DNA from: Flavobacterium sp. HSC-61S13
Lineage (GTDB): Bacteria > Bacteroidota > Bacteroidia > Flavobacteriales > Flavobacteriaceae
Direction: 5' to 3'
NCBI RefSeq assembly: GCF_024171535.1
Contig: NZ_JALJZV010000008.1
Span: 1-64,000, forward strand
DNA length: 64,000 nt
Below the pieces are notes generated by a model that saw nothing but the letters and a program-made list of their open reading frames with translations, had not been told where the DNA came from and ran no database searches. Position numbers and translations under genes: made by a program. Positions 1 through 64,000 of the stretch are shown here, piece after piece (position 1 is the stretch's first letter; each line of letters begins with the position of its first letter).

Positions 1-167
1 TATCTGCGTATCTGCGTATCTGCGTATCTGCGTATCTGCGTATCTGCGTATCTGCGTATCTGCGTATCTGCGTATCTGCGTATCTGCGTATCTGCGTATC
101 TGCGTATCTGCGTATCTGCGTATCTGCGTATCTGCGTATCTGCGTATCTGCGTATCTGCGTATCTGC
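1..167. repeat. Octanucleotide tandem array (TATCTGCG)n
   Basis: Twenty perfect head-to-tail copies of TATCTGCG fill positions 1-160, followed by a partial copy to 167; the array continues off the left edge, so its true length is unknown. Because 8 is not a multiple of 3, every frame reads the same eight-codon cycle and none of the six frames contains a stop. Degenerate copies follow at about 241-304. I see no coding gene in the array itself. Confidence 0.97.
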
Positions 168-405
168 ATCTAAAGCCTATATGTCCATTCGCACATCCGC
201 CCATTCGCCCTTACTCGTAAAAATGGAACAGCCTTCAACTTATCCGCGTATTTGCGCATTTGCCTATCCGCGTATCTGCGTATCTGCGTATTCGCCCATC
301 CGCCTACAAACAAACGTATTTAGTATAATAAATAGCCCCTTTGGTATAATACTTTACATTCTCGCCTATATAATGCAGTCATTTGTATGACTAAATAACG
401 ACAAA
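168..405. repeat. Degenerate octamer-like spacer
   Basis: This stretch continues the array in decayed form, for example around 241-304, where copies of TATCCGCG, TATCTGCG and TATTCGCC are mixed. The open reading frame from an ATG at 181 to a stop at 390 is built from this low-complexity sequence, and its frame is also open through the whole array to position 1. I therefore treat it as a by-product and not as a gene. Confidence 0.6.
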
Positions 406-843
406 GTGATACTAGAGTTTAACAATTGGATACATACTGCGGCATTTTCTAAGCTCAATGCAAAACAGAAAAACGACAAGCTGATACAGATTATAGACGT
501 TAATGAATTTATAAACGGTTACAATGCCGAGAAGATTGAGATGGTTGACTGTCTGAGTTCTTCGGTAAACATCATTAGTATTAAAGACAAATTATCGGGA
601 ATTGTATTTTATGAATTGGATTCCTTTTTAAACCAGACTTTTCACAAGAATTTAGCTTCGGACTTGTTGTCATCGACTAAGATGGAGAAGAACTTACATG
701 AATTGTGGTTGATTTTTGTCAAGGATGACTATAATGAGACCAAAACGAATATTAAACCGACGGAATTATCGGATTTTAAAAATCTCTTTGATCAGATTTT
801 CCTGTTTGACTTTCATCGTTCCTCGATTGAGAAATTAGTGTAA
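406..843 (+). CDS. Hypothetical protein, 145 aa, uncertain start
   Basis: I do not recognise this protein. The frame runs from a GTG at 406 to a stop at 843 and encodes a soluble, acidic, mixed alpha/beta protein with no signal peptide, membrane segment or cysteine motif; its C-terminal half is rich in Asp and Phe. There is an in-frame stop at 388-390 just upstream, and no ATG near the 5' end, so it starts at the GTG or is the 3' remnant of a longer gene cut by the adjacent octamer array. Codon use looks normal for the window. It reads in the same direction as the small gene at 887, 43 bases downstream. Confidence 0.5.
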   Translation: MILEFNNWIHTAAFSKLNAKQKNDKLIQIIDVNEFINGYNAEKIEMVDCLSSSVNIISIKDKLSGIVFYELDSFLNQTFHKNLASDLLSSTKMEKNLHELWLIFVKDDYNETKTNIKPTELSDFKNLFDQIFLFDFHRSSIEKLV

Positions 844-886
844 ATCAGTTTACAAATCATCCTATAAAAAACGTAATACTTGCTTT

Positions 887-1099
887 ATGATCAAGATTTT
901 TAAAACCAACGTTTCCAATTCTAACCAGGTCAACGACATTCTTCAAATGTTGCTGCTCAACTTTCCGTCTATGGCGGCGGTGAACTTTGATTTGGAGGAC
1001 TGCGACAATATTTTGCGTGTGGATGCTTTGGGTGTACCGCCTCAGGACATAGTCAGCCAGCTTCACACATTGGGATACCAATGTGAGGAAATTGTATAG
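887..1099 (+). CDS. Small heavy-metal-associated (HMA)-like protein, 70 aa
   Basis: This short gene encodes a predicted beta-alpha-beta-beta-alpha-beta (ferredoxin-like) fold of the size of a heavy-metal-associated domain. Two cysteines are present, one in a DCDN context near residue 39 and one near residue 66 in the last helix or strand, but the classical CxxC metal motif is missing, so metal binding is uncertain. Similar short proteins are common and unnamed in Bacteroidota. The gene starts at a good ATG and lies between the unknown 145-aa gene and the AraC regulator. A 90-aa frame on the opposite strand over the same bases is a shadow. Fold assignment is inference from length and hydrophobic pattern. 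Confidence 0.7.
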   Translation: MIKIFKTNVSNSNQVNDILQMLLLNFPSMAAVNFDLEDCDNILRVDALGVPPQDIVSQLHTLGYQCEEIV

Positions 1100-1260
1100 G
1101 TGATTTTCGGATCTATACCTTTCTAGCAAATCGAAACCACGTTTTGATTGTCTTTAGCGTGCTTAATTGCGCTGAGCTTTCTAAATAAAAATAAATATTT
1201 CCACTTTTTTGATTGGACTAATTCAAAAAAAAGGGTAAATTAGGATATACTAAGGGAGCT

Positions 1261-2142
1261 ATGGCGTTGACAAACAGACTTTTCTTCGATGGACTATACG
1301 GTCATGATCGCATTGAATTTGCGAAAGGCTTGATTTATGTATATCCGTTTGGCGTGATTGGTAAAGAAAACAACAACAACGTCAAACCGCATGCACACAA
1401 CAATCAGTTTCAGGTTTTTGTCATCATCGAGGGAAACACCAATTTATTGTACAACCAAGATGTCTACCACATTAAGGGTCCTGCCTTTATCACCATTCCC
1501 AAAAACACCGATCATGGATTTGAACATTTAAGTGAACTCAAAGGCTGGATTATCAGTTTATCGGACAACGTCTTGGAGCACATGGTCAAACGCGAAGCGG
1601 AAGTAGTTCAGGCGCTTGAAACCTTTCAAGTGACTAAAATCGTAGCTGGTGAATACTCCGAAGTCGTATTTAACAACATGCTTGATTGCATTGACGAATA
1701 TCGATCAACGAACATCGGGCGCTTGTTGATGTTAGAACATTTGGTTGGTCAATTGATTGTACATCTAAGAAGATTACCTGCTGAATTGCAACAGCGGATA
1801 TTCATTGCCAATAACGCCTCCATCATCTACTACAGACGCTTTACCCAACTGATTCGACAAAGCTTAAATTACAAAAAAACCATAGAAGAATACGCTGCCG
1901 ATTTAAAAATCACCAGTGGGCACCTCAGTCGGATTTGTAACTCGGTTGCTTTTAAAGCACCCAGAGAGCTGATTATGGACTATTACATCACCCAGGCCCA
2001 ATTGCTTTTTGCCGACGGTGAAAAAACCATCGCAGAGGTTTCCTATGACTTGGGCTTTGACGATCCCAGTTATTTCTCTAGGGTTTTTAAACGAAAAATC
2101 GGACTAACGCCTAATGAATTCCGTAAAAAAATAGGCCTTTAA
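1261..2142 (+). CDS. AraC-family transcriptional regulator of the catechol locus
   Basis: The 293-residue protein has an N-terminal cupin-like sensor domain (about residues 15-100, with a PHAHNN-type segment near residue 44 as in PobR-like AraC regulators). The C-terminal double helix-turn-helix spans about residues 190-292 and ends with the usual FSRVFKRKIGLTPNEFRK pattern. It lies directly upstream of catB, on the same strand with a 136-base gap, and is the only regulator in the cluster, so it probably responds to an aromatic compound or muconate and activates the cat/pca genes. The effector is not known. The start at 1261 gives a normal length and follows an AT-rich leader. Confidence 0.9.
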   Translation: MALTNRLFFDGLYGHDRIEFAKGLIYVYPFGVIGKENNNNVKPHAHNNQFQVFVIIEGNTNLLYNQDVYHIKGPAFITIPKNTDHGFEHLSELKGWIISLSDNVLEHMVKREAEVVQALETFQVTKIVAGEYSEVVFNNMLDCIDEYRSTNIGRLLMLEHLVGQLIVHLRRLPAELQQRIFIANNASIIYYRRFTQLIRQSLNYKKTIEEYAADLKITSGHLSRICNSVAFKAPRELIMDYYITQAQLLFADGEKTIAEVSYDLGFDDPSYFSRVFKRKIGLTPNEFRKKIGL

Positions 2143-2278
2143 TAGCGGCAAAGAGACAATTTAACGAATTAAGCAGATTTGTCTTAGTAAAAAAGGAATA
2201 GTCCTACTCTTAAAATACAGATTCCGAGTAAGTTTGTTAAGTGCTTATAGCGCGTTTAACCCTTATTTTGAATCGTTT

Positions 2279-3400
2279 ATGTCGCAACTAACCATACTCC
2301 ATATCGAAACCATGATCGTTGATTTACCGACGATAAGACCCCATCATCTCTCTATGGCTGTAATGAGAAAACAGTCGATGGTCATTATCCGTTTGTTTTG
2401 TTCAGACGGTATTGAGGGCATAGGGGAGTCCACCACTATAGGCGGTATCTCTTATGCGGATGAATTTCCCGAGGGAATCAAGTTGGCGATCGATACCTAC
2501 TTCGCTCCGTTGTTAATCGGACAAGATCCCCGATCTATCAACAGCATCATGAGTTTATTGGACAAAAACATCTCGGGCAATAACTTTGCCAAATCGGGTA
2601 TAGAAACTGCTTTATTAGACGCTCAAGGCAAACGATTAAACGTACCGATTTCATCGCTGTTTGGTGGAGCGATTACGACTGCGCTGCCGGTTTTATGGAC
2701 TTTGGCTAGTGGTGATACGCAAACCGATATCGATGAGGCCTTAAAGCTGATAGCACAAAAGAGGCACCACACCTTTAAACTTAAAATTGGCAGTAAAGAT
2801 CCCGACACTGATGTTGCCCACGTAGCGGCCATAAAGGCTGCATTGGGACGAGATATTAGAGTAACGGTTGATGTCAACCAAGCTTGGACGGAAGCCGTAG
2901 CCAAGCGGGCCATCAAGAAATTGCAAGCTGCGGGGGTAGACTTGATTGAGCAGCCCATAGTGAAATCGAATTTTGATGGTTTAGCCAGATTGACCTCCTA
3001 TTTTGAAGTGCCGATTATGGCGGATGAAGCTGCGGCAACGGTACAAGATGTTTTTAAACTGGCCAAGATTCACGCGGTCAGCGTCATTGCCTTAAAAAAC
3101 GCGAAGGCTGGGGGACTGCGTGCCATGCAGCAGCAAGCAGCTATAGCACAGGGAGCTGGAATCGCTTTATATGGCGGAACCATGTTGGAGGGAAGCATAG
3201 GATCGTTGGCAACAGCGCATTTATGTGCCACCATACCCGATTTACAGTGGGGTACAGAGTTATTCGGTCCGTTGCTGTTGACCGATGATATTGTCAAAAA
3301 AACCATCGTTTATGACAACTATGCTTTACAAATTCCTGAGGGCCCCGGTTTGGGTGTCGAGCTGGATATGAACAAAATCGAAAAATACAAAAGAAACTAA
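2279..3400 (+). CDS. catB: Muconate cycloisomerase
   Basis: This enolase-superfamily enzyme converts cis,cis-muconate to muconolactone, the second step after catechol cleavage. From the ATG at 2279 it is 373 aa, the family length. Expected catalytic residues fall at the positions used for the Pseudomonas enzyme: K167 and K169 in a KLK motif, metal ligands D198, E224 and D249, the second base K273, and E327. The frame extends 15 codons upstream to a TTG at 2234, but conserved sequence begins with MSQLTILHIE, so I chose 2279. catC follows after 2 bases and catA after a short gap, giving a catB-catC-catA operon. Dipeptide epimerases share the fold, but the neighbours settle the role. Confidence 0.93.
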   Translation: MSQLTILHIETMIVDLPTIRPHHLSMAVMRKQSMVIIRLFCSDGIEGIGESTTIGGISYADEFPEGIKLAIDTYFAPLLIGQDPRSINSIMSLLDKNISGNNFAKSGIETALLDAQGKRLNVPISSLFGGAITTALPVLWTLASGDTQTDIDEALKLIAQKRHHTFKLKIGSKDPDTDVAHVAAIKAALGRDIRVTVDVNQAWTEAVAKRAIKKLQAAGVDLIEQPIVKSNFDGLARLTSYFEVPIMADEAAATVQDVFKLAKIHAVSVIALKNAKAGGLRAMQQQAAIAQGAGIALYGGTMLEGSIGSLATAHLCATIPDLQWGTELFGPLLLTDDIVKKTIVYDNYALQIPEGPGLGVELDMNKIEKYKRN

Positions 3401-3402
3401 TT

Positions 3403-3693
3403 ATGATATACGTAGTAGAAATGGATGTGAACATCCCTGAAAGTTGGAATGAAGAAAAAATAGCGGACTATTTGGCCCGTGAAAAAGCTTGCTCACAACA
3501 ACATCAAAAATCGGGAAAATGGGTGTATTTATGGCGGGTAGCGGGCAAATATTCCAACATCAGTGTGCTGGATGTCTCGGGCCCTGATGAATTGCACAGT
3601 ATTGTCAGTTCACTTCCCTTATTTCCGTATATGAACATCAAAGTAACCAGTATCTGCAAACATCCCAATGCTTTAAGGGATGCGATGATATAG
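3403..3693 (+). CDS. catC: Muconolactone delta-isomerase
   Basis: The 96-residue protein matches the small ferredoxin-like isomerase that shifts the double bond of muconolactone to give 3-oxoadipate enol-lactone. Family signatures are visible: REKACSQQ near residue 26, SGKW-YLWRVAGKY around residues 37-50, DELH near residue 64 and LPLFPYM near residue 71. The family acts as a decamer in the cytoplasm. The start lies 2 bases after the catB stop, which implies translational coupling. It sits between the enzymes that make its substrate and the ring-cleavage enzyme. Confidence 0.95.
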   Translation: MIYVVEMDVNIPESWNEEKIADYLAREKACSQQHQKSGKWVYLWRVAGKYSNISVLDVSGPDELHSIVSSLPLFPYMNIKVTSICKHPNALRDAMI

Positions 3694-3726
3694 GAAGCGC
3701 TATTAATAACCAAAAACAAGAATATT

Positions 3727-4653
3727 ATGAAAAGATTAGATCAAAAATTTATTGACCAAACCTTGGAGTTGATAAAATCACAGGAAAAAGTAGGTACGGG
3801 AAACGAAAGAACCAAGACGATTGTCAACCGACTACTAGAAGATTTATTCAATGCGATGGCAGACCTAGACATCACATCAGAAGAAATGTGGAGGGCTTGC
3901 GACTGGTTAACCCAAGCGGGAAAAAACAATGAAATGGGTTTGGTATATGCGGGTTTAGGTATTGAAAAATTCATTGACGTTCAAATGGATTGGGAAGACC
4001 TGCAAGCGGGTATTGAAAACAGAACGCCGCGTACGATTGAAGGACCATTATACGTTGCGGGCTCGCCAGAGTCCAATTCCTATGCCGAATTAGAAACTGA
4101 AGTAGAACCCAATTCAGAAAGACTTTACATGAGTGGTGTGGTATACGATCCGGAGGGAAATCCCATTCCTGGTGCTAAAGTAGAAGTGTGGCATTGCAAC
4201 CTAAAGGGACTTTATTCGCACTTTGATTCGTCTCAACCCGAGTTTAACCTACGTCGGGCTATCAACGTTGGGCAGGATGGGAAATACGAATTTAAATCCT
4301 TTGTACCTGTGGGATATTCCTGTCCTCCTAACGGACCGACCGATTTATTGATGAAATCTTTGGGACGTCATGGATCGCGTCCGGCGCACATACACTTTTT
4401 CATCACAGCACCTGGATATAGAAAACTAACCACACAGATCAATATCGAAAACGATCCGTTGATCAATGAAGACTTTGCCTTTGCAACCCGTTCAGAACTA
4501 GTGCCACATATAGACAGAGTTTCGGCACAAGAGGCGGTAAACTATGGAAAAGAGGAAGCCTTCGCCAAAATTGATTTCAACTTCTATATGGTCAGAGAAA
4601 CAACTGGAGCTGCAGCAGGTGAAAACCACCGAATAAGAGCGACTGTAGCATAA
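3727..4653 (+). CDS. catA: Catechol 1,2-dioxygenase (intradiol)
   Basis: This non-haem Fe(III) enzyme cleaves catechol between the hydroxyl-bearing carbons to give cis,cis-muconate. It is 308 aa, as usual for the family, with an N-terminal helical dimerisation/linker domain (about residues 1-100) and a C-terminal beta-sandwich. The four iron ligands are visible as Y163, Y197, H221 and H223 (the last two in RPAHIH). It is the last gene of catBCA; a terminator hairpin follows at 4708-4750. Hydroxyquinol and chlorocatechol dioxygenases are close relatives, but co-location with catB, catC and pcaD favours catechol. Confidence 0.96.
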   Translation: MKRLDQKFIDQTLELIKSQEKVGTGNERTKTIVNRLLEDLFNAMADLDITSEEMWRACDWLTQAGKNNEMGLVYAGLGIEKFIDVQMDWEDLQAGIENRTPRTIEGPLYVAGSPESNSYAELETEVEPNSERLYMSGVVYDPEGNPIPGAKVEVWHCNLKGLYSHFDSSQPEFNLRRAINVGQDGKYEFKSFVPVGYSCPPNGPTDLLMKSLGRHGSRPAHIHFFITAPGYRKLTTQINIENDPLINEDFAFATRSELVPHIDRVSAQEAVNYGKEEAFAKIDFNFYMVRETTGAAAGENHRIRATVA

Positions 4654-4707
4654 TACCGAAGTGACTGGATGAACAACGGATCAATAGTATGAGCAGGAGC
4701 TTTGGGG

Positions 4708-4750
4708 CAGGGAGTATTCAATGAGCAAATAAGTGCTCCCTGTTTTTTTT
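4708..4750 (+). terminator. Rho-independent terminator after catA
   Basis: An 11-bp stem (4708-4718 with 4732-4742, two G-T wobbles, G+C-rich base) encloses a 13-base loop and is followed by eight consecutive T (4743-4750). It separates the catBCA transcript from pcaD, which therefore probably has its own promoter. Confidence 0.85.
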
Positions 4751-4867
4751 GACTATTAAAGTTCTCCCTAACTCAAAATCGGCTGTGAACGGCAAACAAA
4801 ACCTACGACAATTACGCAACTTAAATACTTGAAAACGTATATTTATAAGGACTTTAAAATATAAACC

Positions 4868-5647
4868 ATGCAAAAAATAAAATTGACTCATTTTACCTGC
4901 AATTATAAATATCAGAATTTCGGACATCAAAAAAACTTGGTACTATCCAATTCGTTGGGAACTACTTACGCGATGTGGGACGACAACATCGACTTTTTAA
5001 GTCGTCACTTTAATATATTGCGTTACGACAGTCGCGGTCATGGTGAAAGTACTATTGATCAACGGAGTGTAAATATAGACGATCTGGCAAATGATGTCGT
5101 CGAACTCTTAAACGAATTAAAATTGGAGCAGGTTTATTTCTGTGGACTTTCGATTGGCGGTTTGATTGGACAATCGTTGGCGATTCATCATCCCAATCGT
5201 TTTGTCAAAATTATAATCAGCAACACGGCTGCCAAAATTGGAAATTTAGAGGGTTGGAACAGTCGGATCCAACAAGTCACTGAGCACGGATTGGATAGCA
5301 TACTCGAACCGACAGCAACACGTTGGTTTAGTTTGGCATACCGAACCCAGCATCCTGATAAAGTACAAGCGATCTTAAACCAATTTAAAAACACCTCTTT
5401 ACAAGGCTATACGGCCAGTTGCCTTGCGGTGGCTGAAGCTGATTTTAGAGAAAAAATTCAACAAATAACGGTACCGATGCTGATCATCGTCGGAACACTT
5501 GATGAGGTGACTACGGTAGCGGATGGATTATGGATGCAAGAGCAAATACCTAAGGCGCAAGTAGTGCGTTTAGAAGCGGCACATTTATCGAATATGGAAC
5601 ATCCGCAGGCCTTTGCGGATCACATCATACAGTTCACACAAAACTAA
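4868..5647 (+). CDS. pcaD: 3-oxoadipate enol-lactonase
   Basis: This alpha/beta hydrolase of 259 aa hydrolyses 3-oxoadipate enol-lactone to 3-oxoadipate. The nucleophile elbow GLSIGG gives S95, the acid is D212 in a GTLDEVT segment, and the base is H239 in [10 protein letters not shown], a typical PcaD ending. An oxyanion-hole region lies around residues 27-33. The gene starts at 4868 after the catA terminator and is followed 10 bases later by the CoA-transferase. Generic alpha/beta hydrolases look similar; the position in the pathway makes the assignment strong. Confidence 0.92.
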
Positions 5648-5657
5648 AAACAAACCA

Positions 5658-7007
5658 ATGAAGACAACACCACAAATAACCCTATCGCAAGCAGCGGCTA
5701 TGGTGAAGGATGGCGATATACTCTTACAAGGGGGCTTTGGCATGACGGGAAATCCGGTGCACCTGATGCATGCTTTAGCTGAAACCAAAACCAAAAACAT
5801 CACTTTTATCGGTAATAACGTTGGAGAAGCGGGCATGGGAGGTGGTCGTTTATTGAGAAACGGGCAATTAAAAAAGATCATCGGTTCCTTCTTTACCTCA
5901 AACCCAGAAGCGGTTAAAGCGGCTCAGGACGGCACGGTTGACTACGAATTATTGCCTCAGGGCACTTTAGCCGAAGCCATCCGCGCGGGTGGTGCGGGTA
6001 TCGGCGGATTTTATACACCTACTTCGGCTGGAACTGCTTTGGCAGTGGGTCGGGAAACGAAGTTTTTAAACGGTGTCGAACAGGTTTTTATTCCGGGTAT
6101 TCGCGGAAATGTCGCGTTTATACGCGCTTGGAGAGCAGATACTGCCGGTAATTTGCAATACCGAATGACCGAGCAAAACTTTAACCGAGCCATGGCGACA
6201 GCTGCGGATTTGGTGATTGCTGAGGTAGAAGAAATCGTTGCAGTAGGGGCTATCTTACCCGAAAACATACATACACCAGCATCCTATATCGACTACTTGG
6301 TTCAAGCGCATTTAACGGCAGAGGACTTGGGCAGCTCCGCCTCGGTATCGTCGAGTAAGAAAGTATCAGAGAGCCGTATGAATATGGCAAGAAGAGCTTT
6401 AAAAGAACTAAAAAAAGGAGATGTAGTGAATTTAGGCATTGGAATACCGACTTTGGTAGCCGATTTAATCACAGATCGCGATGGAATTATACTGCATACG
6501 GAAAACGGTATGTTGGGAGTGGGACCCACTCCTGCAGATGGAGGAGGAGCCTTGGATTATCCGGTTAATGCTGGAAAAATACCGGTTACGGCCTTGGCAG
6601 GGGCATCCTATTTTGACTCGACGGACTCCTTTGCGATGATTCGCGGAAAACACGTAGATAGCGCGGTTATGGGAGGATTGCAAGTCGATGAAAATGCCAA
6701 TTTGGCCAACTGGGCGGTTCCGGGACAACCCTTATTGGGTGTCGGAGGTGCGATGGACTTGGCTTCTGGAGCCAAACGCCTAATCATAACCATGATGCAT
6801 ACGGAAAAAAACGGCGATGCCAAGATCGTTCCCAAATGTGACTTACCACTCACTGCCCTCAAAGCGGTCGATATGATCATTACGGATAAAGCCGTATTTG
6901 AATTTATCGATCAACAATTGACTTTGATTGAATTGATGCCCGGAGCGAGTTTGGAAGAAGTGCGCAAGCAAACCACGGCTAAATTTGTTGAACGATTGAC
7001 AAACTAA
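5658..7007 (+). CDS. pcaIJ: 3-oxoadipate CoA-transferase, fused alpha and beta subunits
   Basis: A single 449-residue chain combines the two subunits that are often separate proteins: the A (alpha) domain at about residues 5-225, a Ser-rich linker near residues 226-238, and the B (beta) domain at about 239-448. The catalytic glutamate is E282 in the TENG motif of the B domain. It transfers CoA from succinyl-CoA to 3-oxoadipate. The frame extends upstream to 5613, but that would overlap the end of pcaD; the ATG at 5658 ([11 protein letters not shown]) matches family N-termini. Acetoacetate:succinyl-CoA transferases are homologous; the specificity is inferred from the flanking pcaD and pcaF. 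Confidence 0.92.
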
Positions 7008-7149
7008 TTGCTAAAAATGCTTTTCACAACATTTTAAAAGAGTGGTATGGAGTGAAGTTTAAAACTATTTTATTTTTATCATTTGTTACTTTTTGAGACG
7101 GTATATATACGGTCTAAAAACGTATCTTTAAATATATAAATCCTGTAAA

Positions 7150-8358
7150 ATGAATAAAGAAGCCTATATAATTGATGGTATTCGCACACCGATGGGGAGT
7201 TTCGGAGGAACGCTTTCTGCGATAAGAGCAGATGACTTAGCGGCGTTGCCCATCGCTGAATTGATCAAAAGGAATCCCGACATACCTGTGGAGGTAATTG
7301 ACGATGTGATTTTGGGATGCCACAACCAAGCGGGTGAAGACAACAGAAATGTTGCCCGTATGGCGGCATTATTAGCGGGCTTACCGGTGACGGTTCCCGG
7401 AGAAACCATCAATCGATTGTGTTCTTCGGGCATGTCTGCAGTGGTACATGCTGCTCGGGCTATAAAAGCAGGCGATGGTGATGTATTTATCGCTGGTGGA
7501 GTAGAGCACATGACGAGAGGACCTTTGGTCATTTCTAAAGCATCCAAAGCCTTTGGTATAGACTCCAAACTGGAAGATTCCTCCTTTGGCTGGCGTTTTG
7601 TCAATCCAAAAATGACAGCGATGTACGGTACCGATGTCATGGGACTGACTGCGGAGAATTTGGTAGATCAATACGGCATTTCTCGGGCAGATCAAGATCA
7701 ATTTGCACTCTTGTCTCAGCAAAAAGCGACTGCGGCATGGGAAAACGGTCGATTGGCTGAAGAGGTTATGAACGTTCGTATCCCCCAGAAAAAAGGCGAT
7801 GATATCCTTTTTACGAAAGATGAATTTATACGGCCTACAACGACTATTGAAGGTTTGGCAAAATTAAAAGCCGCTTTTAAAGAAAACGGAACTGTTACGG
7901 CTGGTAATGCTTCGGGGCTTAATGATGGTGCTGCTGCGGTTTTTGTTGCATCGGCAGACGCGGTTAAACAATACGGATTAAAACCGATGGCGCGGATCGT
8001 AGCCTCCGCAGTAACCGGTGTTGAACCTCGAATCATGGGAATCGGACCGGTATCTGCTACTCAAAAAGCCTTAAAAAAAGCGGGTTTAACCTTAGATCAG
8101 ATCGATATTATCGAATTTAATGAAGCCTTTGCAGCCCAGGTATTGGCTTGTTCAAGAGCCTTGGGATTAGCAGACAACGATCCGCGGATCAACCCCAATG
8201 GTGGTGCTATTGCTTTGGGACATCCACTGGGCATGTCTGGTGCGCGAATTACCTACACCGCAGCATTGCAATTGCAAAAAACGGGCAAACGATATGCCCT
8301 CGCAACCATGTGCGTAGGAGTAGGTCAAGGTTACGCTATAATATTAGAACGTGCGTAA
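7150..8358 (+). CDS. pcaF: 3-oxoadipyl-CoA thiolase
   Basis: This 402-residue thiolase splits 3-oxoadipyl-CoA into succinyl-CoA and acetyl-CoA, the final step of the pathway. The catalytic residues are visible: acyl-carrier C91 in RLCSSG, H358 in GGAIALGHPLG and C388 in CVGVGQG, with a NEAFAAQ motif in between. It lies 142 bases after the CoA-transferase, a gap that could hold a promoter; the leader shares a 14-base motif with that of pcaD. Without context it would be called an acetyl-CoA acyltransferase. Confidence 0.93.
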   Translation: MNKEAYIIDGIRTPMGSFGGTLSAIRADDLAALPIAELIKRNPDIPVEVIDDVILGCHNQAGEDNRNVARMAALLAGLPVTVPGETINRLCSSGMSAVVHAARAIKAGDGDVFIAGGVEHMTRGPLVISKASKAFGIDSKLEDSSFGWRFVNPKMTAMYGTDVMGLTAENLVDQYGISRADQDQFALLSQQKATAAWENGRLAEEVMNVRIPQKKGDDILFTKDEFIRPTTTIEGLAKLKAAFKENGTVTAGNASGLNDGAAAVFVASADAVKQYGLKPMARIVASAVTGVEPRIMGIGPVSATQKALKKAGLTLDQIDIIEFNEAFAAQVLACSRALGLADNDPRINPNGGAIALGHPLGMSGARITYTAALQLQKTGKRYALATMCVGVGQGYAIILERA

Positions 8359-8366
8359 AGAGTCAT

Positions 8367-8398
8367 GAGGCATTAAATAATAAAGGTCTTAATGCCTC
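8367..8398. terminator. Hairpin between convergent pcaF and GNAT gene
   Basis: A perfect 10-bp inverted repeat (8367-8376 with 8389-8398, 12-base loop) sits just past the pcaF stop and overlaps the beginning of the gap before, and slightly into, the end of, the convergent acetyltransferase at 8406. It lacks a clean T-tract on either side, so it may act as a bidirectional weak terminator or as an mRNA 3'-end stabiliser. Confidence 0.55.
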
Positions 8399-8405
8399 GT
8401 CACAA

Positions 8406-8954
8406 CTATTTTAGCGATAAACTCATCGTTAAATTGTCGTAATACCGATTCTCGTGTTTAAAAAAGTTTTTGATGACTCCATTTTCTTGGAATCCCATTT
8501 TCTTATAAAGACCGAGTCCCAATCTGTTTTCGTTATAAACCTGCAACCACAATAATTCCAATACGGGATTTTCTTCTGCCCATTCTATGGCTTGTTGCAT
8601 CAAATGAGTTCCCAAGCCGCTGTTTCTCCAGGCGTTTAAGATTCCCATTCCAATAACGGCTGTATGTTGCATGATGATGCGTTGGTGACTGCTGATATTG
8701 ATGTTACCTAAAATCTGCCCCTCATATTCAGCAATTAGCAACAAGGAGTTTTTATGATCGATAAATGACTTTATCCATTGTTCCTCCTCCTCAAGGCTGA
8801 GGGTGAATTCCTCATTTAATTTTGGTATATACTCGCTGTCGTTGATGTACTCTCTTACGGTGTTTAACAATCTAGCGGCATCGGATAGCTCCGCACTGCG
8901 GATGATAACCTCTTTACCGTTTTTAAGTAGGAGTGTTTTGGGGGTGAATTTCAT
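8406..8954 (-). CDS. GNAT-family N-acetyltransferase
   Basis: The 182-residue protein carries a complete GNAT fold. A beta-bulge/A-motif region reads HTAVIGMGILNAWRNSGLGTHLM, in which the R-x-x-G-x-G/A acetyl-CoA loop is RNSGLG, and it ends with the KMGFQENGVIKNFFKHENRYYDNLTM pattern of small-molecule/protein acetyltransferases. Substrate is unknown. The frame continues upstream to 9023, but the ATG at 8954 (MKFTPKTLLL) begins the conserved domain. It is convergent with pcaF and shares no obvious role with it. Confidence 0.88.
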   Translation of the reverse strand: MKFTPKTLLLKNGKEVIIRSAELSDAARLLNTVREYINDSEYIPKLNEEFTLSLEEEEQWIKSFIDHKNSLLLIAEYEGQILGNINISSHQRIIMQHTAVIGMGILNAWRNSGLGTHLMQQAIEWAEENPVLELLWLQVYNENRLGLGLYKKMGFQENGVIKNFFKHENRYYDNLTMSLSLK

Positions 8955-9319
8955 TTTTTTGTATGTTTTTTTTATTTTTCTACGGGTTTGACCCATACAA
9001 CAATTCGTGTTGAGATCTCGCAATTGAGCTCATGTGATTTTTCAAATATAGCAAGCTTAGACGAAAAATGATAAATCTAATTACAATAAAAATGTATAAA
9101 GTTGATTATAAGGGTATTGAGTTTTAATAGACAATCAGCTCTTGAAATAGTACTGCAATGTACTGCAAGTGGTACGGTAAAATAGGGGGTTGTAGAGTGA
9201 GTATTGTTTCCACAATGTGAGGTTATTTACAGCTAAAATTTAATTATATTTAATTTTTGTTGTTAATATATCTTGTATTTTATAGTTATTTACCTATATA
9301 ATTATGTAATGTGTTTTTA

Positions 9320-9346
9320 TTGGCACGGCGATTGCATATATATTTA
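9320..9346 (+). promoter_or_regulatory. Candidate Bacteroidota promoter of the 129-aa lipoprotein
   Basis: A TTGG (9320-9323) lies 15 bases before TATATTTA (9339-9346), which is one base off the -7 consensus TAnnTTTG. The spacer is somewhat shorter than the usual 17-23 bases, so this is tentative. Confidence 0.4.
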
Positions 9347-9370
9347 CAGTAACCTTAAAAAATACATATC

Positions 9371-9760
9371 ATGAAAAACTCAATCAAATCTATTTTTAAA
9401 TTATTAGGAGCTGTAGTACTTACTGTTTTTGTGTTGTCTGCATGTAGTAAGGATGACGACCCAGCGGATAATGACTTATTCGTAGGAACCTATAAAGGCC
9501 ATGTAACTTATATTACAGATGGCGAAAATATCGATAAAAAGGATGGAACCGTTCGAGTAGTTAAAGTCGGTAACAATTATAATTTTGTATTTTCCGATAA
9601 TATTCCTGATATTACAGGAGTGGAATTTGAAAAGAAAGGGGATAATTCGGTGATTAATATCGGATCTAGCGATACGCACTACATTTCGATTGACAACAGC
9701 AAATTGGTTATTGCGTATGCCAAAGACGGTAAAGTTTGGACAGCCAACGCAAATAGATAA
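9371..9760 (+). CDS. Small lipoprotein, 129 aa
   Basis: This is a predicted outer-membrane or periplasm-anchored lipoprotein: a 24-residue signal ending in the lipobox LSAC (Cys about residue 25), then an acidic KDDDPADND spacer typical of Bacteroidota surface-exported lipoproteins, then a beta-rich domain of about 90 residues with no recognised family. It is a single-gene unit with a candidate promoter (9320-9346) upstream and, downstream, a branched RNA structure and terminator. No function can be assigned. Confidence 0.82.
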   Translation: MKNSIKSIFKLLGAVVLTVFVLSACSKDDDPADNDLFVGTYKGHVTYITDGENIDKKDGTVRVVKVGNNYNFVFSDNIPDITGVEFEKKGDNSVINIGSSDTHYISIDNSKLVIAYAKDGKVWTANANR

Positions 9761-9769
9761 GTAAAATAC

Positions 9770-9852
9770 AACCTATTTTAGGCTCTTTTAGAGCGTCATC
9801 ACAACCTAATAGTTGTGATATTAGTAAGGGAAATACAAATATAAAATAGGTT
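9770..9852 (+). ncRNA. Predicted three-way-junction RNA in the lipoprotein 3' UTR
   Basis: Three perfect stems nest without conflict. The outer stem of 11 bp pairs 9770-9780 with 9842-9852. Inside it, a 5-bp hairpin pairs 9782-9786 with 9790-9794 over a TTT loop. A second hairpin of 8 bp pairs 9798-9805 with 9812-9819 over CTAATA. The remaining 3' strand (9820-9841) is A-rich. A rho-independent terminator follows directly. The arrangement looks like a folded, processed 3'-UTR RNA or small RNA; I know no family that matches it. Confidence 0.5.
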
Positions 9853-9860
9853 TATTTAGA

Positions 9861-9891
9861 ACCCTCGTAAATTTTTTGCGAGGGTTTTTTT
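9861..9891 (+). terminator. Rho-independent terminator
   Basis: An 11-bp stem with one G-T wobble (9861-9871 with 9875-9885) and a three-base loop is followed by a T-run to 9891. It ends the lipoprotein transcript and any RNA carried in its 3' UTR. Confidence 0.88.
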
Positions 9892-9956
9892 GATTCTCGA
9901 AATTCTTTGTTCGAGATTATGAGTGCGAATTTCGAATTTCGAATCACGACTCACGA

Positions 9957-9987
9957 ATAAAAAAAGAAAGCGCTAATTTCTTAGCGC
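9957..9987 (-). terminator. Terminator of tatA
   Basis: On the minus strand a 7-bp stem (GCGCTAA with TTAGCGC, 9970-9976/9981-9987, GAAA loop) is followed by a TTTCTTTTTTT tract. It sits 25 bases past the tatA stop. Confidence 0.8.
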
Positions 9988-10011
9988 GTTTTGATATAGA
10001 AAAGAGTATGA

Positions 10012-10230
10012 CTACTCTGCTTTGGGCTGTTCTTCCTGAGCTTGTGCCGCAGCTTTTGCAGTTGGATTGTCCGTATCCTTAGTGGCGTTTTTAAACTCCT
10101 TGATTCCGGTTCCTAAACCTTTCATCAATTCTGGAATTTTTTTTCCTCCGAATAACAACAATACAAATGCAACAACTAAGATAAGTTCAGAAGGAGCTAT
10201 TGCTCCAAGAAATACTAAGGATGAATACAT
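10012..10230 (-). CDS. tatA: Sec-independent translocase subunit TatA/TatE
   Basis: The 72-residue protein has the TatA plan: a short N-terminus, one hydrophobic membrane helix (about residues 13-29), an FGGKKIPEL hinge, an amphipathic helix containing the GLGTGIKEFK segment, and a polar Ala/Gln/Glu tail. TatA oligomers form the channel for folded twin-arginine substrates in the inner membrane. No tatB or tatC is adjacent, as is common in Bacteroidota, where tatA is often a lone gene. Confidence 0.93.
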   Translation of the reverse strand: MYSSLVFLGAIAPSELILVVAFVLLLFGGKKIPELMKGLGTGIKEFKNATKDTDNPTAKAAAQAQEEQPKAE

Positions 10231-10258
10231 TGTAGAAGTAATTAATATTATAAAGTAA

Positions 10259-10627
10259 CAAATGTAAATTTTTACATGATTTTATCAAGTTTTCTTAAGA
10301 TTAATTTAACTCTACTGAGGTTATCGTATTTCAAACGGTTTCGGGTTGTTAAATTAAAAATAAATTAAAACCTTAATTATTTGTCAGAGTTTGAAGTTTT
10401 TTACTGTAGATACTGACGGTATTTGCGGCAAATAAAAACAAATGTTTATTTCATTTTTTTTTAAAAGAAAGGCTAAAATACAACGGCTTAACTGCGAAAA
10501 ATTGGCTTAATAGGCCCCGAATCACGTTAAATGATGTCGGGGCTTCAATAAGTTTAGGTAAAAAGAGGTAGCCAACCAACGGGCTGATAAAACATCAAAG
10601 GTACCGCACCGGCTAAGAGATTATAAA
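10259..10627. other. Intergenic region without a gene
   Basis: No supportable gene is present. The sequence is AT-rich at first, then contains a 7-bp G+C-rich inverted repeat (GCCCCGA with TCGGGGC) around 10513-10544, and merges into the remnant described next. It probably holds the tatA promoter. Confidence 0.5.
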
Positions 10628-10630
10628 TAG

Positions 10631-10768
10631 AGGGGTGGAATATGGAACTATTCAAAAACAGGCAGACCCATATACTGGTTTGCAGCACAACAGTCCTATC
10701 AAATAGGGGATAGAATGTGGCAACGGGGATACGATATAAAGGATGGCGAAGTACTTCAAAACCTTTAG
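10631..10768 (+). pseudogene. C-terminal coding remnant, 45 codons
   Basis: A 45-codon stretch in one frame, ending at a TAG at 10766-10768, reads like the true C-terminus of a protein (aromatic-rich; contains YWFAAQQSYQIGDRMWQRG and DGEVLQNL). It has no ATG start of its own before residue 44 of the fragment and an in-frame stop just upstream at 10628-10630. It runs convergently into the end of the gene at 10765. This is most simply the tail of a decayed gene. I cannot name the parent family. Confidence 0.4.
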
Positions 10769-11772
10769 TTTAAAGGCTTATTGGCAATCAATACGGTCTT
10801 TAAGTTTTTGGTCTCACTAAAAAATTCGAGGTGAATAAATTGATCCTTTGTACTAAATTCGATTTGTAGAAAAGTATCGTCGTTTTCACCAACTACTTGT
10901 ACCCATTGTGGTAAATAACCTTTAAATTCCTGTAAACACCATTCTAACGAACTGTAATTCATCTCCAGATTAAACGGTAAACCGGTGATTACGGAATCGT
11001 CAAGCGTATAAAAACTGTAGTATTCCAAACCGGTTTTCATTTTTACATAGAGTAGGCCAATGCTTTCATCGAGATTCCAACTGTAGTATTTTTCGCCTAC
11101 AGCGGTTTCCAATTCGTGAATTGTAGGTGTTTGTTTAAGTTTTTTGGTAAAATAATCAGCGTTTAATGGAAACGGAATGGTTTTGCCATTTTTGATCAGT
11201 TTGCTCAGATTAGCAGAAGTTTTTTTAACGGGTGGTTCTTCCATCATATAATCTGTAATAAAAGAATCGGAAAAATCAGCAGTTGCAGTGCTATCTTGGA
11301 CATCATAAATGTCTTTGATAATGGTCGCATCACTATTTAAAAATTCTTCAAGCTCTTTTTCGAATTGCCCTGTCGACTTAATTTGAGCAGCAGTTCTTTC
11401 TTTATTATCGTTGTTTAAAGCGCTTTCTAATTTGACGGTGATTTGGGAATAACCATCATCTAGGCGAAGTGCCTCTATATTCCAAGTGGCTTGAACCAAA
11501 TATTCTTTGGATTTTATGTTTTTTGAAACCGCATATTGATCCAAAGAGCGATCGCCTTGACGCGGATTAATTAAGGAGATATAGGTGCCTTGAATCTGAT
11601 CATCCATATATCCGTCGGTAATTCCGTCGTGTTTTAAGTCATGGGAAAAAGCATATACCAAATCCATAACAGCATCACTGTTTTTTGGAATTTTAAAACG
11701 AATGTTTTCTTGGGAAAATAGGGGTGAAGCGCAGGAGAAAGTGACTAATACGAGTAAACAGATTCTTTTCAT
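10765..11772 (-). CDS. Secreted protein of unknown function, 335 aa
   Basis: The protein starts with a signal peptide (about 20 residues, cleavage near LFSQ-EN) and is otherwise a soluble exported protein of 315 residues with alternating short strands and helices. There are no lipobox, transmembrane helices or recognised catalytic motif; a run of aromatic and acidic residues marks the C-terminal half. I do not recognise the family. It is a single-gene unit with lpxD upstream in the same direction, separated by the terminator near 11880. Confidence 0.8.
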   Translation of the reverse strand: MKRICLLVLVTFSCASPLFSQENIRFKIPKNSDAVMDLVYAFSHDLKHDGITDGYMDDQIQGTYISLINPRQGDRSLDQYAVSKNIKSKEYLVQATWNIEALRLDDGYSQITVKLESALNNDNKERTAAQIKSTGQFEKELEEFLNSDATIIKDIYDVQDSTATADFSDSFITDYMMEEPPVKKTSANLSKLIKNGKTIPFPLNADYFTKKLKQTPTIHELETAVGEKYYSWNLDESIGLLYVKMKTGLEYYSFYTLDDSVITGLPFNLEMNYSSLEWCLQEFKGYLPQWVQVVGENDDTFLQIEFSTKDQFIHLEFFSETKNLKTVLIANKPLN

Positions 11773-11864
11773 ATAGGGTTATTTGGTTATATTAATTGGT
11801 CGGGTTTAGCTTGAAAATCTTTATTGGTTTGTGAAAATTATTAATTTTCTTATACAAAATTAAT

Positions 11865-11897
11865 AAAAAAATCCTGCACGTATAAGTTGCAGGATTT
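11865..11897 (-). terminator. Terminator of lpxD
   Basis: A 10-bp stem (11869-11878 with 11888-11897) over a nine-base loop is followed on the minus strand by a T-run. It lies 30 bases past the lpxD stop. Confidence 0.85.
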
Positions 11898-11926
11898 AGG
11901 ATTATAAATAAGTACAGTAATAAACT

Positions 11927-12916
11927 TTAGTTGGAGACCATTTGCTTTAATTTGGCCCATTGTTTCAGTGCATTTCTCGCTTCAACAGCAGGATATCCCA
12001 ACATGGTTTTTCCAGCTGCCACATCACCCGTTACTCCTGATCCGGCACCGATCACGGCACCATCTCCAATGGTCACGTGGTCTTTGATAGAGGCGCTACC
12101 GCCAATCATAACCTGATTACCCAAGGTTACAGAACCAGCTAGACCGCTATTTCCTGCCATGATACAAAAACGACCCAAAACACTATTGTGTCCAATTTGT
12201 ACAAGATTGTCAATTTTACAACCATCACCGATGATAGTAGCACTAAATTTACCGCGATCCACACAAGAATTCGCTCCAATTTCTACGCTATTTCCAATGA
12301 TCACATTTCCAATTTGAGGTATTTTGACCAATCCGCGTTCCGGACATGGACGAAATCCAAATCCATCTGCTCCAATAGTCGCGTTGGGATGAATAATACA
12401 ATCCTTCCCTATATGACAACGTTCTCTAACGGTAGTTCCACTCCATATAACAGTGCGGTCACCTATAGTGCAATCATCCAATATCGTAACATTAGGGTAG
12501 ATAGTTACATGTTTTCCCAAAACAACTTTAGGTCCAATATAACAACCCGCTCCAATACGAGAACCTTCGCCTATAATCGCCAAGGGATCAACCACAGCAT
12601 TAGGGTGGATTTCGGTGTGAAATTCAGGACTAGATGGGGCAAATAATTCTAATACCTGTGACATGGCTAAATCGGCATTTTTTACCTTAATAAAAGCACG
12701 ATTATCTCCAGGTACAATAGAAATATCTTCATTAACAACGGCTACACAAGCTTTGGAAGTGATCCAAAGACGCTCGTACTTCTTGTTTCCGATGAACGAA
12801 ATTTCAGTATCACAGGCGCGTTCCAATTGCTCTGGAGCTTTGATCATTTGCAGGGTGTTGCCAACGATAGTGCCTTTTAGAACATCATTGATTTCTTCAA
12901 TGGAATATGATTTCAT
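11927..12916 (-). CDS. lpxD: UDP-3-O-acylglucosamine N-acyltransferase (LpxD-type)
   Basis: The 329-residue protein has an N-terminal uridine-binding domain (about 1-100), a left-handed beta-helix of hexapeptide repeats (about 105-290) and a short C-terminal helix. The active-site histidine is H243 in DNLVQIGHN, and the surrounding GFGF and SCVDRG segments are LpxD-like. The enzyme adds the second acyl chain in lipid A synthesis in the cytoplasm. It stands alone here, not beside lpxC/fabZ or lpxA, so it may be a second copy; a related sugar N-acyltransferase role is possible. Confidence 0.85.
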   Translation of the reverse strand: MKSYSIEEINDVLKGTIVGNTLQMIKAPEQLERACDTEISFIGNKKYERLWITSKACVAVVNEDISIVPGDNRAFIKVKNADLAMSQVLELFAPSSPEFHTEIHPNAVVDPLAIIGEGSRIGAGCYIGPKVVLGKHVTIYPNVTILDDCTIGDRTVIWSGTTVRERCHIGKDCIIHPNATIGADGFGFRPCPERGLVKIPQIGNVIIGNSVEIGANSCVDRGKFSATIIGDGCKIDNLVQIGHNSVLGRFCIMAGNSGLAGSVTLGNQVMIGGSASIKDHVTIGDGAVIGAGSGVTGDVAAGKTMLGYPAVEARNALKQWAKLKQMVSN

Positions 12917-13320
12917 TTATTCTTTTGTTGATTTGTTTTTCAGTTGCCAAATAAACAAATTAAACATTATATCTCCTAATTTTGTGTAGTTATAAAATGG
13001 TGATCTTATTATTATCGTAAAAATAGAATAAAATATTTGCTGTTTTTCTTTGGTTACTGTAAGAACGAAGTATTAAAATTAAAATTGTTGCAGGGATGTT
13101 AAAGTATGGGGGGAGTGAGCGCTGGAACAGTATATGTTGACGATAAGCTCAATAAAATCAGGCTTTTAGCTAATATGTTAAAGTTTGAGTAAAATTGTAA
13201 TCAGCTTCACTTAACCACCAAAGCTACCCTTTTTTATTTTGACAGTTGCCACTGCAAGTTATAGTATATGTTGCTGTAAAAAGGCGACTATTGATGCTGA
13301 TATAGACGGGTGATATAACT
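12917..13320. other. Intergenic region without a gene
   Basis: About 400 bases of mostly AT-rich sequence separate lpxD from the OmpA-type lipoprotein gene. It should contain the lpxD promoter. A minus-strand frame at 13224-13481 overlaps the OmpA gene and is a shadow; no other coding sequence can be supported. Confidence 0.5.
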
Positions 13321-13356
13321 AAAAAAAGGTTGCCTCGCTTTCGATGACAACCTTTT
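13321..13356 (-). terminator. Terminator of the OmpA-type lipoprotein gene
   Basis: On the minus strand an AAAGGTTG/CAACCTTT stem (8 bp or more) encloses the loop and is followed by seven T. It lies about 35 bases past the gene's stop. Confidence 0.82.
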
Positions 13357-13389
13357 AAATGTTGAATGAATGAATAAAAAAATTGCGAA

Positions 13390-14421
13390 TCAATTGATTT
13401 TAACCAATTCGACACGACGGTTTTGAGCTTTATGTTCTTCCGTATCGTTGGAAAAAAGCGCTTTAGTCGCTCCAAATCCATTTGACTTTAATCGGGAAGA
13501 AGTTATTCCATGTTCGACGAGATAACTCAATACAGCTTGAGCTCGTTCTTTGGATAATTGTATGTTTTTTTGTGGATCACCGGTGTTATCGGTGTGGCCT
13601 TCAATAGAAAGCTTTAAGGTGCCATCTGCTTTTAAAAGTTGTATGATTTGATCGGCTACTTCACGTCCATCTTGTTTTAAGGTAGCTTTATTCGTATCAA
13701 AGTTGATTTGCAACACGGCTTTACCTGTTTTATCGATTTCTGCCTGCATGTGCTCAGCGGTGTATTTCTCAATCGTCGGCACGAAATCTTTTAACTCCAT
13801 AATGTAAATCGTCCCTAAAGATGTGTTGGATTGCACGGTCACTAAATACTTCTTACCCTTATTCTTAAAGGCATAAACACTAAATGGATAAGAATCGCTG
13901 ATACTGGAAAAGCGGTATTTACCATCATATTGATTGTCTTTTAGTCGCTCTTTAGTGAGGTCGTTACGAACTATTTCACCAGCGAATAGTTTCTTTGCTC
14001 CAATCTCATCGAGATACGTATAAATGTTCTTATCAAAGTAACGATTGTTGTACGGTCCACTATTGAATTCAAAAAACAGCATACCCAACTTACCTTCCGA
14101 GGGATAATATTGTCCTTCACCGAAATAATTGACCATTTGTTCGTATTCAAAAACCTGTGTCAATCCATTTTCCTCTTTTTCAATCGCTAATCCCTTGGGA
14201 GCTTTTATAAAAGGAAAATTCCCAATGTCTTCTAAGGCAGGAATATCAGACCAGTCCAATACCATATCGTTAGCAACCGGGCTCGAAACTTCCGTAATTT
14301 CTGCTTGCGTGCTCGGGTGCACAGCAACGGAATCCGTCAATGCAGCCTCGCTTTCTTTTTTATTGGAATTGCAGGCAAAAAATACCAAACAAAGGATGAA
14401 TAGTAAGTATGTAGTTTTCAT
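13390..14421 (-). CDS. OmpA-family lipoprotein
   Basis: The 343-residue protein begins with a lipoprotein signal (lipobox FFAC, Cys about 17). A middle domain of about 200 residues is unrecognised. An OmpA-like peptidoglycan-binding domain occupies about residues 230-343, with the motif IEGHTDNTGDPQKNIQLS, a conserved SKERAQAV helix and the closing QNRRVEL segment. It should tether the outer membrane to the cell wall. It stands in a single-gene unit with its own terminator. Confidence 0.9.
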   Translation of the reverse strand: MKTTYLLFILCLVFFACNSNKKESEAALTDSVAVHPSTQAEITEVSSPVANDMVLDWSDIPALEDIGNFPFIKAPKGLAIEKEENGLTQVFEYEQMVNYFGEGQYYPSEGKLGMLFFEFNSGPYNNRYFDKNIYTYLDEIGAKKLFAGEIVRNDLTKERLKDNQYDGKYRFSSISDSYPFSVYAFKNKGKKYLVTVQSNTSLGTIYIMELKDFVPTIEKYTAEHMQAEIDKTGKAVLQINFDTNKATLKQDGREVADQIIQLLKADGTLKLSIEGHTDNTGDPQKNIQLSKERAQAVLSYLVEHGITSSRLKSNGFGATKALFSNDTEEHKAQNRRVELVKIN

Positions 14422-14623
14422 ATAATAAAAAGGATAGCACTAATTAGTATTTTCTATTTTAAAATCGGGTCAAATATAATAATTTATAAAACAACTTTTG
14501 TTAAAAATAAGATTTTTTTATAACTATATGTTCTTAATTCATGTATATAACAGTTGTTTTGTGACTGTTTGGGAAAATAAATTGCAAATTGAGGCTTAAA
14601 TGGACATTATAATGCATTTTATG
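14422..14623. other. Intergenic region, no gene
   Basis: AT-rich sequence upstream of the OmpA lipoprotein gene; it probably carries its promoter. No other structure is convincing. Confidence 0.4.
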
Positions 14624-14660
14624 AAAAAAAAAACGCGCTATGAAATGTTTTTTCACAGCG
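14624..14660 (-). terminator. Terminator downstream of the sod operon
   Basis: A 10-bp stem with one G-T wobble (14636-14645 with 14651-14660) is followed on the minus strand by a tract of about ten T. It lies about 110 bases past the stop of the gene at 14774. Confidence 0.75.
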
Positions 14661-14773
14661 AGTTTTTTGATCTTTAAGGATCTATCGAGTTATTATATGC
14701 TGCAAACGAGGTGAGTTTCGAATATTTTCCGACCTAAATCGTGCGGATAACTCATTGCTTTCAATCGGTGAGT

Positions 14774-15166
14774 TCACGACTGTGCGACTTGACGTACAAA
14801 ATCATAGTAATAAACTACGGCTCTTTTTAACTCTCGTTTAATCTCCATAGGATCTAGGTCCTTGATTTTGCTTAGATGCAACAAATAGTAGAGGACTCTT
14901 TTTAGCATTTCTTCGGCCTTATCTTGCGCGTGTAAGGCAGACTGTGTATGTGCTATATTCGTACAAGAGGTAATATATATTTGAATAAACGGAATCCCGT
15001 TGCGCAAACAATCTTGATAATGATGGTTTAATACCTCTGCACGATAAAGTGCCTCTTCATAAGACAATAAGGCTTCCTGATAGGTGCACTTATGGAAGAG
15101 GTTATTGGATATGGTTGTTTTAATTTTCCAATGTGATTCTATTTGACTTATACAAGTATCGCTCAT
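14774..15166 (-). CDS. Small TPR-like protein overlapping the SOD gene
   Basis: From the ATG at 15166 the protein is 130 aa and almost wholly helical, with a tetratricopeptide-like segment (YQEALLSYEEALYRAEVL) and a second region AQDKAEEMLKRVLYYLL. I cannot name its family with confidence; it resembles the short helical proteins of unknown function seen next to superoxide dismutase or stress genes. Its start codon overlaps the sod stop codon (ATGA, 15163-15166), which indicates translational coupling and a linked role. The frame extends to 15217, but that start would lie inside sod. Confidence 0.78.
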   Translation of the reverse strand: MSDTCISQIESHWKIKTTISNNLFHKCTYQEALLSYEEALYRAEVLNHHYQDCLRNGIPFIQIYITSCTNIAHTQSALHAQDKAEEMLKRVLYYLLHLSKIKDLDPMEIKRELKRAVVYYYDFVRQVAQS

Positions 15167-15768
15167 AATGACGTTATTAAATTGTGGTTTGCAAAGTCCC
15201 AATTGACGATCTGCCAATAGCTTTCAACAAATTTCGGTCGGGCATTGCGGTGATCAATATAATAGGCATGCTCCCAAACATCTAAGGTCAATATTGCTTT
15301 TTTTCGGTGTGTTAACGGGGTTTGAGCATCTTTTAAAGCCAGTATTTCAAGTCGACCGAATTCATCTTGAACCAACCAAACCCATCCCGCACCAAATAAT
15401 TTTATGGCAGTGCTGGAAAATTGCTCTTTAAACAGGGCAAAACTGCCAAAATCCCTAATAATAAATTCAGCGATCAAACCCTTTGGCTCTGATCCTCCCA
15501 CAGGTGATAAACACTGCCAGAAAAAGCTGTGGTTCCAATGTTGGGCACTATTGTTAAACAATGCAGTGTTTTTTTGCTGATCGGCATGTTGAATGATCTG
15601 TTCCAGTGAAGCCGTCGCCAGTGAAGTGTCTTTGATCAGCTCTGCCAGATTCTGTACATAAGTAGCGTGGTGCTTGCCGTAGTGGTAATCAAAGGTTTCA
15701 GCACTAATCATAGGCTCAAAAGCATCGCGCCTAAAGGGTAATTCCGGTAATTGTAAGTCAATAGTCAT
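15163..15768 (-). CDS. sodB: Superoxide dismutase, iron-type
   Basis: The 201-residue protein is a Fe/Mn superoxide dismutase that converts superoxide to hydrogen peroxide and oxygen. Metal-ligand regions are visible: H in FDYHYGKHHATYV, H in AQHWNHSFFW, and the D and H of LDVWEHAYYIDHRNARPKF. The Gln before HWNH is the position that distinguishes Fe- from Mn-type enzymes and favours iron. The last gene of the operon overlaps it by four bases. Upstream lies a TTAGAC-TG-GTCTAA box next to the -7 element, which suggests control by a DtxR-family metal sensor. Confidence 0.93.
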   Translation of the reverse strand: MTIDLQLPELPFRRDAFEPMISAETFDYHYGKHHATYVQNLAELIKDTSLATASLEQIIQHADQQKNTALFNNSAQHWNHSFFWQCLSPVGGSEPKGLIAEFIIRDFGSFALFKEQFSSTAIKLFGAGWVWLVQDEFGRLEILALKDAQTPLTHRKKAILTLDVWEHAYYIDHRNARPKFVESYWQIVNWDFANHNLITSL

Positions 15769-15865
15769 TTTTGAGAATTTAATTTTGTTGATGTTAGTTA
15801 TAGGTATTAAAAGCTTGCAAACGAATCCAATTGAAAAATTAGATCAGCAGTCGTTATTAGTTTAG

Positions 15866-15892
15866 CAAAAATATAAAATTAGACTGGTCTAA
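15866..15892 (-). promoter_or_regulatory. sod promoter with DtxR-like operator
   Basis: On the minus strand TATTTTTG (15866-15873) fits the Bacteroidota -7 element TAnnTTTG. Directly upstream, between -33 and -7, is the near-perfect palindrome TTAGAC-TG-GTCTAA (15879-15892). Its half-sites resemble the TTAGG-type half-sites of DtxR/IdeR/MntR regulators. A bound repressor here would block transcription. The regulator itself is not in the window. Confidence 0.5.
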
Positions 15893-15998
15893 AAAAATAA
15901 ATAATTATTTTTTGTTGTAATAGACCATTATCGCAGCGATCAAGCTTGGAGTATTTGATTGCCAGTGGCGGGGTGGAAAATAAAACTTTGATATGGTG

Positions 15999-16024
15999 GT
16001 TGTCAGCGACAACGTTTATCTTTG
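15999..16024 (+). promoter_or_regulatory. xpt promoter with overlapping inverted repeat
   Basis: TATCTTTG at 16017-16024 matches the Bacteroidota -7 element exactly, 17 bases before the xpt ATG at 16041. Immediately upstream is a perfect inverted repeat GTTGTC-AGC-GACAAC (15999-16013), well placed for a repressor of purine salvage. No purine riboswitch was found; the leader is too short for one. Confidence 0.5.
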
Positions 16025-16040
16025 TGCAAATTTTTTTACC

Positions 16041-16610
16041 ATGAAACTATTAAAAGACCGTATACTTAAAGATGGCAAAAGCTTTGAAGGGGGCATATTA
16101 AAGGTAGATAGTTTTATCAACCATCAGATGGATCCGATATTGATGAAATCGATAGGCGTTGAATTTGTACGTCGTTTTGGACATTTACCGATTAATAAAA
16201 TTGTTACGATTGAAGCCAGTGGTATTGCTCCGGCTATCATGTTAGGGTATCTATTGGAATTACCCGTGGTTTTCGTAAAAAAAGCGGTCCCTAAAACGAT
16301 GGATAATATGGTAACCTCGTCGGTTTACTCGTATACCAAAGACAAAACCTATGATATTTGTGTCAGCCGTGATTTTCTTGGTCCCAATGATCAGGTGGTT
16401 TTTATAGATGACTTTTTAGCCAACGGTAATGCTTCTATCGGAGTATATGAATTGGTACAAAAGGCCGGTGCAACCTTGTTGGGGATGGGCTTTATTATTG
16501 AAAAATCGTTTCAATTGGGGCACAGTCGTTTACAAGAACTAAATATACCGGTGGAGTCTTTAGCGAGAATTAAGGAGTTGGGAGACAATAAAATTGTATT
16601 TGAACCCTAA
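16041..16610 (+). CDS. xpt: Xanthine phosphoribosyltransferase
   Basis: From the ATG at 16041 the protein has 189 aa, the normal length. It is a type I phosphoribosyltransferase that converts xanthine and PRPP to XMP. The PRPP loop [14 protein letters not shown] is clear near residue 124, and the N-terminal segment with [16 protein letters not shown] is characteristic of Xpt and not of Hpt or Apt. The frame extends upstream to 15993, but those codons cover the promoter. It ends at a strong terminator. Confidence 0.95.
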
Positions 16611-16634
16611 CAATTAGCTGGAATATAATTGAAG

Positions 16635-16667
16635 AAAGAGTTGTATCAGCTGTACAACTCTTTTTTT
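16635..16667 (+). terminator. Terminator of xpt (bidirectional)
   Basis: An 11-bp stem (16635-16645 with 16653-16663) is followed by a T-run to 16667. On the opposite strand an A-run mirrors it, so it can also end the convergent MocR gene. Confidence 0.88.
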
Positions 16668-16696
16668 ATGTATTAAAGATAGGGGCAACCTGTGCT

Positions 16697-18172
16697 TTAA
16701 ATAGTTTCAATCGTTTTGCTTAATTGATTAAAACACTTGCTCAAAATGGCTATGGCGCTACTGAGATCTTTTTCGTGTAGCGAGGCAAATCCAAAACGAA
16801 AAGCATTGTGCGTTTCGTTGATGTCGTTGATCTGTAAACCCAAAGTTAAGGCCAACTGCCTCAATTGAAAAAGCGGGTATTGAGGATCGACACCAACCCA
16901 AATAGCCATACCTCCTGACGGAATGCGATAGCTGATATAAGGCGATAATTGCTCGCGAAGCAATTGATCGAGATGATCTTTGCGGAGTTGATAGATCCGT
17001 TTGGATTTCTTTAAATGCCGCTTCAGCTCCCCTTCGCGAATCAAGCCCGCTAAAGCATCTTGCATATAACCATCACCACCGATATCGATCATCTTTCTAA
17101 AAATAACGGCCTGATCTATAAAATTCTTGGAAGCTACCATAAACCCGATGCGTAACGACGGATCCAGAACCTTGGAAAACGATCCGATATAAATGATGTT
17201 TCCACGATGCTGAGCTGTGGCTAAGGGAAGATAGGGGGAAGAGGAATAATGGTAGTCGTAATCATAATCATCTTCTATGATGACAAAATGATACTTTTTA
17301 GACAAACTCAACAATTTCATACGTCTTTCCACACTGAGCGTTACCGTAGTGGGATAATGATGGTGTGGAATTACATAAACAGCTTTTACCGGCTGGTTCT
17401 GGCAGTGTTTTTCGACTTGATCCACATCCAGGCCATACTGATCCACATCCACCTCGATCAATCGTCCGCCGCTTTGCTGAAATACTTGATTGGCCATCGG
17501 ATAATTGGGAGTGCCTACTATAATGAAATCCCCGCGTTCCAACAGCAGTTGACTGCTCAGATAGATACTCATCTGTGCACCCGAGGTGATTAGTAAATTG
17601 TCTATAGTACTGTTTAATCCGCGACTTTCCGCTAAATAAGTAACGAGCTCCGTGCGTAAAGCAAGACTTCCCTGTGCCATATTTTGCTCCAAATTCTGCG
17701 TAGCATATCGGCGTTGAATCAACGACCTATACGTTTTTAGCAAAAGATCTATAGGCGAGATCCGTATGTCTGGTCTACCGTCATCAATGATGATTTCTGC
17801 AAGCCTGTTGTCTTTTTGTAGCCCAATAACCTGCTGCTTTTTAAAAGGAGCTTGCATTGGATTTTCATAAGGACGCAAAGTTTGCTCGGAATTCCATTTT
17901 TTCGGCTGGAGTATCGGGATGTTAGACGATACAACGGTCTTTTTTCTCGGAACCACCGTAATCCATTCCTGCGCACTCAACTCCTCATAAGCTGCAACTA
18001 TGGTTTTGCGGTGCAAATTCAACTGTTTGGCCAAATCCCGACTGCTGGGAATCGGTGTTCCTGCTTGTAATACACCGTTGCGAATAGCCTCACTTAAAAT
18101 AAAAGCAATTTGCAGGTAAATCGGTTTTTTGCTGTTTTTATCGATTGCAATCAGACGGTCAAATGGAAACAT
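16697..18172 (-). CDS. MocR/PdxR-type GntR-family regulator (HTH-aminotransferase fusion)
   Basis: The 491-residue protein has an N-terminal winged-helix GntR domain (about residues 8-78; recognition region SSRDLAKQLNLHRKTIVAAYEEL), a linker, and a fold-type I aminotransferase-like domain (about 110-485). The PLP-binding lysine is retained as K334 in GSFSKVL. MocR proteins use PLP as an effector and act on genes of vitamin B6, amino-acid or amine metabolism. It is divergent from a GNAT acetyltransferase; TGGAC repeats lie in the shared 88-base spacer. Confidence 0.9.
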   Translation of the reverse strand: MFPFDRLIAIDKNSKKPIYLQIAFILSEAIRNGVLQAGTPIPSSRDLAKQLNLHRKTIVAAYEELSAQEWITVVPRKKTVVSSNIPILQPKKWNSEQTLRPYENPMQAPFKKQQVIGLQKDNRLAEIIIDDGRPDIRISPIDLLLKTYRSLIQRRYATQNLEQNMAQGSLALRTELVTYLAESRGLNSTIDNLLITSGAQMSIYLSSQLLLERGDFIIVGTPNYPMANQVFQQSGGRLIEVDVDQYGLDVDQVEKHCQNQPVKAVYVIPHHHYPTTVTLSVERRMKLLSLSKKYHFVIIEDDYDYDYHYSSSPYLPLATAQHRGNIIYIGSFSKVLDPSLRIGFMVASKNFIDQAVIFRKMIDIGGDGYMQDALAGLIREGELKRHLKKSKRIYQLRKDHLDQLLREQLSPYISYRIPSGGMAIWVGVDPQYPLFQLRQLALTLGLQINDINETHNAFRFGFASLHEKDLSSAIAILSKCFNQLSKTIETI

Positions 18173-18174
18173 AG

Positions 18175-18217
18175 TGGACTACTGCTAAAGTTTAAACTGG
18201 ACGACAAATGTAGTCCA
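18175..18217. promoter_or_regulatory. Candidate MocR operator between divergent genes
   Basis: TGGACTAC (18175-18182) and TGGACGAC (18198-18205) form a direct repeat with a 23-base period, and GTAGTCCA (18210-18217) is an exact inverted copy of the first. MocR proteins typically bind repeated half-sites spaced by about two helix turns. The repeats lie between the two start codons, so both genes could be controlled. Confidence 0.5.
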
Positions 18218-18260
18218 TAGAGCCTTTAATTTTGCTACATAATCAAAAAATAAATACAAC

Positions 18261-18707
18261 ATGAAGTATCAAATTAAAAAAGCGAGTTTAGAAGACCTGG
18301 ATCAAACGGCAGAATTGTACAATTTATACCGTATCTTTTACCGTCAACCCGATGATTTACAACGTGGAAAAGCGTTCCTAAAAGAGCGTTTCCTCAATAG
18401 CGAATCCGATATTTTCTTAGTGATGGTCGATGAAAAAGCAGTGGGTTTTGTTCAATTGTATAAACTGTTTCATTACGGGAAACTACAAAAACAATGGCTT
18501 CTAAGTGATTTGTTTGTACATCCTGACTTTAGAGGTAATGGACTATCAGTAGCTCTGATCGATCGCAGCAAACAATGGTGTGTTGAAACCAATGCTTGCG
18601 GTTTATTGTTAGAAACCGAAAAAACCAACGATATCGGTAATCAATTGTACCCGCGTTGTGGCTTTGAATACGATGCCGCTCACAATTATTATAATTTCTG
18701 GTTATAG
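18261..18707 (+). CDS. GNAT-family N-acetyltransferase divergent from MocR
   Basis: The 148-residue protein is a complete GNAT domain with the acetyl-CoA loop DFRGNGLS (Arg-Gly-Asn-Gly form) near residue 94 and the closing NQLYPRCGFEYDAAHNYYNF pattern. Such proteins acetylate amines, often polyamines or amino-acid derivatives. It is transcribed away from the MocR regulator and is the likely target. The substrate is unknown. Confidence 0.88.
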   Translation: MKYQIKKASLEDLDQTAELYNLYRIFYRQPDDLQRGKAFLKERFLNSESDIFLVMVDEKAVGFVQLYKLFHYGKLQKQWLLSDLFVHPDFRGNGLSVALIDRSKQWCVETNACGLLLETEKTNDIGNQLYPRCGFEYDAAHNYYNFWL

Positions 18708-18735
18708 TCTCTTAAACCCGTAAACCAACAGCCCA

Positions 18736-18770
18736 TTTTCTATAGAAAACTGGGCTGTTCCAATTTTAGT
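18736..18770 (+). terminator. Hairpin after the GNAT gene
   Basis: AACAGCCCA pairs with TGGGCTGTT around an inner TTTTC/GAAAA stem with one bulged C. The T-tract after it is weak (CCAATTTTA), so it is a terminator of uncertain strength. Confidence 0.55.
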
Positions 18771-18987
18771 GGGACGGCATTAGGATCGAGATATAGGCAT
18801 TGAATAGGCAGAGGATTATTGGAGTATTTAGAAAACCGATGGACGCTTTGTGGTTGTAGTCCTACTGTTTTTTAAAACCGAAATAAGGTATTGAAAATAA
18901 ATATATAACTTAATTATAACATATAAATATAAGCAATGTGCTTTTTTTTTCGTAATTTAATATAATAAATTTAAAAGTCTATGTAAT

Positions 18988-20010
18988 ATGAAAGCAGTAC
19001 GTTATCTTGGAGTAAATGATGTTAAAATAGTAAATGATTTAGTAAAACCAAAACCCAGTGGTGATCAAGTGTTGATTAAAATCGCCGGTGCTGGTGTTTG
19101 CCATTCTGATCTGCATGTAATTGACCACGGAACGGTTCCCGGTCCATTTACCTTGGGGCATGAAAATGCGGGTTATATCGAAGAAGTAGGCGAGAGTGTT
19201 AGCGGTTATAAAAAAGGCGATGCGGTTTTGGTCTATGGACCATGGGGTTGCGGACACTGTAAACCCTGTCAGCAATCTTTTGAGAACTATTGTGATCACC
19301 AGTCAGAACGCGCCTTTGGTGGTGGATTGGGATTGGATGGCGGTATGGCAGAATATATGTTAGTACCTTCTTCTCGATTGTTGGTGCCGATTTATGATTT
19401 AGATCCGGTATTGGCCGCACCATTAACCGATGCTGCTTTAACGCCGTACTCGGCCATAAAGAGATCGTTAAATAAACTGACACCAGATGAATATGTAGTG
19501 GTTATGGGAATAGGAGGACTTGGACATACCGCCTTGCAAATCCTTAAAGAAACAACAGGTGCAACCGTTATCGCCTGCGATATATCCGATGATAAATTGA
19601 ATTTTGCAAAACAGTTAGGAGCGACTTATGTGATCAACTCTAAAGATACCGATGCAGCGGAGCAAATTAAGAAAATCACCGGTATTAAAAAAGCTAAAGT
19701 AGTACTTGACTTTGTAGGGGCACCTTCCACTATGGAATTGGGAGCACAAGTGGTATCGTTAAATGGCGATCTTACCATTGTAGGACTCGGTGGCGGAAGC
19801 TTATCAGTAGCTTCTGGAAAAATTCCTTTTGGCACTTCAGTAACCATGCCGTATTGGGGGTCTCAAGCTGAATTAGTAGAAGTGGTAGCCTTGGCTAGAC
19901 AAGGTAAAATACATATCGAAATTGAAAAATTTCCTATGGATCGAGTGTTGGAAGTATATGATAAAATGAGAAACGGACAGCTAAAAGGTCGTGCCGTACT
20001 AATACCGTAA
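18988..20010 (+). CDS. Zinc-dependent alcohol dehydrogenase
   Basis: The 340-residue protein is a medium-chain zinc dehydrogenase. Catalytic-zinc residues are C38 and H58 with E59 (GHEN); structural-zinc cysteines are C88, C91, C94 and C102. The Rossmann motif GIGGLGHTAL lies near residue 173. The family oxidises primary or aryl alcohols with NAD(P). The exact substrate cannot be read from the sequence. It stands alone, with the MarR-GNAT gene downstream on the same strand. Two hairpins follow the stop. Confidence 0.9.
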   Translation: MKAVRYLGVNDVKIVNDLVKPKPSGDQVLIKIAGAGVCHSDLHVIDHGTVPGPFTLGHENAGYIEEVGESVSGYKKGDAVLVYGPWGCGHCKPCQQSFENYCDHQSERAFGGGLGLDGGMAEYMLVPSSRLLVPIYDLDPVLAAPLTDAALTPYSAIKRSLNKLTPDEYVVVMGIGGLGHTALQILKETTGATVIACDISDDKLNFAKQLGATYVINSKDTDAAEQIKKITGIKKAKVVLDFVGAPSTMELGAQVVSLNGDLTIVGLGGGSLSVASGKIPFGTSVTMPYWGSQAELVEVVALARQGKIHIEIEKFPMDRVLEVYDKMRNGQLKGRAVLIP

Positions 20011-20027
20011 TATAAAGATGAACGGTT

Positions 20028-20048
20028 CAATTGCGCAGTACGCAATTG
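20028..20048. repeat. 8-bp inverted repeat after the dehydrogenase gene
   Basis: CAATTGCG-CAGTA-CGCAATTG is a perfect hairpin of 8 bp with a five-base loop, 18 bases after the dehydrogenase stop and 37 bases before the terminator. It may protect the 3' end of the transcript. Confidence 0.5.
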
Positions 20049-20084
20049 GTAAGATTTGAATATTGTAATCTCCCCTTTTAAGTA

Positions 20085-20110
20085 AAGCCTGAATTGTATC
20101 GGGCTTTTTT
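20085..20110 (+). terminator. Terminator of the dehydrogenase gene
   Basis: A 7-bp stem with one G-T pair (AAGCCTG with CGGGCTT, 20085-20091/20100-20106) is followed by a T-run. Confidence 0.78.
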
Positions 20111-20175
20111 GTGTTTAACACCATAATTAGTTAGGCTTATGTGCTTTTGCGTACCAGTTATTTTTTATATCGTAA

Positions 20176-20225
20176 TTGCAGAGTATTTAAAAACTTTATA
20201 TATTTGCGTAACTAATTACGTAATT
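20176..20225 (+). promoter_or_regulatory. Promoter and palindromic operator of the MarR-GNAT gene
   Basis: TTG (20176-20178), a 20-base spacer and TATATTTG (20199-20206) fit the Bacteroidota promoter well. The perfect 12-bp palindrome AATTACGTAATT (20214-20225) lies between the expected transcription start and the ATG at 20230, a classic place for MarR autoregulation. Confidence 0.6.
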
Positions 20226-20229
20226 GATT

Positions 20230-21180
20230 ATGGACTTTTATAAACAAGTTGGAAAAATGGCCATAGGGAGCCGTTTACGATTATTAACGGACAAAATAAC
20301 CGCTGATGCAGGTGAAATTTATAAATTATACGACGTAGACCTACAACCGAAATGGTTTCCGGTTTTTCAAGTTTTGAGCCGTTCGAGAAATAATGTTATG
20401 GCAATTGCTACAGAAATTGGTCATTCTCACCCTTCAGTTAGTAAAATCGTCGGTGAAATGGTGGAGCACGGCTTGGTGGTTGAAGAAAAAGACGTTAACG
20501 ATAAACGACGAAATTGGGTGCAGCTTTCTGAAAAAGGTTTAGAAATACTGGAGAAAATACAAGATCAATACCGCGATGTGGATGCTGCTATAGCAGATAT
20601 TTTAGAAAATACTGAAAACGATCTGTGGAAGGCCATAGAGGAATGGGAGTATATCTTAGACCAACAATCCTTATTAAAACGCGTACAGCAACAACGTAAG
20701 TTAAGAGAACGCTCGCAAATTCAAATTGTCGATTTTAAGCCGGAGTATGCGACGATTTTTAAAACACTTAATGAACAATGGATATCCAGTTTTTTTAAGA
20801 TGGAAGATTCCGACTATAAAGCCCTCGATCAGGTAGATGAACATATACTAAAACCTGGAGGTCATATACTGGTAGCACTTTATAAGAATGAACCCGTTGG
20901 CGTTTGCGCATTGATAAAAATGCAAGATTCAATTTATGATTTCGAATTGGCTAAAATGGCAGTGTCTCCAGAAGTACAAGGCAAAAATATTGGAGGATTA
21001 TTAGGAGAAGCTATTGTAGACAAAGCTAAGAAGTTGGGAGCTACATCATTGTATTTGGAAAGTAATACCATACTTAAAGCGGCGATTAATCTCTACCAAA
21101 AGCTCGGTTTTATAAAAATTGTGGGTTTTCCTAGCCCCTATGAACGTTGTAATATTCAAATGGAACTAAAAATAAAATAA
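20230..21180 (+). CDS. MarR-type HTH regulator fused to a GNAT acetyltransferase
   Basis: From the ATG at 20230 the protein has 316 aa. An N-terminal MarR-type winged helix (about residues 1-145; recognition helix region HSHPSVSKIVGEM, wing KDVNDKRRNWVQL) is joined to a C-terminal GNAT domain (about 160-315; VSPEVQGKNIGGLLGEAI carries the acetyl-CoA loop). Such fusions are widespread but rarely characterised. It may sense a ligand with either domain. The frame begins at a TTG two codons earlier, but the ATG fits family N-termini. A palindrome overlaps its transcription start. Confidence 0.88.
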   Translation: MDFYKQVGKMAIGSRLRLLTDKITADAGEIYKLYDVDLQPKWFPVFQVLSRSRNNVMAIATEIGHSHPSVSKIVGEMVEHGLVVEEKDVNDKRRNWVQLSEKGLEILEKIQDQYRDVDAAIADILENTENDLWKAIEEWEYILDQQSLLKRVQQQRKLRERSQIQIVDFKPEYATIFKTLNEQWISSFFKMEDSDYKALDQVDEHILKPGGHILVALYKNEPVGVCALIKMQDSIYDFELAKMAVSPEVQGKNIGGLLGEAIVDKAKKLGATSLYLESNTILKAAINLYQKLGFIKIVGFPSPYERCNIQMELKIK

Positions 21181-21183
21181 CCG

Positions 21184-21207
21184 ACCTCCGTTAAGGAGGT
21201 TTTTTTA
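21184..21207 (+). terminator. Terminator of the MarR-GNAT gene
   Basis: ACCTCC-GTTAA-GGAGGT (21184-21200) followed by a T-run, three bases after the stop codon. Confidence 0.8.
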
Positions 21208-21599
21208 TAGACGGAAATTTCAAAATGGAGCGTTGAATACATCGAAATCATCAGTGGTTCTTTCGATGAAGTATTGATGATCAAAATGCAGTTGTTTAAC
21301 GCGGGGTCCAACGGGAAATTTATATGTTAAAATAAAACATTTAATTTCCTTTTTTAAAATTCTTAAAAAAAGAAATTAATGTACAGTTTGCTGTTTTATT
21401 TTGTTATATATAGATGGTTTATAAAAATTATATAGCGCTTTTGTTATCGTAATCGCATTGTATTCAATAGTATGTTAGTAGATTAAAAAACGGTTGTTTT
21501 GCGATATATTTATATTTGGATTGTTTTTTTGCTCTTAAAGTTTTAGGTTTGCGATTATTTAGATCAAGACTAAATAAGAAACAATTTAAAACTTACCTT
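21208..21599. other. Intergenic region with a possible coding remnant
   Basis: About 390 bases precede the T9SS gene. A 40-codon open stretch without an ATG at its 5' end (about 21211-21330, ending GSNGKFIC) has protein-like composition and could be a remnant of a lost gene, but support is weak. The remainder is AT-rich and should contain the promoter of the large gene. Confidence 0.35.
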
Positions 21600-24500
21600 A
21601 TGAAAAAATGGATACTTTTTTTCAGCCTTTGTGCTGTTTGTCTTACCATGAGTTATGGTATGCAAACTGTGTTTTTTACTTCAAATTATAAATATTCGCT
21701 TGATAATTTATGGAATGAATGGCAAAGCGAATTGTCTTTAGCTAGCTGTGAGCCTCCTGAGAATCTAATGGTTAAAAACATTAAAAGTGGTGAAGCAACC
21801 CTGTATTGGAACGATACTAATGCGACCTCTTGGGAGTATAGTGTGGTACCTCTTGGAGGGGGAAAACCCACTGCCAATGGGCGACCTACTACAACTAAAG
21901 AAGTCATAGTAACTCATGATGACAAAGGTGCGGTACTAATGCCAAATACGGATTACGAATACTATGTTCGCGCGATTTGTACCAATAATGGATCTAGCAT
22001 TTGGCAGGGACCTTTTGACTTTAAAACCGCTTGTGGTATTTTGGCTTTACCTTTTGCAGAGGGCTTTGAAAACACTTCTATAACCAAAAATTGTTGGACT
22101 GTTGTTGACGACGCTAAAGACGGTACCGCAACGGCAAATCAATGGCAAAGCGCAACCGGCGCGACCAATGCTTATGAAGGAACTATCAGTATGCGATTTT
22201 TAGGTACTGGGGCGGAAACACTTCACAGTGATTGGTTGATTTCCCCAGCTATACAATTGCAAGGCGGCACCTATGCCATAACTTACTGGTACAAAACATC
22301 GGCCTTAGCAACGGCTAACAATGAGTTTGAAGTATTGCTATCAACATCAGGAACCGATATTACGAGTTTTACTCATGTTTTACAACCTTTAGAAAACCAA
22401 TCCGCCGTAGCTGTATTCAAACGTAAAGTATTATACGTGACAGGCATCACCGGAGCGGTAAACTTAGCTTGGCACGTAAAAACAAAAGGAGCGGTAACCC
22501 TATATGTCGATGCTGTTAATGTATCGGAAGTAAGTTGTATTAGCCCCGATGAAAAAATAGAAGTCAGCCATTTAAATAAGTCAGGCGCTCAGTTTTCATG
22601 GCAAGATCCAGCGAATACCAGCTGGGAATATTATGTACAACATGCTGGTGGAAAAACACCCGTAGGCAGTGGTAATCTAATCAATACTACAAAGGTCACC
22701 GTGACGAGTACCAACGGAATTGGTGCGGGACCTCTAGCGCCGAACACCGCTTATGAATTTTATGTTCGCGCAAACTGCGGTTCGGGAAAAACGAGTATAT
22801 GGGTGGGGCCATTCGCTTTCAAATTACCGTGTAACGAAGAGCTGATTCCGTTTTGGGAAGGCTTTAATAAAAACTCCAAAACACTTGCTTGTTGGACTGT
22901 TGTAGATCGAAATGGGGATGGAAACACGACCAGAGATCGCTGGAACGTCAATGGAATTAACTTCGAAGGAGATCAGTCGATGTATTTCAGAGGTTCGGAT
23001 GCGGTAGATCACGACGATTGGTTGATTTCTCCGACATTCAAAGTAGACGATACCAAAAGATACCGATTAAAATTTCATTACAGAACCAACAGCAGTTATA
23101 AAACGAGTTTTAGGGTTTTACTTTCTAAACAAGGTGTAAGTCCTTTGGATTTTACTGAGGAATTGCTGTCGCGAAAAGATGGGGATACCAATTGGAAACA
23201 GGAAACCCTCTATATAGGAAATATCAAAGGGGATATTAATATCGCTTGGCATCACGATACTAAAAGTAATATCGCTCACTTATATTTGGACAATATTTTC
23301 TTGGAAGAAATCAAAGGTTGTCCTGAACCGATTAACTTGGGTGTAAAAGACCAAGCAGAAAATGCTGTTACCTTGTCTTGGAATGATCCATTTGGTGTAA
23401 GTTGGGAATATGTCGTTCAAAAATCTGGGGGTAATGCCCCTATAGGCGCAGGAACACTTACTAATAAATCGGAACAACCCATCACTCAAGACAAAAACGG
23501 TGATCAACTGCAGGAGAATACCGAATACGAGTATTATTTGCGCAGTAGCTGTGGACCGGGAGAAGTGAGTCCGTGGTCAAAACCGTTTCAATTTAGAACC
23601 GGATGTAAGGTTTATGCGATTCCATTCTGGGAAGGCTTTAATAACAGCTCCAAATCATTTCCATGTTGGACGATTATCGACGCCAATGACGATGCTTTGT
23701 CCAGTAGCAATATTTGGCTTCGAAATTCGGCAAATTATGAAGGCGATTTAGCCATGCTTTTTATGGGTACCGGAAGCACAACACTACACGACGATTGGCT
23801 GATTTCACCAAGATTAAAATTAGATGTTTCCAAAACGTATCGCTTGAAATACCATTACAAAACCCACACCACGGAAACATCCGACTATGAGTTTGCCGTA
23901 TCGCTTTCAAACTCGGGTACCGATCCCAAACAATTTACTAAAATACTGATTCCCAAAAAGAAATATGTCGCAAAAGCGGATTGGTTCGAGGAAACGGCAT
24001 TCATCACTGCTGTTAGCGGTGATGTTAACATTGGTTGGCAGCAAACGAGTAAAGGGGTGTCCCGACTTTCTATCGATAATGTGTTTGTCGAAGAAGTTGT
24101 AAATTGTCCAGAGCCCTTAAATTTAGGAGCTAAAGACGAGACTTCTAGTAAGGCTACACTTTTTTGGCGCGATGATATGGGTGGTAAAAATTGGCAATAC
24201 TATGTTCAAAAAGCCGGAGGAATAACACCTACTGCAAGCGGTACAGCCACTGCCACCAAAGAAAATATAATTACGAAAGAACAATCGGGTAAAAATTTAG
24301 ATCCCAATACCGATTATGAATTTTATGTGCGTACACTTTGTGAAAAAGGAGGATATAGCGTTTGGAAAGGACCGTTTGTTTTTACAACCTTATGCAGCAC
24401 CTACCAAACCCCATTCTGGGAGGGATTTAATAGCGATTCCAAGTTGTACAGATGCTGGACAACCGTAGACAATCTAGGCGTAGTGAATCCTTTCGGTACC

Positions 24501-27500
24501 CTGTGGAAAATCACGGCAAACAGCAAATTTGAAGGCGATCAAGGATTGACGTTTTACACCAGCCGTTCCAACAAAAACTTTGACGATTGGTTGATTTCTC
24601 CAACCGTTGATTTAGACGGAGGAAACTATGTTTTAAAATATCATTATAAAACCATCGTAGGGGCCGGATTCAATTGTAAGTTTGAAGTGTTACTATCCGC
24701 CAACGGACAAGATCCCAAGGATTTTACCAAAGTGTTGGTCGCTTCTAAAAATTCGTCAACGGATGCGTATATAGAGGAAGTAGTGTTTTTTACTCATACA
24801 AAAGGTCCGGTGAATTTAGCGTGGCATATCGATAATAAAGATGTTAATGGAGTTTTCTTCCACTTGGATAATATTTCTTTAAAGAAAATAGAAAACTGCC
24901 CCGAACCCTATGCGATTACTATCAGTGAAATTTCTGCGACAGACTATAAAGTAACTTGGAAACAGGATGGAGGCATATCGAATTGGGAAGTACTAGTGTT
25001 GCCACACGGAGAACAACCATCGACCAACCCAACCAATACCATAAAAGTAAGTGGAGTTGCAGAACAACAGTTGAATAACTTAAAACTGGGTACGGCGCAT
25101 ACGGTTTATGTCAGAGCTTTATGCGCTGATGGAAAAACCTATAGCGATTGGTCTACAGGAGTTCCGCTGATTATTCGCGGTACCAATACCGATTGCTCCA
25201 AGGCGATTAATGTACCGGTCAATGCAACGACTGTTTGTGACAAAAAGGTGGAGGGCATGCTCTACGGATTGAATAAAGGATCTTTAGTAGCACCGACTTG
25301 TCATGCAACCATGGGTAATGATGTATGGTATGAGTTTACAGCTACTGCCGCTACACATATGGTATCAGTTATGAATTTTAAGAGTCTTTCAGGATCTACT
25401 TTAACTCCAGTTATGTTCGGTGCCATATACGATCAACCGTGTGCTACTATGAGTGCTACCGCTTTGGAATGTTTTACTTTAAGCAATAGAAGTATAGCCG
25501 GTATGGATAGTTTTAAGATTTTTAAAAACTTAGTTCCCGGACAGAAGTATTATCTGCGCTTCGGAATTAATGCGAGTACTAATCCAGATTTTATATTTGA
25601 CTTATGTATTACAACCCCGGTTTTCGGCTCGTTAATCGTAGAGGAAAGTGGGAAGAATAGATCTGTTGAACAACTTGTTAATCAGGTTTTAATCAATTCG
25701 AGTTGTGATTTGGTATCCAATGTGACCCTACAGGCGGGCGATGGAAAAAACACCATCAATACCTTGGGCTATTTTAACAAAGGCACTTCTAATTTTCCGT
25801 TTGAAGAGGGAATTGTGCTAGCAACACAAGCTATAGATGCCGTGCCAGGACCTTATGTGCCCAATTCGCCTAACAAACAAAAAGTACCGAAATGGGAGGG
25901 GGATCCAAATCTAAACCTCGTCATCGACAGAATTGGCGGAGCTGGATTCGGAACGAGTAAATATGTTTCGGTTTTGGAATTTGATTTTATATCGGTAAAA
26001 GATGCCTTAAAATTCGAATACATATTTGCTTCAGACAGTTACACCAACTGGTGTACTTATGCTTGTGGGCAGGGAGGAGCTTTATTTGCCGCTTGGATCA
26101 CCGATTTGAGTACAGGTGAAGGACAAAACTTAGCCCTTGTTCCGGGTACTGAATTGCCTATCGCCTTATCTTCTATACGCGATAAAGAAAAAGCAAACTT
26201 GAGTTGTCAAAGTGTGAACCCAGAATATTACGGTAGTCACTATGACAATGTTTACGGAAATCCTTTGGATGCTCCGATCAATTTCGTCGGATTAACCATA
26301 CCGATGAGTTCAGAGAGCATTGCCTTAAAACCCGGAGGTAAATACCGCATTAAACTAGCTATAGCTGATTTCTGCCCAACCCCGTCACATACTTCAGCCG
26401 TGTTTTTTAAAGCGGGAAGTTTTGACTTAGGTAAAGTAGATTTGGGAGAAGATTTGCTGGTTGAGACAAATAATGCGCTTTGTGTAGGGGATACCGTAAC
26501 CATTCAATCGGGAGTTAGCAACTCTGCGGATCTGAAAAAAGAGATATCGTGGTTAAAAGACGGTCAGCTAATCGCTGGGGCAAACGCTCCAGACTTAACA
26601 GTGACAGCGGCAGGGGTTTATGAAATGATTGTGACCTTCCCTGAACTCAATAACTGCGAGTCTAGAGGTACTAAAAAAGTAGAATTTTACCCAGCTATTT
26701 CGACGGTGGTTTTACAACCTGCTGAAATAGAAATATGCAGGATGAGTTTAAAAGCTTTGGAGGTCAATTTAAAACAAGTCGAAGTCGATATGTTTAAAAA
26801 CGTTGATCCGACATTGTTTACTACTGCATATTATACGACGGTAGAGGCGGCAGAAGCGGCTAAAGATAAGATTGAAAAACCGACCAATTACGAGCTGGGA
26901 AAAAAACCGAACGATCAGATTTTATACTTGCGTGTTGAAAACACGCTTACAGGCTGTCACGAGGTATTCCGCTTGTCGATAGTAGTACAAATGGGAGCAG
27001 AGCCTCCTGTATTTGAAGATCTTAGTGTTTGTGAGCACTACGTATTTCCAGCATTACCTCCAAACCAGTTTTACTATATGGAATCTGCTGGCGCAGGCAA
27101 GCAATATTTTGCTGAGGAGGTATTGAACCTTGTTGGTGAGCATCAAATCTTTGTATTGCAAGTAAATAATGACCAAGGTTGTTATGAGGAAACCTCGTAT
27201 AAAGTCACGATTACAGCACCGATCACTGCTGCAGTTTTTGAAGACGAAACTCTGGACTGTGAGTTTTATCAATTAAAACCGCTTCCAGCTTTTAACAAAT
27301 ATTATACGGAACCTGATGGAAAAGGTGTGGAATTAATTGCGGGAACTAAGGTAGCAACGGCACAGACAATTTATGTGTTTGCACAATCTAAAGACGGCTT
27401 GTGTCAAGACGAAAGTAGTTTTACCGTAAATTATAACGTATGTCCGATTCCAAAGGGAATTTCTCCAAACGGTGACGGTTTCAATGACCGACTAGATCTT

Positions 27501-27692
27501 ACGACACATGGTGTCCAAAGCCTTAAAATTTACAACCGTTGGGGGGCAGAAGTATACACCTATGGCAACGGTTATACCGACCAATGGCAAGGTCAGGATA
27601 AAGGCGGTAATAATTTACCAGACGGTACGTATTATTACGTAATTATAGCCAGAGATCAAACGCGTAGCGGATGGATTCAGATCAATCGCTAG
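21600..27692 (+). CDS. Giant T9SS-secreted multidomain adhesin-like protein
   Basis: This 2030-residue protein has a signal peptide (residues 1-20) and alternating fibronectin type III domains (near 50, 311, 572, 833 and 1099) and choice-of-anchor J/MAM-like domains (near 144, 410, 668 and 930; each begins with a PFxEGF motif and contains DDWLISP). Next come a domain with a GNDVWYEF motif (about 1197-1350), a choice-of-anchor L domain (about 1354-1610), an Ig-like segment (about 1627-1697), two similar cysteine-bearing repeats (about 1800-1950), and the gliding-motility/type-B sorting domain (1953-2030, ISPNGDGFNDRLD). It is expected to be exported by the type IX system and attached to, or shed from, the cell surface. 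The frame opens at 21516, but the ATG at 21600 starts the signal peptide. Confidence 0.93.
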   Translation: MKKWILFFSLCAVCLTMSYGMQTVFFTSNYKYSLDNLWNEWQSELSLASCEPPENLMVKNIKSGEATLYWNDTNATSWEYSVVPLGGGKPTANGRPTTTKEVIVTHDDKGAVLMPNTDYEYYVRAICTNNGSSIWQGPFDFKTACGILALPFAEGFENTSITKNCWTVVDDAKDGTATANQWQSATGATNAYEGTISMRFLGTGAETLHSDWLISPAIQLQGGTYAITYWYKTSALATANNEFEVLLSTSGTDITSFTHVLQPLENQSAVAVFKRKVLYVTGITGAVNLAWHVKTKGAVTLYVDAVNVSEVSCISPDEKIEVSHLNKSGAQFSWQDPANTSWEYYVQHAGGKTPVGSGNLINTTKVTVTSTNGIGAGPLAPNTAYEFYVRANCGSGKTSIWVGPFAFKLPCNEELIPFWEGFNKNSKTLACWTVVDRNGDGNTTRDRWNVNGINFEGDQSMYFRGSDAVDHDDWLISPTFKVDDTKRYRLKFHYRTNSSYKTSFRVLLSKQGVSPLDFTEELLSRKDGDTNWKQETLYIGNIKGDINIAWHHDTKSNIAHLYLDNIFLEEIKGCPEPINLGVKDQAENAVTLSWNDPFGVSWEYVVQKSGGNAPIGAGTLTNKSEQPITQDKNGDQLQENTEYEYYLRSSCGPGEVSPWSKPFQFRTGCKVYAIPFWEGFNNSSKSFPCWTIIDANDDALSSSNIWLRNSANYEGDLAMLFMGTGSTTLHDDWLISPRLKLDVSKTYRLKYHYKTHTTETSDYEFAVSLSNSGTDPKQFTKILIPKKKYVAKADWFEETAFITAVSGDVNIGWQQTSKGVSRLSIDNVFVEEVVNCPEPLNLGAKDETSSKATLFWRDDMGGKNWQYYVQKAGGITPTASGTATATKENIITKEQSGKNLDPNTDYEFYVRTLCEKGGYSVWKGPFVFTTLCSTYQTPFWEGFNSDSKLYRCWTTVDNLGVVNPFGTLWKITANSKFEGDQGLTFYTSRSNKNFDDWLISPTVDLDGGNYVLKYHYKTIVGAGFNCKFEVLLSANGQDPKDFTKVLVASKNSSTDAYIEEVVFFTHTKGPVNLAWHIDNKDVNGVFFHLDNISLKKIENCPEPYAITISEISATDYKVTWKQDGGISNWEVLVLPHGEQPSTNPTNTIKVSGVAEQQLNNLKLGTAHTVYVRALCADGKTYSDWSTGVPLIIRGTNTDCSKAINVPVNATTVCDKKVEGMLYGLNKGSLVAPTCHATMGNDVWYEFTATAATHMVSVMNFKSLSGSTLTPVMFGAIYDQPCATMSATALECFTLSNRSIAGMDSFKIFKNLVPGQKYYLRFGINASTNPDFIFDLCITTPVFGSLIVEESGKNRSVEQLVNQVLINSSCDLVSNVTLQAGDGKNTINTLGYFNKGTSNFPFEEGIVLATQAIDAVPGPYVPNSPNKQKVPKWEGDPNLNLVIDRIGGAGFGTSKYVSVLEFDFISVKDALKFEYIFASDSYTNWCTYACGQGGALFAAWITDLSTGEGQNLALVPGTELPIALSSIRDKEKANLSCQSVNPEYYGSHYDNVYGNPLDAPINFVGLTIPMSSESIALKPGGKYRIKLAIADFCPTPSHTSAVFFKAGSFDLGKVDLGEDLLVETNNALCVGDTVTIQSGVSNSADLKKEISWLKDGQLIAGANAPDLTVTAAGVYEMIVTFPELNNCESRGTKKVEFYPAISTVVLQPAEIEICRMSLKALEVNLKQVEVDMFKNVDPTLFTTAYYTTVEAAEAAKDKIEKPTNYELGKKPNDQILYLRVENTLTGCHEVFRLSIVVQMGAEPPVFEDLSVCEHYVFPALPPNQFYYMESAGAGKQYFAEEVLNLVGEHQIFVLQVNNDQGCYEETSYKVTITAPITAAVFEDETLDCEFYQLKPLPAFNKYYTEPDGKGVELIAGTKVATAQTIYVFAQSKDGLCQDESSFTVNYNVCPIPKGISPNGDGFNDRLDLTTHGVQSLKIYNRWGAEVYTYGNGYTDQWQGQDKGGNNLPDGTYYYVIIARDQTRSGWIQINR

Positions 27693-27740
27693 CTGCTTTG
27701 AAGTGTTATAAAAAAATTTTTTAATATACTTTTAATTTAG

Positions 27741-27775
27741 AAAAAGGAGATCGTATCAAAGCGATCTCCTTTTTT
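27741..27775 (+). terminator. Terminator of the T9SS protein gene
   Basis: A long stem of about 12 bp (AAAAGGAGATCG with CGATCTCCTTTT) around an eight-base loop, followed by T. It lies about 50 bases past the stop. Confidence 0.88.
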
Positions 27776-27947
27776 GTTTCGATTGTTTTGGCATTGTTGT
27801 AGTCGTGCTAGTAACGTAGTTTGTGATCATTTCTAGACACAGTTTGAGATTGTTTTTATTTAATTTTGCGATCTGAAAAAAATATAGGCGTGATTTATGG
27901 TTTACGAATAAGAAATTCTTAGGTTTGTCAGGTCAATCATTAAAATA

Positions 27948-28763
27948 ATGAATATTATGGAGTCCAATCCAAATTATATTGCGATAAATAAAGAATCCTG
28001 GAATGCAAAAACAGCCCATCATTTAAAATCTGATTTTTATGATGTTGAGGGATTTATGCAAGGACAAAGCTCGTTAAACTCCATTGAACTGGATTTACTC
28101 GGCGATCTAAAAGGAAAAACCGTACTTCATCTTCAATGCCATTTCGGACAAGATAGTTTATCATTAAGTCGATTGGGTGCTGAGGTAACCGGGGTCGATT
28201 TATCGGATGTAGCGATTTACAATGCGCGACAGATTGCCGAACAATTGGAATTGGATGCTACGTTTATCTGCTGTGATATTTACGACTTACCCAAGCACTT
28301 AACCGAAAAGTTCGATGTCGTGTTTACGAGTTATGGGACGATCGGTTGGCTGCCGGATTTAGAACAATGGGGAGCAGTGGTATCTCAATTTCTAAAACCG
28401 GGAGGGAAATTTGTTATGGTCGAATTTCATCCTGTGGTTTGGATGTTTAGCGATGATTTTAGTCATATTCAATACCGCTATTTTAATAGTGGTCCGATTA
28501 TAGAAACCGAAAGCGGTACCTATGCCGATCGTTCGGCTTCAATCACTCCACAAAATGTGACTTGGAATCATGCCTTATCTGAAGTGTTTCAGGGTTTGAT
28601 CCAAAACGGTTTAGAAATCGGTGCCATGGAAGAGTATGACTATTCACCCTACAACTGTTTTGAGAATACGGTAGAATTTGAACCTAAAAAATATAGAATA
28701 CAAACATTGGGAGACAAAATTCCGATGGTATATTCCATAGTTGCTCAGAAGAAAGCGCGTTAG
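27948..28763 (+). CDS. Class I SAM-dependent methyltransferase
   Basis: The 271-residue protein carries a Rossmann methyltransferase fold. Motif I is VLHLQCHFGQDSLSLS near residue 60 (with the less common HFGQ form seen in a Bacteroidota/Firmicutes subgroup), motif II is VTGVDLSD, and motif post-I/III is FDVVFTSYG. The substrate is unknown. Two possible starts exist, ATG at 27948 and 27957; the longer is given. It is a single gene between the T9SS protein and an unknown small secreted protein. Confidence 0.88.
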   Translation: MNIMESNPNYIAINKESWNAKTAHHLKSDFYDVEGFMQGQSSLNSIELDLLGDLKGKTVLHLQCHFGQDSLSLSRLGAEVTGVDLSDVAIYNARQIAEQLELDATFICCDIYDLPKHLTEKFDVVFTSYGTIGWLPDLEQWGAVVSQFLKPGGKFVMVEFHPVVWMFSDDFSHIQYRYFNSGPIIETESGTYADRSASITPQNVTWNHALSEVFQGLIQNGLEIGAMEEYDYSPYNCFENTVEFEPKKYRIQTLGDKIPMVYSIVAQKKAR

Positions 28764-28878
28764 TCGTGTTGGACTTAACACAAATAGGAGACAACAAGGC
28801 TAGTGTTTGTTTTATATAAACAGCAAAATCAACAGATTTTCAAAATTAACTTTTAGGAAGGGAATTGGATTAGATTAA

Positions 28879-29265
28879 ATGGTTATTTTTGGAACGATGC
28901 AAAAACGAAGTACATCACATATCGCCCTGTTTTTAATTTTGTTATTTACAATTTGTTTTGTACAGCCTTTTGCGTTAGTACCGGGTAAATTGTGCTCAGG
29001 AAAAACGGCTATATGTTATCAAAGGGTATGTCATATAAAAACCGACCATACCACTAAAAAGCTCGGTCAAAAACACAAAGCCCTTTCAAAATCGGTTCAG
29101 GTCATTACGGTTTCTTGTGATAACCTGATCAATGTGGCGCCTTTTGTATTTGAGTTTAGGAGGACTGCCTTCTGGACCACACAAAGCTTTTATTACCAAC
29201 CAGACATCCATTCGCCCCCATATATTCAACTAATAACACCACCTCCTAATGGCATGCTGACCTAA
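28879..29265 (+). CDS. Hypothetical membrane-anchored or secreted protein, 128 aa
   Basis: I do not recognise this protein. A hydrophobic segment lies at about residues 14-34 (signal or membrane anchor). A basic, cysteine-containing middle follows (C39, C46, C51 and a later C), and the end is proline-rich and aromatic (HSPPYIQLITPPPNGML). The ending resembles that of small proteins found in metal-efflux or conjugation regions, but I cannot place it. A second ATG at 28897 (MQKRSTSH) gives a cleaner signal-like N-terminus. The thioredoxin-like gene follows 65 bases downstream. Confidence 0.62.
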   Translation: MVIFGTMQKRSTSHIALFLILLFTICFVQPFALVPGKLCSGKTAICYQRVCHIKTDHTTKKLGQKHKALSKSVQVITVSCDNLINVAPFVFEFRRTAFWTTQSFYYQPDIHSPPYIQLITPPPNGMLT

Positions 29266-29330
29266 GTAGGTGATTTTATATTCAAGTTGGATATAAGATT
29301 TAGTTCCATATAAACTCAAAAAAAATCATA

Positions 29331-29789
29331 ATGAAAAAACTTGTATATCTTGTGTTTTTTGTGATGTTGGGGATAAGTTCTCAGGCACAAAAAATAAACT
29401 GGATGAGCTTCGATCAGGCCGTTGCTGCCCAAAAGAAGTCTCCAAAACCCATTTTTATTGACGTATACACCAATTGGTGCGGTCCGTGTAAGCTCCTTGA
29501 TGAAGCAACTTTTAGCGATGCAGAAGTAATCAAGCATATCAATGAAAATTTTTATGCGGTGAAGTTTAATGCAGAAGGAAATGAAAGTATTACTTTCTTG
29601 GAAAAAAGCTTCAAAAATCCACGTTATGACCCTAATAGAGCCAACAGCAGGAACAGTATGCATGAATTCACAAATTATTTGAAAATTCAGGCTTACCCTT
29701 CGATGGTGGTCATTGGAAAAGAGGCTAAAATAGAAAAGAATATTTTGGGATTCCGCAATGCTAAACAATTGCTGACTGAAATAAAATAA
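29331..29789 (+). CDS. Periplasmic thioredoxin-fold protein
   Basis: The 152-residue protein has a signal peptide (about residues 1-20, SSQAQ cleavage) and a thioredoxin fold with the active-site CGPC (C50 and C53) in VYTNWCGPCKLL. The cis-proline loop is AYPSMVVI. It lacks the full family length of TlpA but fits Bacteroidota periplasmic thioredoxins that reduce or repair exported proteins. It is probably transcribed with the upstream small gene and ends at a terminator. Confidence 0.9.
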   Translation: MKKLVYLVFFVMLGISSQAQKINWMSFDQAVAAQKKSPKPIFIDVYTNWCGPCKLLDEATFSDAEVIKHINENFYAVKFNAEGNESITFLEKSFKNPRYDPNRANSRNSMHEFTNYLKIQAYPSMVVIGKEAKIEKNILGFRNAKQLLTEIK

Positions 29790-29810
29790 GACTATATTTT
29801 TAAATGAATT

Positions 29811-29847
29811 AATCCCTTTTTACCTCGCGTAAAAAGGGATTTTTTTG
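29811..29847 (+). terminator. Terminator of the thioredoxin-like gene
   Basis: An 11-bp stem (29811-29821 with 29831-29841) followed by T to about 29847, between convergent genes. Confidence 0.88.
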
Positions 29848-29860
29848 TGTTTTAAACGCT

Positions 29861-30595
29861 TTATTTGATAAGGGATATACCGCGTCGATAATTTTCCATG
29901 ATGGACTTAAACAAGTCTCCGTTGGACGGGGGTGTCAGAACTATGGCTTTAGCACCTATGGCTATAGCATCGGTAATGTGATGTAGGGTTTTGCCACCAG
30001 TTGCTATCACGGGATGGTCGGGAAAATGCAGATTGAGGTGTTGAATGATGCGACAGGTCTCGTTGCCTCCAGTGATATGAAAGAAATCGACTCCAGAATC
30101 GATTCGTTTTTTAAAATCGAAATCGAGTACAGATATACTGGAAATTATAGGTATGCTAATCGCTTTTCTGATTTTTTCGATGTCTTTGTTTTGAAACGGT
30201 TGGTTAACAATTACTGCGGCTGCTCCGAGTTGTTCTGCTTCTTGTGCCATCGTCAAGGCTGTTCTACCTTGAGTAAGACCGCCTCCTATACCACAAATGA
30301 CCGGTTTGTCAGCAAAGTCGATCAACGCTTTCATGATTTTAGAAGACGGAGGAAACGGATAAACCGCCAACACCGCATCGGAATCGCTGTTTTCAATTAA
30401 TGCAAGATCTGTCGAAAATAAAATCGACTTAATCGGAATCTGTTTTAAGGTAATACCACTACAATGTTGGGGAATACAGTCGGGTGTGAGTAAGCCTTTG
30501 GTTTTAGTTTGCTTTTTGTAAAACAACTTTTTCCAAAACGGAATTACAATCTTGTGCTCATTCCAGAAGCTTATGGAGTTTTGTGGGCTTTTCAT
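29861..30595 (-). CDS. TIM-barrel protein of unknown function
   Basis: The 244-residue protein shows repeated beta-alpha units and a C-terminal phosphate-binding signature (VIATGGKTLHHITDAIAIGAKAIVLTPPS) like that in ThiE/ThiG/HisF-type barrels; another glycine-rich strand reads KPVICGIGGGLTQG. A hydrolase or phosphate-sugar-binding enzyme is possible, but no catalytic set is clear and I do not assign a reaction. No partner gene is adjacent. It is convergent with the thioredoxin-like gene. Confidence 0.7.
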   Translation of the reverse strand: MKSPQNSISFWNEHKIVIPFWKKLFYKKQTKTKGLLTPDCIPQHCSGITLKQIPIKSILFSTDLALIENSDSDAVLAVYPFPPSSKIMKALIDFADKPVICGIGGGLTQGRTALTMAQEAEQLGAAAVIVNQPFQNKDIEKIRKAISIPIISSISVLDFDFKKRIDSGVDFFHITGGNETCRIIQHLNLHFPDHPVIATGGKTLHHITDAIAIGAKAIVLTPPSNGDLFKSIMENYRRGISLIK

Positions 30596-30690
30596 CGTTT
30601 TGCGGATTATAGAACGACAAAAATCAATTTTAATTCAATGCTAATGGTGTCAACTGTAAAGAAACAGGGATATTTTGTAATAAAAGCATA

Positions 30691-30730
30691 AAAAAATGCC
30701 CTCTAACGATATGGCTAAACAGGGCATTTT
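30691..30730 (-). terminator. Terminator of the VOC gene
   Basis: A 10-bp stem (30693-30702 with 30721-30730) with a T-run on the minus strand, about 65 bases past the VOC stop. Confidence 0.75.
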
Positions 30731-30796
30731 AATACGATCAATTCGTGCTGTTGCTTGACAAAACTACGATCGGATCATCAAAAGCGGAATAAGGTA

Positions 30797-31180
30797 CTAT
30801 ATATAATTGCTTACAGCAATCAAATTTAAGTCCGGATCTCTAAAAAAGACCGACCGGATCTTACCTGTAGCGCCTAAACGTTCTGAAATCCCGCCTTCTA
30901 ATACAGGAATTTTTTGTTCGGTTAACTCCTTTAAAACTGCTTCTAACGGCGTTGTGGTGATCAAACACAAGTCAGCCGATCCAGGTGTTGAATTTCTGGC
31001 TTTTGGAAAGGTTTCGTGTTTAAACAGATGTAAATAGATTTTTTGATTACCAAATTGTAATGCTTTTTTATTTTTTTCAAAAGTGACGATTTCCATTCCC
31101 AGAACTTCACTGTAAAACTCACACGTTTTATCAATATTTACAACAGTTAAAACCAAATGATCTAAATGACTAATTTTCAT
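30797..31180 (-). CDS. VOC-family (glyoxalase/bleomycin resistance-like) protein
   Basis: The 127-residue protein has two beta-alpha-beta-beta-beta modules and begins with HLDHLVLTV, whose His is a usual metal ligand. A second ligand region is KIYLHLF, and E (or D) falls in the closing DPDLNLIAVSNY segment. The family includes lyases, dioxygenases and drug-binding proteins. The start overlaps the end of the DUF1304 gene by four bases, so the pair is translated together. Confidence 0.87.
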   Translation of the reverse strand: MKISHLDHLVLTVVNIDKTCEFYSEVLGMEIVTFEKNKKALQFGNQKIYLHLFKHETFPKARNSTPGSADLCLITTTPLEAVLKELTEQKIPVLEGGISERLGATGKIRSVFFRDPDLNLIAVSNYI

Positions 31181-31539
31181 ATTAAATAAAGAATTATGAT
31201 GGTGAATAAAGCAGGTAATGCTTGTTTAAAAAAAATTGATTTTGAAGCGCTAATACCGCCATATATCCCTGCCGCGGCTACGCACAACAAAAAGAATAAG
31301 GCCGTGTTTTTTGACCATATCGGATCTGCAATCACTAAAGACCACAGTAAACCCGCAGCGAGAAAACCATTATACAAACCCTGATTAGCTGCCAGTGCTT
31401 TGGTCGGTTCAAACAATTCCTCCGGTAGCGATTTGAAGGTCTTCTTACCTAAAGTGGTCCAAGCAAACATTTCAATCCATAGTATATAGATGTGTTCTAT
31501 AGCTATTAATCCAATTAGAATTTGAGAAAGTAATGTCAT
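31177..31539 (-). CDS. DUF1304 membrane protein
   Basis: The 120-residue protein has four predicted membrane helices and family features: a His-Ile/Tyr-rich first helix (IEHIYILWIEMFAW), the loop ANQGLYNGFLAAGL and a GIYG segment. Its role is unknown. The gene overlaps the VOC gene by four bases (ATGA). It precedes an AT-rich gap of about 290 bases with no further gene. Confidence 0.88.
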   Translation of the reverse strand: MTLLSQILIGLIAIEHIYILWIEMFAWTTLGKKTFKSLPEELFEPTKALAANQGLYNGFLAAGLLWSLVIADPIWSKNTALFFLLCVAAAGIYGGISASKSIFFKQALPALFTIIILYLI

Positions 31540-31827
31540 GGTAAAATTAAATTATTAATAATTTTATGATTTTTTTTTACTTTAGATTAGCAGTTGCTAA
31601 ATAATAAAAAATTATAATCATATCAAAATTAATCTTTTTGTGATTTAAACATCTATTTTAAGATAAATTTTTAGTATAATTTTAAAAGAGGAAAATTACA
31701 AATTTAAAATGGTAAAGTGAAGTAATAATTATATTTGTATAAAAATATATTTTTTTAAGTAATATTAACGTTTATGTCTTTTATTGAGGCTTAATTATTT
31801 ACTGTTTTAGAGGTTTATTGAGATTAT
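31540..31827. other. AT-rich intergenic region, no gene
   Basis: About 290 bases of very AT-rich sequence separate the DUF1304 and antiporter genes. It should contain the promoter of the DUF1304-VOC operon. No repeat or RNA structure stands out. Confidence 0.4.
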
Positions 31828-33066
31828 TTATTTCAATAATTTATTAGCGAGTTTGCCTACGGTAAGTCCTTGAACCACTATAGAGAATAAAACGACGATA
31901 TAGGTAATCTCTAAAAACAAATCTTTCCATTCTCCAGCGGGCATGGATAGGACTAAGGCGATCGACACACCGCCGCGAATTCCACCCCAAACCATAACGA
32001 TTAGCGATCCTCTGGAATAGGTGTTGGTTCTCAAAATGGACTTGACCGGAATCAATATCGACAACATTCTAGAGAATAATACGATAAATATAGCAACGAC
32101 ACCCAGCACCAATTGCTCGGAGATATTCGGCAACAGCAACAACTCAAATCCAATGAATAAAAACAGTATCGCATTCATGATTTCGTCGATCAATTCCCAG
32201 AATTTACCTAAATAATCACGGGTTTGCTCGCTCATATCAACGGATTTTCCAAAATTACCGATGATCAAACCGGCTATGACCATGGCTAGCGGACTTGAAA
32301 CATGTAGCCCTTTGGCAATTAGAAAACCCCCCATAACAATAGAAAGCGTTATCAAAACCGAAACTTTATAGTCGTCGATTTGTTTCATAACCTTAGATGC
32401 TGTCAATCCTAAAAGCCCTCCTAATACAATTCCTCCAACGGCTTCCTTAAAGAATAATAAGGACACCGAGCCAAAAGTCGCATCAAAATTGACGTCAGTC
32501 GCCAATTTGAGTACTACCGCAAACATCACTACAGCCACACCGTCATTAAAAAGAGATTCGCCAGTGATTTTGGTTTCAATGTGTTTGGGTACTTTGGCTT
32601 GTTTTAATATGCCCAAGACCACAATCGGGTCAGTAGGTGAAATCAGGGTTCCAAATAGTAAGCAATAGATATAAGGTATGCTGATACCAAACAGGGGTGC
32701 AATATAATACAGCAGTGCAGAGATGATTAAAGCGGATAAGACTACGCTGATGGTTGAATAGGTCGCAATAGCCCATTTCTGATCTTTTAAATCAGAAATA
32801 TTGACGTGTAGGGCGCCGGCAAATAATAAAAAGTTCAACATGGCGCCCATCAGAATTTCATTAAAGTCAAATTCTTGAATCAGCGTAAAAAAATGCTTGG
32901 TAGTATCGGGAAATATGGATGCTCCCAAAAAGCGAATACCCAACGAAACAAACATCGCAATGATCATGATTCCAATGGTTCCGGGAAGTTTTAAAAAACG
33001 TAAATTGAGGTAAGCAAAAAAGGAAGCGAGTACGATTAAGACTGAAAACGTATAATATAATTCCAT
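31828..33066 (-). CDS. CPA1-type sodium/proton antiporter
   Basis: From the ATG at 33066 the protein has 412 aa and about 12 membrane helices. The CPA1 core is clear: the PTDPIVV motif, the ESLFNDGVAVVMF motif whose ND pair forms the ion site, and the RGGVSIAL segment near the C-terminus. It exchanges Na+ or K+ for H+ at the inner membrane. A -7 element TACTTTTG (33082-33089, minus) lies just upstream of the ATG. The frame extends to a TTG at 33084, which overlaps this promoter, so the ATG at 33066 is preferred. Confidence 0.92.
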   Translation of the reverse strand: MELYYTFSVLIVLASFFAYLNLRFLKLPGTIGIMIIAMFVSLGIRFLGASIFPDTTKHFFTLIQEFDFNEILMGAMLNFLLFAGALHVNISDLKDQKWAIATYSTISVVLSALIISALLYYIAPLFGISIPYIYCLLFGTLISPTDPIVVLGILKQAKVPKHIETKITGESLFNDGVAVVMFAVVLKLATDVNFDATFGSVSLLFFKEAVGGIVLGGLLGLTASKVMKQIDDYKVSVLITLSIVMGGFLIAKGLHVSSPLAMVIAGLIIGNFGKSVDMSEQTRDYLGKFWELIDEIMNAILFLFIGFELLLLPNISEQLVLGVVAIFIVLFSRMLSILIPVKSILRTNTYSRGSLIVMVWGGIRGGVSIALVLSMPAGEWKDLFLEITYIVVLFSIVVQGLTVGKLANKLLK

Positions 33067-33081
33067 GAGAATTTCTTTTTG

Positions 33082-33089
33082 CAAAAGTA
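33082..33089 (-). promoter_or_regulatory. -7 element of the antiporter promoter
   Basis: TACTTTTG on the minus strand matches TAnnTTTG and lies about 16 bases upstream of the chosen ATG (33066), which implies a very short leader. Confidence 0.5.
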
Positions 33090-33161
33090 CGATTTTGAAT
33101 TTAGCTGACAGAAATTTACTCGGATTATAAGTCCAAAAAGTATAAAATTTAAGCAGCTTTC

Positions 33162-34586
33162 TTATTTATTACCGGTTCTAAAAAACAGCAAGATGAGTAG
33201 CGCTGCTAATGGAGCTATTGCAAAGATGCTGTATAAATATATTGAAGCGGAAGCAACGCCGAGGATCGTATTGGAATCGGTTATTCCTCCTAAATTAGTG
33301 ACTAAACCTGCTAGGGCAGCACCAAAGGAAGTAGCGATCAGTTGTACCGTTGTTACAGAAGAGGAAGTTAAGTTTTCCTCGCCCGTGGGTGCTAAAGAAA
33401 ATACTTGGGTTAATAAATGCGGCCATCCCATTCCTATTCCTGCTCCAATGGTTAAAAGGAATATACCGTTTAAAGCGACATTCCAATCGGGAGTCAATGG
33501 GTTGACTATGGCTACATAACTCAAACCTACTAAGCCAATGAACATCAAAAAGGCTCCTAAAAACACAATTTTTTTTACCGACTGTCCCTTATAGCCAGAA
33601 AAAAGTATAGCCGATAAAGTCCAACCAATTGCTATTAAAACGGTCAGATAACCGGCCTTTAATGGGCTGAATTTATAAATGACTTGTGCAAAATAAGGAA
33701 CGTAGATTTCAATAGAAGTCGCTATGGTTAGTAATGCCATAACAGCATAAGTTGCGCCAAGTGCAGATGAAATTTGATAGGCTCCAGTAGGGAGTAATCG
33801 AATGCGATTCTTTTTTTCAGCGAAACCGAGTAGTAATAAAAAAGATAAGGCAACGATAACTCCTGCCACATTTTCTAATACGTTTTTCTGTACACTACCC
33901 ACAGATACAGCTAATACAGCCAAACTAAGCAGTGCAAGCTTTAAATAGGGGATTGGTGCTACGGGTTGACTCTTTTTTTCTTTTGGCAAGATAATCGAGG
34001 CAGTGATCAGAATGAAAACGCAAAACAGCAACAATACTCCAAAAGACCATCGCCAATGCCCGTGCTCGGCGAATATACCTCCAAGTAAAGGACCTGAAAA
34101 AGCAGCTACTCCCCACATTCCCGAAATCAAAGCCATTGCCCTAGACCATAAATTTTCTGTAAAAACGAATCTGACCATAGCATAGGATAATGCAAAAAGT
34201 AAACCGCCTCCATAACCTTGAATAGAACGTCCAACTAATAAAAGAGGCATCGTGGGTGCTAAGGCACAGAGCAAAGTTCCTATAGTAAAAAATATAATTC
34301 CAATTTGATAGGCTTTTCTTGGCCCTGATCTAGCCATTTGATTGGCGGAAATGACCGATCCTATTACTGATGCAACAACAAATAGAGTCGTATTCCAAGC
34401 GTAATACTCCAATCCTCCAATCTCTTTTATAATCGAAGGCATGATCGTTGTGGCCAAATAAACATTAGTAGCATGCAACATGACTCCTAAGGCCAGTATA
34501 ATTGCCATGAGCGAATTGCCTTTGGAGAAAAGGTCTGACCAAGTAGCTCCTTTTTTATCAGTGGTCACGGTATCTATATTATCCAT
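33162..34586 (-). CDS. MFS transporter of the DHA2 drug-efflux type
   Basis: From the ATG at 34586 the protein has 474 aa and 12-14 membrane segments, with the DHA2-like first-loop motif and a GRSIQGYGGGLLFALSYAMV segment in helix 4-5. It probably exports drugs or metabolites. The annotated frame reaches a TTG at 34613, but a palindrome CTTTGCAAAG (34606-34615) occupies that region, so the ATG is preferred. The AraC gene upstream on the same strand (34720-35532) is a likely regulator. Confidence 0.88.
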   Translation of the reverse strand: MDNIDTVTTDKKGATWSDLFSKGNSLMAIILALGVMLHATNVYLATTIMPSIIKEIGGLEYYAWNTTLFVVASVIGSVISANQMARSGPRKAYQIGIIFFTIGTLLCALAPTMPLLLVGRSIQGYGGGLLFALSYAMVRFVFTENLWSRAMALISGMWGVAAFSGPLLGGIFAEHGHWRWSFGVLLLFCVFILITASIILPKEKKSQPVAPIPYLKLALLSLAVLAVSVGSVQKNVLENVAGVIVALSFLLLLGFAEKKNRIRLLPTGAYQISSALGATYAVMALLTIATSIEIYVPYFAQVIYKFSPLKAGYLTVLIAIGWTLSAILFSGYKGQSVKKIVFLGAFLMFIGLVGLSYVAIVNPLTPDWNVALNGIFLLTIGAGIGMGWPHLLTQVFSLAPTGEENLTSSSVTTVQLIATSFGAALAGLVTNLGGITDSNTILGVASASIYLYSIFAIAPLAALLILLFFRTGNK

Positions 34587-34719
34587 TTGTAAAGTATTAA
34601 AATTACTTTGCAAAGTTCAAAAAGTGACCAACCATTGACAATACCCGATTTTCGGAATTAAGTTTAAATTTTACGGATTTGCAGTGCAATTGATCAACGA
34701 AATCGCAGATTGAACACGC

Positions 34720-35532
34720 TTACATTTTTTTTCGATACTCATTGGGTGAAAGGGTCGTATGACTTTTAAAAAAACGAGAGAAATACGAAGCGGTTTCAAA
34801 ACCCAGCAAACTTGCACATTCTTTTACGGAAATGGTGGTGTGCTTTAGCAAATATTGACTCTCCAATAACAGTCTTTCATGAATGAGCTGCAACGCGGTA
34901 TGTCCGGTTTCTTCCTTAACCACTTCCGTTAAGTGTTTTGCCGATACATGAAGCTCTGATGCGTATTGTCCTATAGAATTCCATTGTGCAAAATACTGAT
35001 CAACGAGCCGTTTAAATTCATAGGTAAGTTGGTAATTTCGATTCATATTCTTTTCAAAACCCAATAGGCAGTATTCGCAAGCGCGATTATACTCGTACAA
35101 AATTTCCAACAAGATCAATCGGGTAAGGTCCAAATGATAAGCAGATTGCAACGCTATTTCTCTTTTTACTGCTGTAAATCGATCCGCGACTATGGGGAAT
35201 CGTTCGTTTAATTGATATATCGGGGGATAGTTGCTATTAAGCAACAACAGCTCGTCAATAATGTCCTCTTTTAAAAACATCTTTTGCAAAAAGGATTTTA
35301 CAAATAAGATCTGCCTCACATCGAAGTCGTCCGTTAAGTTACTAAGAGAAAATATGACATCTGGAGGAATAATCGCAATGACATTTGGAGTTAATTCGAA
35401 TTTGTGAAAACCGACTATGATGGATGCTGTACCACGATAACAAATGAAAACGGTGTAATAATCATTTTTTACCGGGGTAGCGATCCTAAGATTTCCATGG
35501 CCTTCGTGATATTTTACTTCAAATTCTATCAT
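34720..35532 (-). CDS. AraC-family transcriptional regulator
   Basis: The 270-residue protein has an N-terminal cupin-like sensor (about 1-130) and a C-terminal AraC double HTH (about 168-270), with HVSAKHLTEVVKEETGHTALQLIHERLL and the closing FETASYFSRFFKSHTTLSPNEYRKK pattern. It lies upstream of an MFS efflux gene on the same strand, with about 130 bases between them, which suggests ligand-induced export. The inducer is unknown. Confidence 0.92.
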   Translation of the reverse strand: MIEFEVKYHEGHGNLRIATPVKNDYYTVFICYRGTASIIVGFHKFELTPNVIAIIPPDVIFSLSNLTDDFDVRQILFVKSFLQKMFLKEDIIDELLLLNSNYPPIYQLNERFPIVADRFTAVKREIALQSAYHLDLTRLILLEILYEYNRACEYCLLGFEKNMNRNYQLTYEFKRLVDQYFAQWNSIGQYASELHVSAKHLTEVVKEETGHTALQLIHERLLLESQYLLKHTTISVKECASLLGFETASYFSRFFKSHTTLSPNEYRKKM

Positions 35533-35733
35533 ACAGTCTTATCTATTGTTTAAAATCTAACTTTTACCAAGTAAAAAGAAAGACCCGAACGGCTATACCG
35601 TTGTTTAGAGACTAGTCCTTTTATCGGTTTCTAAAATACAAAGATAAGCTGTGTAAATTAAGATCTGTGGAATAAATTTATCGGCTTCAAGAGATGATAA
35701 AGTGGGGATGGGGTGCTGGTCGTTTTTAAAACA

Positions 35734-35767
35734 AAAGAGGCTATCCTTTTGGGACAGCCTCTTTTTA
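35734..35767 (-). terminator. Terminator of the phosphate transporter operon
   Basis: A 10-bp stem (35734-35743 with 35757-35766) plus TTTTG on the minus strand, about 20 bases after the transporter stop. An A-rich run mirrors it on the other side. Confidence 0.82.
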
Positions 35768-35786
35768 TGGATATACTCTATGGAGT

Positions 35787-36851
35787 TTAAAACAATTTGA
35801 CCAAAGTATAAATAATAGCAGCAATTGCAGCAGATACTGGAATGGTTAATACCCAGGCCCATAAGAGGCTGATGGTGATTCCCCAACGCACAGCTGAAAC
35901 CCTTTTAGTAAGTCCTACACCAATAATAGAACCGGTGATGGTATGTGTAGTGGAAACTGGAATTCCGAAAAATTCAGAAATATATAACGTTAACGCTCCG
36001 GCTGTTTCCGCACTTACGCCTTCTAAAGAATTTACCTTAGTGATTTTAGTTCCCATGGTTTTTACGATTTTCCAACCGCCACTCATAGTCCCTAAACCGA
36101 TGATGATAAAGGATAATAAAGGTACCCAACCCCATTGGTCAACAAAATAATTAAATCGATCTGGAGAATTGATCCAGTCCTGGTGTCCGGCATCGACGTG
36201 ATAGAAAATTACGGCAGCACCGATAATTCCCATAACCTTTTGTGCATCATTTCCTCCATGTCCCAAACTAAACATGGCAGACGAAACCAACTGCATCTTT
36301 TTAAACCATTTTTCGGCTTTCTTAGGATTGGCGTGTTTAAAAATATTCAATATACTCAGCGTAATAATCGAAGCCAAGAGCATTCCTATCAACGGAGCAA
36401 AAAAGATAAACAACACGATTGGGATTACCTTGGCATATACGATAACGTGTTCGCCAGTAATTCCCGTAAAACCACCTGCATGCATCATGGCAGCACCGAT
36501 AAAACCACCGATGAGCGTATGAGAAGAAGAAGACGGAATACCGAATTTCCAAGTTAGTAAGTTCCAGATGATAGCCGCGATAAGTCCAGCGAATATCACT
36601 TCAAGTGTAATGAAATCTTCATTAACCGATTTGGCGATGGTATTACCAATTTTAAACTCTTGAAACCAATATTTTGAAATAAAGTAGGCTATAAAGTTAA
36701 AAAAGGCAGCCCATAGTACCGCTTGAAACGGAGTTAATACCTTGGTGGCTACTATGGTAGCAATTGAATTGGCAGCATCGTGAAAACCGTTGATGTAATC
36801 GAAGATAAACGCCAATACAATGACAATAATTAATAATGTAAATGGATCCAT
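35787..36851 (-). CDS. pit: Inorganic phosphate transporter, PiT family
   Basis: The 354-residue protein has about ten membrane helices and the two duplicated PiT signatures: GFHDAANSIATIV near residue 22 and the C-terminal GIPVSTTHTITGSIIGVG. It is a low-affinity phosphate or metal-phosphate symporter of the inner membrane. It follows the DUF47 gene by 6 bases, as usual for this pair. Confidence 0.95.
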   Translation of the reverse strand: MDPFTLLIIVIVLAFIFDYINGFHDAANSIATIVATKVLTPFQAVLWAAFFNFIAYFISKYWFQEFKIGNTIAKSVNEDFITLEVIFAGLIAAIIWNLLTWKFGIPSSSSHTLIGGFIGAAMMHAGGFTGITGEHVIVYAKVIPIVLFIFFAPLIGMLLASIITLSILNIFKHANPKKAEKWFKKMQLVSSAMFSLGHGGNDAQKVMGIIGAAVIFYHVDAGHQDWINSPDRFNYFVDQWGWVPLLSFIIIGLGTMSGGWKIVKTMGTKITKVNSLEGVSAETAGALTLYISEFFGIPVSTTHTITGSIIGVGLTKRVSAVRWGITISLLWAWVLTIPVSAAIAAIIYTLVKLF

Positions 36852-36857
36852 AGCCTT

Positions 36858-37502
36858 TTATGAATGTTTAACGGCTATAGCCTCTAAAACATAAGCAACA
36901 CTTTTACATTTGTCTGCAGCAGATTCCAAAGTAGAAAGTACTTCTTTATATTTGATGATGTTTTTAGCATCTATTTCGTTTTCAAAAATCTCTTGTACCG
37001 CCTTGTCGAATATCTTATCTGACTTGGCTTCCAATTTGTTGATTTTCTCACAAATTACATTGATGTTTTCCAGTTGGCGCATTTCCTTCAGTTCGTCGAT
37101 GGCTTCTCCAATTAGTTTACATGCATCGAGGTTTACTTCGGTCAATTTGCGAATAGACTTGGATATTTTTGCAACCTGATAAATTTTCATTCTGTTGGCT
37201 GCACCATTCAAATAGTCTGCAACATAATCAATAGCCTTGATTAAGGCGAAAATATCCTCGCGATCAAACGGAGTGATAAAGTTTTTGCCCAACTCGATAT
37301 TAATGCGCTGTTTTAAAGCTTCGATTTTCGCTTCTAATTTAGCAATTTCTAAAAAAAAAGCTTCGCGTTGATCTTTTGGCGCGTTAACACACTCATGTAA
37401 TAATTCAGCTAACTGAATTAAACTGGATGAAGCTTCTTTTAATAAAGGAAAGAAAACCTTATCCTTTGGTGTAAACATTTTGAAAAACGAATTTATAGAC
37501 AT
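36858..37502 (-). CDS. DUF47/PhoU-like phosphate-transport accessory protein
   Basis: The 214-residue, all-helical protein is the DUF47 family (PitA-associated, PhoU-like), which modulates PiT transporters. Coiled helices with repeated Glu-Lys heptads and a KLEAKSDKIFDKAVQEIFE helix are visible. It is the first gene of the operon with pit, 6 bases upstream. Its promoter must lie in the 330-base region shared with the divergent gene at 37833. Confidence 0.93.
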   Translation of the reverse strand: MSINSFFKMFTPKDKVFFPLLKEASSSLIQLAELLHECVNAPKDQREAFFLEIAKLEAKIEALKQRINIELGKNFITPFDREDIFALIKAIDYVADYLNGAANRMKIYQVAKISKSIRKLTEVNLDACKLIGEAIDELKEMRQLENINVICEKINKLEAKSDKIFDKAVQEIFENEIDAKNIIKYKEVLSTLESAADKCKSVAYVLEAIAVKHS

Positions 37503-37832
37503 TTCATGTTATTTAGATGGTGCGAAGAAAGTACTGTAATGTTAACTTAAGGTTAATGTAACTTTAGTAAATTGATAAATACTACTGCTTTGTCGTCTTT
37601 GCTTAACACGGGGTTAAATTTATGGTTTTTAAATATTCGGCTCGTTTCTACTTCATGTTTGCTTGGAATAAATGTAAGGTTTTTTTTGATTGAAATCACA
37701 AATTGTTAAGAAAGCAGTGGTGTAATAAAATATTTTTTTTACGGCCTGAAATAATCTAAAAGCATGATATATATCAGTTTATGTAGTATTTATTTTTGTT
37801 ACTATTGTGCATCTTATAAAAAACTCTAAATC
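37503..37832. promoter_or_regulatory. Divergent intergenic region with FNR-like box
   Basis: This region separates the DUF47-pit operon from the 595-residue gene. It contains the perfect palindrome TGATATATATCA (37765-37776), matching the CRP/FNR core TGAT-N4-ATCA, and 14 bases further downstream a -7 element TATTTTTG (37791-37798) for the rightward gene. There is no -33 TTTG at the expected place, as would suit an activator-dependent promoter. Confidence 0.5.
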
Positions 37833-39620
37833 ATGTCAACTAAATCCTTACACACCTTTCACATACCTGTGATGGGTTTGGCTTATACTATAGATAGCCC
37901 AATACGGGTTGCAAAATATGGTATCTCTTCTGTTATTTCTGTTATGGATGATGAACTAATGGAAAAGATGAATCATTTTTACAGCAGTAAGTTCGGATTT
38001 CCCTATCAGGAAATCACAAAAAAAATGGAGGACTTCCGCAGCAAACGCATTACTTCTTATCTCAACTTGGTAGATAAAATTGTGAAACAGAAATTTGCAC
38101 AATTGAAGACTGAACTGCTTGAAAGCAAAAAAGCAGTAGAAAATTATATTGATTTATTACCGAGAAGTTCTGAAATTCGCCAAGACTTATTTGATTTTAT
38201 TCATGATAGTCCACTCAAACAGAATTTTAAAGACTTTTTAGAGCAGCATCTAAAACCGGGTGCGATTGATGTCAATATTATGACCAAAGTCGATAAAGAA
38301 AATTTTGACAAGCAAACACCATTAGATAGTATTTACAATGATGCACATGCCGCCTTACGAGGTTTTGCGGAAAGTGATTTGCATTCGTCTGTAGTGCTTT
38401 CTGCAGGTATGAATCCGCGTTTATTTAGTTACTTTGAATCTTTCGAAGATTTCTTTCCCAATGAGCATCATGAAATCAACAAAAAAATCATTCTAAAAGT
38501 TAGTGACTACCGTTCAGCTTTGATTCAAGGAAGTTTTTTGGCTAAAAAAGGACTTTGGGTATCCGAATACCGCATTGAGTCGGGTTTGAACTGTGGGGGA
38601 CATGCTTTCGCGACAGAGGGGTATCTCTTAGGACCTATATTAGAAGAATTTAAACAAAAGAGAAACGAATTAATAACATCGACCCATGAATTGATGTGTA
38701 AAGCCTTATCTCAGAAGGGAAAATACGTTCCGAATGATATGCTGGAACTCAATATTACTGCTCAAGGTGGTGTGGGTACTGCTGAGGAACATGAGTTTCT
38801 ATTGCGTGAATATCAATTGAGCTCGGTAGGCTGGGGATCTCCTTTTTTATTGGTTCCAGAGGCGACTTCCGTAGATAGTGCTACACGTGCATTGTTGGAA
38901 AATGCCAAAGAAGACGATTTGTATTTAAGCAATCTGTCCCCTTTGGGTATTCCATTTAATACGGTTAAGGGAATGACCAATGACTTTTTTAGAAATCAAA
39001 GGGTTTTAAAAAACCGAGCAGGCAGTTCCTGCCCGAGAAAATATTTAGCATTAAACAAAGAATACTCTGAGCAAGGTTGGTGTACCGCCTCTAAGAAATT
39101 TCAAGACAACAAAATTCAAGAACTCGAAGCGAGAAAAGAACAATTGACCGATGAGGCTTTTAAAGGAGAATACAACGCCATTACGGAAAAAGCGTGTTTG
39201 TGTATTGGTTTGGCAAATGCATCTCTAATCGAAAATGATTTACCTGTAAAAGGAGAGGCTCAAGGTATTGTGATTTGCCCAGGACCTAATATGGCTTATT
39301 TTAATAAAACGGTTTCTTTAAAGACGATGATACAGCATATTTACGACAAGGATCAAAGTATCGTAGAAGTTGCGCGACCGCATTTCTTTATTAAAGAACT
39401 GCGCATGTATTGTGATCACTTTATGGGCGAGAAGACGGCTTTGATAAAGGACTTCACTGCGATGAAGGAAAAGAAATTGTTGAAGTTTAAGCAGAACTTA
39501 CTCGATGGGATAGCTTATTATAGAGTGTTGTTTGACAGGGATCTGGTTTATTTTATCAATAATAAACAACAGGCTTTGATTGAATTGAATGACTTAGAAA
39601 TAACACTTCAAAAATTGTAA
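37833..39620 (+). CDS. Uncharacterised 595-aa protein, flavin/TIM-barrel-like, cysteine-bearing
   Basis: No signal peptide or membrane helix is seen, so it is cytoplasmic. The start (HIPVMGLAYTIDSPIRVAKYGISSVISV) and the segment ITAQGGVGTAEEHEF followed by GSPFLLVPEATSVD resemble strands of a nitronate-monooxygenase-like FMN barrel. A long helical insert covers about residues 50-170. Cysteines are clustered in the C-terminal half (NCGGHAF, SSCPRKYLA, GWCTASKKF, ACLCIGLA, VICPGPN), a set that could hold an iron-sulfur or zinc site. Conserved relatives occur in Bacteroidota but carry no function I know. An FNR-like box precedes it. Confidence 0.75.
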   Translation: MSTKSLHTFHIPVMGLAYTIDSPIRVAKYGISSVISVMDDELMEKMNHFYSSKFGFPYQEITKKMEDFRSKRITSYLNLVDKIVKQKFAQLKTELLESKKAVENYIDLLPRSSEIRQDLFDFIHDSPLKQNFKDFLEQHLKPGAIDVNIMTKVDKENFDKQTPLDSIYNDAHAALRGFAESDLHSSVVLSAGMNPRLFSYFESFEDFFPNEHHEINKKIILKVSDYRSALIQGSFLAKKGLWVSEYRIESGLNCGGHAFATEGYLLGPILEEFKQKRNELITSTHELMCKALSQKGKYVPNDMLELNITAQGGVGTAEEHEFLLREYQLSSVGWGSPFLLVPEATSVDSATRALLENAKEDDLYLSNLSPLGIPFNTVKGMTNDFFRNQRVLKNRAGSSCPRKYLALNKEYSEQGWCTASKKFQDNKIQELEARKEQLTDEAFKGEYNAITEKACLCIGLANASLIENDLPVKGEAQGIVICPGPNMAYFNKTVSLKTMIQHIYDKDQSIVEVARPHFFIKELRMYCDHFMGEKTALIKDFTAMKEKKLLKFKQNLLDGIAYYRVLFDRDLVYFINNKQQALIELNDLEITLQKL

Positions 39621-39772
39621 AAAGTATAAGTAGAAATTTTTATAGCTGTTTGTTGGAAACACGAGTAGTTTTTTTCAAAAGCAGTAATTAGTGTTGTTAT
39701 TGAAGAGTAAGGATGGGTCGCTGGATGACCTGTCCTTATTTTTTTGCGTGTTTATTGATGTCCTATAAAAGC

Positions 39773-39812
39773 AAAAACTCAAGTTATTCTAAGTAGAAAG
39801 ACTTGAGTTTTT
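39773..39812. terminator. Bidirectional terminator between convergent genes
   Basis: A 12-bp stem (39773-39784 with 39801-39812) flanked by T-runs on both strands serves the 595-residue gene and the convergent propeller lipoprotein. Confidence 0.88.
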
Positions 39813-39830
39813 TTTTTAATGGGTTTACTT

Positions 39831-41057
39831 TTAATGGTGTAAATAGAATCCTGGTCCGCGTGTGCTTTCGATCGACTCAGCTATAATGCCGTATTGTGAT
39901 CGCAAATCTACAGTTCCTAAGGTAGCACCTGTTTGAAGATCTATAATGCTAATTGTACCGGAATTGATACCTGGAATATCCAATAAATTATTTTGTACAG
40001 CAACAACTGACTTACCTGATTTTGTTTTAAAGAAACTCATGTGATGCGCTCCTTTATCAGCATTTAACGTTTTTACAAGGTTTAAGTTTGGTAGATTTGA
40101 AATATCAAAAACCAATACTTTACCGGGGTCAGCAAAACTGACATAGAGCTTTTTGGTGTTGTCAATATACATCTCTAAAGTCCACCCCAATCCGTGTGAA
40201 GCACCATCGAAAATCTTTGTGAATTCGTCGTATTGATGTGTGGTTTCATTATAAGGAGCTATCCAAATATCACCGCCAAGCATGGTTGTGGCCAAGGCAT
40301 ATTGCGGAAATTCACCTCGCAGTAACAATACTTCCACGGGTGCAGACATATCCGTTGGACTGTCAGCTACGGTATAGGTTTTAAGTATGTCGTAAGTGGT
40401 TAGATCAATTAAACTTGTTGTGTTTCCAACACCAGAAGTCAAATCCGGATGTATGGTAGAAGTTACCATCATCAAATTGCGAGACTCGTTAATCGAGATA
40501 CCGTGTGGATACATGATGTATTTTGATGGGTCAGCATCCTGTGATCCAGATATGGTGTGTAATAATTGATTGGTGCTAGCATTAAATACACCAACACTTC
40601 CGCCTTTTAGACTTCCATCTCCACCCATAAAGGTTACGAAAAAGCGATTGTCGGTAGTAAAGAAGATGTTTTCTGCTACGGTGTTTGTACCGGTGTTGAT
40701 AGGTGTAGCGCTGACCAATAAAGGATAACCGTCGTTATCAACAGCAGTAGTGATTTGATAAAGATAATTACCGCCTAATGCTGTCGTATAAAGTTTCTTT
40801 TCGGTATTGTCATAATAAATGTGATGCGGTAAGGTACCAACACCCATTTCGAGTTTGTTTTTAATTTTTCCAAAATTTACAGACTCCGGATCCAGTTCAA
40901 TAACTGCCATACCATCTGATTTGCCTTCAACACTGCGATAATCTATAAAAAAAATAGATTCTCTAGATGGTAAAGTTTGATGATTATCGCTATCGCAATT
41001 TGCGAATATAATGGGGAATAGGACCAGTAAACCCCAATATTTAATGTTATGTTTCAT
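39831..41057 (-). CDS. Lipoprotein with beta-propeller (YncE-like) repeats
   Basis: The 408-residue protein has a lipobox IFANC near residue 20 and then repeated four-strand blades, with phrases such as LPHHIYYDNTEKKLYTTALG, YPHGISINESRNLMMVTST and HHMSFFKTKSGKSVVAVQNN that recur about every 45-60 residues. It is expected to sit on the outer membrane facing the periplasm or the exterior. The C-terminus ends in a His-His pair. Propellers of this sort bind metals, sugars or proteins. No function can be named. Confidence 0.85.
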   Translation of the reverse strand: MKHNIKYWGLLVLFPIIFANCDSDNHQTLPSRESIFFIDYRSVEGKSDGMAVIELDPESVNFGKIKNKLEMGVGTLPHHIYYDNTEKKLYTTALGGNYLYQITTAVDNDGYPLLVSATPINTGTNTVAENIFFTTDNRFFVTFMGGDGSLKGGSVGVFNASTNQLLHTISGSQDADPSKYIMYPHGISINESRNLMMVTSTIHPDLTSGVGNTTSLIDLTTYDILKTYTVADSPTDMSAPVEVLLLRGEFPQYALATTMLGGDIWIAPYNETTHQYDEFTKIFDGASHGLGWTLEMYIDNTKKLYVSFADPGKVLVFDISNLPNLNLVKTLNADKGAHHMSFFKTKSGKSVVAVQNNLLDIPGINSGTISIIDLQTGATLGTVDLRSQYGIIAESIESTRGPGFYLHH

Positions 41058-41428
41058 AAGTTTTAAATTTTATCAAGATTAGTTCTGTTAAAATTAGTAA
41101 AAAAATATATAAATATGGTATTTTAATAAAAAAATAAATCGCTTTATGTAGGGATATGCTCCAGTACGCGGTGATTATTGAGGTATTGGAGTTTTTTAAA
41201 TCTCAATATGTAGTTTTTTTGTACTATTTTAGTTGTTTTTTGTACTATGTTTATTTGTTATTTAAGTCGATCGAGTAGTGTTTTTTATTAGATGAGCCGG
41301 TATAAGTAAAGCATGCTGTATTAATTAGCTGCTCAAAAAGGGCTAAATGCGTGAGGCCACTAAAAGAAATTTAGTGGCCTCACTTGCAGGTCCAATACTA
41401 TTTATTAGACTCAATATAATGGTAGTGC
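41058..41428. other. Intergenic region with a strong hairpin, no gene
   Basis: About 370 AT-rich bases contain the promoter of the propeller lipoprotein and, at 41351-41383, a perfect 14-bp hairpin (GTGAGGCCACTAAA, loop AGAAA). The hairpin lies just past the stop of the MFS gene at 41429, but no T-tract follows, so it may be a transcript-end stabiliser. Confidence 0.55.
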
Positions 41429-42709
41429 TTAATGCATTTCGTTAATAATGGGATCTTCTAGAGAACTATCCGGTATCGAATTGAGTGTCTTTCTCTTAAT
41501 AAGGCGATCAACGCGACTCATCATCAAGATACTGATACAGGAAATCACCACCACCACATAACCGACTATATCGTAATTGATCAACGGACTGGTTTTGCTT
41601 TCTTGGTACACAATAACTCCTGCAACGGCTGCACCGATTCCTCCAGAAATTTGCTGTAAAGAAGCATTAATGCTCATATAAGCACCGCGATCTTTCATTT
41701 CGGGAACTGCACTGCTCATCGCGGAAGAAGGAACCATACGGCCCATGATTCCGATCATCATTAAAATGTTCGTAATGATCACCAACCAAAAAGGAACAAC
41801 AGCTAAGTTGGTGTAAACCACACAAACCAGCATCAACCAGATACACGCAATGGCAAAAAGTTTAAACTTGCTCATTCTATCGCTGAGTTTACCGATAAAA
41901 GGCATCATTGCTAGGGAACTCAATCCGGATATCATAAACAACATCGGTAATTGCGCTTCGCTGACTCCTAAGTTATTGACTGCAAATACGGTTCCAAAGG
42001 GCATCATCATAAATCCGCCGACGGACAAAATTCCCGTAGCCATAAACCCAATGCGGTAGTCTTTGTCTTTTAAGGTATGCCACAAGTGAAGTAAAGCCTT
42101 TTTATCTTGTTGAATAGCCAGATGCGCATTGACGGGTTTTAACCATACGGCAATACTTACCGCTATAAAAATGGATAATCCAACAATCATAAAGAACGGT
42201 GCTTCCCACGCCCATTTATGTGCAATGTATAAGCCGATTGGAATCCCGAGAACCTGACTCGCTCCGAAACCCATCTGCACAAAACCCATCACGCGTCCAC
42301 GCTGTTGCAAACTAAAGATATCGGTGATAATCGCCATCGATATCGAACCGATGACACCTCCGAACAAACCGGTGAAAATTCGTGCAGCAACCAAGGTCGG
42401 GTAGGAGTTGGCCAATCCACAGAATAAAGTCCCAACTATAAATCCAACATAGAAGAACAATAATAGTTTTTTCCGATCAAATTTATCGGCAAAACCCGCT
42501 GTAAGTAAACCCGATATCCCCGCACTAAAAGCATAGGCAGATACGGCAATACCAAAATCTCGAGTGTCCATGTCTAAGGACTTCAATAGCAAATCTCCAA
42601 GCGGAGACATCACCATAAAATCCAAAATTACGGTGAACTGGGTAATGGCTAAAATAAGAATAACAAATTTTTCATAACCGGTGAAAGGCACCGTTTTTTT
42701 CTTTTCCAT
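41429..42709 (-). CDS. MFS transporter, drug/sugar efflux type
   Basis: The 426-residue protein has 12 membrane helices with the MFS motif A (GFADKFDRKKLL) between helices 2 and 3 and a GVIGSISMAI segment in helix 5. The family exports drugs, sugars or amino acids. It is the second gene of an operon with a TetR regulator 37 bases upstream, the usual layout of a self-regulated efflux pump. The substrate is unknown. Confidence 0.9.
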   Translation of the reverse strand: MEKKKTVPFTGYEKFVILILAITQFTVILDFMVMSPLGDLLLKSLDMDTRDFGIAVSAYAFSAGISGLLTAGFADKFDRKKLLLFFYVGFIVGTLFCGLANSYPTLVAARIFTGLFGGVIGSISMAIITDIFSLQQRGRVMGFVQMGFGASQVLGIPIGLYIAHKWAWEAPFFMIVGLSIFIAVSIAVWLKPVNAHLAIQQDKKALLHLWHTLKDKDYRIGFMATGILSVGGFMMMPFGTVFAVNNLGVSEAQLPMLFMISGLSSLAMMPFIGKLSDRMSKFKLFAIACIWLMLVCVVYTNLAVVPFWLVIITNILMMIGIMGRMVPSSAMSSAVPEMKDRGAYMSINASLQQISGGIGAAVAGVIVYQESKTSPLINYDIVGYVVVVISCISILMMSRVDRLIKRKTLNSIPDSSLEDPIINEMH

Positions 42710-42746
42710 AAGTATAGGTGGGAGTAATTAAGCTAAATAGACTTGT

Positions 42747-43385
42747 TTATTGTATAAGGGGCTTCACGGTTGAGTTAGACTCCATGGCTGAGTTGTTTTT
42801 TTTTAAAGCGCGAACAACCAAATCAAAAGTTTGCCACAAAACCTCTTCTTTCAATTGATAGGGCTTGCCTTCCAAATCGATTTCTTCATAGTGAAATTTG
42901 ATCAGGGAATAAAGTGGGGCATGGGCAATAGACCAATAGACTTCTAGGGGAATACGATCGATTTCGTCACGCTTAAAAGCATTTTCTAAAAACTGATTTA
43001 ACTGTTGTTTGATTTTATTCATTAACACCTTTAAAAAATCGCGATAGTAGGAAGAACTTTTGACTTGTACCATAAACAAAACCGAATCTCGTTTATGCAT
43101 CATTTGATGATAACGATTGATCCATTGCTGCCTTAAACCGGCTTCAAAAGACATTTCCGGACTAAAATCTTTTAAAATTAAATCGGCTAATTCTGCTCCT
43201 TGTTCGGTGGTTAGTTGGAAAATTAAATCGTCTTTATCCTTATAATAAATGTAAATCGTAGCAACGGAAACCTTAGAAAGCTTGGCTAATTTGTTGATAC
43301 TGAAATTCTCCAAACCTCCTTGCCCAATCATGGCAATGGCATTTTCTTTTACGGTTTTTTGCTTGTCGAGATTCCTTGCTCTCAT
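42747..43385 (-). CDS. TetR-family transcriptional repressor
   Basis: The 212-residue protein has an N-terminal TetR HTH (about residues 10-55; FSINKLAKLSKVSVATIYIYYKDKDDL) and a helical ligand/dimer domain. It most probably represses its own gene and the MFS efflux gene downstream. A palindrome TGAATATTCA (43413-43422) overlaps the promoter 28 bases upstream. The ligand is unknown. Confidence 0.92.
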   Translation of the reverse strand: MRARNLDKQKTVKENAIAMIGQGGLENFSINKLAKLSKVSVATIYIYYKDKDDLIFQLTTEQGAELADLILKDFSPEMSFEAGLRQQWINRYHQMMHKRDSVLFMVQVKSSSYYRDFLKVLMNKIKQQLNQFLENAFKRDEIDRIPLEVYWSIAHAPLYSLIKFHYEEIDLEGKPYQLKEEVLWQTFDLVVRALKKNNSAMESNSTVKPLIQ

Positions 43386-43402
43386 CGTTTAAATTTGAAA
43401 TG

Positions 43403-43422
43403 CAAATGTAAGTGAATATTCA
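43403..43422 (-). promoter_or_regulatory. TetR promoter and operator
   Basis: On the minus strand TACATTTG (43403-43410) fits the -7 element. The 10-bp perfect palindrome TGAATATTCA (43413-43422) lies immediately upstream, in the -33/-7 spacer, where a TetR dimer would block RNA polymerase. Confidence 0.62.
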
Positions 43423-43503
43423 TTCTCTTAAAAGTAAATGTGCGATTTTTAGAAGGCATTCTACGGTAAATAAATTATTTTTGTCCTAATTAATAAAAGA
43501 ATT

Positions 43504-43941
43504 ATGGGGGTAGCAGAACTTTTGCAAAAACGAAAAGCCGCTTTGGCTTTAAAAAATCAGGAAGACGGTGATGCGTATAGACTGTCGTATCAGCAACATC
43601 AAAACACTATAAAATTGGACAGTGGTATCATTTATGAAATCATAGAGCAAGGTAGTGGTGCTAAGCCCTTAATGACTGATCGCATTTTATGTCATTATCA
43701 CGGCACTACGGTTAGCGGTGAAGTTTTTGATAGTTCGCTAGTTCGCAATCAACCGGCTACCTTTTCATTAGTCAAATTGATTAAAGCATGGCAACAAGTG
43801 ATTCCGTTGATTGAAGTGGGAACCAAATTTCGCATGGTTGTGCCCCCTGAAATGGCTTACAGAGACCAACAACTGACCAAGGAGATCGGTCCAAACAGCA
43901 CTTTAATCTTTGAAATCACCTTATTGGACATCGTTTTATAA
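43504..43941 (+). CDS. FKBP-type peptidyl-prolyl isomerase
   Basis: The 145-residue protein has a short N-terminal helical extension and an FKBP domain (about 50-145), with GVFDSS-like (here GEVFDSSL) and FRMVVPPEMAYRD/IGPNSTLIFEITLLDI segments. No signal peptide is seen, so it is probably cytoplasmic. It catalyses prolyl cis-trans isomerisation. It is divergent from the TetR operon but shares no evident role. Confidence 0.88.
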   Translation: MGVAELLQKRKAALALKNQEDGDAYRLSYQQHQNTIKLDSGIIYEIIEQGSGAKPLMTDRILCHYHGTTVSGEVFDSSLVRNQPATFSLVKLIKAWQQVIPLIEVGTKFRMVVPPEMAYRDQQLTKEIGPNSTLIFEITLLDIVL

Positions 43942-44096
43942 TGATTTTTCAGACCTTAAAATTCAATAATTTCAACTGTAATACTAGTATGTATAGTAGG
44001 TAAAGTGTGATTTTACAGGGCTTTACATACAGTGAAATTTGTTTTTATGCTACATAATTCGTATCTTGGAGAATAACCTGTTTAAAAACGAGTACG

Positions 44097-44219
44097 ATGA
44101 AGATAAATTACTTTTTACTTTTAGTAGGTCTAATTGTTGGAGCTAGTTTTGGCAAACGCAAGCACTCTACGGATTTGAAAGCTGTTTATGCGGATAAGAA
44201 AAAGGAGGCTCCGAATTAA
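44097..44219 (+). CDS. Small exported or membrane peptide, 40 aa
   Basis: An ATG at 44097 opens a 40-codon frame ending at TAA 44217-44219. It encodes a basic-hydrophobic N-terminus (MKINYFLLLVGLIVGASFGK) with a lysine- and acid-rich tail. The N-terminus is a plausible signal peptide, and the first residues resemble the start of the next gene (MRINYFLALTF at 44259), 39 bases downstream. Protein-coding status is likely but unproven. Confidence 0.55.
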   Translation: MKINYFLLLVGLIVGASFGKRKHSTDLKAVYADKKKEAPN

Positions 44220-44258
44220 AAAGACTATATTTGGAGATAACCTTATAATAGTAAAACA

Positions 44259-44822
44259 ATGCGGATCAATTATTTTTTAGCTCTAACTTTTCTTACTCTC
44301 GGATCGGTATATGCACAGACCAACCAGGCTCAGGATCAATTTTGGAATCAACTGCAGTCTCGCTGTGGACAGGCATTTGCCGGTAAAATGACTACAGACC
44401 CCATACCTAAAGACTTTTCGGGAAAGGAACTCGCTATGTTTGTTATGAGCTGTTCGGATACGGAAATCAAAATTCCTTTTTATGTAGGTGATGATCACTC
44501 GCGCACTTGGGTATTTACAAAAACACCGCAGGGTATTGAATTAAAACACGATCACCGTTTAAAAGACGGTTCCGAAGATAAAATCACACAATACGGAGGT
44601 ACAACCACCAATACGGGAAGTAGCACGATACAATATTTTCCAGCGGATCAAGAAACCACGGATTTAATTCCAGCCGCGGCTGGAAATGTATGGTGGGTGA
44701 CGATTAATGGCAGTGAATATACCTACAATCTCAGACGCGTAGATTCTCCGAATCACTTTCAAGTTCAATTTGATCTAACAAAAGAAATTCCCCAACCGCA
44801 ACGTCCTTGGGGACATGAATAA
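44259..44822 (+). CDS. Secreted hypothetical protein, 187 aa
   Basis: A signal peptide (residues 1-19, VYAQ cleavage) is followed by a domain of about 165 residues with two cysteines (C36 and C65, probably a disulfide), a GGTTTNTGSSTIQYFPADQ region and a closing NLRRVDSPNHFQVQFDLT segment. The family is conserved in Bacteroidota but unnamed. It probably folds as a small periplasmic or outer-surface domain. It lies 39 bases after the 40-aa peptide gene, in the same direction. Confidence 0.82.
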   Translation: MRINYFLALTFLTLGSVYAQTNQAQDQFWNQLQSRCGQAFAGKMTTDPIPKDFSGKELAMFVMSCSDTEIKIPFYVGDDHSRTWVFTKTPQGIELKHDHRLKDGSEDKITQYGGTTTNTGSSTIQYFPADQETTDLIPAAAGNVWWVTINGSEYTYNLRRVDSPNHFQVQFDLTKEIPQPQRPWGHE

Positions 44823-44854
44823 AAAAGACTTTTTTTTGCAAAAATTCTGATAAG

Positions 44855-44878
44855 CAGCCCTCTTTGGGCTGTTTTTTT
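44855..44878 (+). terminator. Terminator of the 187-aa gene
   Basis: CAGCCC-TCTTT-GGGCTG (44855-44871) plus seven T. Confidence 0.82.
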
Positions 44879-45105
44879 ATTATAACTTCTTCGAAATATT
44901 ATTTTATTAAGAAAAAATTAAAAGAGTTCTATCGGAAATAGATTAAATTTATAAGATCAGCGGATTAATCGCTAATGATGGTTATGTTGTAGGATGTCAG
45001 AATTCAAAAACTTCTTCGCGGTTGTAAATGCAACTGTAAAGGACAGGATTGATTGGTATTCCAGATAATAACCGTTTATTTTTTAAATCAATAAAATTAC
45101 AAATT

Positions 45106-45528
45106 ATGAAATTCACTAGAACAGCAAATGCCATTTGGCACAAAGACGTAAAAACGGGAAGTGGTACGATCAGTACAGAGAGCAAAGTATTGGATCAAGC
45201 ACCCTATGCCTTTAAAACGCGATTTGAAAATGGTAACCCCGGTACGAATCCTGAAGAATTACTCGGAGCAGCTCATGCAGGTTGTTTTACCATGCAATTA
45301 AGTGCCTTGTTGAGTGAGCAAGGATTTGTTCCCGATGAATTGGCTACTCAAGCCTTAGTAACTTTTGAAGACGGAAGTATTGCGTTGATTGAATTGATCG
45401 TCAATGCCACTGTACCGAACATTTCTGCCGAAGTTTTTAATGCTACCGCTCAAAAAGCGAAGGAAATTTGCCCACTGTCTAAAGCCTTACAAACAGTTAA
45501 AATCGAATTAAAGGCCAATTTGAAATAA
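45106..45528 (+). CDS. OsmC-type peroxiredoxin
   Basis: From the ATG at 45106 the protein is 140 aa, with the family's thiol peroxidase cysteines in the HAGCFTMQLS motif (about residue 58) and the EICPLSKAL motif near residue 122. It reduces organic hydroperoxides in the cytoplasm. The frame continues to 45049, but the ATG starts the conserved MKFTRTANAIWHK segment. It precedes the luciferase-like gene by 13 bases, so the two form an operon. Confidence 0.93.
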   Translation: MKFTRTANAIWHKDVKTGSGTISTESKVLDQAPYAFKTRFENGNPGTNPEELLGAAHAGCFTMQLSALLSEQGFVPDELATQALVTFEDGSIALIELIVNATVPNISAEVFNATAQKAKEICPLSKALQTVKIELKANLK

Positions 45529-45541
45529 AGATAAAATCAGC

Positions 45542-46576
45542 ATGGAAATAGGTATAAGTATGTTTGGGGATCTTTCCTTTGACAAAAAAACTCAAAAATT
45601 TCAATCTCCTCAATTGCGCTTAGAGGAAATGATGGAAGAGATCAAATTAGCCGATGAAGTGGGGTTGGATGTTTTTGGTATCGGTGAACACCACAGACCG
45701 GATTTCTCGGTCTCTGCGCCCGAGATCATTTTAGCTGCTGCGGCTACGATTACCAAAAACATTAAATTAACCAGTTCGGTAACGGTCTTGAGTTCTGTTG
45801 ATCCGGTAAGAACTTTTCAAAACTTTTCTACAGTGGATCTGTTGTCCAACGGACGTGCAGAAATCACGGTCGGCAGGGGTAGTTTTACAGAGTCATTTCC
45901 ACTTTTTGGCTACGACTTGGATCATTATTCGGAACTATTTGTTGAAAAACTCGATTTGTTGATTAACATCAATACTCATGAAGAGGCGTTTAGTTGGAAG
46001 GGGGATTTCCGAGCACCCTTACACGAGCAACAGGTGCTACCGAGACCGACAAAACCCTTGGATATATGGGTAGCCGTAGGCGGTACTCCAGAATCTGTGG
46101 TACGGGCAGCTCGATTGGGATTGCCGTTAATCATAGCGATTATCGGCGGTATGCCACGCCAGTTTAAACCGTTTTTTGACCTGTATCGACAAGAATATAT
46201 AACGGCGGGCCACGATGTCTCTAAAATGCAATTGGCAACGCATTCCCACGGTTTTATTGGCGAACATTCACAGCATACCGCCAATAAGTATTTTGACAAC
46301 TATGCCGAACAGATGAATAGAATCGGTCGCAGCAGAGGTTGGTCGCCCTATACCAAAGAACAATATGAAGGCGGTAGAAGTAAAGAAGGGGCATTGTTTA
46401 TAGGAGATCCAAATGAAGTGATTGATAAAATGTTATACCATATAGAAATGTTTGGACTCACTCGTTTCCTATTACATGTAGATATCGGTGCACCTGCCCA
46501 TAAAGATTTGATGAAGTCAATCGAATTATTGGGAACTCATGTTGCTCCAGCGGTTAGAAAAGCAACCAAGGCATAA
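45542..46576 (+). CDS. LLM-class flavin-dependent oxidoreductase
   Basis: The 344-residue protein is a bacterial luciferase-like (F420/FMN) TIM barrel. It opens with the MEIGISMFGDL strand, contains FGIGEHHRPDFSVSAPEIILAA, the flavin-phosphate loop ITVGRGSFTE and a closing DPNEVIDKML/FLLHVDIGAPAHKDL segment. It is transcribed with osmC, which suggests a detoxification or sulfonate/aldehyde-oxidising role. The substrate is unknown. Confidence 0.9.
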   Translation: MEIGISMFGDLSFDKKTQKFQSPQLRLEEMMEEIKLADEVGLDVFGIGEHHRPDFSVSAPEIILAAAATITKNIKLTSSVTVLSSVDPVRTFQNFSTVDLLSNGRAEITVGRGSFTESFPLFGYDLDHYSELFVEKLDLLININTHEEAFSWKGDFRAPLHEQQVLPRPTKPLDIWVAVGGTPESVVRAARLGLPLIIAIIGGMPRQFKPFFDLYRQEYITAGHDVSKMQLATHSHGFIGEHSQHTANKYFDNYAEQMNRIGRSRGWSPYTKEQYEGGRSKEGALFIGDPNEVIDKMLYHIEMFGLTRFLLHVDIGAPAHKDLMKSIELLGTHVAPAVRKATKA

Positions 46577-46827
46577 TAGAAATAGTGCTAAGCCATTTTT
46601 AACAGCTCTACTGAAGTATACTGGACTAAATCGTATTGATTTTTTATAAAATTAATTAACGAAATAATTGATCTTATAGTTGATGAAGGTTTGTTTTTAT
46701 TAAAATTTTTTAATAAAGTGTGGTTGTTTTTGATTTTTAATCTGTAGATTAGGTAAAGGATTATATGTAAAACATCCGAAAAAAGCTTGTTTACAGCTCT
46801 ATTTCAATAACAACAAAATGAAATCGT

Positions 46828-47697
46828 ATGAGAAAAAACGTATTAAAATTAGGAATTATTTTGAGTACAATAGCTCTAATTTCTTGTAACGACAAAAAGC
46901 AACAAACGGCGGCTGAAAAAGAAAGCGTGCCGAGTGAACTGACGGATATCGATCGTGGAAAGGCCATTTTACAGAGTTTGGTTTCGCAGGATTCCACAGC
47001 CTTGGACTATATATCCGATTCGCAATACATACAGCACAATGTGTATGTACCCGACGGCAAACAAGCCTTTAGGGATTTTAGAAAATCGATGATGAATACG
47101 GGTGTCAACATTGACATAGTCCGTGCTTTTCAAGATAATGATGTGGTAGTAATCCAAGCGGTATATGATGCAGGAGATAAAAAAACGGTCGGTTTTGACC
47201 TGTTTAGATTTAAAGACGGCAAAGCGGTAGAGCATTGGGACAATGCGCAAGCCTTGAGAGAAACGGCTAGCGGACATACGATGTACGATGGAGAAGCGGT
47301 GGTTAGTGATCTCGATAAAACGGAAGCCAATAAAACCTTAGTAAAAGCATTTGTAACGGATTTTCTAGTAAATGGTGATATAAACGCTATTGACAACTAT
47401 GTCAACAGCGAAAAATACATACAGCACAATCCAGATATTAAAGACGGCATTGTCGGTTTAAAAACGGCATTGGCTGCTATGAAAGAAAAGGGGATTAAAT
47501 TAACTTACAACAAAATACACCATGTATTTGGTCAAGGCAATTTTGTATTGGTGGTTTCGGAGTCCAATAGTATGGGGAAACCCTTGTCTATTTACGATCT
47601 CTTTAGAGTGGAAAATGGAAAGATTTCGGAGCATTGGGACATTATTGAAGAAATTCCAGCAAAGGATAAATGGGCAAATCCCCATGGTAAATTTTAA
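46828..47697 (+). CDS. Lipoprotein with two SnoaL-like domains
   Basis: The 289-residue protein has a lipobox LISC (Cys about 20). Two NTF2/SnoaL-like domains follow in tandem, at about residues 45-155 and 165-285; each has a YIQHN start, a [FY]DLFR strand and an EHWD ending. SnoaL-like domains act as isomerases, cyclases or binding proteins. The role of this lipoprotein is unknown. The gene is single and ends at a strong terminator. Confidence 0.88.
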   Translation: MRKNVLKLGIILSTIALISCNDKKQQTAAEKESVPSELTDIDRGKAILQSLVSQDSTALDYISDSQYIQHNVYVPDGKQAFRDFRKSMMNTGVNIDIVRAFQDNDVVVIQAVYDAGDKKTVGFDLFRFKDGKAVEHWDNAQALRETASGHTMYDGEAVVSDLDKTEANKTLVKAFVTDFLVNGDINAIDNYVNSEKYIQHNPDIKDGIVGLKTALAAMKEKGIKLTYNKIHHVFGQGNFVLVVSESNSMGKPLSIYDLFRVENGKISEHWDIIEEIPAKDKWANPHGKF

Positions 47698-47705
47698 AGC
47701 CACTT

Positions 47706-47739
47706 AGGGGTTATCTAAAAATAGATAACCCCTTTTTTT
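47706..47739 (+). terminator. Terminator of the SnoaL lipoprotein gene
   Basis: An 11-bp stem (47706-47716 with 47723-47733) followed by T. Confidence 0.9.
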
Positions 47740-47985
47740 ATGGATAAAATTACTGATCCACCCATTAGAACGGGGCAGTAAGGGATTAAAAGGATTGCCC
47801 AACCTAAGTGGACAAGCAGGGAAACAGCTGATGGTAAAAAACAGTATGCGATGTTTGGGAAAATTTGCATTTTAATCAGATGCTTGACCTAAGCATGTTT
47901 AATTTTATGTATAGCTGTATTTTATAAAGGATTTTCTTGATTTCTATTAAAACTGTAACTACATTTCCGCTATGCTTTTTATCCT

Positions 47986-48909
47986 ATGTATATGACAAAA
48001 TGTTTACTGTTTTTCTGTTGTTTTTTTCTTGGCTTTTCAGCTTCAGCTCAACTTCAAAAGAAGGCAGCGTCGCCCGATGCTAGAGTTCAAATTCCTTTTG
48101 AACTAACGGCCTACAACAACATACTAATACCCGTAATTTTAAACGGAAGAGACACGGTAAAACTGATGTTTCACACGGCTGCTGATGCGGTCAATCTAAC
48201 CGAAGAAGCCACCAAACGCGTGAAATTGGATTTCCAGCGTACCGACAGTGTCAAAAGTTGGGGTGGCGACCAAAACACTTCTCGATTTAGCCCGGTCAAT
48301 ACGGTGCAGCTCGGGACTATGGTATTTGAAAATGTTCCAATATGGGAAGACACCAACTCAGGACAGGGTAGCGATGGGAAATTTGGAATAAATCTTTTTG
48401 AAGGAAAAACCATTCAAATCGATTTTGAACACAAAGAATTGGTATTGCGAGATAACTTACCTTCGGATATAGAAACATATTCCAAACAACGGTTAATCCA
48501 GGAGAACGGTTATTTATTTATTCACGCTTTAGCTACGATTGATTCAAAAATATTGATTAATAAATACTTGATTCACTCGGGTTATGCGGGAGCGGTATTA
48601 TTAGATGATGTATTTGTCGAAAAATTCGGTATAGCTGATAAACTGACTGTCATCAATCAAAAAGAACTCAAAGACTCCTTTGGAAATGTATTAAAAACCC
48701 AAAGGGCTATATTGCCGCAATTCCGCATCGGTAATATCCTTTTAGAGGAGGTTCCCGTCGGTTTCTTTAGCGGTGCTTTAAGCCGTCAAAAGATGAGTGT
48801 TGTTGGAGGCGATATTTTAAAGCGCTTTCAAATGGTCCTAGATGCGAAACGGGAGTTTATTTATTTAAAGAGCAATGCATTAATAAACGATATATATAAG
48901 GGCGTTTGA
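47986..48909 (+). CDS. Retropepsin-like periplasmic protein lacking the catalytic aspartates
   Basis: The 307-residue protein has a signal peptide (about residues 1-22) and two aspartic-protease-like lobes. In each lobe the usual D-T/S-G catalytic motif is altered: H63-T-A in the first lobe and H197-S-G in the second. The flanking family features (LGTMVFENVPIW, DGKFGINLFEGK, VVGGDILKRFQMVLD) are kept. It may be a non-catalytic binding protein. It precedes the alpha-2-macroglobulin gene by 76 bases, in the same direction. The ATG at 47992 is an alternative start. Confidence 0.85.
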   Translation: MYMTKCLLFFCCFFLGFSASAQLQKKAASPDARVQIPFELTAYNNILIPVILNGRDTVKLMFHTAADAVNLTEEATKRVKLDFQRTDSVKSWGGDQNTSRFSPVNTVQLGTMVFENVPIWEDTNSGQGSDGKFGINLFEGKTIQIDFEHKELVLRDNLPSDIETYSKQRLIQENGYLFIHALATIDSKILINKYLIHSGYAGAVLLDDVFVEKFGIADKLTVINQKELKDSFGNVLKTQRAILPQFRIGNILLEEVPVGFFSGALSRQKMSVVGGDILKRFQMVLDAKREFIYLKSNALINDIYKGV

Positions 48910-48985
48910 TAAAGTTTTAACTCTATTTAAAAACGTTATAGCCGAGCTATTTTCTTTGATTACCACCCACTACTATACAAAAAAC

Positions 48986-51900
48986 ATGAAAAATACGATT
49001 TGCCTTTTAATGATTCTATGCGGTTTAACGGTAACCGCACAAAAAAACATCAGCATCGAGGAGCAATGGAAACGAATCGAAGAACAAATTAGCGAAGGAA
49101 AATTTTCGAGTTTGCAACCCGACATTAACCGCGTTTTAGAGCAAGCGCGTAAAGAAAAGGACTATCCCAATGCGATTAAGGCGCTTTTTTACGATGCTAA
49201 AATCAAGATAGTTACTTCGGAAAAAGACGATAATGTTGAGTATATTTTTGACGCTTTAAAAAGTGAATTAGCTCATGCAAAGGGAGTAGATAAATCAATT
49301 ATATCGGGATATTTAGCGATGTTATATTCTACTTATTATAATGAAAACCAGTGGAGTATATATAGTAGGACAAAGTTGGAAAATGAAGCTGGAATGCATT
49401 TAAATGTTTGGACAAGTGGGACATTTTGGAAAACAATAGATGCTTACTACAGGCAAGCGTTAGTCGACAAAAAAACACTTCAAAAAACCCAGATTAAAGA
49501 CTTGAAAGATTCTTTTGTTTGGGTAGATGCGTCGGACATGAAACTTAATTTTTCAGTTTATGATGTTCTAGTATTTCAATACAGTACTTTTCTAAATTCA
49601 AATCGTTTTGATTTAACAAAAGAATTAGAAAAAGAGAATAAACAAAAAAGTAAGAAATTATTAGATGATTTGGCGATCGATTTTCAGAAAAAAAAATATC
49701 TGGAAGGTGAAATTTACACGCGATTATATCAATTTCAATCTGAAACATCAGATGAGAATATTTTAGAAATATCTGAAAAGTATAGGGAATTAGCCAATAA
49801 ATATTCTTCATTACCCATTACAGCATATATATACAGAAATTGGATTAATGCAGCCTATAAGAGTGCAGAAAATAGTTGGGATAAATCAGCCTACGATAGC
49901 GTATTAGAGTTGATAGATGTTGTGAAAATGAAATATCCCGATAGTGATATCAACGAGGATCTGACTCTGTTAAAAAATAAAATAACTGCCCCTATTTTAA
50001 AAGTATCAATTGAAAAATATTTGATTCCTGAACGTAATAACCCCATATTAATTAAACACAACAATATAAATCAGGTTTATGTAAAAGTATTGAAATACGA
50101 CAGTACTGAAAATGATTTTGGTGAAATAAACTATAGAAAAAACGAAGATTCACAAAAAGACTATTACGATAAAATTATAGATAAATACCCATTAATTAGG
50201 GAATATCAGTCGACTTTAAAAGCTTTTGACGACTATAAAGCCCATACTACTTTACTAAATCTAGAAGCACTGCCAATAGGATCCTATGTTATATTATTTT
50301 CTAACGAACCTTTCTCAGCAATTACAGATAAAAGTGCGGTAGTCATGAATCAAATTTATGTAACTAATGCAGCAGTTATTTTTAATAAAAATACTGTTCG
50401 AGTTTATGATCGATATACGGGAAAACCTATGGCTAATAAACCGATGGTGGTTTATAGTGAAGATTATAGTGAAGAGGATGTAATTGCTGGCGAATTAGAT
50501 AACGATCAGTTTAAAAGGGAAGTGAAAACCGATAGAAATGGAGAATATAATCTTGAATTTATAGATGACGATACAGAGGATTTTTATTTTAAATTGGAAG
50601 GGGAGAATATCTATTATACTAATAGATACAGTGATTTTTATGATAGTGACTATGAAGGAAAAGAAATGACATTTAAAACAAAAATATTTACTGATAGAGG
50701 TATTTATCGACCAGGTCAAACGCTTTACTTTAAAGGAGTAGTTACTCATATAATCGCTGACAAACAGCGGGTAAAGGCAAACCATAAAGTTGATATATCG
50801 TTAAGAGATGCCAACTATAAAGTAATTCAAACCTTGAATTTAATCACCAATGAATTTGGTTCGGTACAAGGGGAGTTTGTTTTACCCCAATCGGGTTTAC
50901 TGGGAAATTATTCCTTGCAATCTTCGTTAGATGGTTATAAGGGTTTTTCGGTAGAAGAATACAAACGACCAAAGTTTGAGGTGCTGTTAGATACCGTAAA
51001 GGGAAACCATCATTTTGGCGATGAGATCAAAGTAAGTGGCAAGGCCAGCGCTTTTTCAGGAGCGGATATCGATCAAGGCAAGGTGACTTACCGCGTTTTT
51101 AGACAGGCATTGTATTCTTTCGATCCTTATTATAGGACGCCAAATTGGTATCGAAATAGCGATTCTGTAGAAATTGCCTTTGGAACGCTGCTCACCGATG
51201 CAAACGGACGTTTTGAAATTCCGTTTAAAGCAATCGCTGCAGATCAAAAGGAAGATAAGCCGCGTACCTATAGCTATAGAGTGGAAGTAGCGGTCATGGA
51301 TGATAATGGCGAAACGCATACAGCTGAAAGCGCCGTATTGATCGGTGATTTGGGGCTGTCATTTACCTATAACTTACCGGAGGTAATTACGCCAGATCAG
51401 CTCAATCAATTTGCGGTTCGGGTCACTAATTTAAACGATCAGTTAGTCAATGCCCAAGGGGGAATGGAAATTTATCCTTTAGTGGTTCCTAATCGCGTTG
51501 TAAGAGACAGTCCTTTTGAGGTGGACTACCAGCATTATACAGAGGAAGAATTTATCCAATTATTTCCACACGAACCTTATGGCGATGAAAGGGATAGGTC
51601 AAAATGGAAGAGAGGTTCTAAGTTGTTAGAAACCACTTTTGACACACAGCAATCAACGGAGATTCATTTTAAACAAAACAAGCCTTTGAATGATGGTAAA
51701 TATATCATTAAAAGCTGGGTTTGGGATAAAGAACAAAAAATTGAATCCGAGCAGTTTTTTGAAGTAAAAAATAAAATGGCGAAACTCAGTGATTCACCAT
51801 CAATATTGGCGATGGACTTGGATAAAAGCAGCTATAAGATTGGAGATATAGTTCAATTGCGACTTTACTCATCAGAACAAGATTCATATGCTGTAGTCTC

Positions 51901-54900
51901 CTTGTTGTGTAATAACGAGACGATGATAAAAAAGAACATTGACTTAGGTGAGAAAATAGGTGTATTTGAATTTCCTGTCTTGGCTTCCTATGTTGGTCGT
52001 ATTCAAATAGAGGTATTAATGATTAAATACAACAGTGTTATTTTGAAAAATCTGGACGTTAGTGTCCTGTACCCAACCCAACAGTTAGATATAAAAATGG
52101 CTACTTTACGAAATAAATTATACCCTGGAGCAAAAGAGAAATGGGAATTAACCATATCAGGCTCGAAAAAAGATCAGGTACTAGCAGAAGTTTTGGCGGG
52201 TATGTATGACGTGTCTTTAGATCAGTTTAAAACTAATAACTTTGATGAGAAATTTGTATTTCTCCGGTCTTACAATTCATATAAAGTTTCAGAAAGATTT
52301 AGAACTTCAGATGCTTTTGAAGTAGAGCATAATACTAATCGGTTACCAAATTACTATTACAATTCAAATAAGGGAAGATTGGACCAACCGTATTGGAATT
52401 TCTACGATTATTATTTTAGTAGCTATAGAATGAAGCAAGCACTTTACCGTGCAGGTAGTGCATTAGAGGGTAAAGTAGCTGGAATCCGAATAGAGGATGG
52501 CGAGGAGGACTATAATGCTGTTTTTGTAACTACAGCTTATTCAACAGCTTCTTCCATCAATGTCAGGGGAACAGCAGCATTAAATGAACAGATAAAACCT
52601 ATAAATATAGTTGATGGGGAAATATTTGATGGAGATATTAACAGTATTTTGAAAGACGATATATTATCGACAAATACAATTACGGGAGACCAAGCTACAT
52701 CTTTGTATGGAAGCCGTGCGATTCATGGAGTCACAGTAATAACGACTAAGAAAGGAGCTGAATTAGAAAAATTAAAACGAGTAGAAGTCCGTAAAAATCT
52801 ACGGGAGACGGCTTTCTTTTACCCCAATTTAAAAACCGACAAAAGCGGCAATGTCAAAATAGAATTTACCATGCCGGAGAGTCTGACGGAATGGAAGTTT
52901 ATGGCTTTTGCCCATACCAAAGATTTACAGACGGGGTATTTTGAGACCCGTGTTAAAACGCAAAAAGATTTGATGATAGTACCCAATGTACCTCGATTTT
53001 TACGCGAGGGAGACCGGGTGGTTGTAACGGCAAAAATCGTAAATCTTTTAGATGGAGAAACCGCTGGTCAGGCGAGTTTGATGTTGTTTGATGCCCTGAC
53101 GATGAAACCGATTGATCATTTGTATAACAATCAAAATAACCTTCGGGAATTTAAATTAACAGCTAGCAGTTCTACTGCGGTGAACTGGGAAATTACCGTG
53201 CCGAAAAACAGTCCTCCGATAACATATCGTATGGTAGCTGCAACGGCTGATTTTTCCGATGCGGAAGAAAGTGTGCTTCCCGTATTAACCAATCGAATAT
53301 TGCTTACCGAAACCCTGCCTATATTCGCAAAAGAGGGACAGCGGAAAACCTTTGAACTCGATGCTTTAAAAAATAGTAGTTCGAAAACCTTAGAACATTT
53401 TAAGTTGACTTTGGAAATGACGACCAATCCCATCTGGATGGCTGTTTTTTCATTGCCCTACTTAAGAGAGTATCCGTATGATTGTTCCGAACAGTTGTTT
53501 GGCCGTTTGTATGGAAATACAATCTCGCAACAATTGTTGAATTCAAATCCGAAGATAAAAGCGGTTTTTGACGATTGGAATTCCAAGGGAGAATTAAAAT
53601 CCCCTTTAGAGAAAAATCCAGATCTCAAAAATATTTTAATAGAAGAAACCCCTTGGCTGCGCGATGCGGAATCCGATACCGAACAAAAAAAGCGATTGGC
53701 CTTGTTGTTTGATTGGAATAAAATGCAAAATGAATACGGAGTGGTTTTGGAAAAATTGCAAAAAAGACAACTTTCAAACGGCGGATTTTCCTGGTTTGAT
53801 GGCGGCGCTGTAAACCCCAATATTACTCTTGAAATTTTAAGCGGTTTTGGAAGTTTAAAGAAAATGGGTGTAAAAAAAGAAATAGCCGATTCGTATGCAG
53901 CTATAGAAGACAAGACTCTACAGTTTTTAGACCAGTATTACTATAAAAACTACTTGGATACTAAGGAGAAAGAACAGGGTCTTCAAAACGATCAAATACA
54001 GTATTTATATGCGAGAAGTTTCTTTTTAGACGAAAAACCACTGAGTGCAGATTTGAAAAAAATGGCAGCTGCTTATGTGTCGATGATATCGGAAAAACCT
54101 ATGGAAAGCGCCTTGTCCATTAGAGTAATGGAAGCCTTGATTTTGCATCGATTTGGAAAAACAACCGAGGCAAAGACGATACTGCATCAAATAAAAGAAA
54201 GAGCGGTGATGTCAGACGAAATGGGCATGTATTGGAAATCCAATCAAGCGGGTTGGCAGTGGTATCAAACCCCTATTGAAACGCAAGCCTTGCTGATAGA
54301 AGCTTTTGATGAGGTTGCTCGTGATGAAAAAGCTGTAGCGGAAATGAAGATTTGGTTGTTAAAAAACAGAGCTACAAACGGCTGGAAGTCGACCAAGGCA
54401 ACCACGAGGGCGGTATATGCACTGTTAAATACGGGTGCATCACCGTTGGATGCTGCAAGCGTTGTCGATATATGGGTGGGCAAGCAGCAAATAGATTTAA
54501 ATCAAGAAGCACAGTCGGGTAGCGGTTATACAAAACACACTTGGAACAAAGAAGCTATTTCAAAAGATCAAGCTACAGTAACGGTTGACAAACAAAGTGC
54601 GGGTACCGCATGGGGAGCTTTGTATTGGCAGTATTTCGAAGACTTGAATAAAGTTGATAAAACGGCTACTAACATAAAAATCCACAAGCAAATGTACATC
54701 GCAACCAATTCGGCTTCAGGTCCTGTTTTAAAGGCGGTAACCGATTCAAATCCGATTAAAGTGGGCGATAAAGTAACGGTACGCCTTGAGGTAACCACCG
54801 ATCGCGATATGGAATTTATACACCTCAAAGACATGCGCGCCAGCGGATTGGAGCCCATCAATGCAATTTCTGGATATAAATGGGGCAATCGCACCGCTTA

Positions 54901-55090
54901 TTACCAAGAGACCAGAGATGTGGCTACAAACTTCTTTATCGACGCGCTAAAAAAGGGAACCTATGTGTTTGAATATGAACTCAGAGCCAATACAGCTGGG
55001 GTGTTTTCAAACGGGATAGCCACTTTACAAAATATGTACGCACCGGAAATGAGTGCGCATACTGAAGGTGTCGTAATAGAAATAAAATAA
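48986..55090 (+). CDS. Alpha-2-macroglobulin with a SusC-type plug insert
   Basis: The 2034-residue protein has a signal peptide (about residues 1-20) and MG domains, including the bait-region MG2-like DRGIYRPGQTLYFKG. A segment at about residues 1156-1255 resembles the plug domain of SusC-type receptors (INVRGTAALN, INIVDGE, SLYGSRAIHGVTVITTKKG), and the MG7/ANATO-like TEWKFMAFAHTKDLQTGYF follows. The thioester is CSEQ at C1500-Q1503, then a terpenoid-toroid helical region (about 1500-1800) and a receptor-binding-like C-terminus. It should trap proteases outside the cytoplasm. The frame opens at 48956, but the ATG at 48986 starts the signal peptide. The upstream gene encodes a degenerate protease-like protein. 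Confidence 0.93.
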   Translation: MKNTICLLMILCGLTVTAQKNISIEEQWKRIEEQISEGKFSSLQPDINRVLEQARKEKDYPNAIKALFYDAKIKIVTSEKDDNVEYIFDALKSELAHAKGVDKSIISGYLAMLYSTYYNENQWSIYSRTKLENEAGMHLNVWTSGTFWKTIDAYYRQALVDKKTLQKTQIKDLKDSFVWVDASDMKLNFSVYDVLVFQYSTFLNSNRFDLTKELEKENKQKSKKLLDDLAIDFQKKKYLEGEIYTRLYQFQSETSDENILEISEKYRELANKYSSLPITAYIYRNWINAAYKSAENSWDKSAYDSVLELIDVVKMKYPDSDINEDLTLLKNKITAPILKVSIEKYLIPERNNPILIKHNNINQVYVKVLKYDSTENDFGEINYRKNEDSQKDYYDKIIDKYPLIREYQSTLKAFDDYKAHTTLLNLEALPIGSYVILFSNEPFSAITDKSAVVMNQIYVTNAAVIFNKNTVRVYDRYTGKPMANKPMVVYSEDYSEEDVIAGELDNDQFKREVKTDRNGEYNLEFIDDDTEDFYFKLEGENIYYTNRYSDFYDSDYEGKEMTFKTKIFTDRGIYRPGQTLYFKGVVTHIIADKQRVKANHKVDISLRDANYKVIQTLNLITNEFGSVQGEFVLPQSGLLGNYSLQSSLDGYKGFSVEEYKRPKFEVLLDTVKGNHHFGDEIKVSGKASAFSGADIDQGKVTYRVFRQALYSFDPYYRTPNWYRNSDSVEIAFGTLLTDANGRFEIPFKAIAADQKEDKPRTYSYRVEVAVMDDNGETHTAESAVLIGDLGLSFTYNLPEVITPDQLNQFAVRVTNLNDQLVNAQGGMEIYPLVVPNRVVRDSPFEVDYQHYTEEEFIQLFPHEPYGDERDRSKWKRGSKLLETTFDTQQSTEIHFKQNKPLNDGKYIIKSWVWDKEQKIESEQFFEVKNKMAKLSDSPSILAMDLDKSSYKIGDIVQLRLYSSEQDSYAVVSLLCNNETMIKKNIDLGEKIGVFEFPVLASYVGRIQIEVLMIKYNSVILKNLDVSVLYPTQQLDIKMATLRNKLYPGAKEKWELTISGSKKDQVLAEVLAGMYDVSLDQFKTNNFDEKFVFLRSYNSYKVSERFRTSDAFEVEHNTNRLPNYYYNSNKGRLDQPYWNFYDYYFSSYRMKQALYRAGSALEGKVAGIRIEDGEEDYNAVFVTTAYSTASSINVRGTAALNEQIKPINIVDGEIFDGDINSILKDDILSTNTITGDQATSLYGSRAIHGVTVITTKKGAELEKLKRVEVRKNLRETAFFYPNLKTDKSGNVKIEFTMPESLTEWKFMAFAHTKDLQTGYFETRVKTQKDLMIVPNVPRFLREGDRVVVTAKIVNLLDGETAGQASLMLFDALTMKPIDHLYNNQNNLREFKLTASSSTAVNWEITVPKNSPPITYRMVAATADFSDAEESVLPVLTNRILLTETLPIFAKEGQRKTFELDALKNSSSKTLEHFKLTLEMTTNPIWMAVFSLPYLREYPYDCSEQLFGRLYGNTISQQLLNSNPKIKAVFDDWNSKGELKSPLEKNPDLKNILIEETPWLRDAESDTEQKKRLALLFDWNKMQNEYGVVLEKLQKRQLSNGGFSWFDGGAVNPNITLEILSGFGSLKKMGVKKEIADSYAAIEDKTLQFLDQYYYKNYLDTKEKEQGLQNDQIQYLYARSFFLDEKPLSADLKKMAAAYVSMISEKPMESALSIRVMEALILHRFGKTTEAKTILHQIKERAVMSDEMGMYWKSNQAGWQWYQTPIETQALLIEAFDEVARDEKAVAEMKIWLLKNRATNGWKSTKATTRAVYALLNTGASPLDAASVVDIWVGKQQIDLNQEAQSGSGYTKHTWNKEAISKDQATVTVDKQSAGTAWGALYWQYFEDLNKVDKTATNIKIHKQMYIATNSASGPVLKAVTDSNPIKVGDKVTVRLEVTTDRDMEFIHLKDMRASGLEPINAISGYKWGNRTAYYQETRDVATNFFIDALKKGTYVFEYELRANTAGVFSNGIATLQNMYAPEMSAHTEGVVIEIK

Positions 55091-55104
55091 TTAAGTCATA
55101 AAAA

Positions 55105-55142
55105 ATACGGCTAAAGAAGTCCTTGAACTTCTTTAGCCGTAT
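55105..55142 (+). terminator. Strong hairpin after the macroglobulin gene
   Basis: A perfect 16-bp stem (55105-55120 with 55127-55142) over a six-base loop lies 14 bases after the stop; a T-tract follows after six bases. Confidence 0.8.
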
Positions 55143-55231
55143 AGATGATTTTTTTTCGATTTAATAATTTTAAAAAAATGGAAATGTATAAGACTGTGGT
55201 GACAATAGGAGAAAATTTGAATTTCTCATTT

Positions 55232-55753
55232 TTAACCAGCTTTTTTTCTATTTAAAATATTTATAGAATCCTTTAGTTGATCAAGTTGCTTATCCTTAAT
55301 GTAATTCATTTCTTTTCCATTAGATTCCCCCATTTTATAAGCGATTGTCCCTACAGTTGTGCTAATAGATAGAATAACAAACCAAAATAACTTACTTGAT
55401 ATTAAATTTATAATATCATTTTTCACTCCTTCTTTATTTGGCTCAATCTCTTGACAAGAATTTATGGCTCCTTTTAATTTGGCAAGTTCTTTATTAAAAG
55501 ATTCACGATAGTTTCCTGAAAATTTAGTTTGATCCACCAATTTGAAAGCTTTGAGTGGCCCACTATCATTATTATAATTTAATCTAATAAAATGTTCAAC
55601 TTTTGAAACCCATGAGTTTAATTCTATGCTAGCGTCTGAGTAATAAATTAGATGCCCATTAAGATCTGTGCCGGGTCTCCTATTATTATCAAAATTTAAT
55701 TTATCCCCTTCTTTTATTAAAGAATCAAGTACTTTTCTCTTGCTTTTTTTCAT
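55232..55753 (-). CDS. Membrane-anchored hypothetical protein, 173 aa, accessory
   Basis: I do not recognise this protein. It has a basic, soluble N-terminal domain of about 115 residues and one membrane helix at about 122-140 (FWFVILSISTTVGTIAY). A charged C-terminal tail rich in Lys and Asp follows. The first 20 codons are Lys-rich. It is AT-rich like the neighbouring ABC-3C genes and lies 260 bases downstream of them on the same strand, with its own palindrome (55808-55824). It may be a fourth, membrane-located component of that system or an unrelated accessory gene. Confidence 0.7.
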   Translation of the reverse strand: MKKSKRKVLDSLIKEGDKLNFDNNRRPGTDLNGHLIYYSDASIELNSWVSKVEHFIRLNYNNDSGPLKAFKLVDQTKFSGNYRESFNKELAKLKGAINSCQEIEPNKEGVKNDIINLISSKLFWFVILSISTTVGTIAYKMGESNGKEMNYIKDKQLDQLKDSINILNRKKAG

Positions 55754-56012
55754 TTTATCAATTATCTAATTTTATTCTATACTTCATAACTTGTACTGAC
55801 ACTTATAATGATGTAATACATCATAATTTCATAAGTATATATATATTCAGCTTTTAAAATGCATTTTTTGATTTGTCCATCGAAGAAAAATCTCTAAAAA
55901 CATAGTTTAAAGAGGTTGTAAATAGTAACTAAATCTATAAAAAAAGTACATTTTATTTTACACCTGTATATATTTCAATTATACCTTACCAAATCTTTGT
56001 TACGACTATTAA
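55754..56012. promoter_or_regulatory. Spacer with a 17-bp palindrome
   Basis: ATGATGTA-A-TACATCAT (55808-55824) is perfect and is framed by ACTTAT (55801-55806) and ATAAGT (55831-55836). It lies 55 bases upstream of the membrane protein's ATG, where a repressor operator could be. The rest is AT-rich and without a gene. Confidence 0.5.
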
Positions 56013-57860
56013 TTATTCTATTAATACTTTTGGTATTAAAGCATTACCATCATGGAATTCTTCTACGATGTGAATGTTATTTAAATGAGATAAGGCTTCA
56101 ACAGGAATATGCTCTAAAACAATCATCTGAAAATTTCCAGTATTACTCTTTCTCGTATGAATAAAGTTGTCAAGTAGCTCAAATGCCTTTGTTATTTTAT
56201 AATCATCGCTCTGTGGATCATTCGTTTTTCTCTTTCCGTTCGTCCCATAATATGGCCTACTAGGTTGATCTATTATTAGGAAAGGGGCAACAAATGGAGA
56301 TTTGTTTTGAAAGATTACTTCATGGATTGCAAGAGAAAAAAACAACTGTAGAAACATATGATTAGAACTGCTGCCGACGTTCTCTATGTAAGAAGTTTTA
56401 GGTTTTCTTAAAAGCAATGCTTTATTTTTATAATCAAAGACAGGTTGATATGTTGAATAATTTGAGAGAGCTTTTTCAGATTCGACCATGTATTCACTAA
56501 TAATTTCTTCCGTGAGTTTAATTGTTAATTCTCGTTTTTCTTCAGTATTTACTACAACTAATTGCATAATCTCCTCTTGTAAATCTCTGATTTCTTCATC
56601 ATATGTCGGAAAAGAAGATGATGAGTTTGTTGAGAATATTTCAAGTTTTGATTTTATTTGGCCTAAAAAGAAATATTTTTCTCTTTCATTTTCAAAACTC
56701 TTATTATCTGTAGATAATAAATCTAATTTTGATTTTATTATTCCTAGATCATTTTCAAAACCCTTTATTGTATCCTTAACTTGTATGTCTATTGGAGTGT
56801 TACTGCTATACGCTTTTCGGATTGAAATTAAATCTTTAGTATATGACTCGACAAGCTCTTCAAAAATTGATGTTTTAATTATTTCAGAATCATTCTCAAT
56901 TAAGAACTCAAGTGGTTTAAGACTGTCTTCAAGATTTGATAGAGACTTTTTATAATTAGTATATTCAGATGAAAACTGATTTAAATTTTTAATTTTTCTT
57001 TGTAAAGTGTAATATAATGATTGTAATTTTTCTTTTTCAGAGCTTATCACAGACTCTGTCTCATATCCTTTAATAGCTTTTTCAAGTTCAACTAATAAAT
57101 TCTCAGTATTGGTATCATTGCTAACTATATTATATTCCTTAGCTTTTTTCAAAATTTCTATACGCTCCTGTTTGAAATCTGAAGTTTTTGATAATATTGT
57201 TTTGTTTTTCCTTATAGATTTAGCTAAATGGTTTTCGAGTTCTGCTTTTTTTTCACTTTTCAAAACATTCTCAACAGTTTCTATTCCTAAAGCTAAATCA
57301 AATATTCTTGGAAGTGCCTCTTTATATCTGATTTCATTTTGTTTATCAAAAAAAACACCTTGATCATTTTCAATAATATTTCCTGAGATAGTATTAAACA
57401 TTAAAAAGTACCGTAGTGAAATTTTGGTACCGGACTTTATATAATTACTGCCATATCCTGTTGGAAATTTAGCATCTCTATCTATTTGGAATTCTGTCTC
57501 AATAATTGATTTTATTGCATTTTCGGAGTTATTTGATGATACAATCAAAGGTATCTCGCCAAATGAAGAAAAGTAGTAATTATTGGAAACTTTACCTTCT
57601 GATAGGGCTTGTCTTGCTAAGGTATAATTTTTGTCATTTATCGAAATATTTATTCCATACCACAAAACATTCTCATTAATCATACTTTCCGATATTCTGC
57701 TTTTGCTGGCAAAGAAACAATAATCAATAATTTCAAGAATAGCACTTTTACCTGTATGACTTCCACCAGTGATTAAATTGACTTTATTTCGTTTAAATTC
57801 TATTTCTCTAATTCTACCATTTTTTAACCATAAAATGATTTTATTTATATTGAATTTCAT
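56013..57860 (-). CDS. ABC-3C system ATPase (DUF3732-type)
   Basis: The 615-residue protein is an SMC/Rad50-like ABC ATPase. Walker A is GGSHTGKS (residues 32-39). A long coiled-coil arm covers about 190-440. Walker B is FLIIDQPS near residue 529, with DQ where most ABC proteins have DE, which is typical of the DUF3732 group. An H-loop-like VLEHIP lies near residue 583. The start overlaps the middle-component gene by four bases (ATGA). It is the motor component of an ABC-three-component conflict system. Confidence 0.9.
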   Translation of the reverse strand: MKFNINKIILWLKNGRIREIEFKRNKVNLITGGSHTGKSAILEIIDYCFFASKSRISESMINENVLWYGINISINDKNYTLARQALSEGKVSNNYYFSSFGEIPLIVSSNNSENAIKSIIETEFQIDRDAKFPTGYGSNYIKSGTKISLRYFLMFNTISGNIIENDQGVFFDKQNEIRYKEALPRIFDLALGIETVENVLKSEKKAELENHLAKSIRKNKTILSKTSDFKQERIEILKKAKEYNIVSNDTNTENLLVELEKAIKGYETESVISSEKEKLQSLYYTLQRKIKNLNQFSSEYTNYKKSLSNLEDSLKPLEFLIENDSEIIKTSIFEELVESYTKDLISIRKAYSSNTPIDIQVKDTIKGFENDLGIIKSKLDLLSTDNKSFENEREKYFFLGQIKSKLEIFSTNSSSSFPTYDEEIRDLQEEIMQLVVVNTEEKRELTIKLTEEIISEYMVESEKALSNYSTYQPVFDYKNKALLLRKPKTSYIENVGSSSNHMFLQLFFSLAIHEVIFQNKSPFVAPFLIIDQPSRPYYGTNGKRKTNDPQSDDYKITKAFELLDNFIHTRKSNTGNFQMIVLEHIPVEALSHLNNIHIVEEFHDGNALIPKVLIE

Positions 57861-58297
57861 AATTGAATTCTTAAGTTTAAGTATAGTTTGTCTTCATTTG
57901 CTGAAAGTAGCGATACGATATTGTTAGCAGCTTGAAATATTTTTTTTGCTCTTTTACCCATTTTAGAATTATATTCTAAGGTTTTAATCTTATATATTAT
58001 GCCATCTTTAATCTCAATATATCCCATTTCTATCAAGTATTGGAGTGATGAAAATGTTAAACTCAAAGAATCGTAATATCTAAGGTTTATATTTGAAAAA
58101 TAATTAGTCTTTTCTGCAATTAGTTTTTCTATACTAGTTACCTGAGTAGTTGATCTGGCCAAATAATTTAAACACTCATTATGAGTGACAAGTGGCAATA
58201 TTAAAGTGATTTTAGCAATTGATAGTTGAGTATCTAAATTTAATACAGAGCTAATTGTGACAATGCCGATACCGATGTTATTATAATCTATTTTCAT
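57857..58297 (-). CDS. ABC-3C system middle component
   Basis: The 146-residue protein is largely helical with a likely winged-helix region (about 75-115). It overlaps the nuclease gene by one base (TAATG, 58295-58299) and the ATPase gene by four bases. Its size, fold and place between the two match the small middle component of ABC-3C systems. It is assigned mainly by context; no catalytic motif is visible. Confidence 0.8.
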   Translation of the reverse strand: MKIDYNNIGIGIVTISSVLNLDTQLSIAKITLILPLVTHNECLNYLARSTTQVTSIEKLIAEKTNYFSNINLRYYDSLSLTFSSLQYLIEMGYIEIKDGIIYKIKTLEYNSKMGKRAKKIFQAANNIVSLLSANEDKLYLNLRIQL

Positions 58298-59523
58298 TAT
58301 TTATGTTTTTCCCAATCTTTTCTCCAACCTATAATTGGTTCGTCCGAAAGCGCATAAAACTTTCCATTACTCATATCAACATCAAACTCTTGTCCTGTTA
58401 GTTTGAGAGAATGTTTAAGCATAGTTTTAAGTACTTCAATACCTTTACTATTATATTGTTCATCTGAATAATGACCCACATGTTGTAAACGAAATTCACT
58501 ATCCCATAAGTTATATGCGTTATCTTTTAAAGTTTTTAACTCTAAATCAGTAATTTCTCCTTCCCTTTTCCAGTTCTCAATGTTATTTAATAATTTGAGT
58601 TTGAATAGAGTTAATCTACTAATGTATTCAATATCAGTTTTTTCAACATACCCAATTTCCATTAACTGTTTAATAAAAATCTGATTTTCTAATTTATCTG
58701 GAAGTAAGCCCTTATATTCTTGAACAACTAATGTATTATTTCTGTAAATATCAAAGTACCCTCTATATTTTCTATAAAACTCATCAAAAGTAATTTCAAT
58801 TTTCAAACCATTCTTGACTTGTATAAAATTATCTTTACGTAATTTAGAATCAATAGTAGTAAATGCTTGATCGATTTTGTTTTGCGGAACCATTTTAGAT
58901 TTAATAGCTTGTTCACATTTTGTAAGTATATCGCTATCATCTAGGTGAAAGAATGTATTTAATAAAAAATGTTCAATAACCTCTTCATCTAAATTTATTA
59001 CATCATTAATATAATCTTTTAATTCTATATTGGTTGTATTGCTACATAAGCTTTGGAAATAACTGATGACATCGTTTTTGTTCTTAGAACCACTTTGAAG
59101 TTCGTTAATTATACCTACTACTTTATTAGATTTATTAGATGATTTATTGCTTGCTAAAACAAAACTTGTTTTCTGTATAAAACTTAGCTGAGCTTGAATT
59201 GTTTCTCGTGAGTCATTTTTATCGCTTATTACCTTAGACCAGTTTGAGAATGTTTTCCACATATCTAAATCTGAGGTAGTCAAATTTATTGGATTGCCCA
59301 CAGTATTTTTTTTAATAGTATGCTTTAATTGATAAAGCATCTGATGATTGTTCCTTAAATCAGTATGTACATCATCTTTAACTTCTAACCCAACAGATTC
59401 ATTAGGTTGCAACATAAGTACTTTCCATAAGAAGAAGTAGTACTGATAATCGAAACCGATCGATTTTGATTCAGCAGCTGTTTTTTCTATATGTGTTTTA
59501 TTATCATTCATAGTACTTAACAT
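58297..59523 (-). CDS. ABC-3C effector with N-terminal Cap4/DUF4297-like nuclease
   Basis: The 408-residue protein starts with a restriction-endonuclease-like domain: a GFDYQYYFF helix (residues 23-31), an E47-x-K-D-D51 strand and a Q65-L-K67 strand, as in Cap4/DUF4297 dsDNA nucleases. The C-terminal half (about 220-408) is the domain that links ABC-3C effectors to the complex. The first ATG (59523) is given; the ATG at 59511 is an alternative. Dam-like DNA cleavage upon sensing phage is the expected role, unproven here. Confidence 0.85.
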   Translation of the reverse strand: MLSTMNDNKTHIEKTAAESKSIGFDYQYYFFLWKVLMLQPNESVGLEVKDDVHTDLRNNHQMLYQLKHTIKKNTVGNPINLTTSDLDMWKTFSNWSKVISDKNDSRETIQAQLSFIQKTSFVLASNKSSNKSNKVVGIINELQSGSKNKNDVISYFQSLCSNTTNIELKDYINDVINLDEEVIEHFLLNTFFHLDDSDILTKCEQAIKSKMVPQNKIDQAFTTIDSKLRKDNFIQVKNGLKIEITFDEFYRKYRGYFDIYRNNTLVVQEYKGLLPDKLENQIFIKQLMEIGYVEKTDIEYISRLTLFKLKLLNNIENWKREGEITDLELKTLKDNAYNLWDSEFRLQHVGHYSDEQYNSKGIEVLKTMLKHSLKLTGQEFDVDMSNGKFYALSDEPIIGWRKDWEKHK

Positions 59524-59758
59524 TAAATTGTCCTTTGACTAAAAATTAGCCATAAATTGTTTTTTAAGAAACCTCGACTTAACCCTTTACCAAAAGCTAG
59601 ATAAAATTTTCATAAAATTAATGCAAACATATTCTATATTTTGTTAACATATGTATGAAAAATTGCAAATAGCATATGAAAATAAAAGAACCAAGATAAT
59701 TATTAACTAAAACACGGAGTATTTTAAATAAGGAGTCCAAGTGGACTGGGTAATAAGC
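59524..59758. promoter_or_regulatory. Promoter region of the ABC-3C operon
   Basis: A -7-like TATGTTTG on the minus strand (59624-59631) lies about 100 bases upstream of the nuclease ATG. No matching -33 element is obvious. CATATG-containing repeats lie upstream. No gene is present. Confidence 0.35.
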
Positions 59759-59759
59759 A

Positions 59760-59788
59760 CAAAAAAAGCCTAACCCAAGGTTAAGCTT
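59760..59788 (-). terminator. Terminator of the HTH gene
   Basis: A 10-bp stem with one G-T pair (AAGCTTAACC with GGTTAGGCTT) over a three-base loop is followed by seven T on the minus strand, 20 bases past the stop of the HTH gene. Confidence 0.82.
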
Positions 59789-59808
59789 TATATACGGTTG
59801 ATGAGGGA

Positions 59809-60237
59809 TTACTTGGTTTGAAGCAGCTTTTCTAAGCGCAGCATCATCTCGTCTTTTTCTTTAAGCATACGCTCGTAGAGGGCGATTTTTTCGTTGTGTA
59901 TTTGTAGGATGGTATCAACGGGATTGAATGTAGGATAGTTGTTATAAACAAATCCTGTAGCATGGTCACTATTTGTAAAAGTATTTGCAATAATGTTTAC
60001 AGCCTGTTCCTCATCAAAATTTTCAATGGCTTCTGCGGGTATTTTTAGTATTTGCGCCACTTGTTGCAGTAAACTGCTTTCTATGGCTTCTTTTTGCTCG
60101 AGTAGGGATATTTTTTGCTGATTCCAGTCTTCTCCCAATTCAAAAGCCAAGGCGTCTTGTTTGATACCTAGCATTTCTCGAAAACGTTTGATGTTTCTGC
60201 CTTGGTGGATTTTGTGGTTGCTGCTGTTTTGTGTCAT
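59809..60237 (-). CDS. HTH (XRE-type) regulator with C-terminal coiled coil
   Basis: The 142-residue protein has a Cro/C1-type HTH (about residues 12-70; GIKQDALAFELGEDWNQQKISLLEQ) and a leucine-rich coiled coil at the C-terminus (about 105-140). It is divergent from the SymE-like toxin, with a spacer of about 140 bases that holds an AACTC-T-GAGTT palindrome. It may repress the toxin gene and itself. Similar proteins are common in Bacteroidota. Confidence 0.85.
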   Translation of the reverse strand: MTQNSSNHKIHQGRNIKRFREMLGIKQDALAFELGEDWNQQKISLLEQKEAIESSLLQQVAQILKIPAEAIENFDEEQAVNIIANTFTNSDHATGFVYNNYPTFNPVDTILQIHNEKIALYERMLKEKDEMMLRLEKLLQTK

Positions 60238-60255
60238 GGCGTCAAAATTAAAATA

Positions 60256-60266
60256 AACTCTGAGTT
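60256..60266. promoter_or_regulatory. Palindrome between HTH and SymE genes
   Basis: AACTC-T-GAGTT is a perfect 5-1-5 palindrome 19 bases upstream of the HTH start, suited to autorepression. It is short, so support is modest. Confidence 0.35.
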
Positions 60267-60379
60267 AAAGATAATTAAATTGCTGTAAAAAACGGCTATT
60301 CGTTTGTAATTTACATTTTGAGACTGTTTTTTACCGCATTTAAAATACCTTTTTTTATCACTCACTTTTAAATGGCGTG

Positions 60380-60613
60380 ATGATGAAAAACAAGACAAAA
60401 AATGAAATAAAGACAAGACAGTTAACCATTTGCGGGAAATACACTCCTAAAAAATATGGAGGAGGCAGCACTTTTCCGATGGTAGTACTCAGTGGAAAAT
60501 GGTTTGAAGAGATTGGTTTTAAACCCGGTCATGTGATTGATGTTATTTATAGCAATACCGGCTCGGTGGTGCTTACCTTGGCTAAGGAACAGCGCTTTGA
60601 GCATTTAAAGTAA
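60380..60613 (+). CDS. symE: SymE-like toxin (SpoVT/AbrB fold)
   Basis: The 77-78-residue protein shows the SymE arrangement: a basic N-terminus, RQLTICGKYTP, a GKWFEEIGFKPGHVIDVIY core and a basic tail. The E. coli relative is a DNA/nucleoid-compacting or RNA-cleaving toxin controlled by the antisense RNA SymR. No antisense RNA can be proven here. Starts in tandem (GTG 60377, ATG 60380, ATG 60383) are equally possible. The divergent HTH gene may regulate it. Confidence 0.82.
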   Translation: MMKNKTKNEIKTRQLTICGKYTPKKYGGGSTFPMVVLSGKWFEEIGFKPGHVIDVIYSNTGSVVLTLAKEQRFEHLK

Positions 60614-60874
60614 AGCGGTTTTTTCATAATACACTTTTGCTACCGCATAAAATTGTGAACGGCAAGTCGTGACCATTTTCCGTGGTGACTTCTCAAGGCA
60701 CTTTCTGATGGTCACCGTTTCCTGTTACGTGTTTTTTATTTAAAAGAGAATAAATGAAAAATACATGGCAGTATGAAAGCGTTTTTTTATAACCTAGCAA
60801 CAACCTTAGTTAGGAATTTGATTTATGCCCAGTTTTTTGTGAAATTCAGGTTATCTATGGATAAGCTCTTATAA
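60614..60874. other. Intergenic region with an inverted repeat
   Basis: The region holds GTGACCAT (60669-60676) and its exact inverted copy ATGGTCAC (60708-60715), 31 bases apart, in otherwise AT-rich sequence. No gene is present. The terminator of the DUF3825 gene follows. Confidence 0.45.
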
Positions 60875-60902
60875 TAAAAAACCCTCCATTGTTGATGGAG
60901 GG
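60875..60902 (-). terminator. Terminator of the DUF3825 gene
   Basis: CCCTCCAT-TGTTG-ATGGAGGG (60882-60902), followed on the minus strand by a T-run. It lies about 150 bases past the DUF3825 stop. Confidence 0.8.
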
Positions 60903-61054
60903 CGCTATCTTGAAGTTTTAAAATCTTTCTTGTAAATCTATCTTGATGTTCTTTTAATTGTATGTAAAATATACTTGCTAATCTCAATATCTTGTTCTAT
61001 ATATAACAAAAATACGACAAATAATTTTTATAATCCAAATATTTACGTGTTTTT

Positions 61055-61801
61055 TTACACTTTTAACCATTCGTCGTCAGGTTTAGCTATAGGTCTGGCG
61101 TTGTTGATTGCCATATCGAGAGTCAAACAGGTTGAAGCTCTATAGACGCCATTTTCTTTTTCAATTACTAATGCTAAATCAGCATTCGCTTTTGTTTGTA
61201 AACAAAGTGGCAATAGTAATTGAAGTTTACCTTTGTAATATTGCGGTATAGCGGTTTTATAATTTCGTTTGACTCTTTTTTTCGCATCTTCAATCGTTCC
61301 ATTTATGATGTTAGATAATAAATGATTCTCCATTGAATTGAAAGGAGAAGGGAAACGAGACTTGTTATCTTGTATTATATGATCAATATTTGTCCGTAAC
61401 TCAAGTTTAACATCATATATCAAATCAGCTGGGTCAGAGATATAAAATGCTGTATCAGCTAATTTGGCAAATTTTGACAAATCTCTATGACTGGATTTTC
61501 TCCAAGCAATAAAATAATAGGGTATTGTTGCACTAGGTTTTTTGTTGTCTTGAAAATAGGCGAAAATTTCCTCTTGATTTTCAGTAACTAAACCGGTATT
61601 AAAGCAAGCGAATTCGCCTTCCGTTTCTATTTTGTTTTCACTTTGAATCTTGTCGAAAGTATGATGTATATAATTTGCTAGAATTTGATTTCTACCATTC
61701 GGATGTTTGTTATAATCCCAATTTTCAGACATTGCAAGTGTTTTTAATTCTTCAATACTTTTTGTGAAATCAGGAAACCAAGAAAATTGAAATAAAGCCA
61801 T
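61055..61801 (-). CDS. DUF3825-domain protein
   Basis: The 248-residue protein has the DUF3825 hallmarks: an N-terminal FACFNTGLVT segment, YFIAWRKSS, and a closing YRASTCLTLDMAINNARPIA. The family occurs near RNA-processing and defence genes but has no proven function. It sits in the accessory region between SymE and the YwqG-like gene, and it may be an antiviral or toxin-related component. No signal or membrane segment is seen. Confidence 0.82.
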   Translation of the reverse strand: MALFQFSWFPDFTKSIEELKTLAMSENWDYNKHPNGRNQILANYIHHTFDKIQSENKIETEGEFACFNTGLVTENQEEIFAYFQDNKKPSATIPYYFIAWRKSSHRDLSKFAKLADTAFYISDPADLIYDVKLELRTNIDHIIQDNKSRFPSPFNSMENHLLSNIINGTIEDAKKRVKRNYKTAIPQYYKGKLQLLLPLCLQTKANADLALVIEKENGVYRASTCLTLDMAINNARPIAKPDDEWLKV

Positions 61802-61993
61802 ATATTTTTATTATAAATGCAATTAAGTCTATTTTTTTTAAATCATGCTGTTTAACAATTACAGTTAACTGGTTTCGTATTGGCTATAGTGGGGGATTGG
61901 GAATACGAAACGATTAATTTCGCACTAGTCTAAACAACAGTGTCTTATTGTTTTGTAAAACATAAAAAAAGAAAATTTATACGGATTTTGCAA
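61802..61993. other. Intergenic region, no gene
   Basis: About 190 AT-rich bases upstream of the DUF3825 gene; no repeat or RNA is convincing. The terminator of the next gene lies at its right end. Confidence 0.4.
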
Positions 61994-62025
61994 TAAAAAA
62001 AAGGAGAAATTTTAGATTTCTCCTT
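61994..62025 (-). terminator. Terminator of the YwqG-like gene
   Basis: A 10-bp stem (62001-62010 with 62016-62025) with a T-run on the minus strand, about 60 bases past the stop. Confidence 0.82.
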
Positions 62026-62085
62026 AAGTCGGTATTTCGCCAAAGCGAATTTTTATAAAGTAAACGTATTTTGTGGCAATGCGGT

Positions 62086-63345
62086 TTAGGTACATTGCAT
62101 AATATAGCCGCTTACTTTTGTTTTATCGCACCAAAACACATAACAAATGCCGCCGCTTCCAAAATAGACTTCGCCATTTTCTATATCAGGTAAGTCTGCG
62201 TCCAGTTGCATTAAAAAGTCCATTTTTTCTCCGCTAATTGGACAAATCAGGACTTCTGCACTTTGAATCCAGCTAGGCTCACCACCGAGCCTAAATAAGT
62301 TTTCTCTACTGTTTGCACTTCCCCAACTTTGATAAAACCATCTATCGGGCGATGCTGAAAACGAAACAAAGGTTTCTTGTATCGGTAGATCGGAATAAAT
62401 TTCTATGTTTTTGAGTTCTCCTATTTTTGAAGGTTGCCCATTTTCGTCGTGTTGGTAAAACACCGCGCCATATTCATTGAGTTCTCGAATATGCATACCT
62501 AAGGTTAGAGTAGATAAATCCGATATCTGGAGTCCATCGGGAATTTGATCAAATGTAATCAGGTGCATGAATGGATTATTTGTATGATGGTCAATCACAC
62601 CCCCAAATTTATAGCTCTTTTCGTCCGCTTTTAAATTCCAAGTCGGATGCTGTTGTTTGTTAAGGTGACTGGGTCTATCATTGACGAAATAATTTTTGGG
62701 AAAACTAAAATGCCTAAGTACATTGGGGCAATAAGGTTCTATGCGGCCGTGTCGTTTTGTAAATCCAACGAGCTCTAAATACGCGAGTAGATAATATTCT
62801 AAATCATCCTCGTCAAAAAGCTTGTTCGTTAGGGCATAATCATGCGCAAAAATGATAACCTCCAAATTTCTAGTCTCCAATAAACGCTCAAAAAGCGCTT
62901 GTTTATCTGTATTACTGGTTTCAGCGCTGATAAATAGGTTTTTAAAAATGGGAATAACATCCATGGCTAAATTCCTCCAGGGGTATGCTTCAAAATAGGT
63001 ATATTCATTGGGTTTTAGTTCAAAGATTAGCCTGAGGTGTTGATGCAATAATTCAGGGAACTGCAAGCTGGCATATTCAATGACGCTTTCGGCATTCTCA
63101 TTCTTGTGTTTTGTAAGAATTTCCACGGCAATAGTGATGAGTTCATCAAATTGAGGTTGGTCTATATAGCTCAGAATATCATTGAAAATCGTGGCGTTTT
63201 TGTCGAAGGTATTTAGGAATTTCGATGCAAATGCAAAGGCATCATTCGAGTTTGATGCCAAGTTAAACAGTCGCTCATAAAGGTTTGTTGTTTGCCAACC
63301 GCTTGTTTTAAAATCGCTGATTAATTGTGCTGCCTTGTCCGTCAT
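62086..63345 (-). CDS. DUF1963/YwqG-like protein
   Basis: The 419-residue protein has an N-terminal helical region (about residues 1-200) and a C-terminal DUF1963-like domain (about 205-419). The latter ends with the family's FRLGGEPSWIQ, a CPISGEKMDFLMQLDAD strand, and GSGGICYVFWC, a possible zinc or ligand site formed by the cysteines. Such proteins occur as immunity proteins of polymorphic toxins. The cognate toxin is not in the window. Confidence 0.8.
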   Translation of the reverse strand: MTDKAAQLISDFKTSGWQTTNLYERLFNLASNSNDAFAFASKFLNTFDKNATIFNDILSYIDQPQFDELITIAVEILTKHKNENAESVIEYASLQFPELLHQHLRLIFELKPNEYTYFEAYPWRNLAMDVIPIFKNLFISAETSNTDKQALFERLLETRNLEVIIFAHDYALTNKLFDEDDLEYYLLAYLELVGFTKRHGRIEPYCPNVLRHFSFPKNYFVNDRPSHLNKQQHPTWNLKADEKSYKFGGVIDHHTNNPFMHLITFDQIPDGLQISDLSTLTLGMHIRELNEYGAVFYQHDENGQPSKIGELKNIEIYSDLPIQETFVSFSASPDRWFYQSWGSANSRENLFRLGGEPSWIQSAEVLICPISGEKMDFLMQLDADLPDIENGEVYFGSGGICYVFWCDKTKVSGYIMQCT

Positions 63346-63471
63346 GATACTGTAATTGAGATAGTAAGGTTTGATTACAAATATCCGAAAGTTTTGTGAG
63401 AATTTAAAAGTGTATAGCTAGTAATTAGGAGTAAGAAAGCTTTTTTAAGAGCAATTTAGATAGGTATATTT

Positions 63472-63498
63472 AAAAACCCGATGCCTAAACATCGGGTT
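63472..63498 (-). terminator. Terminator of the TolC-family gene
   Basis: AACCCGATG-CCTAAA-CATCGGGTT (63475-63498) followed by T on the minus strand, 55 bases past the stop. Confidence 0.85.
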
Positions 63499-63552
63499 AC
63501 AAGAGTAAAAAAACTAAAGAAAAAATAATTAACTAAATAAATAAAAAAAGTA

Positions 63553-64000
63553 TTATTGCCAGCCTCCACCTAAGGAGCGGTATAGTTCTACACGAGCTGC
63601 GAGTAAATCTCTTTTGCTGGTAGCCAATTCCAATTCACTGTTCAAAAGTTGCGCTTGTGAAGTGATTACTTCCAGATAATTAACCAGGCCGCTTTGGTAT
63701 AACAAATTGGCTTTTCCAATGGCTTTTTCGAGCGTTTGAACCTGATTTTGCAGCAGTTGTTGTTGTTCGTTTAATTTTTCTATGGATACTAGGGCGTTGG
63801 ACACTTCCGACACGGCAATTAATACCGACTCTCTAAAGTTAATCACGGCCTTTTCGCGTTCGACCAAGGCTATTTTGTACTTGGTTTTAATGGTTTTGCC
63901 TTGCAATAAGGGTTGGGTAATACCGCCGGCTATAGTACCGAATAGGGAAGCGGGTATGGTAAACCAATTGCTGGTTTCAAAACTGTTTAATCCCGTGCTG
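63553..64000 (-). CDS. TolC-family outer-membrane efflux protein, partial
   Basis: The reading frame continues to the right edge of the window, so at least 149 C-terminal residues are visible. The end of a TolC barrel/helical repeat is present: a GGITQPLLQGKTIKTKYK loop, a long coiled helix, GLVNYLEVITSQAQLLNSE and LGGGW at the end. It is probably the outer-membrane part of an RND efflux pump; the rest and any partner genes lie outside the window. Confidence 0.93.
   Translation of the reverse strand, partial: STGLNSFETSNWFTIPASLFGTIAGGITQPLLQGKTIKTKYKIALVEREKAVINFRESVLIAVSEVSNALVSIEKLNEQQQLLQNQVQTLEKAIGKANLLYQSGLVNYLEVITSQAQLLNSELELATSKRDLLAARVELYRSLGGGWQ

What the first reader, a model, noticed from the sequence alone, without database searches (positions are those of the whole stretch)
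52451..52770. SusC-type plug segment embedded in an alpha-2-macroglobulin
About 100 residues (1156-1255) carry the plug phrases GKVAGI, INVRGTAALN, INIVDGE and SLYGSR-xxHGVTVITTKKG, with no beta-barrel. The segment lies upstream of the thioester domain. It might couple the trap to an outer-membrane TonB partner or serve as a bait region.
Basis: partly seen in the sequence, partly recalled or inferred. Interest (0 to 1): 0.58.

Follow-up and report, generated by a model that had tools for sequence, protein, structure and literature searches.

The report
Protease trap baited with transporter pieces
A bacterial alpha-2-macroglobulin carries, where such traps hold the bait that a protease must cut, a copied piece of the cell's own kind of outer-membrane nutrient transporter, and related bacteria swap such pieces in and out of that spot, as if the trap were baited to look like the transporter.

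Summary
The 2034-aa alpha-2-macroglobulin (A2M; 48986-55090) holds a SusC plug segment at residues 1155-1262, without a barrel, between A2M_BRD and MG7: the bait slot. Its core is predicted to fold as a TonB-transporter plug. It is no one-off: of 165 related A2Ms (a sample that favours plugs), 88 carry a plug, 69 the SusC N-terminal (NTE) domain and 89 a TonB-box match in the same slot (0 of 3300 shuffles each). In seven pairs with alignable slots, plugs are under purifying selection. Among 63 baits without NTE or strong plug, 23 still score for a TonB box, and other SusC-like peptides recur. Slot content is unstable: in 14 pairs chosen by the upstream part, the slot is less alike than the downstream part in 13 and its state differs in 9. 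The window's sister (97% alike downstream) has no plug there; blocks were exchanged by recombination. Best reading: a periplasmic protease trap whose bait mimics the periplasmic face of SusC (0.42). Rivals: TonB docking, or a captured SusC end in decay. The window copy lacks the NTE and a clear TonB box. Function is inferred, not shown.

The parts
48986..55090 (+). Alpha-2-macroglobulin gene, 2034 aa (ATG; the open frame runs from TTG 48956); signal-peptide-like start, no lipobox
   Evidence: lipobox-like motif in 0 of 134 near-full-length A2Ms of the set
50684..50923 (+). MG2 domain (aa 567-646)
   Evidence: Pfam PF01835 8.5e-18
51812..52165 (+). A2M_BRD domain (aa 943-1060), just upstream of the slot
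   Evidence: Pfam PF07703 7.4e-6
52223..52789 (+). Bait slot, aa 1080-1268; model confidence mostly under 50 from aa 1084 to 1200
52448..52771 (+). SusC/RagA-type plug segment, aa 1155-1262, no barrel
52514..52540 (+). Tentative degenerate TonB-box-like stretch NAVFVTTAY (aa 1177-1185), inside the plug where L042, L116 and L185 have a scoring TonB box
   Evidence: by eye; below HMM threshold in the window
52601..52771 (+). Folded plug core, aa 1206-1262
   Evidence: pLDDT per block 94-97 for aa 1208-1257, 87 after it; the first 17 Foldseek matches are TonB-dependent transporters
52808..53065 (+). MG7 / Pfam A2M domain (aa 1275-1360)
   Evidence: Pfam PF00207 3.9e-21
53480..53494 (+). Thioester motif DCSEQ (aa 1499-1503)
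   Evidence: CxEQ named as the thioester motif in PMC4498604 (passages)
54677..55048 (+). bMG10 domain (aa 1898-2021)
   Evidence: Pfam PF17973 2.5e-35
47986..48909 (+). Retropepsin-like aspartyl protease gene 47 bp upstream of the open frame; possible companion, not shown
   Evidence: Pfam PF13650 2.5e-9; its neighbour cluster has two members, window and sister L131, of 143 neighbourhoods

Best explanation
It is a periplasmic A2M-type protease trap whose bait region is made of SusC-derived sequence: here a plug, in the commonest form among relatives NTE + TonB box + plug, in others short SusC-like peptides. Shown: position in the bait slot, plug ancestry and core fold, constraint on the modules in some relatives, frequent exchange of slot content. 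Inferred: a protease that attacks the periplasm-facing end of SusC transporters (recalled to be abundant outer-membrane proteins of these bacteria) cuts the look-alike in the trap; the cut frees the bait, the trap closes and the thioester binds the protease. The trap thus works as a decoy of the transporter, and the bait is replaced often because attacking proteases change.
For: Bait position (E. coli bait mechanism in PMC4498604, passages). Same slot filled with SusC modules in many relatives: plug >=10 bits in 88, NTE >=10 bits in 69, TonB box >=5 bits in 89 of 165; 0 of 3300 shuffles each. Plug dN/dS 0.04-0.25 in 7 overlapping pairs, NTE 0-0.09 in 3. Of 63 baits without NTE or strong plug, 23 score for a TonB box with the SusC-only HMM; looser patterns give TonB box 27 (shuffle mean 0.87, max 5), GKVAGV 20 (0.83), IRG 15 (0.92), two or more 19 (0.04, max 1). 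To my knowledge GKVAGV and IRG have no role in TonB binding, which favours mimicry. Pairs chosen by the part upstream of the slot: slot less alike than the downstream 450 aa in 13 of 14, state differs in 9. Recombined blocks between window and sister: 20 of 50 and 23 of 51 four-fold sites alike inside the blocks, 247 of 278 downstream (summed). CxEQ found in 82 of 88 plug forms.
Against: No protease, cut site or binding partner is known. 42 of 165 slots show no SusC module, so mimicry is not needed by all. The window copy has only the plug, keeps 21 of 34 strongly conserved SusC plug positions, and its close sister lacks it, so its own constraint could not be measured. The dN/dS pairs were picked because their slots align; plug values exceed those of MG7 in most of them (MG7 0.03-0.11), and TonB-box values were 0.30, 0.37, 0.43 and 2.14 on 11-27 codons. 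In L141/L143 the slot is more alike than the parts around it. The patterns were written after I had seen the baits, and shuffles ignore kinship, so that excess is inflated. A folded plug core is a poorer protease substrate than a disordered bait.
Confidence: 0.42

Rival explanations
1. TonB docking: the NTE-TonB box-plug unit binds the TonB C-terminal domain and keeps the trap near, or lets it be pulled by, the TonB machinery at transporter mouths.
For: TonB-box match in 89 of 165 slots and in 23 of 63 baits without NTE or strong plug. VDEVVV is a tested TonB box in Bt1763 (PMC7782687, passages); [quoted passage not shown]
Against: The window and 20 further plug-only slots have no scoring TonB box. 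TonB-box dN/dS is not low. It does not explain retained GKVAGV and IRG peptides.
Confidence: 0.24
2. Relic: one SusC N-terminus fell long ago into a tolerant loop; it is inherited, swapped between A2Ms and decays, with no SusC-specific role.
For: One origin of the A2M units is not rejected (p-AU 0.52); a graded series from whole unit to fragments; the slot changes freely.
Against: Purifying selection on plug and NTE in the pairs measured; TonB-box signal in divergent short baits, 16 of 19 multi-motif ones with the TonB box last, against 16 of 17 with it first in SusC, which simple decay would not give.
Confidence: 0.22
3. Surrogate plug: the A2M plug enters SusC barrels whose own plug is out during transport, placing the trap under the open pore.
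For: In vitro only open Bt1763 states contain the plug (PMC7782687, passages); the IRG Arg is kept in 0.96 of 85 A2M plugs.
Against: Other SusC-conserved positions are relaxed in A2M plugs (Asp 0.91 to 0.35, Arg 0.91 to 0.39); baits without plug are common.
Confidence: 0.05
4. Released messenger: as with the anaphylatoxin domain that complement C3 holds near this place, cutting frees the plug as a signal.
For: Similar position in the fold (C3 arrangement recalled).
Against: No receptor known; many relatives have no domain there.
Confidence: 0.04

Closest known systems
E. coli and Salmonella A2M (ECAM/YfhM, SaA2M)
   Same: A2M fold, CxEQ thioester and a bait slot; both among the best fold matches of the context model, at TM-score 0.3 (5a42, 4u48)
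   Different: Bait described as largely disordered, and E. coli A2M as anchored to the inner membrane; no SusC part mentioned in the passages seen (PMC4498604; sequences not compared here). Here SusC modules fill the slot and no lipobox is seen (0 of 134)
SusC/RagA TonB-dependent transporters (Bt1763, RagA)
   Same: Plug sequence and plug core fold; NTE and TonB box in many relatives
   Different: No barrel; the module sits in the middle of an A2M; the window copy has neither NTE nor a clear TonB box
Human A2M, CD109 and complement C4
   Same: A2M-type fold; CD109 and C4 among the fold matches, human A2M by sequence over MG7
   Different: Bait or anaphylatoxin part not derived from a transporter (recalled)
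Anopheles TEP1
   Same: Thioester protein titled 'exceptionally polymorphic', with high divergence between alleles (PMC2576239, title and abstract start)
   Different: Mosquito immunity gene; no SusC-like bait (recalled)

Membership tests
Bacterial alpha-2-macroglobulin | MG2, A2M_BRD, MG7 (PF00207) and bMG10 domains | tested here: met
   All four above curated cut-offs
Bacterial alpha-2-macroglobulin | CxEQ thioester motif | tested here: met
   DCSEQ at 1499-1503
Bacterial alpha-2-macroglobulin | Traps proteases after bait cleavage | not testable with these tools
   Needs purified protein
SusC/RagA TonB-dependent transporter | Plug domain | tested here: met
   TIGR04056 2e-16 on the piece, below the full-length cut-off; plug fold core
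SusC/RagA TonB-dependent transporter | Beta-barrel after the plug | tested here: not met
   MG7 follows directly
SusC/RagA TonB-dependent transporter | TonB box before the plug | tested here: not met
   No TonB-box hit >=5 bits in the window slot; only a degenerate stretch inside the plug
SusC/RagA TonB-dependent transporter | N-terminal NTE (carboxypeptidase D regulatory-like) domain | tested here: not met
   No NTE hit in the window slot; present in 69 of 165

The most novel reading that the evidence does not exclude
Bacteroidota use an integrated decoy: a protease trap whose fast-changing, recombining bait copies the periplasmic face of the cell's own SusC transporters, so that enemy or runaway proteases aimed at SusC are caught. 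It would be a bacterial counterpart of decoy domains built into immune receptors.
Probability: 0.3. Interest if true: 0.86.

Novelty: new variant of a known kind. Interest (0 to 1): 0.66.

Why it matters
What bacterial A2Ms guard against is unsettled. A bait that copies a named cell protein points to what the caught proteases normally attack, so the question becomes testable. Four library searches for A2M with plug, Flavobacterium or Bacteroidetes terms gave no paper. A fifth, with 'susc', gave 45 papers; of the ten listed no title or abstract start names SusC (the top one is a general A2M review that I did not open), and the other 35 were not seen.

Tried and rejected
Recent capture from a resident SusC: not supported. 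The A2M units need as few as 3 changes on a tree with 31 SusC N-termini and one clade is not rejected; that tree holds only slots with NTE and plug, so not the window. The window plug scores alike with SusC and A2M plug HMMs (74.0 against 71.7-77.5), so its own source is open.

Operon partner: neighbours of 143 A2Ms were clustered; the 25 largest clusters, named by eye and not by a family scan, look mostly like housekeeping genes, often on the other strand, and none like SusC, SusD or TonB.

Other proteins with the reversed peptide order: one bait used as query hit listed frames of 883-2140 aa (SusC or A2M lengths) and one of 222 aa (198 genomes).

Plasmid spread: no match for the DNA of aa 1-1138 in plasmids, near mode.

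First HMM scan gave only zeros, probably because two options clash; it was redone and its counts are not used. Of 40 SusC stretches fetched, 7 gave no N-terminus by my pattern and were dropped.

Context structure has pTM 0.33; only local parts are used.

Sampling: loci came from a query that includes the plug, so 88 of 165 is not a prevalence. In the 199 genomes of the family (at most 13 candidates scored in each), 103 have such an A2M by my count of the listing; I fetched 60 of them and 25 have a plug, so at least 25 of 103.

Pair choice: one search chose pairs by likeness downstream of the slot, which favours its result (17 of 17). I added, which chooses by the upstream part; it holds, with two pairs (L141/L143, L103/L104) whose slot is more alike than the upstream part.

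Full report
WHAT IS THERE. The open frame 48956-55090 (+) encodes an A2M; from the ATG at 48986 it is 2034 aa with MG2, A2M_BRD, MG7 and bMG10 above their cut-offs. The finding's residues are correct. The segment is a SusC/RagA plug by NCBIfam (TIGR04056 2e-16 on a 133-aa piece), weakly by Pfam (0.0032 on the piece, 0.24 in the whole protein) and by sequence match to solved RagA and SusC chains. No barrel follows. The thioester motif is DCSEQ at 1499-1503.

WHERE IT SITS. MG7 of human A2M (chain residues 730-822) aligns with window 1267-1359, E 0.004. The human bait region lies directly before that (about 690-728, recalled). An AlphaFold model of aa 940-1371 from 29 sequences gives well-predicted strands before the slot, confidence mostly under 50 from 1084 to 1200, then a folded piece; mean pLDDT 64, pTM 0.33. 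Its first six fold matches are A2M, CD109 and C4 structures, with E. coli 5a42 second and Salmonella 4u48 eighth, over about 400 columns but at TM-score about 0.2-0.3 and 18-29 A rmsd; antibody and receptor Ig folds follow. So the plug fills the bait slot. In E. coli A2M, cutting frees a disordered bait and triggers the trap (PMC4498604, passages).

FOLD. A plug-only model from 83 A2M plugs has pLDDT per block of 94-97 over aa 1208-1257, and 48-66 over aa 1148-1197. Its first 17 PDB matches are all TonB-dependent transporters, led by SusC 8aa4 (E 0.006, rmsd 13 A; no match under 0.001); several others fit at 1.6-1.8 A over 51-70 columns. Only the core is shown; the first half with GKVAGI is not.

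RELATIVES. Among 199 family-level genomes, A2Ms with the same MG7 fall into forms that match through the plug and forms that match in MG7 only. From all loci I took 165 distinct A2Ms, the window's included, and scored their slots with HMMs from 33 SusC-type N-termini that are not A2M. NTE 69 and plug 88 at >=10 bits, TonB box 89 at >=5 bits; 3300 shuffles gave 0, 0, 0. States: 48 NTE+TonB box+plug, 42 none, 21 plug only (window), 19 TonB box only, 14 TonB box+plug, 9 NTE+plug, 8 NTE+TonB box, 4 NTE. Four of the 14 have only weak plug hits (6-9 bits) and count as TonB box only. The sample leans to plug forms because the query held the plug.

SHORT BAITS. 65 slots have no NTE and no strong plug; two of unplaced length were dropped, leaving 63. 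Of these, 23 score >=5 bits with the TonB-box HMM, which was built from SusC alone. Looser motif patterns, which I wrote after seeing the baits, give TonB box 27 (shuffle mean 0.87, max 5 in 1000), GKVAGV 20 (0.83, max 5), IRG 15 (0.92, max 5), two or more 19 (0.04, max 1); segments elsewhere in the same A2Ms give 0.25-0.45 per 63. Of the 19, 16 have the TonB box after the others, 2 have the SusC order, 1 lacks it; in SusC the TonB box is first in 16 of the 17 that have it with another motif. The baits are related, so this shows presence, not independent gains. In L042, L116 and L185 a TonB box lies inside the plug, between GKVSG-like and RG motifs; the window's NAVFVTTAY is in that place but does not score.

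SELECTION AND EXCHANGE. Plug dN/dS is 0.04-0.25 in 7 pairs that share members and were picked because their slots align; NTE 0.06, 0.00 and 0.09 in 3; TonB box 0.30-0.43 and once 2.14 on very few codons, with no change in one more pair; the MG7 stretch 0.03-0.11. In 17 pairs that share no row, chosen by likeness downstream, median identity is 0.47 in the slot, 0.75 in the 140 aa before it and 0.89 in the 450 aa after; the slot is lower than downstream in 17, its content differs in 11 (one further pair had no upstream part). In 14 pairs chosen by the 250 aa upstream instead, medians are 0.78 upstream, 0.475 slot, 0.845 downstream; slot under downstream in 13, under upstream in 12, content differs in 9. 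The upstream part also varies: under downstream in 13 of 14. On an A2M tree without the slot, plug presence needs 23 changes, NTE 21, TonB box 43 (FastTree). The window and Flavobacteriaceae UBA1682 (L131) share 92-97% of aligned flanking DNA. Inside the gene, aa 1-60 and about 1307-2034 are 93-100% identical per block; aa 120-598 fall to 38-55% and 899-1246 to 27-70%, with 20 of 50 and 23 of 51 four-fold sites alike against 247 of 278 downstream (my sums). That is block exchange. L131 has no plug, but SLTGSVRGLSI, VVVDGV and FLEEVIT there look like SusC scraps (by eye).

ORIGIN. NTE-to-plug units of 56 A2Ms and 31 SusC: 3 changes at least, one A2M clade not rejected (p-AU 0.52), 19 of 84 inner branches well supported. 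A2M plugs keep RG, DG, YG, NG and TTK in most rows but relax other SusC-conserved positions. Held-out A2M plugs prefer an A2M HMM in 32 of 51, held-out SusC in 0 of 17. An old capture spread among A2Ms fits best.

MECHANISM. A crude test finds a signal-like hydrophobic start in 133 of 134 and no lipobox in any of 134 near-full-length proteins, so a soluble periplasmic protein is likely. I favour bait mimicry of the SusC periplasmic face (0.42), because position, constraint, retained peptides that TonB is not known to read, and frequent exchange fit together. TonB docking (0.24) fits the TonB box and the precedents in PMC7782687 and PMC6434023 (passages). A relic (0.22) fits the graded series. 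These may overlap. All steps from 'a protease cuts the bait' onward are inference for this protein.

LITERATURE. Searches found no paper; one search listed ten of 45, none naming SusC in title or abstract start. Seen: passages of PMC4498604, PMC7782687 and PMC6434023; listing or abstract start only for PMC2576239, PMC12939704 and others. Database architectures that pair A2M and plug may exist under automatic names; I did not test that.

Noticed in passing
window 56013-59523 (-): A Lamassu defence system (PADLOC LmuB 5e-81, LmuC 6e-9, LmuA 1e-37), with a 173-aa gene (55232-55753) between it and the A2M; the sister L131 has a different 287-aa gene in this place, so it looks like a defence hotspot.
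   Followed up: partly
window 47986-48909 (+): Retropepsin-like aspartyl protease 47 bp upstream of the A2M frame, within the stretch that is only about 75% alike in sister L131; the pair was clustered in these two of 143 neighbourhoods.
   Followed up: partly
L046, L059, L079, L081: Neighbouring A2M genes with different slots; in L046 and L081 one copy has NTE+TonB box+plug and the other none.
   Followed up: partly
L125 (G318): A divergent A2M hit with NTE, TonB box and plug in the stretch before its MG7 match.
   Followed up: no
own genome G000:C16:66595-66843: A second A2M domain match (open frame 1832 aa) in the same genome.
   Followed up: no
window 21516-27692 (+): 2058-aa protein with four choice-of-anchor J stretches, cleaved-adhesin and fn3 domains and a type IX sorting-like end.
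   Followed up: no
window A2M aa 17-120: Unexpected PADLOC match CARF4--CARF_PDDEXK at 2.1e-6; cause unknown.
   Followed up: no
L103, L104, L167, L176, L186, L193: Six of 88 plug-bearing A2Ms show no CxEQ in the expected stretch, so some may work without a thioester.
   Followed up: no
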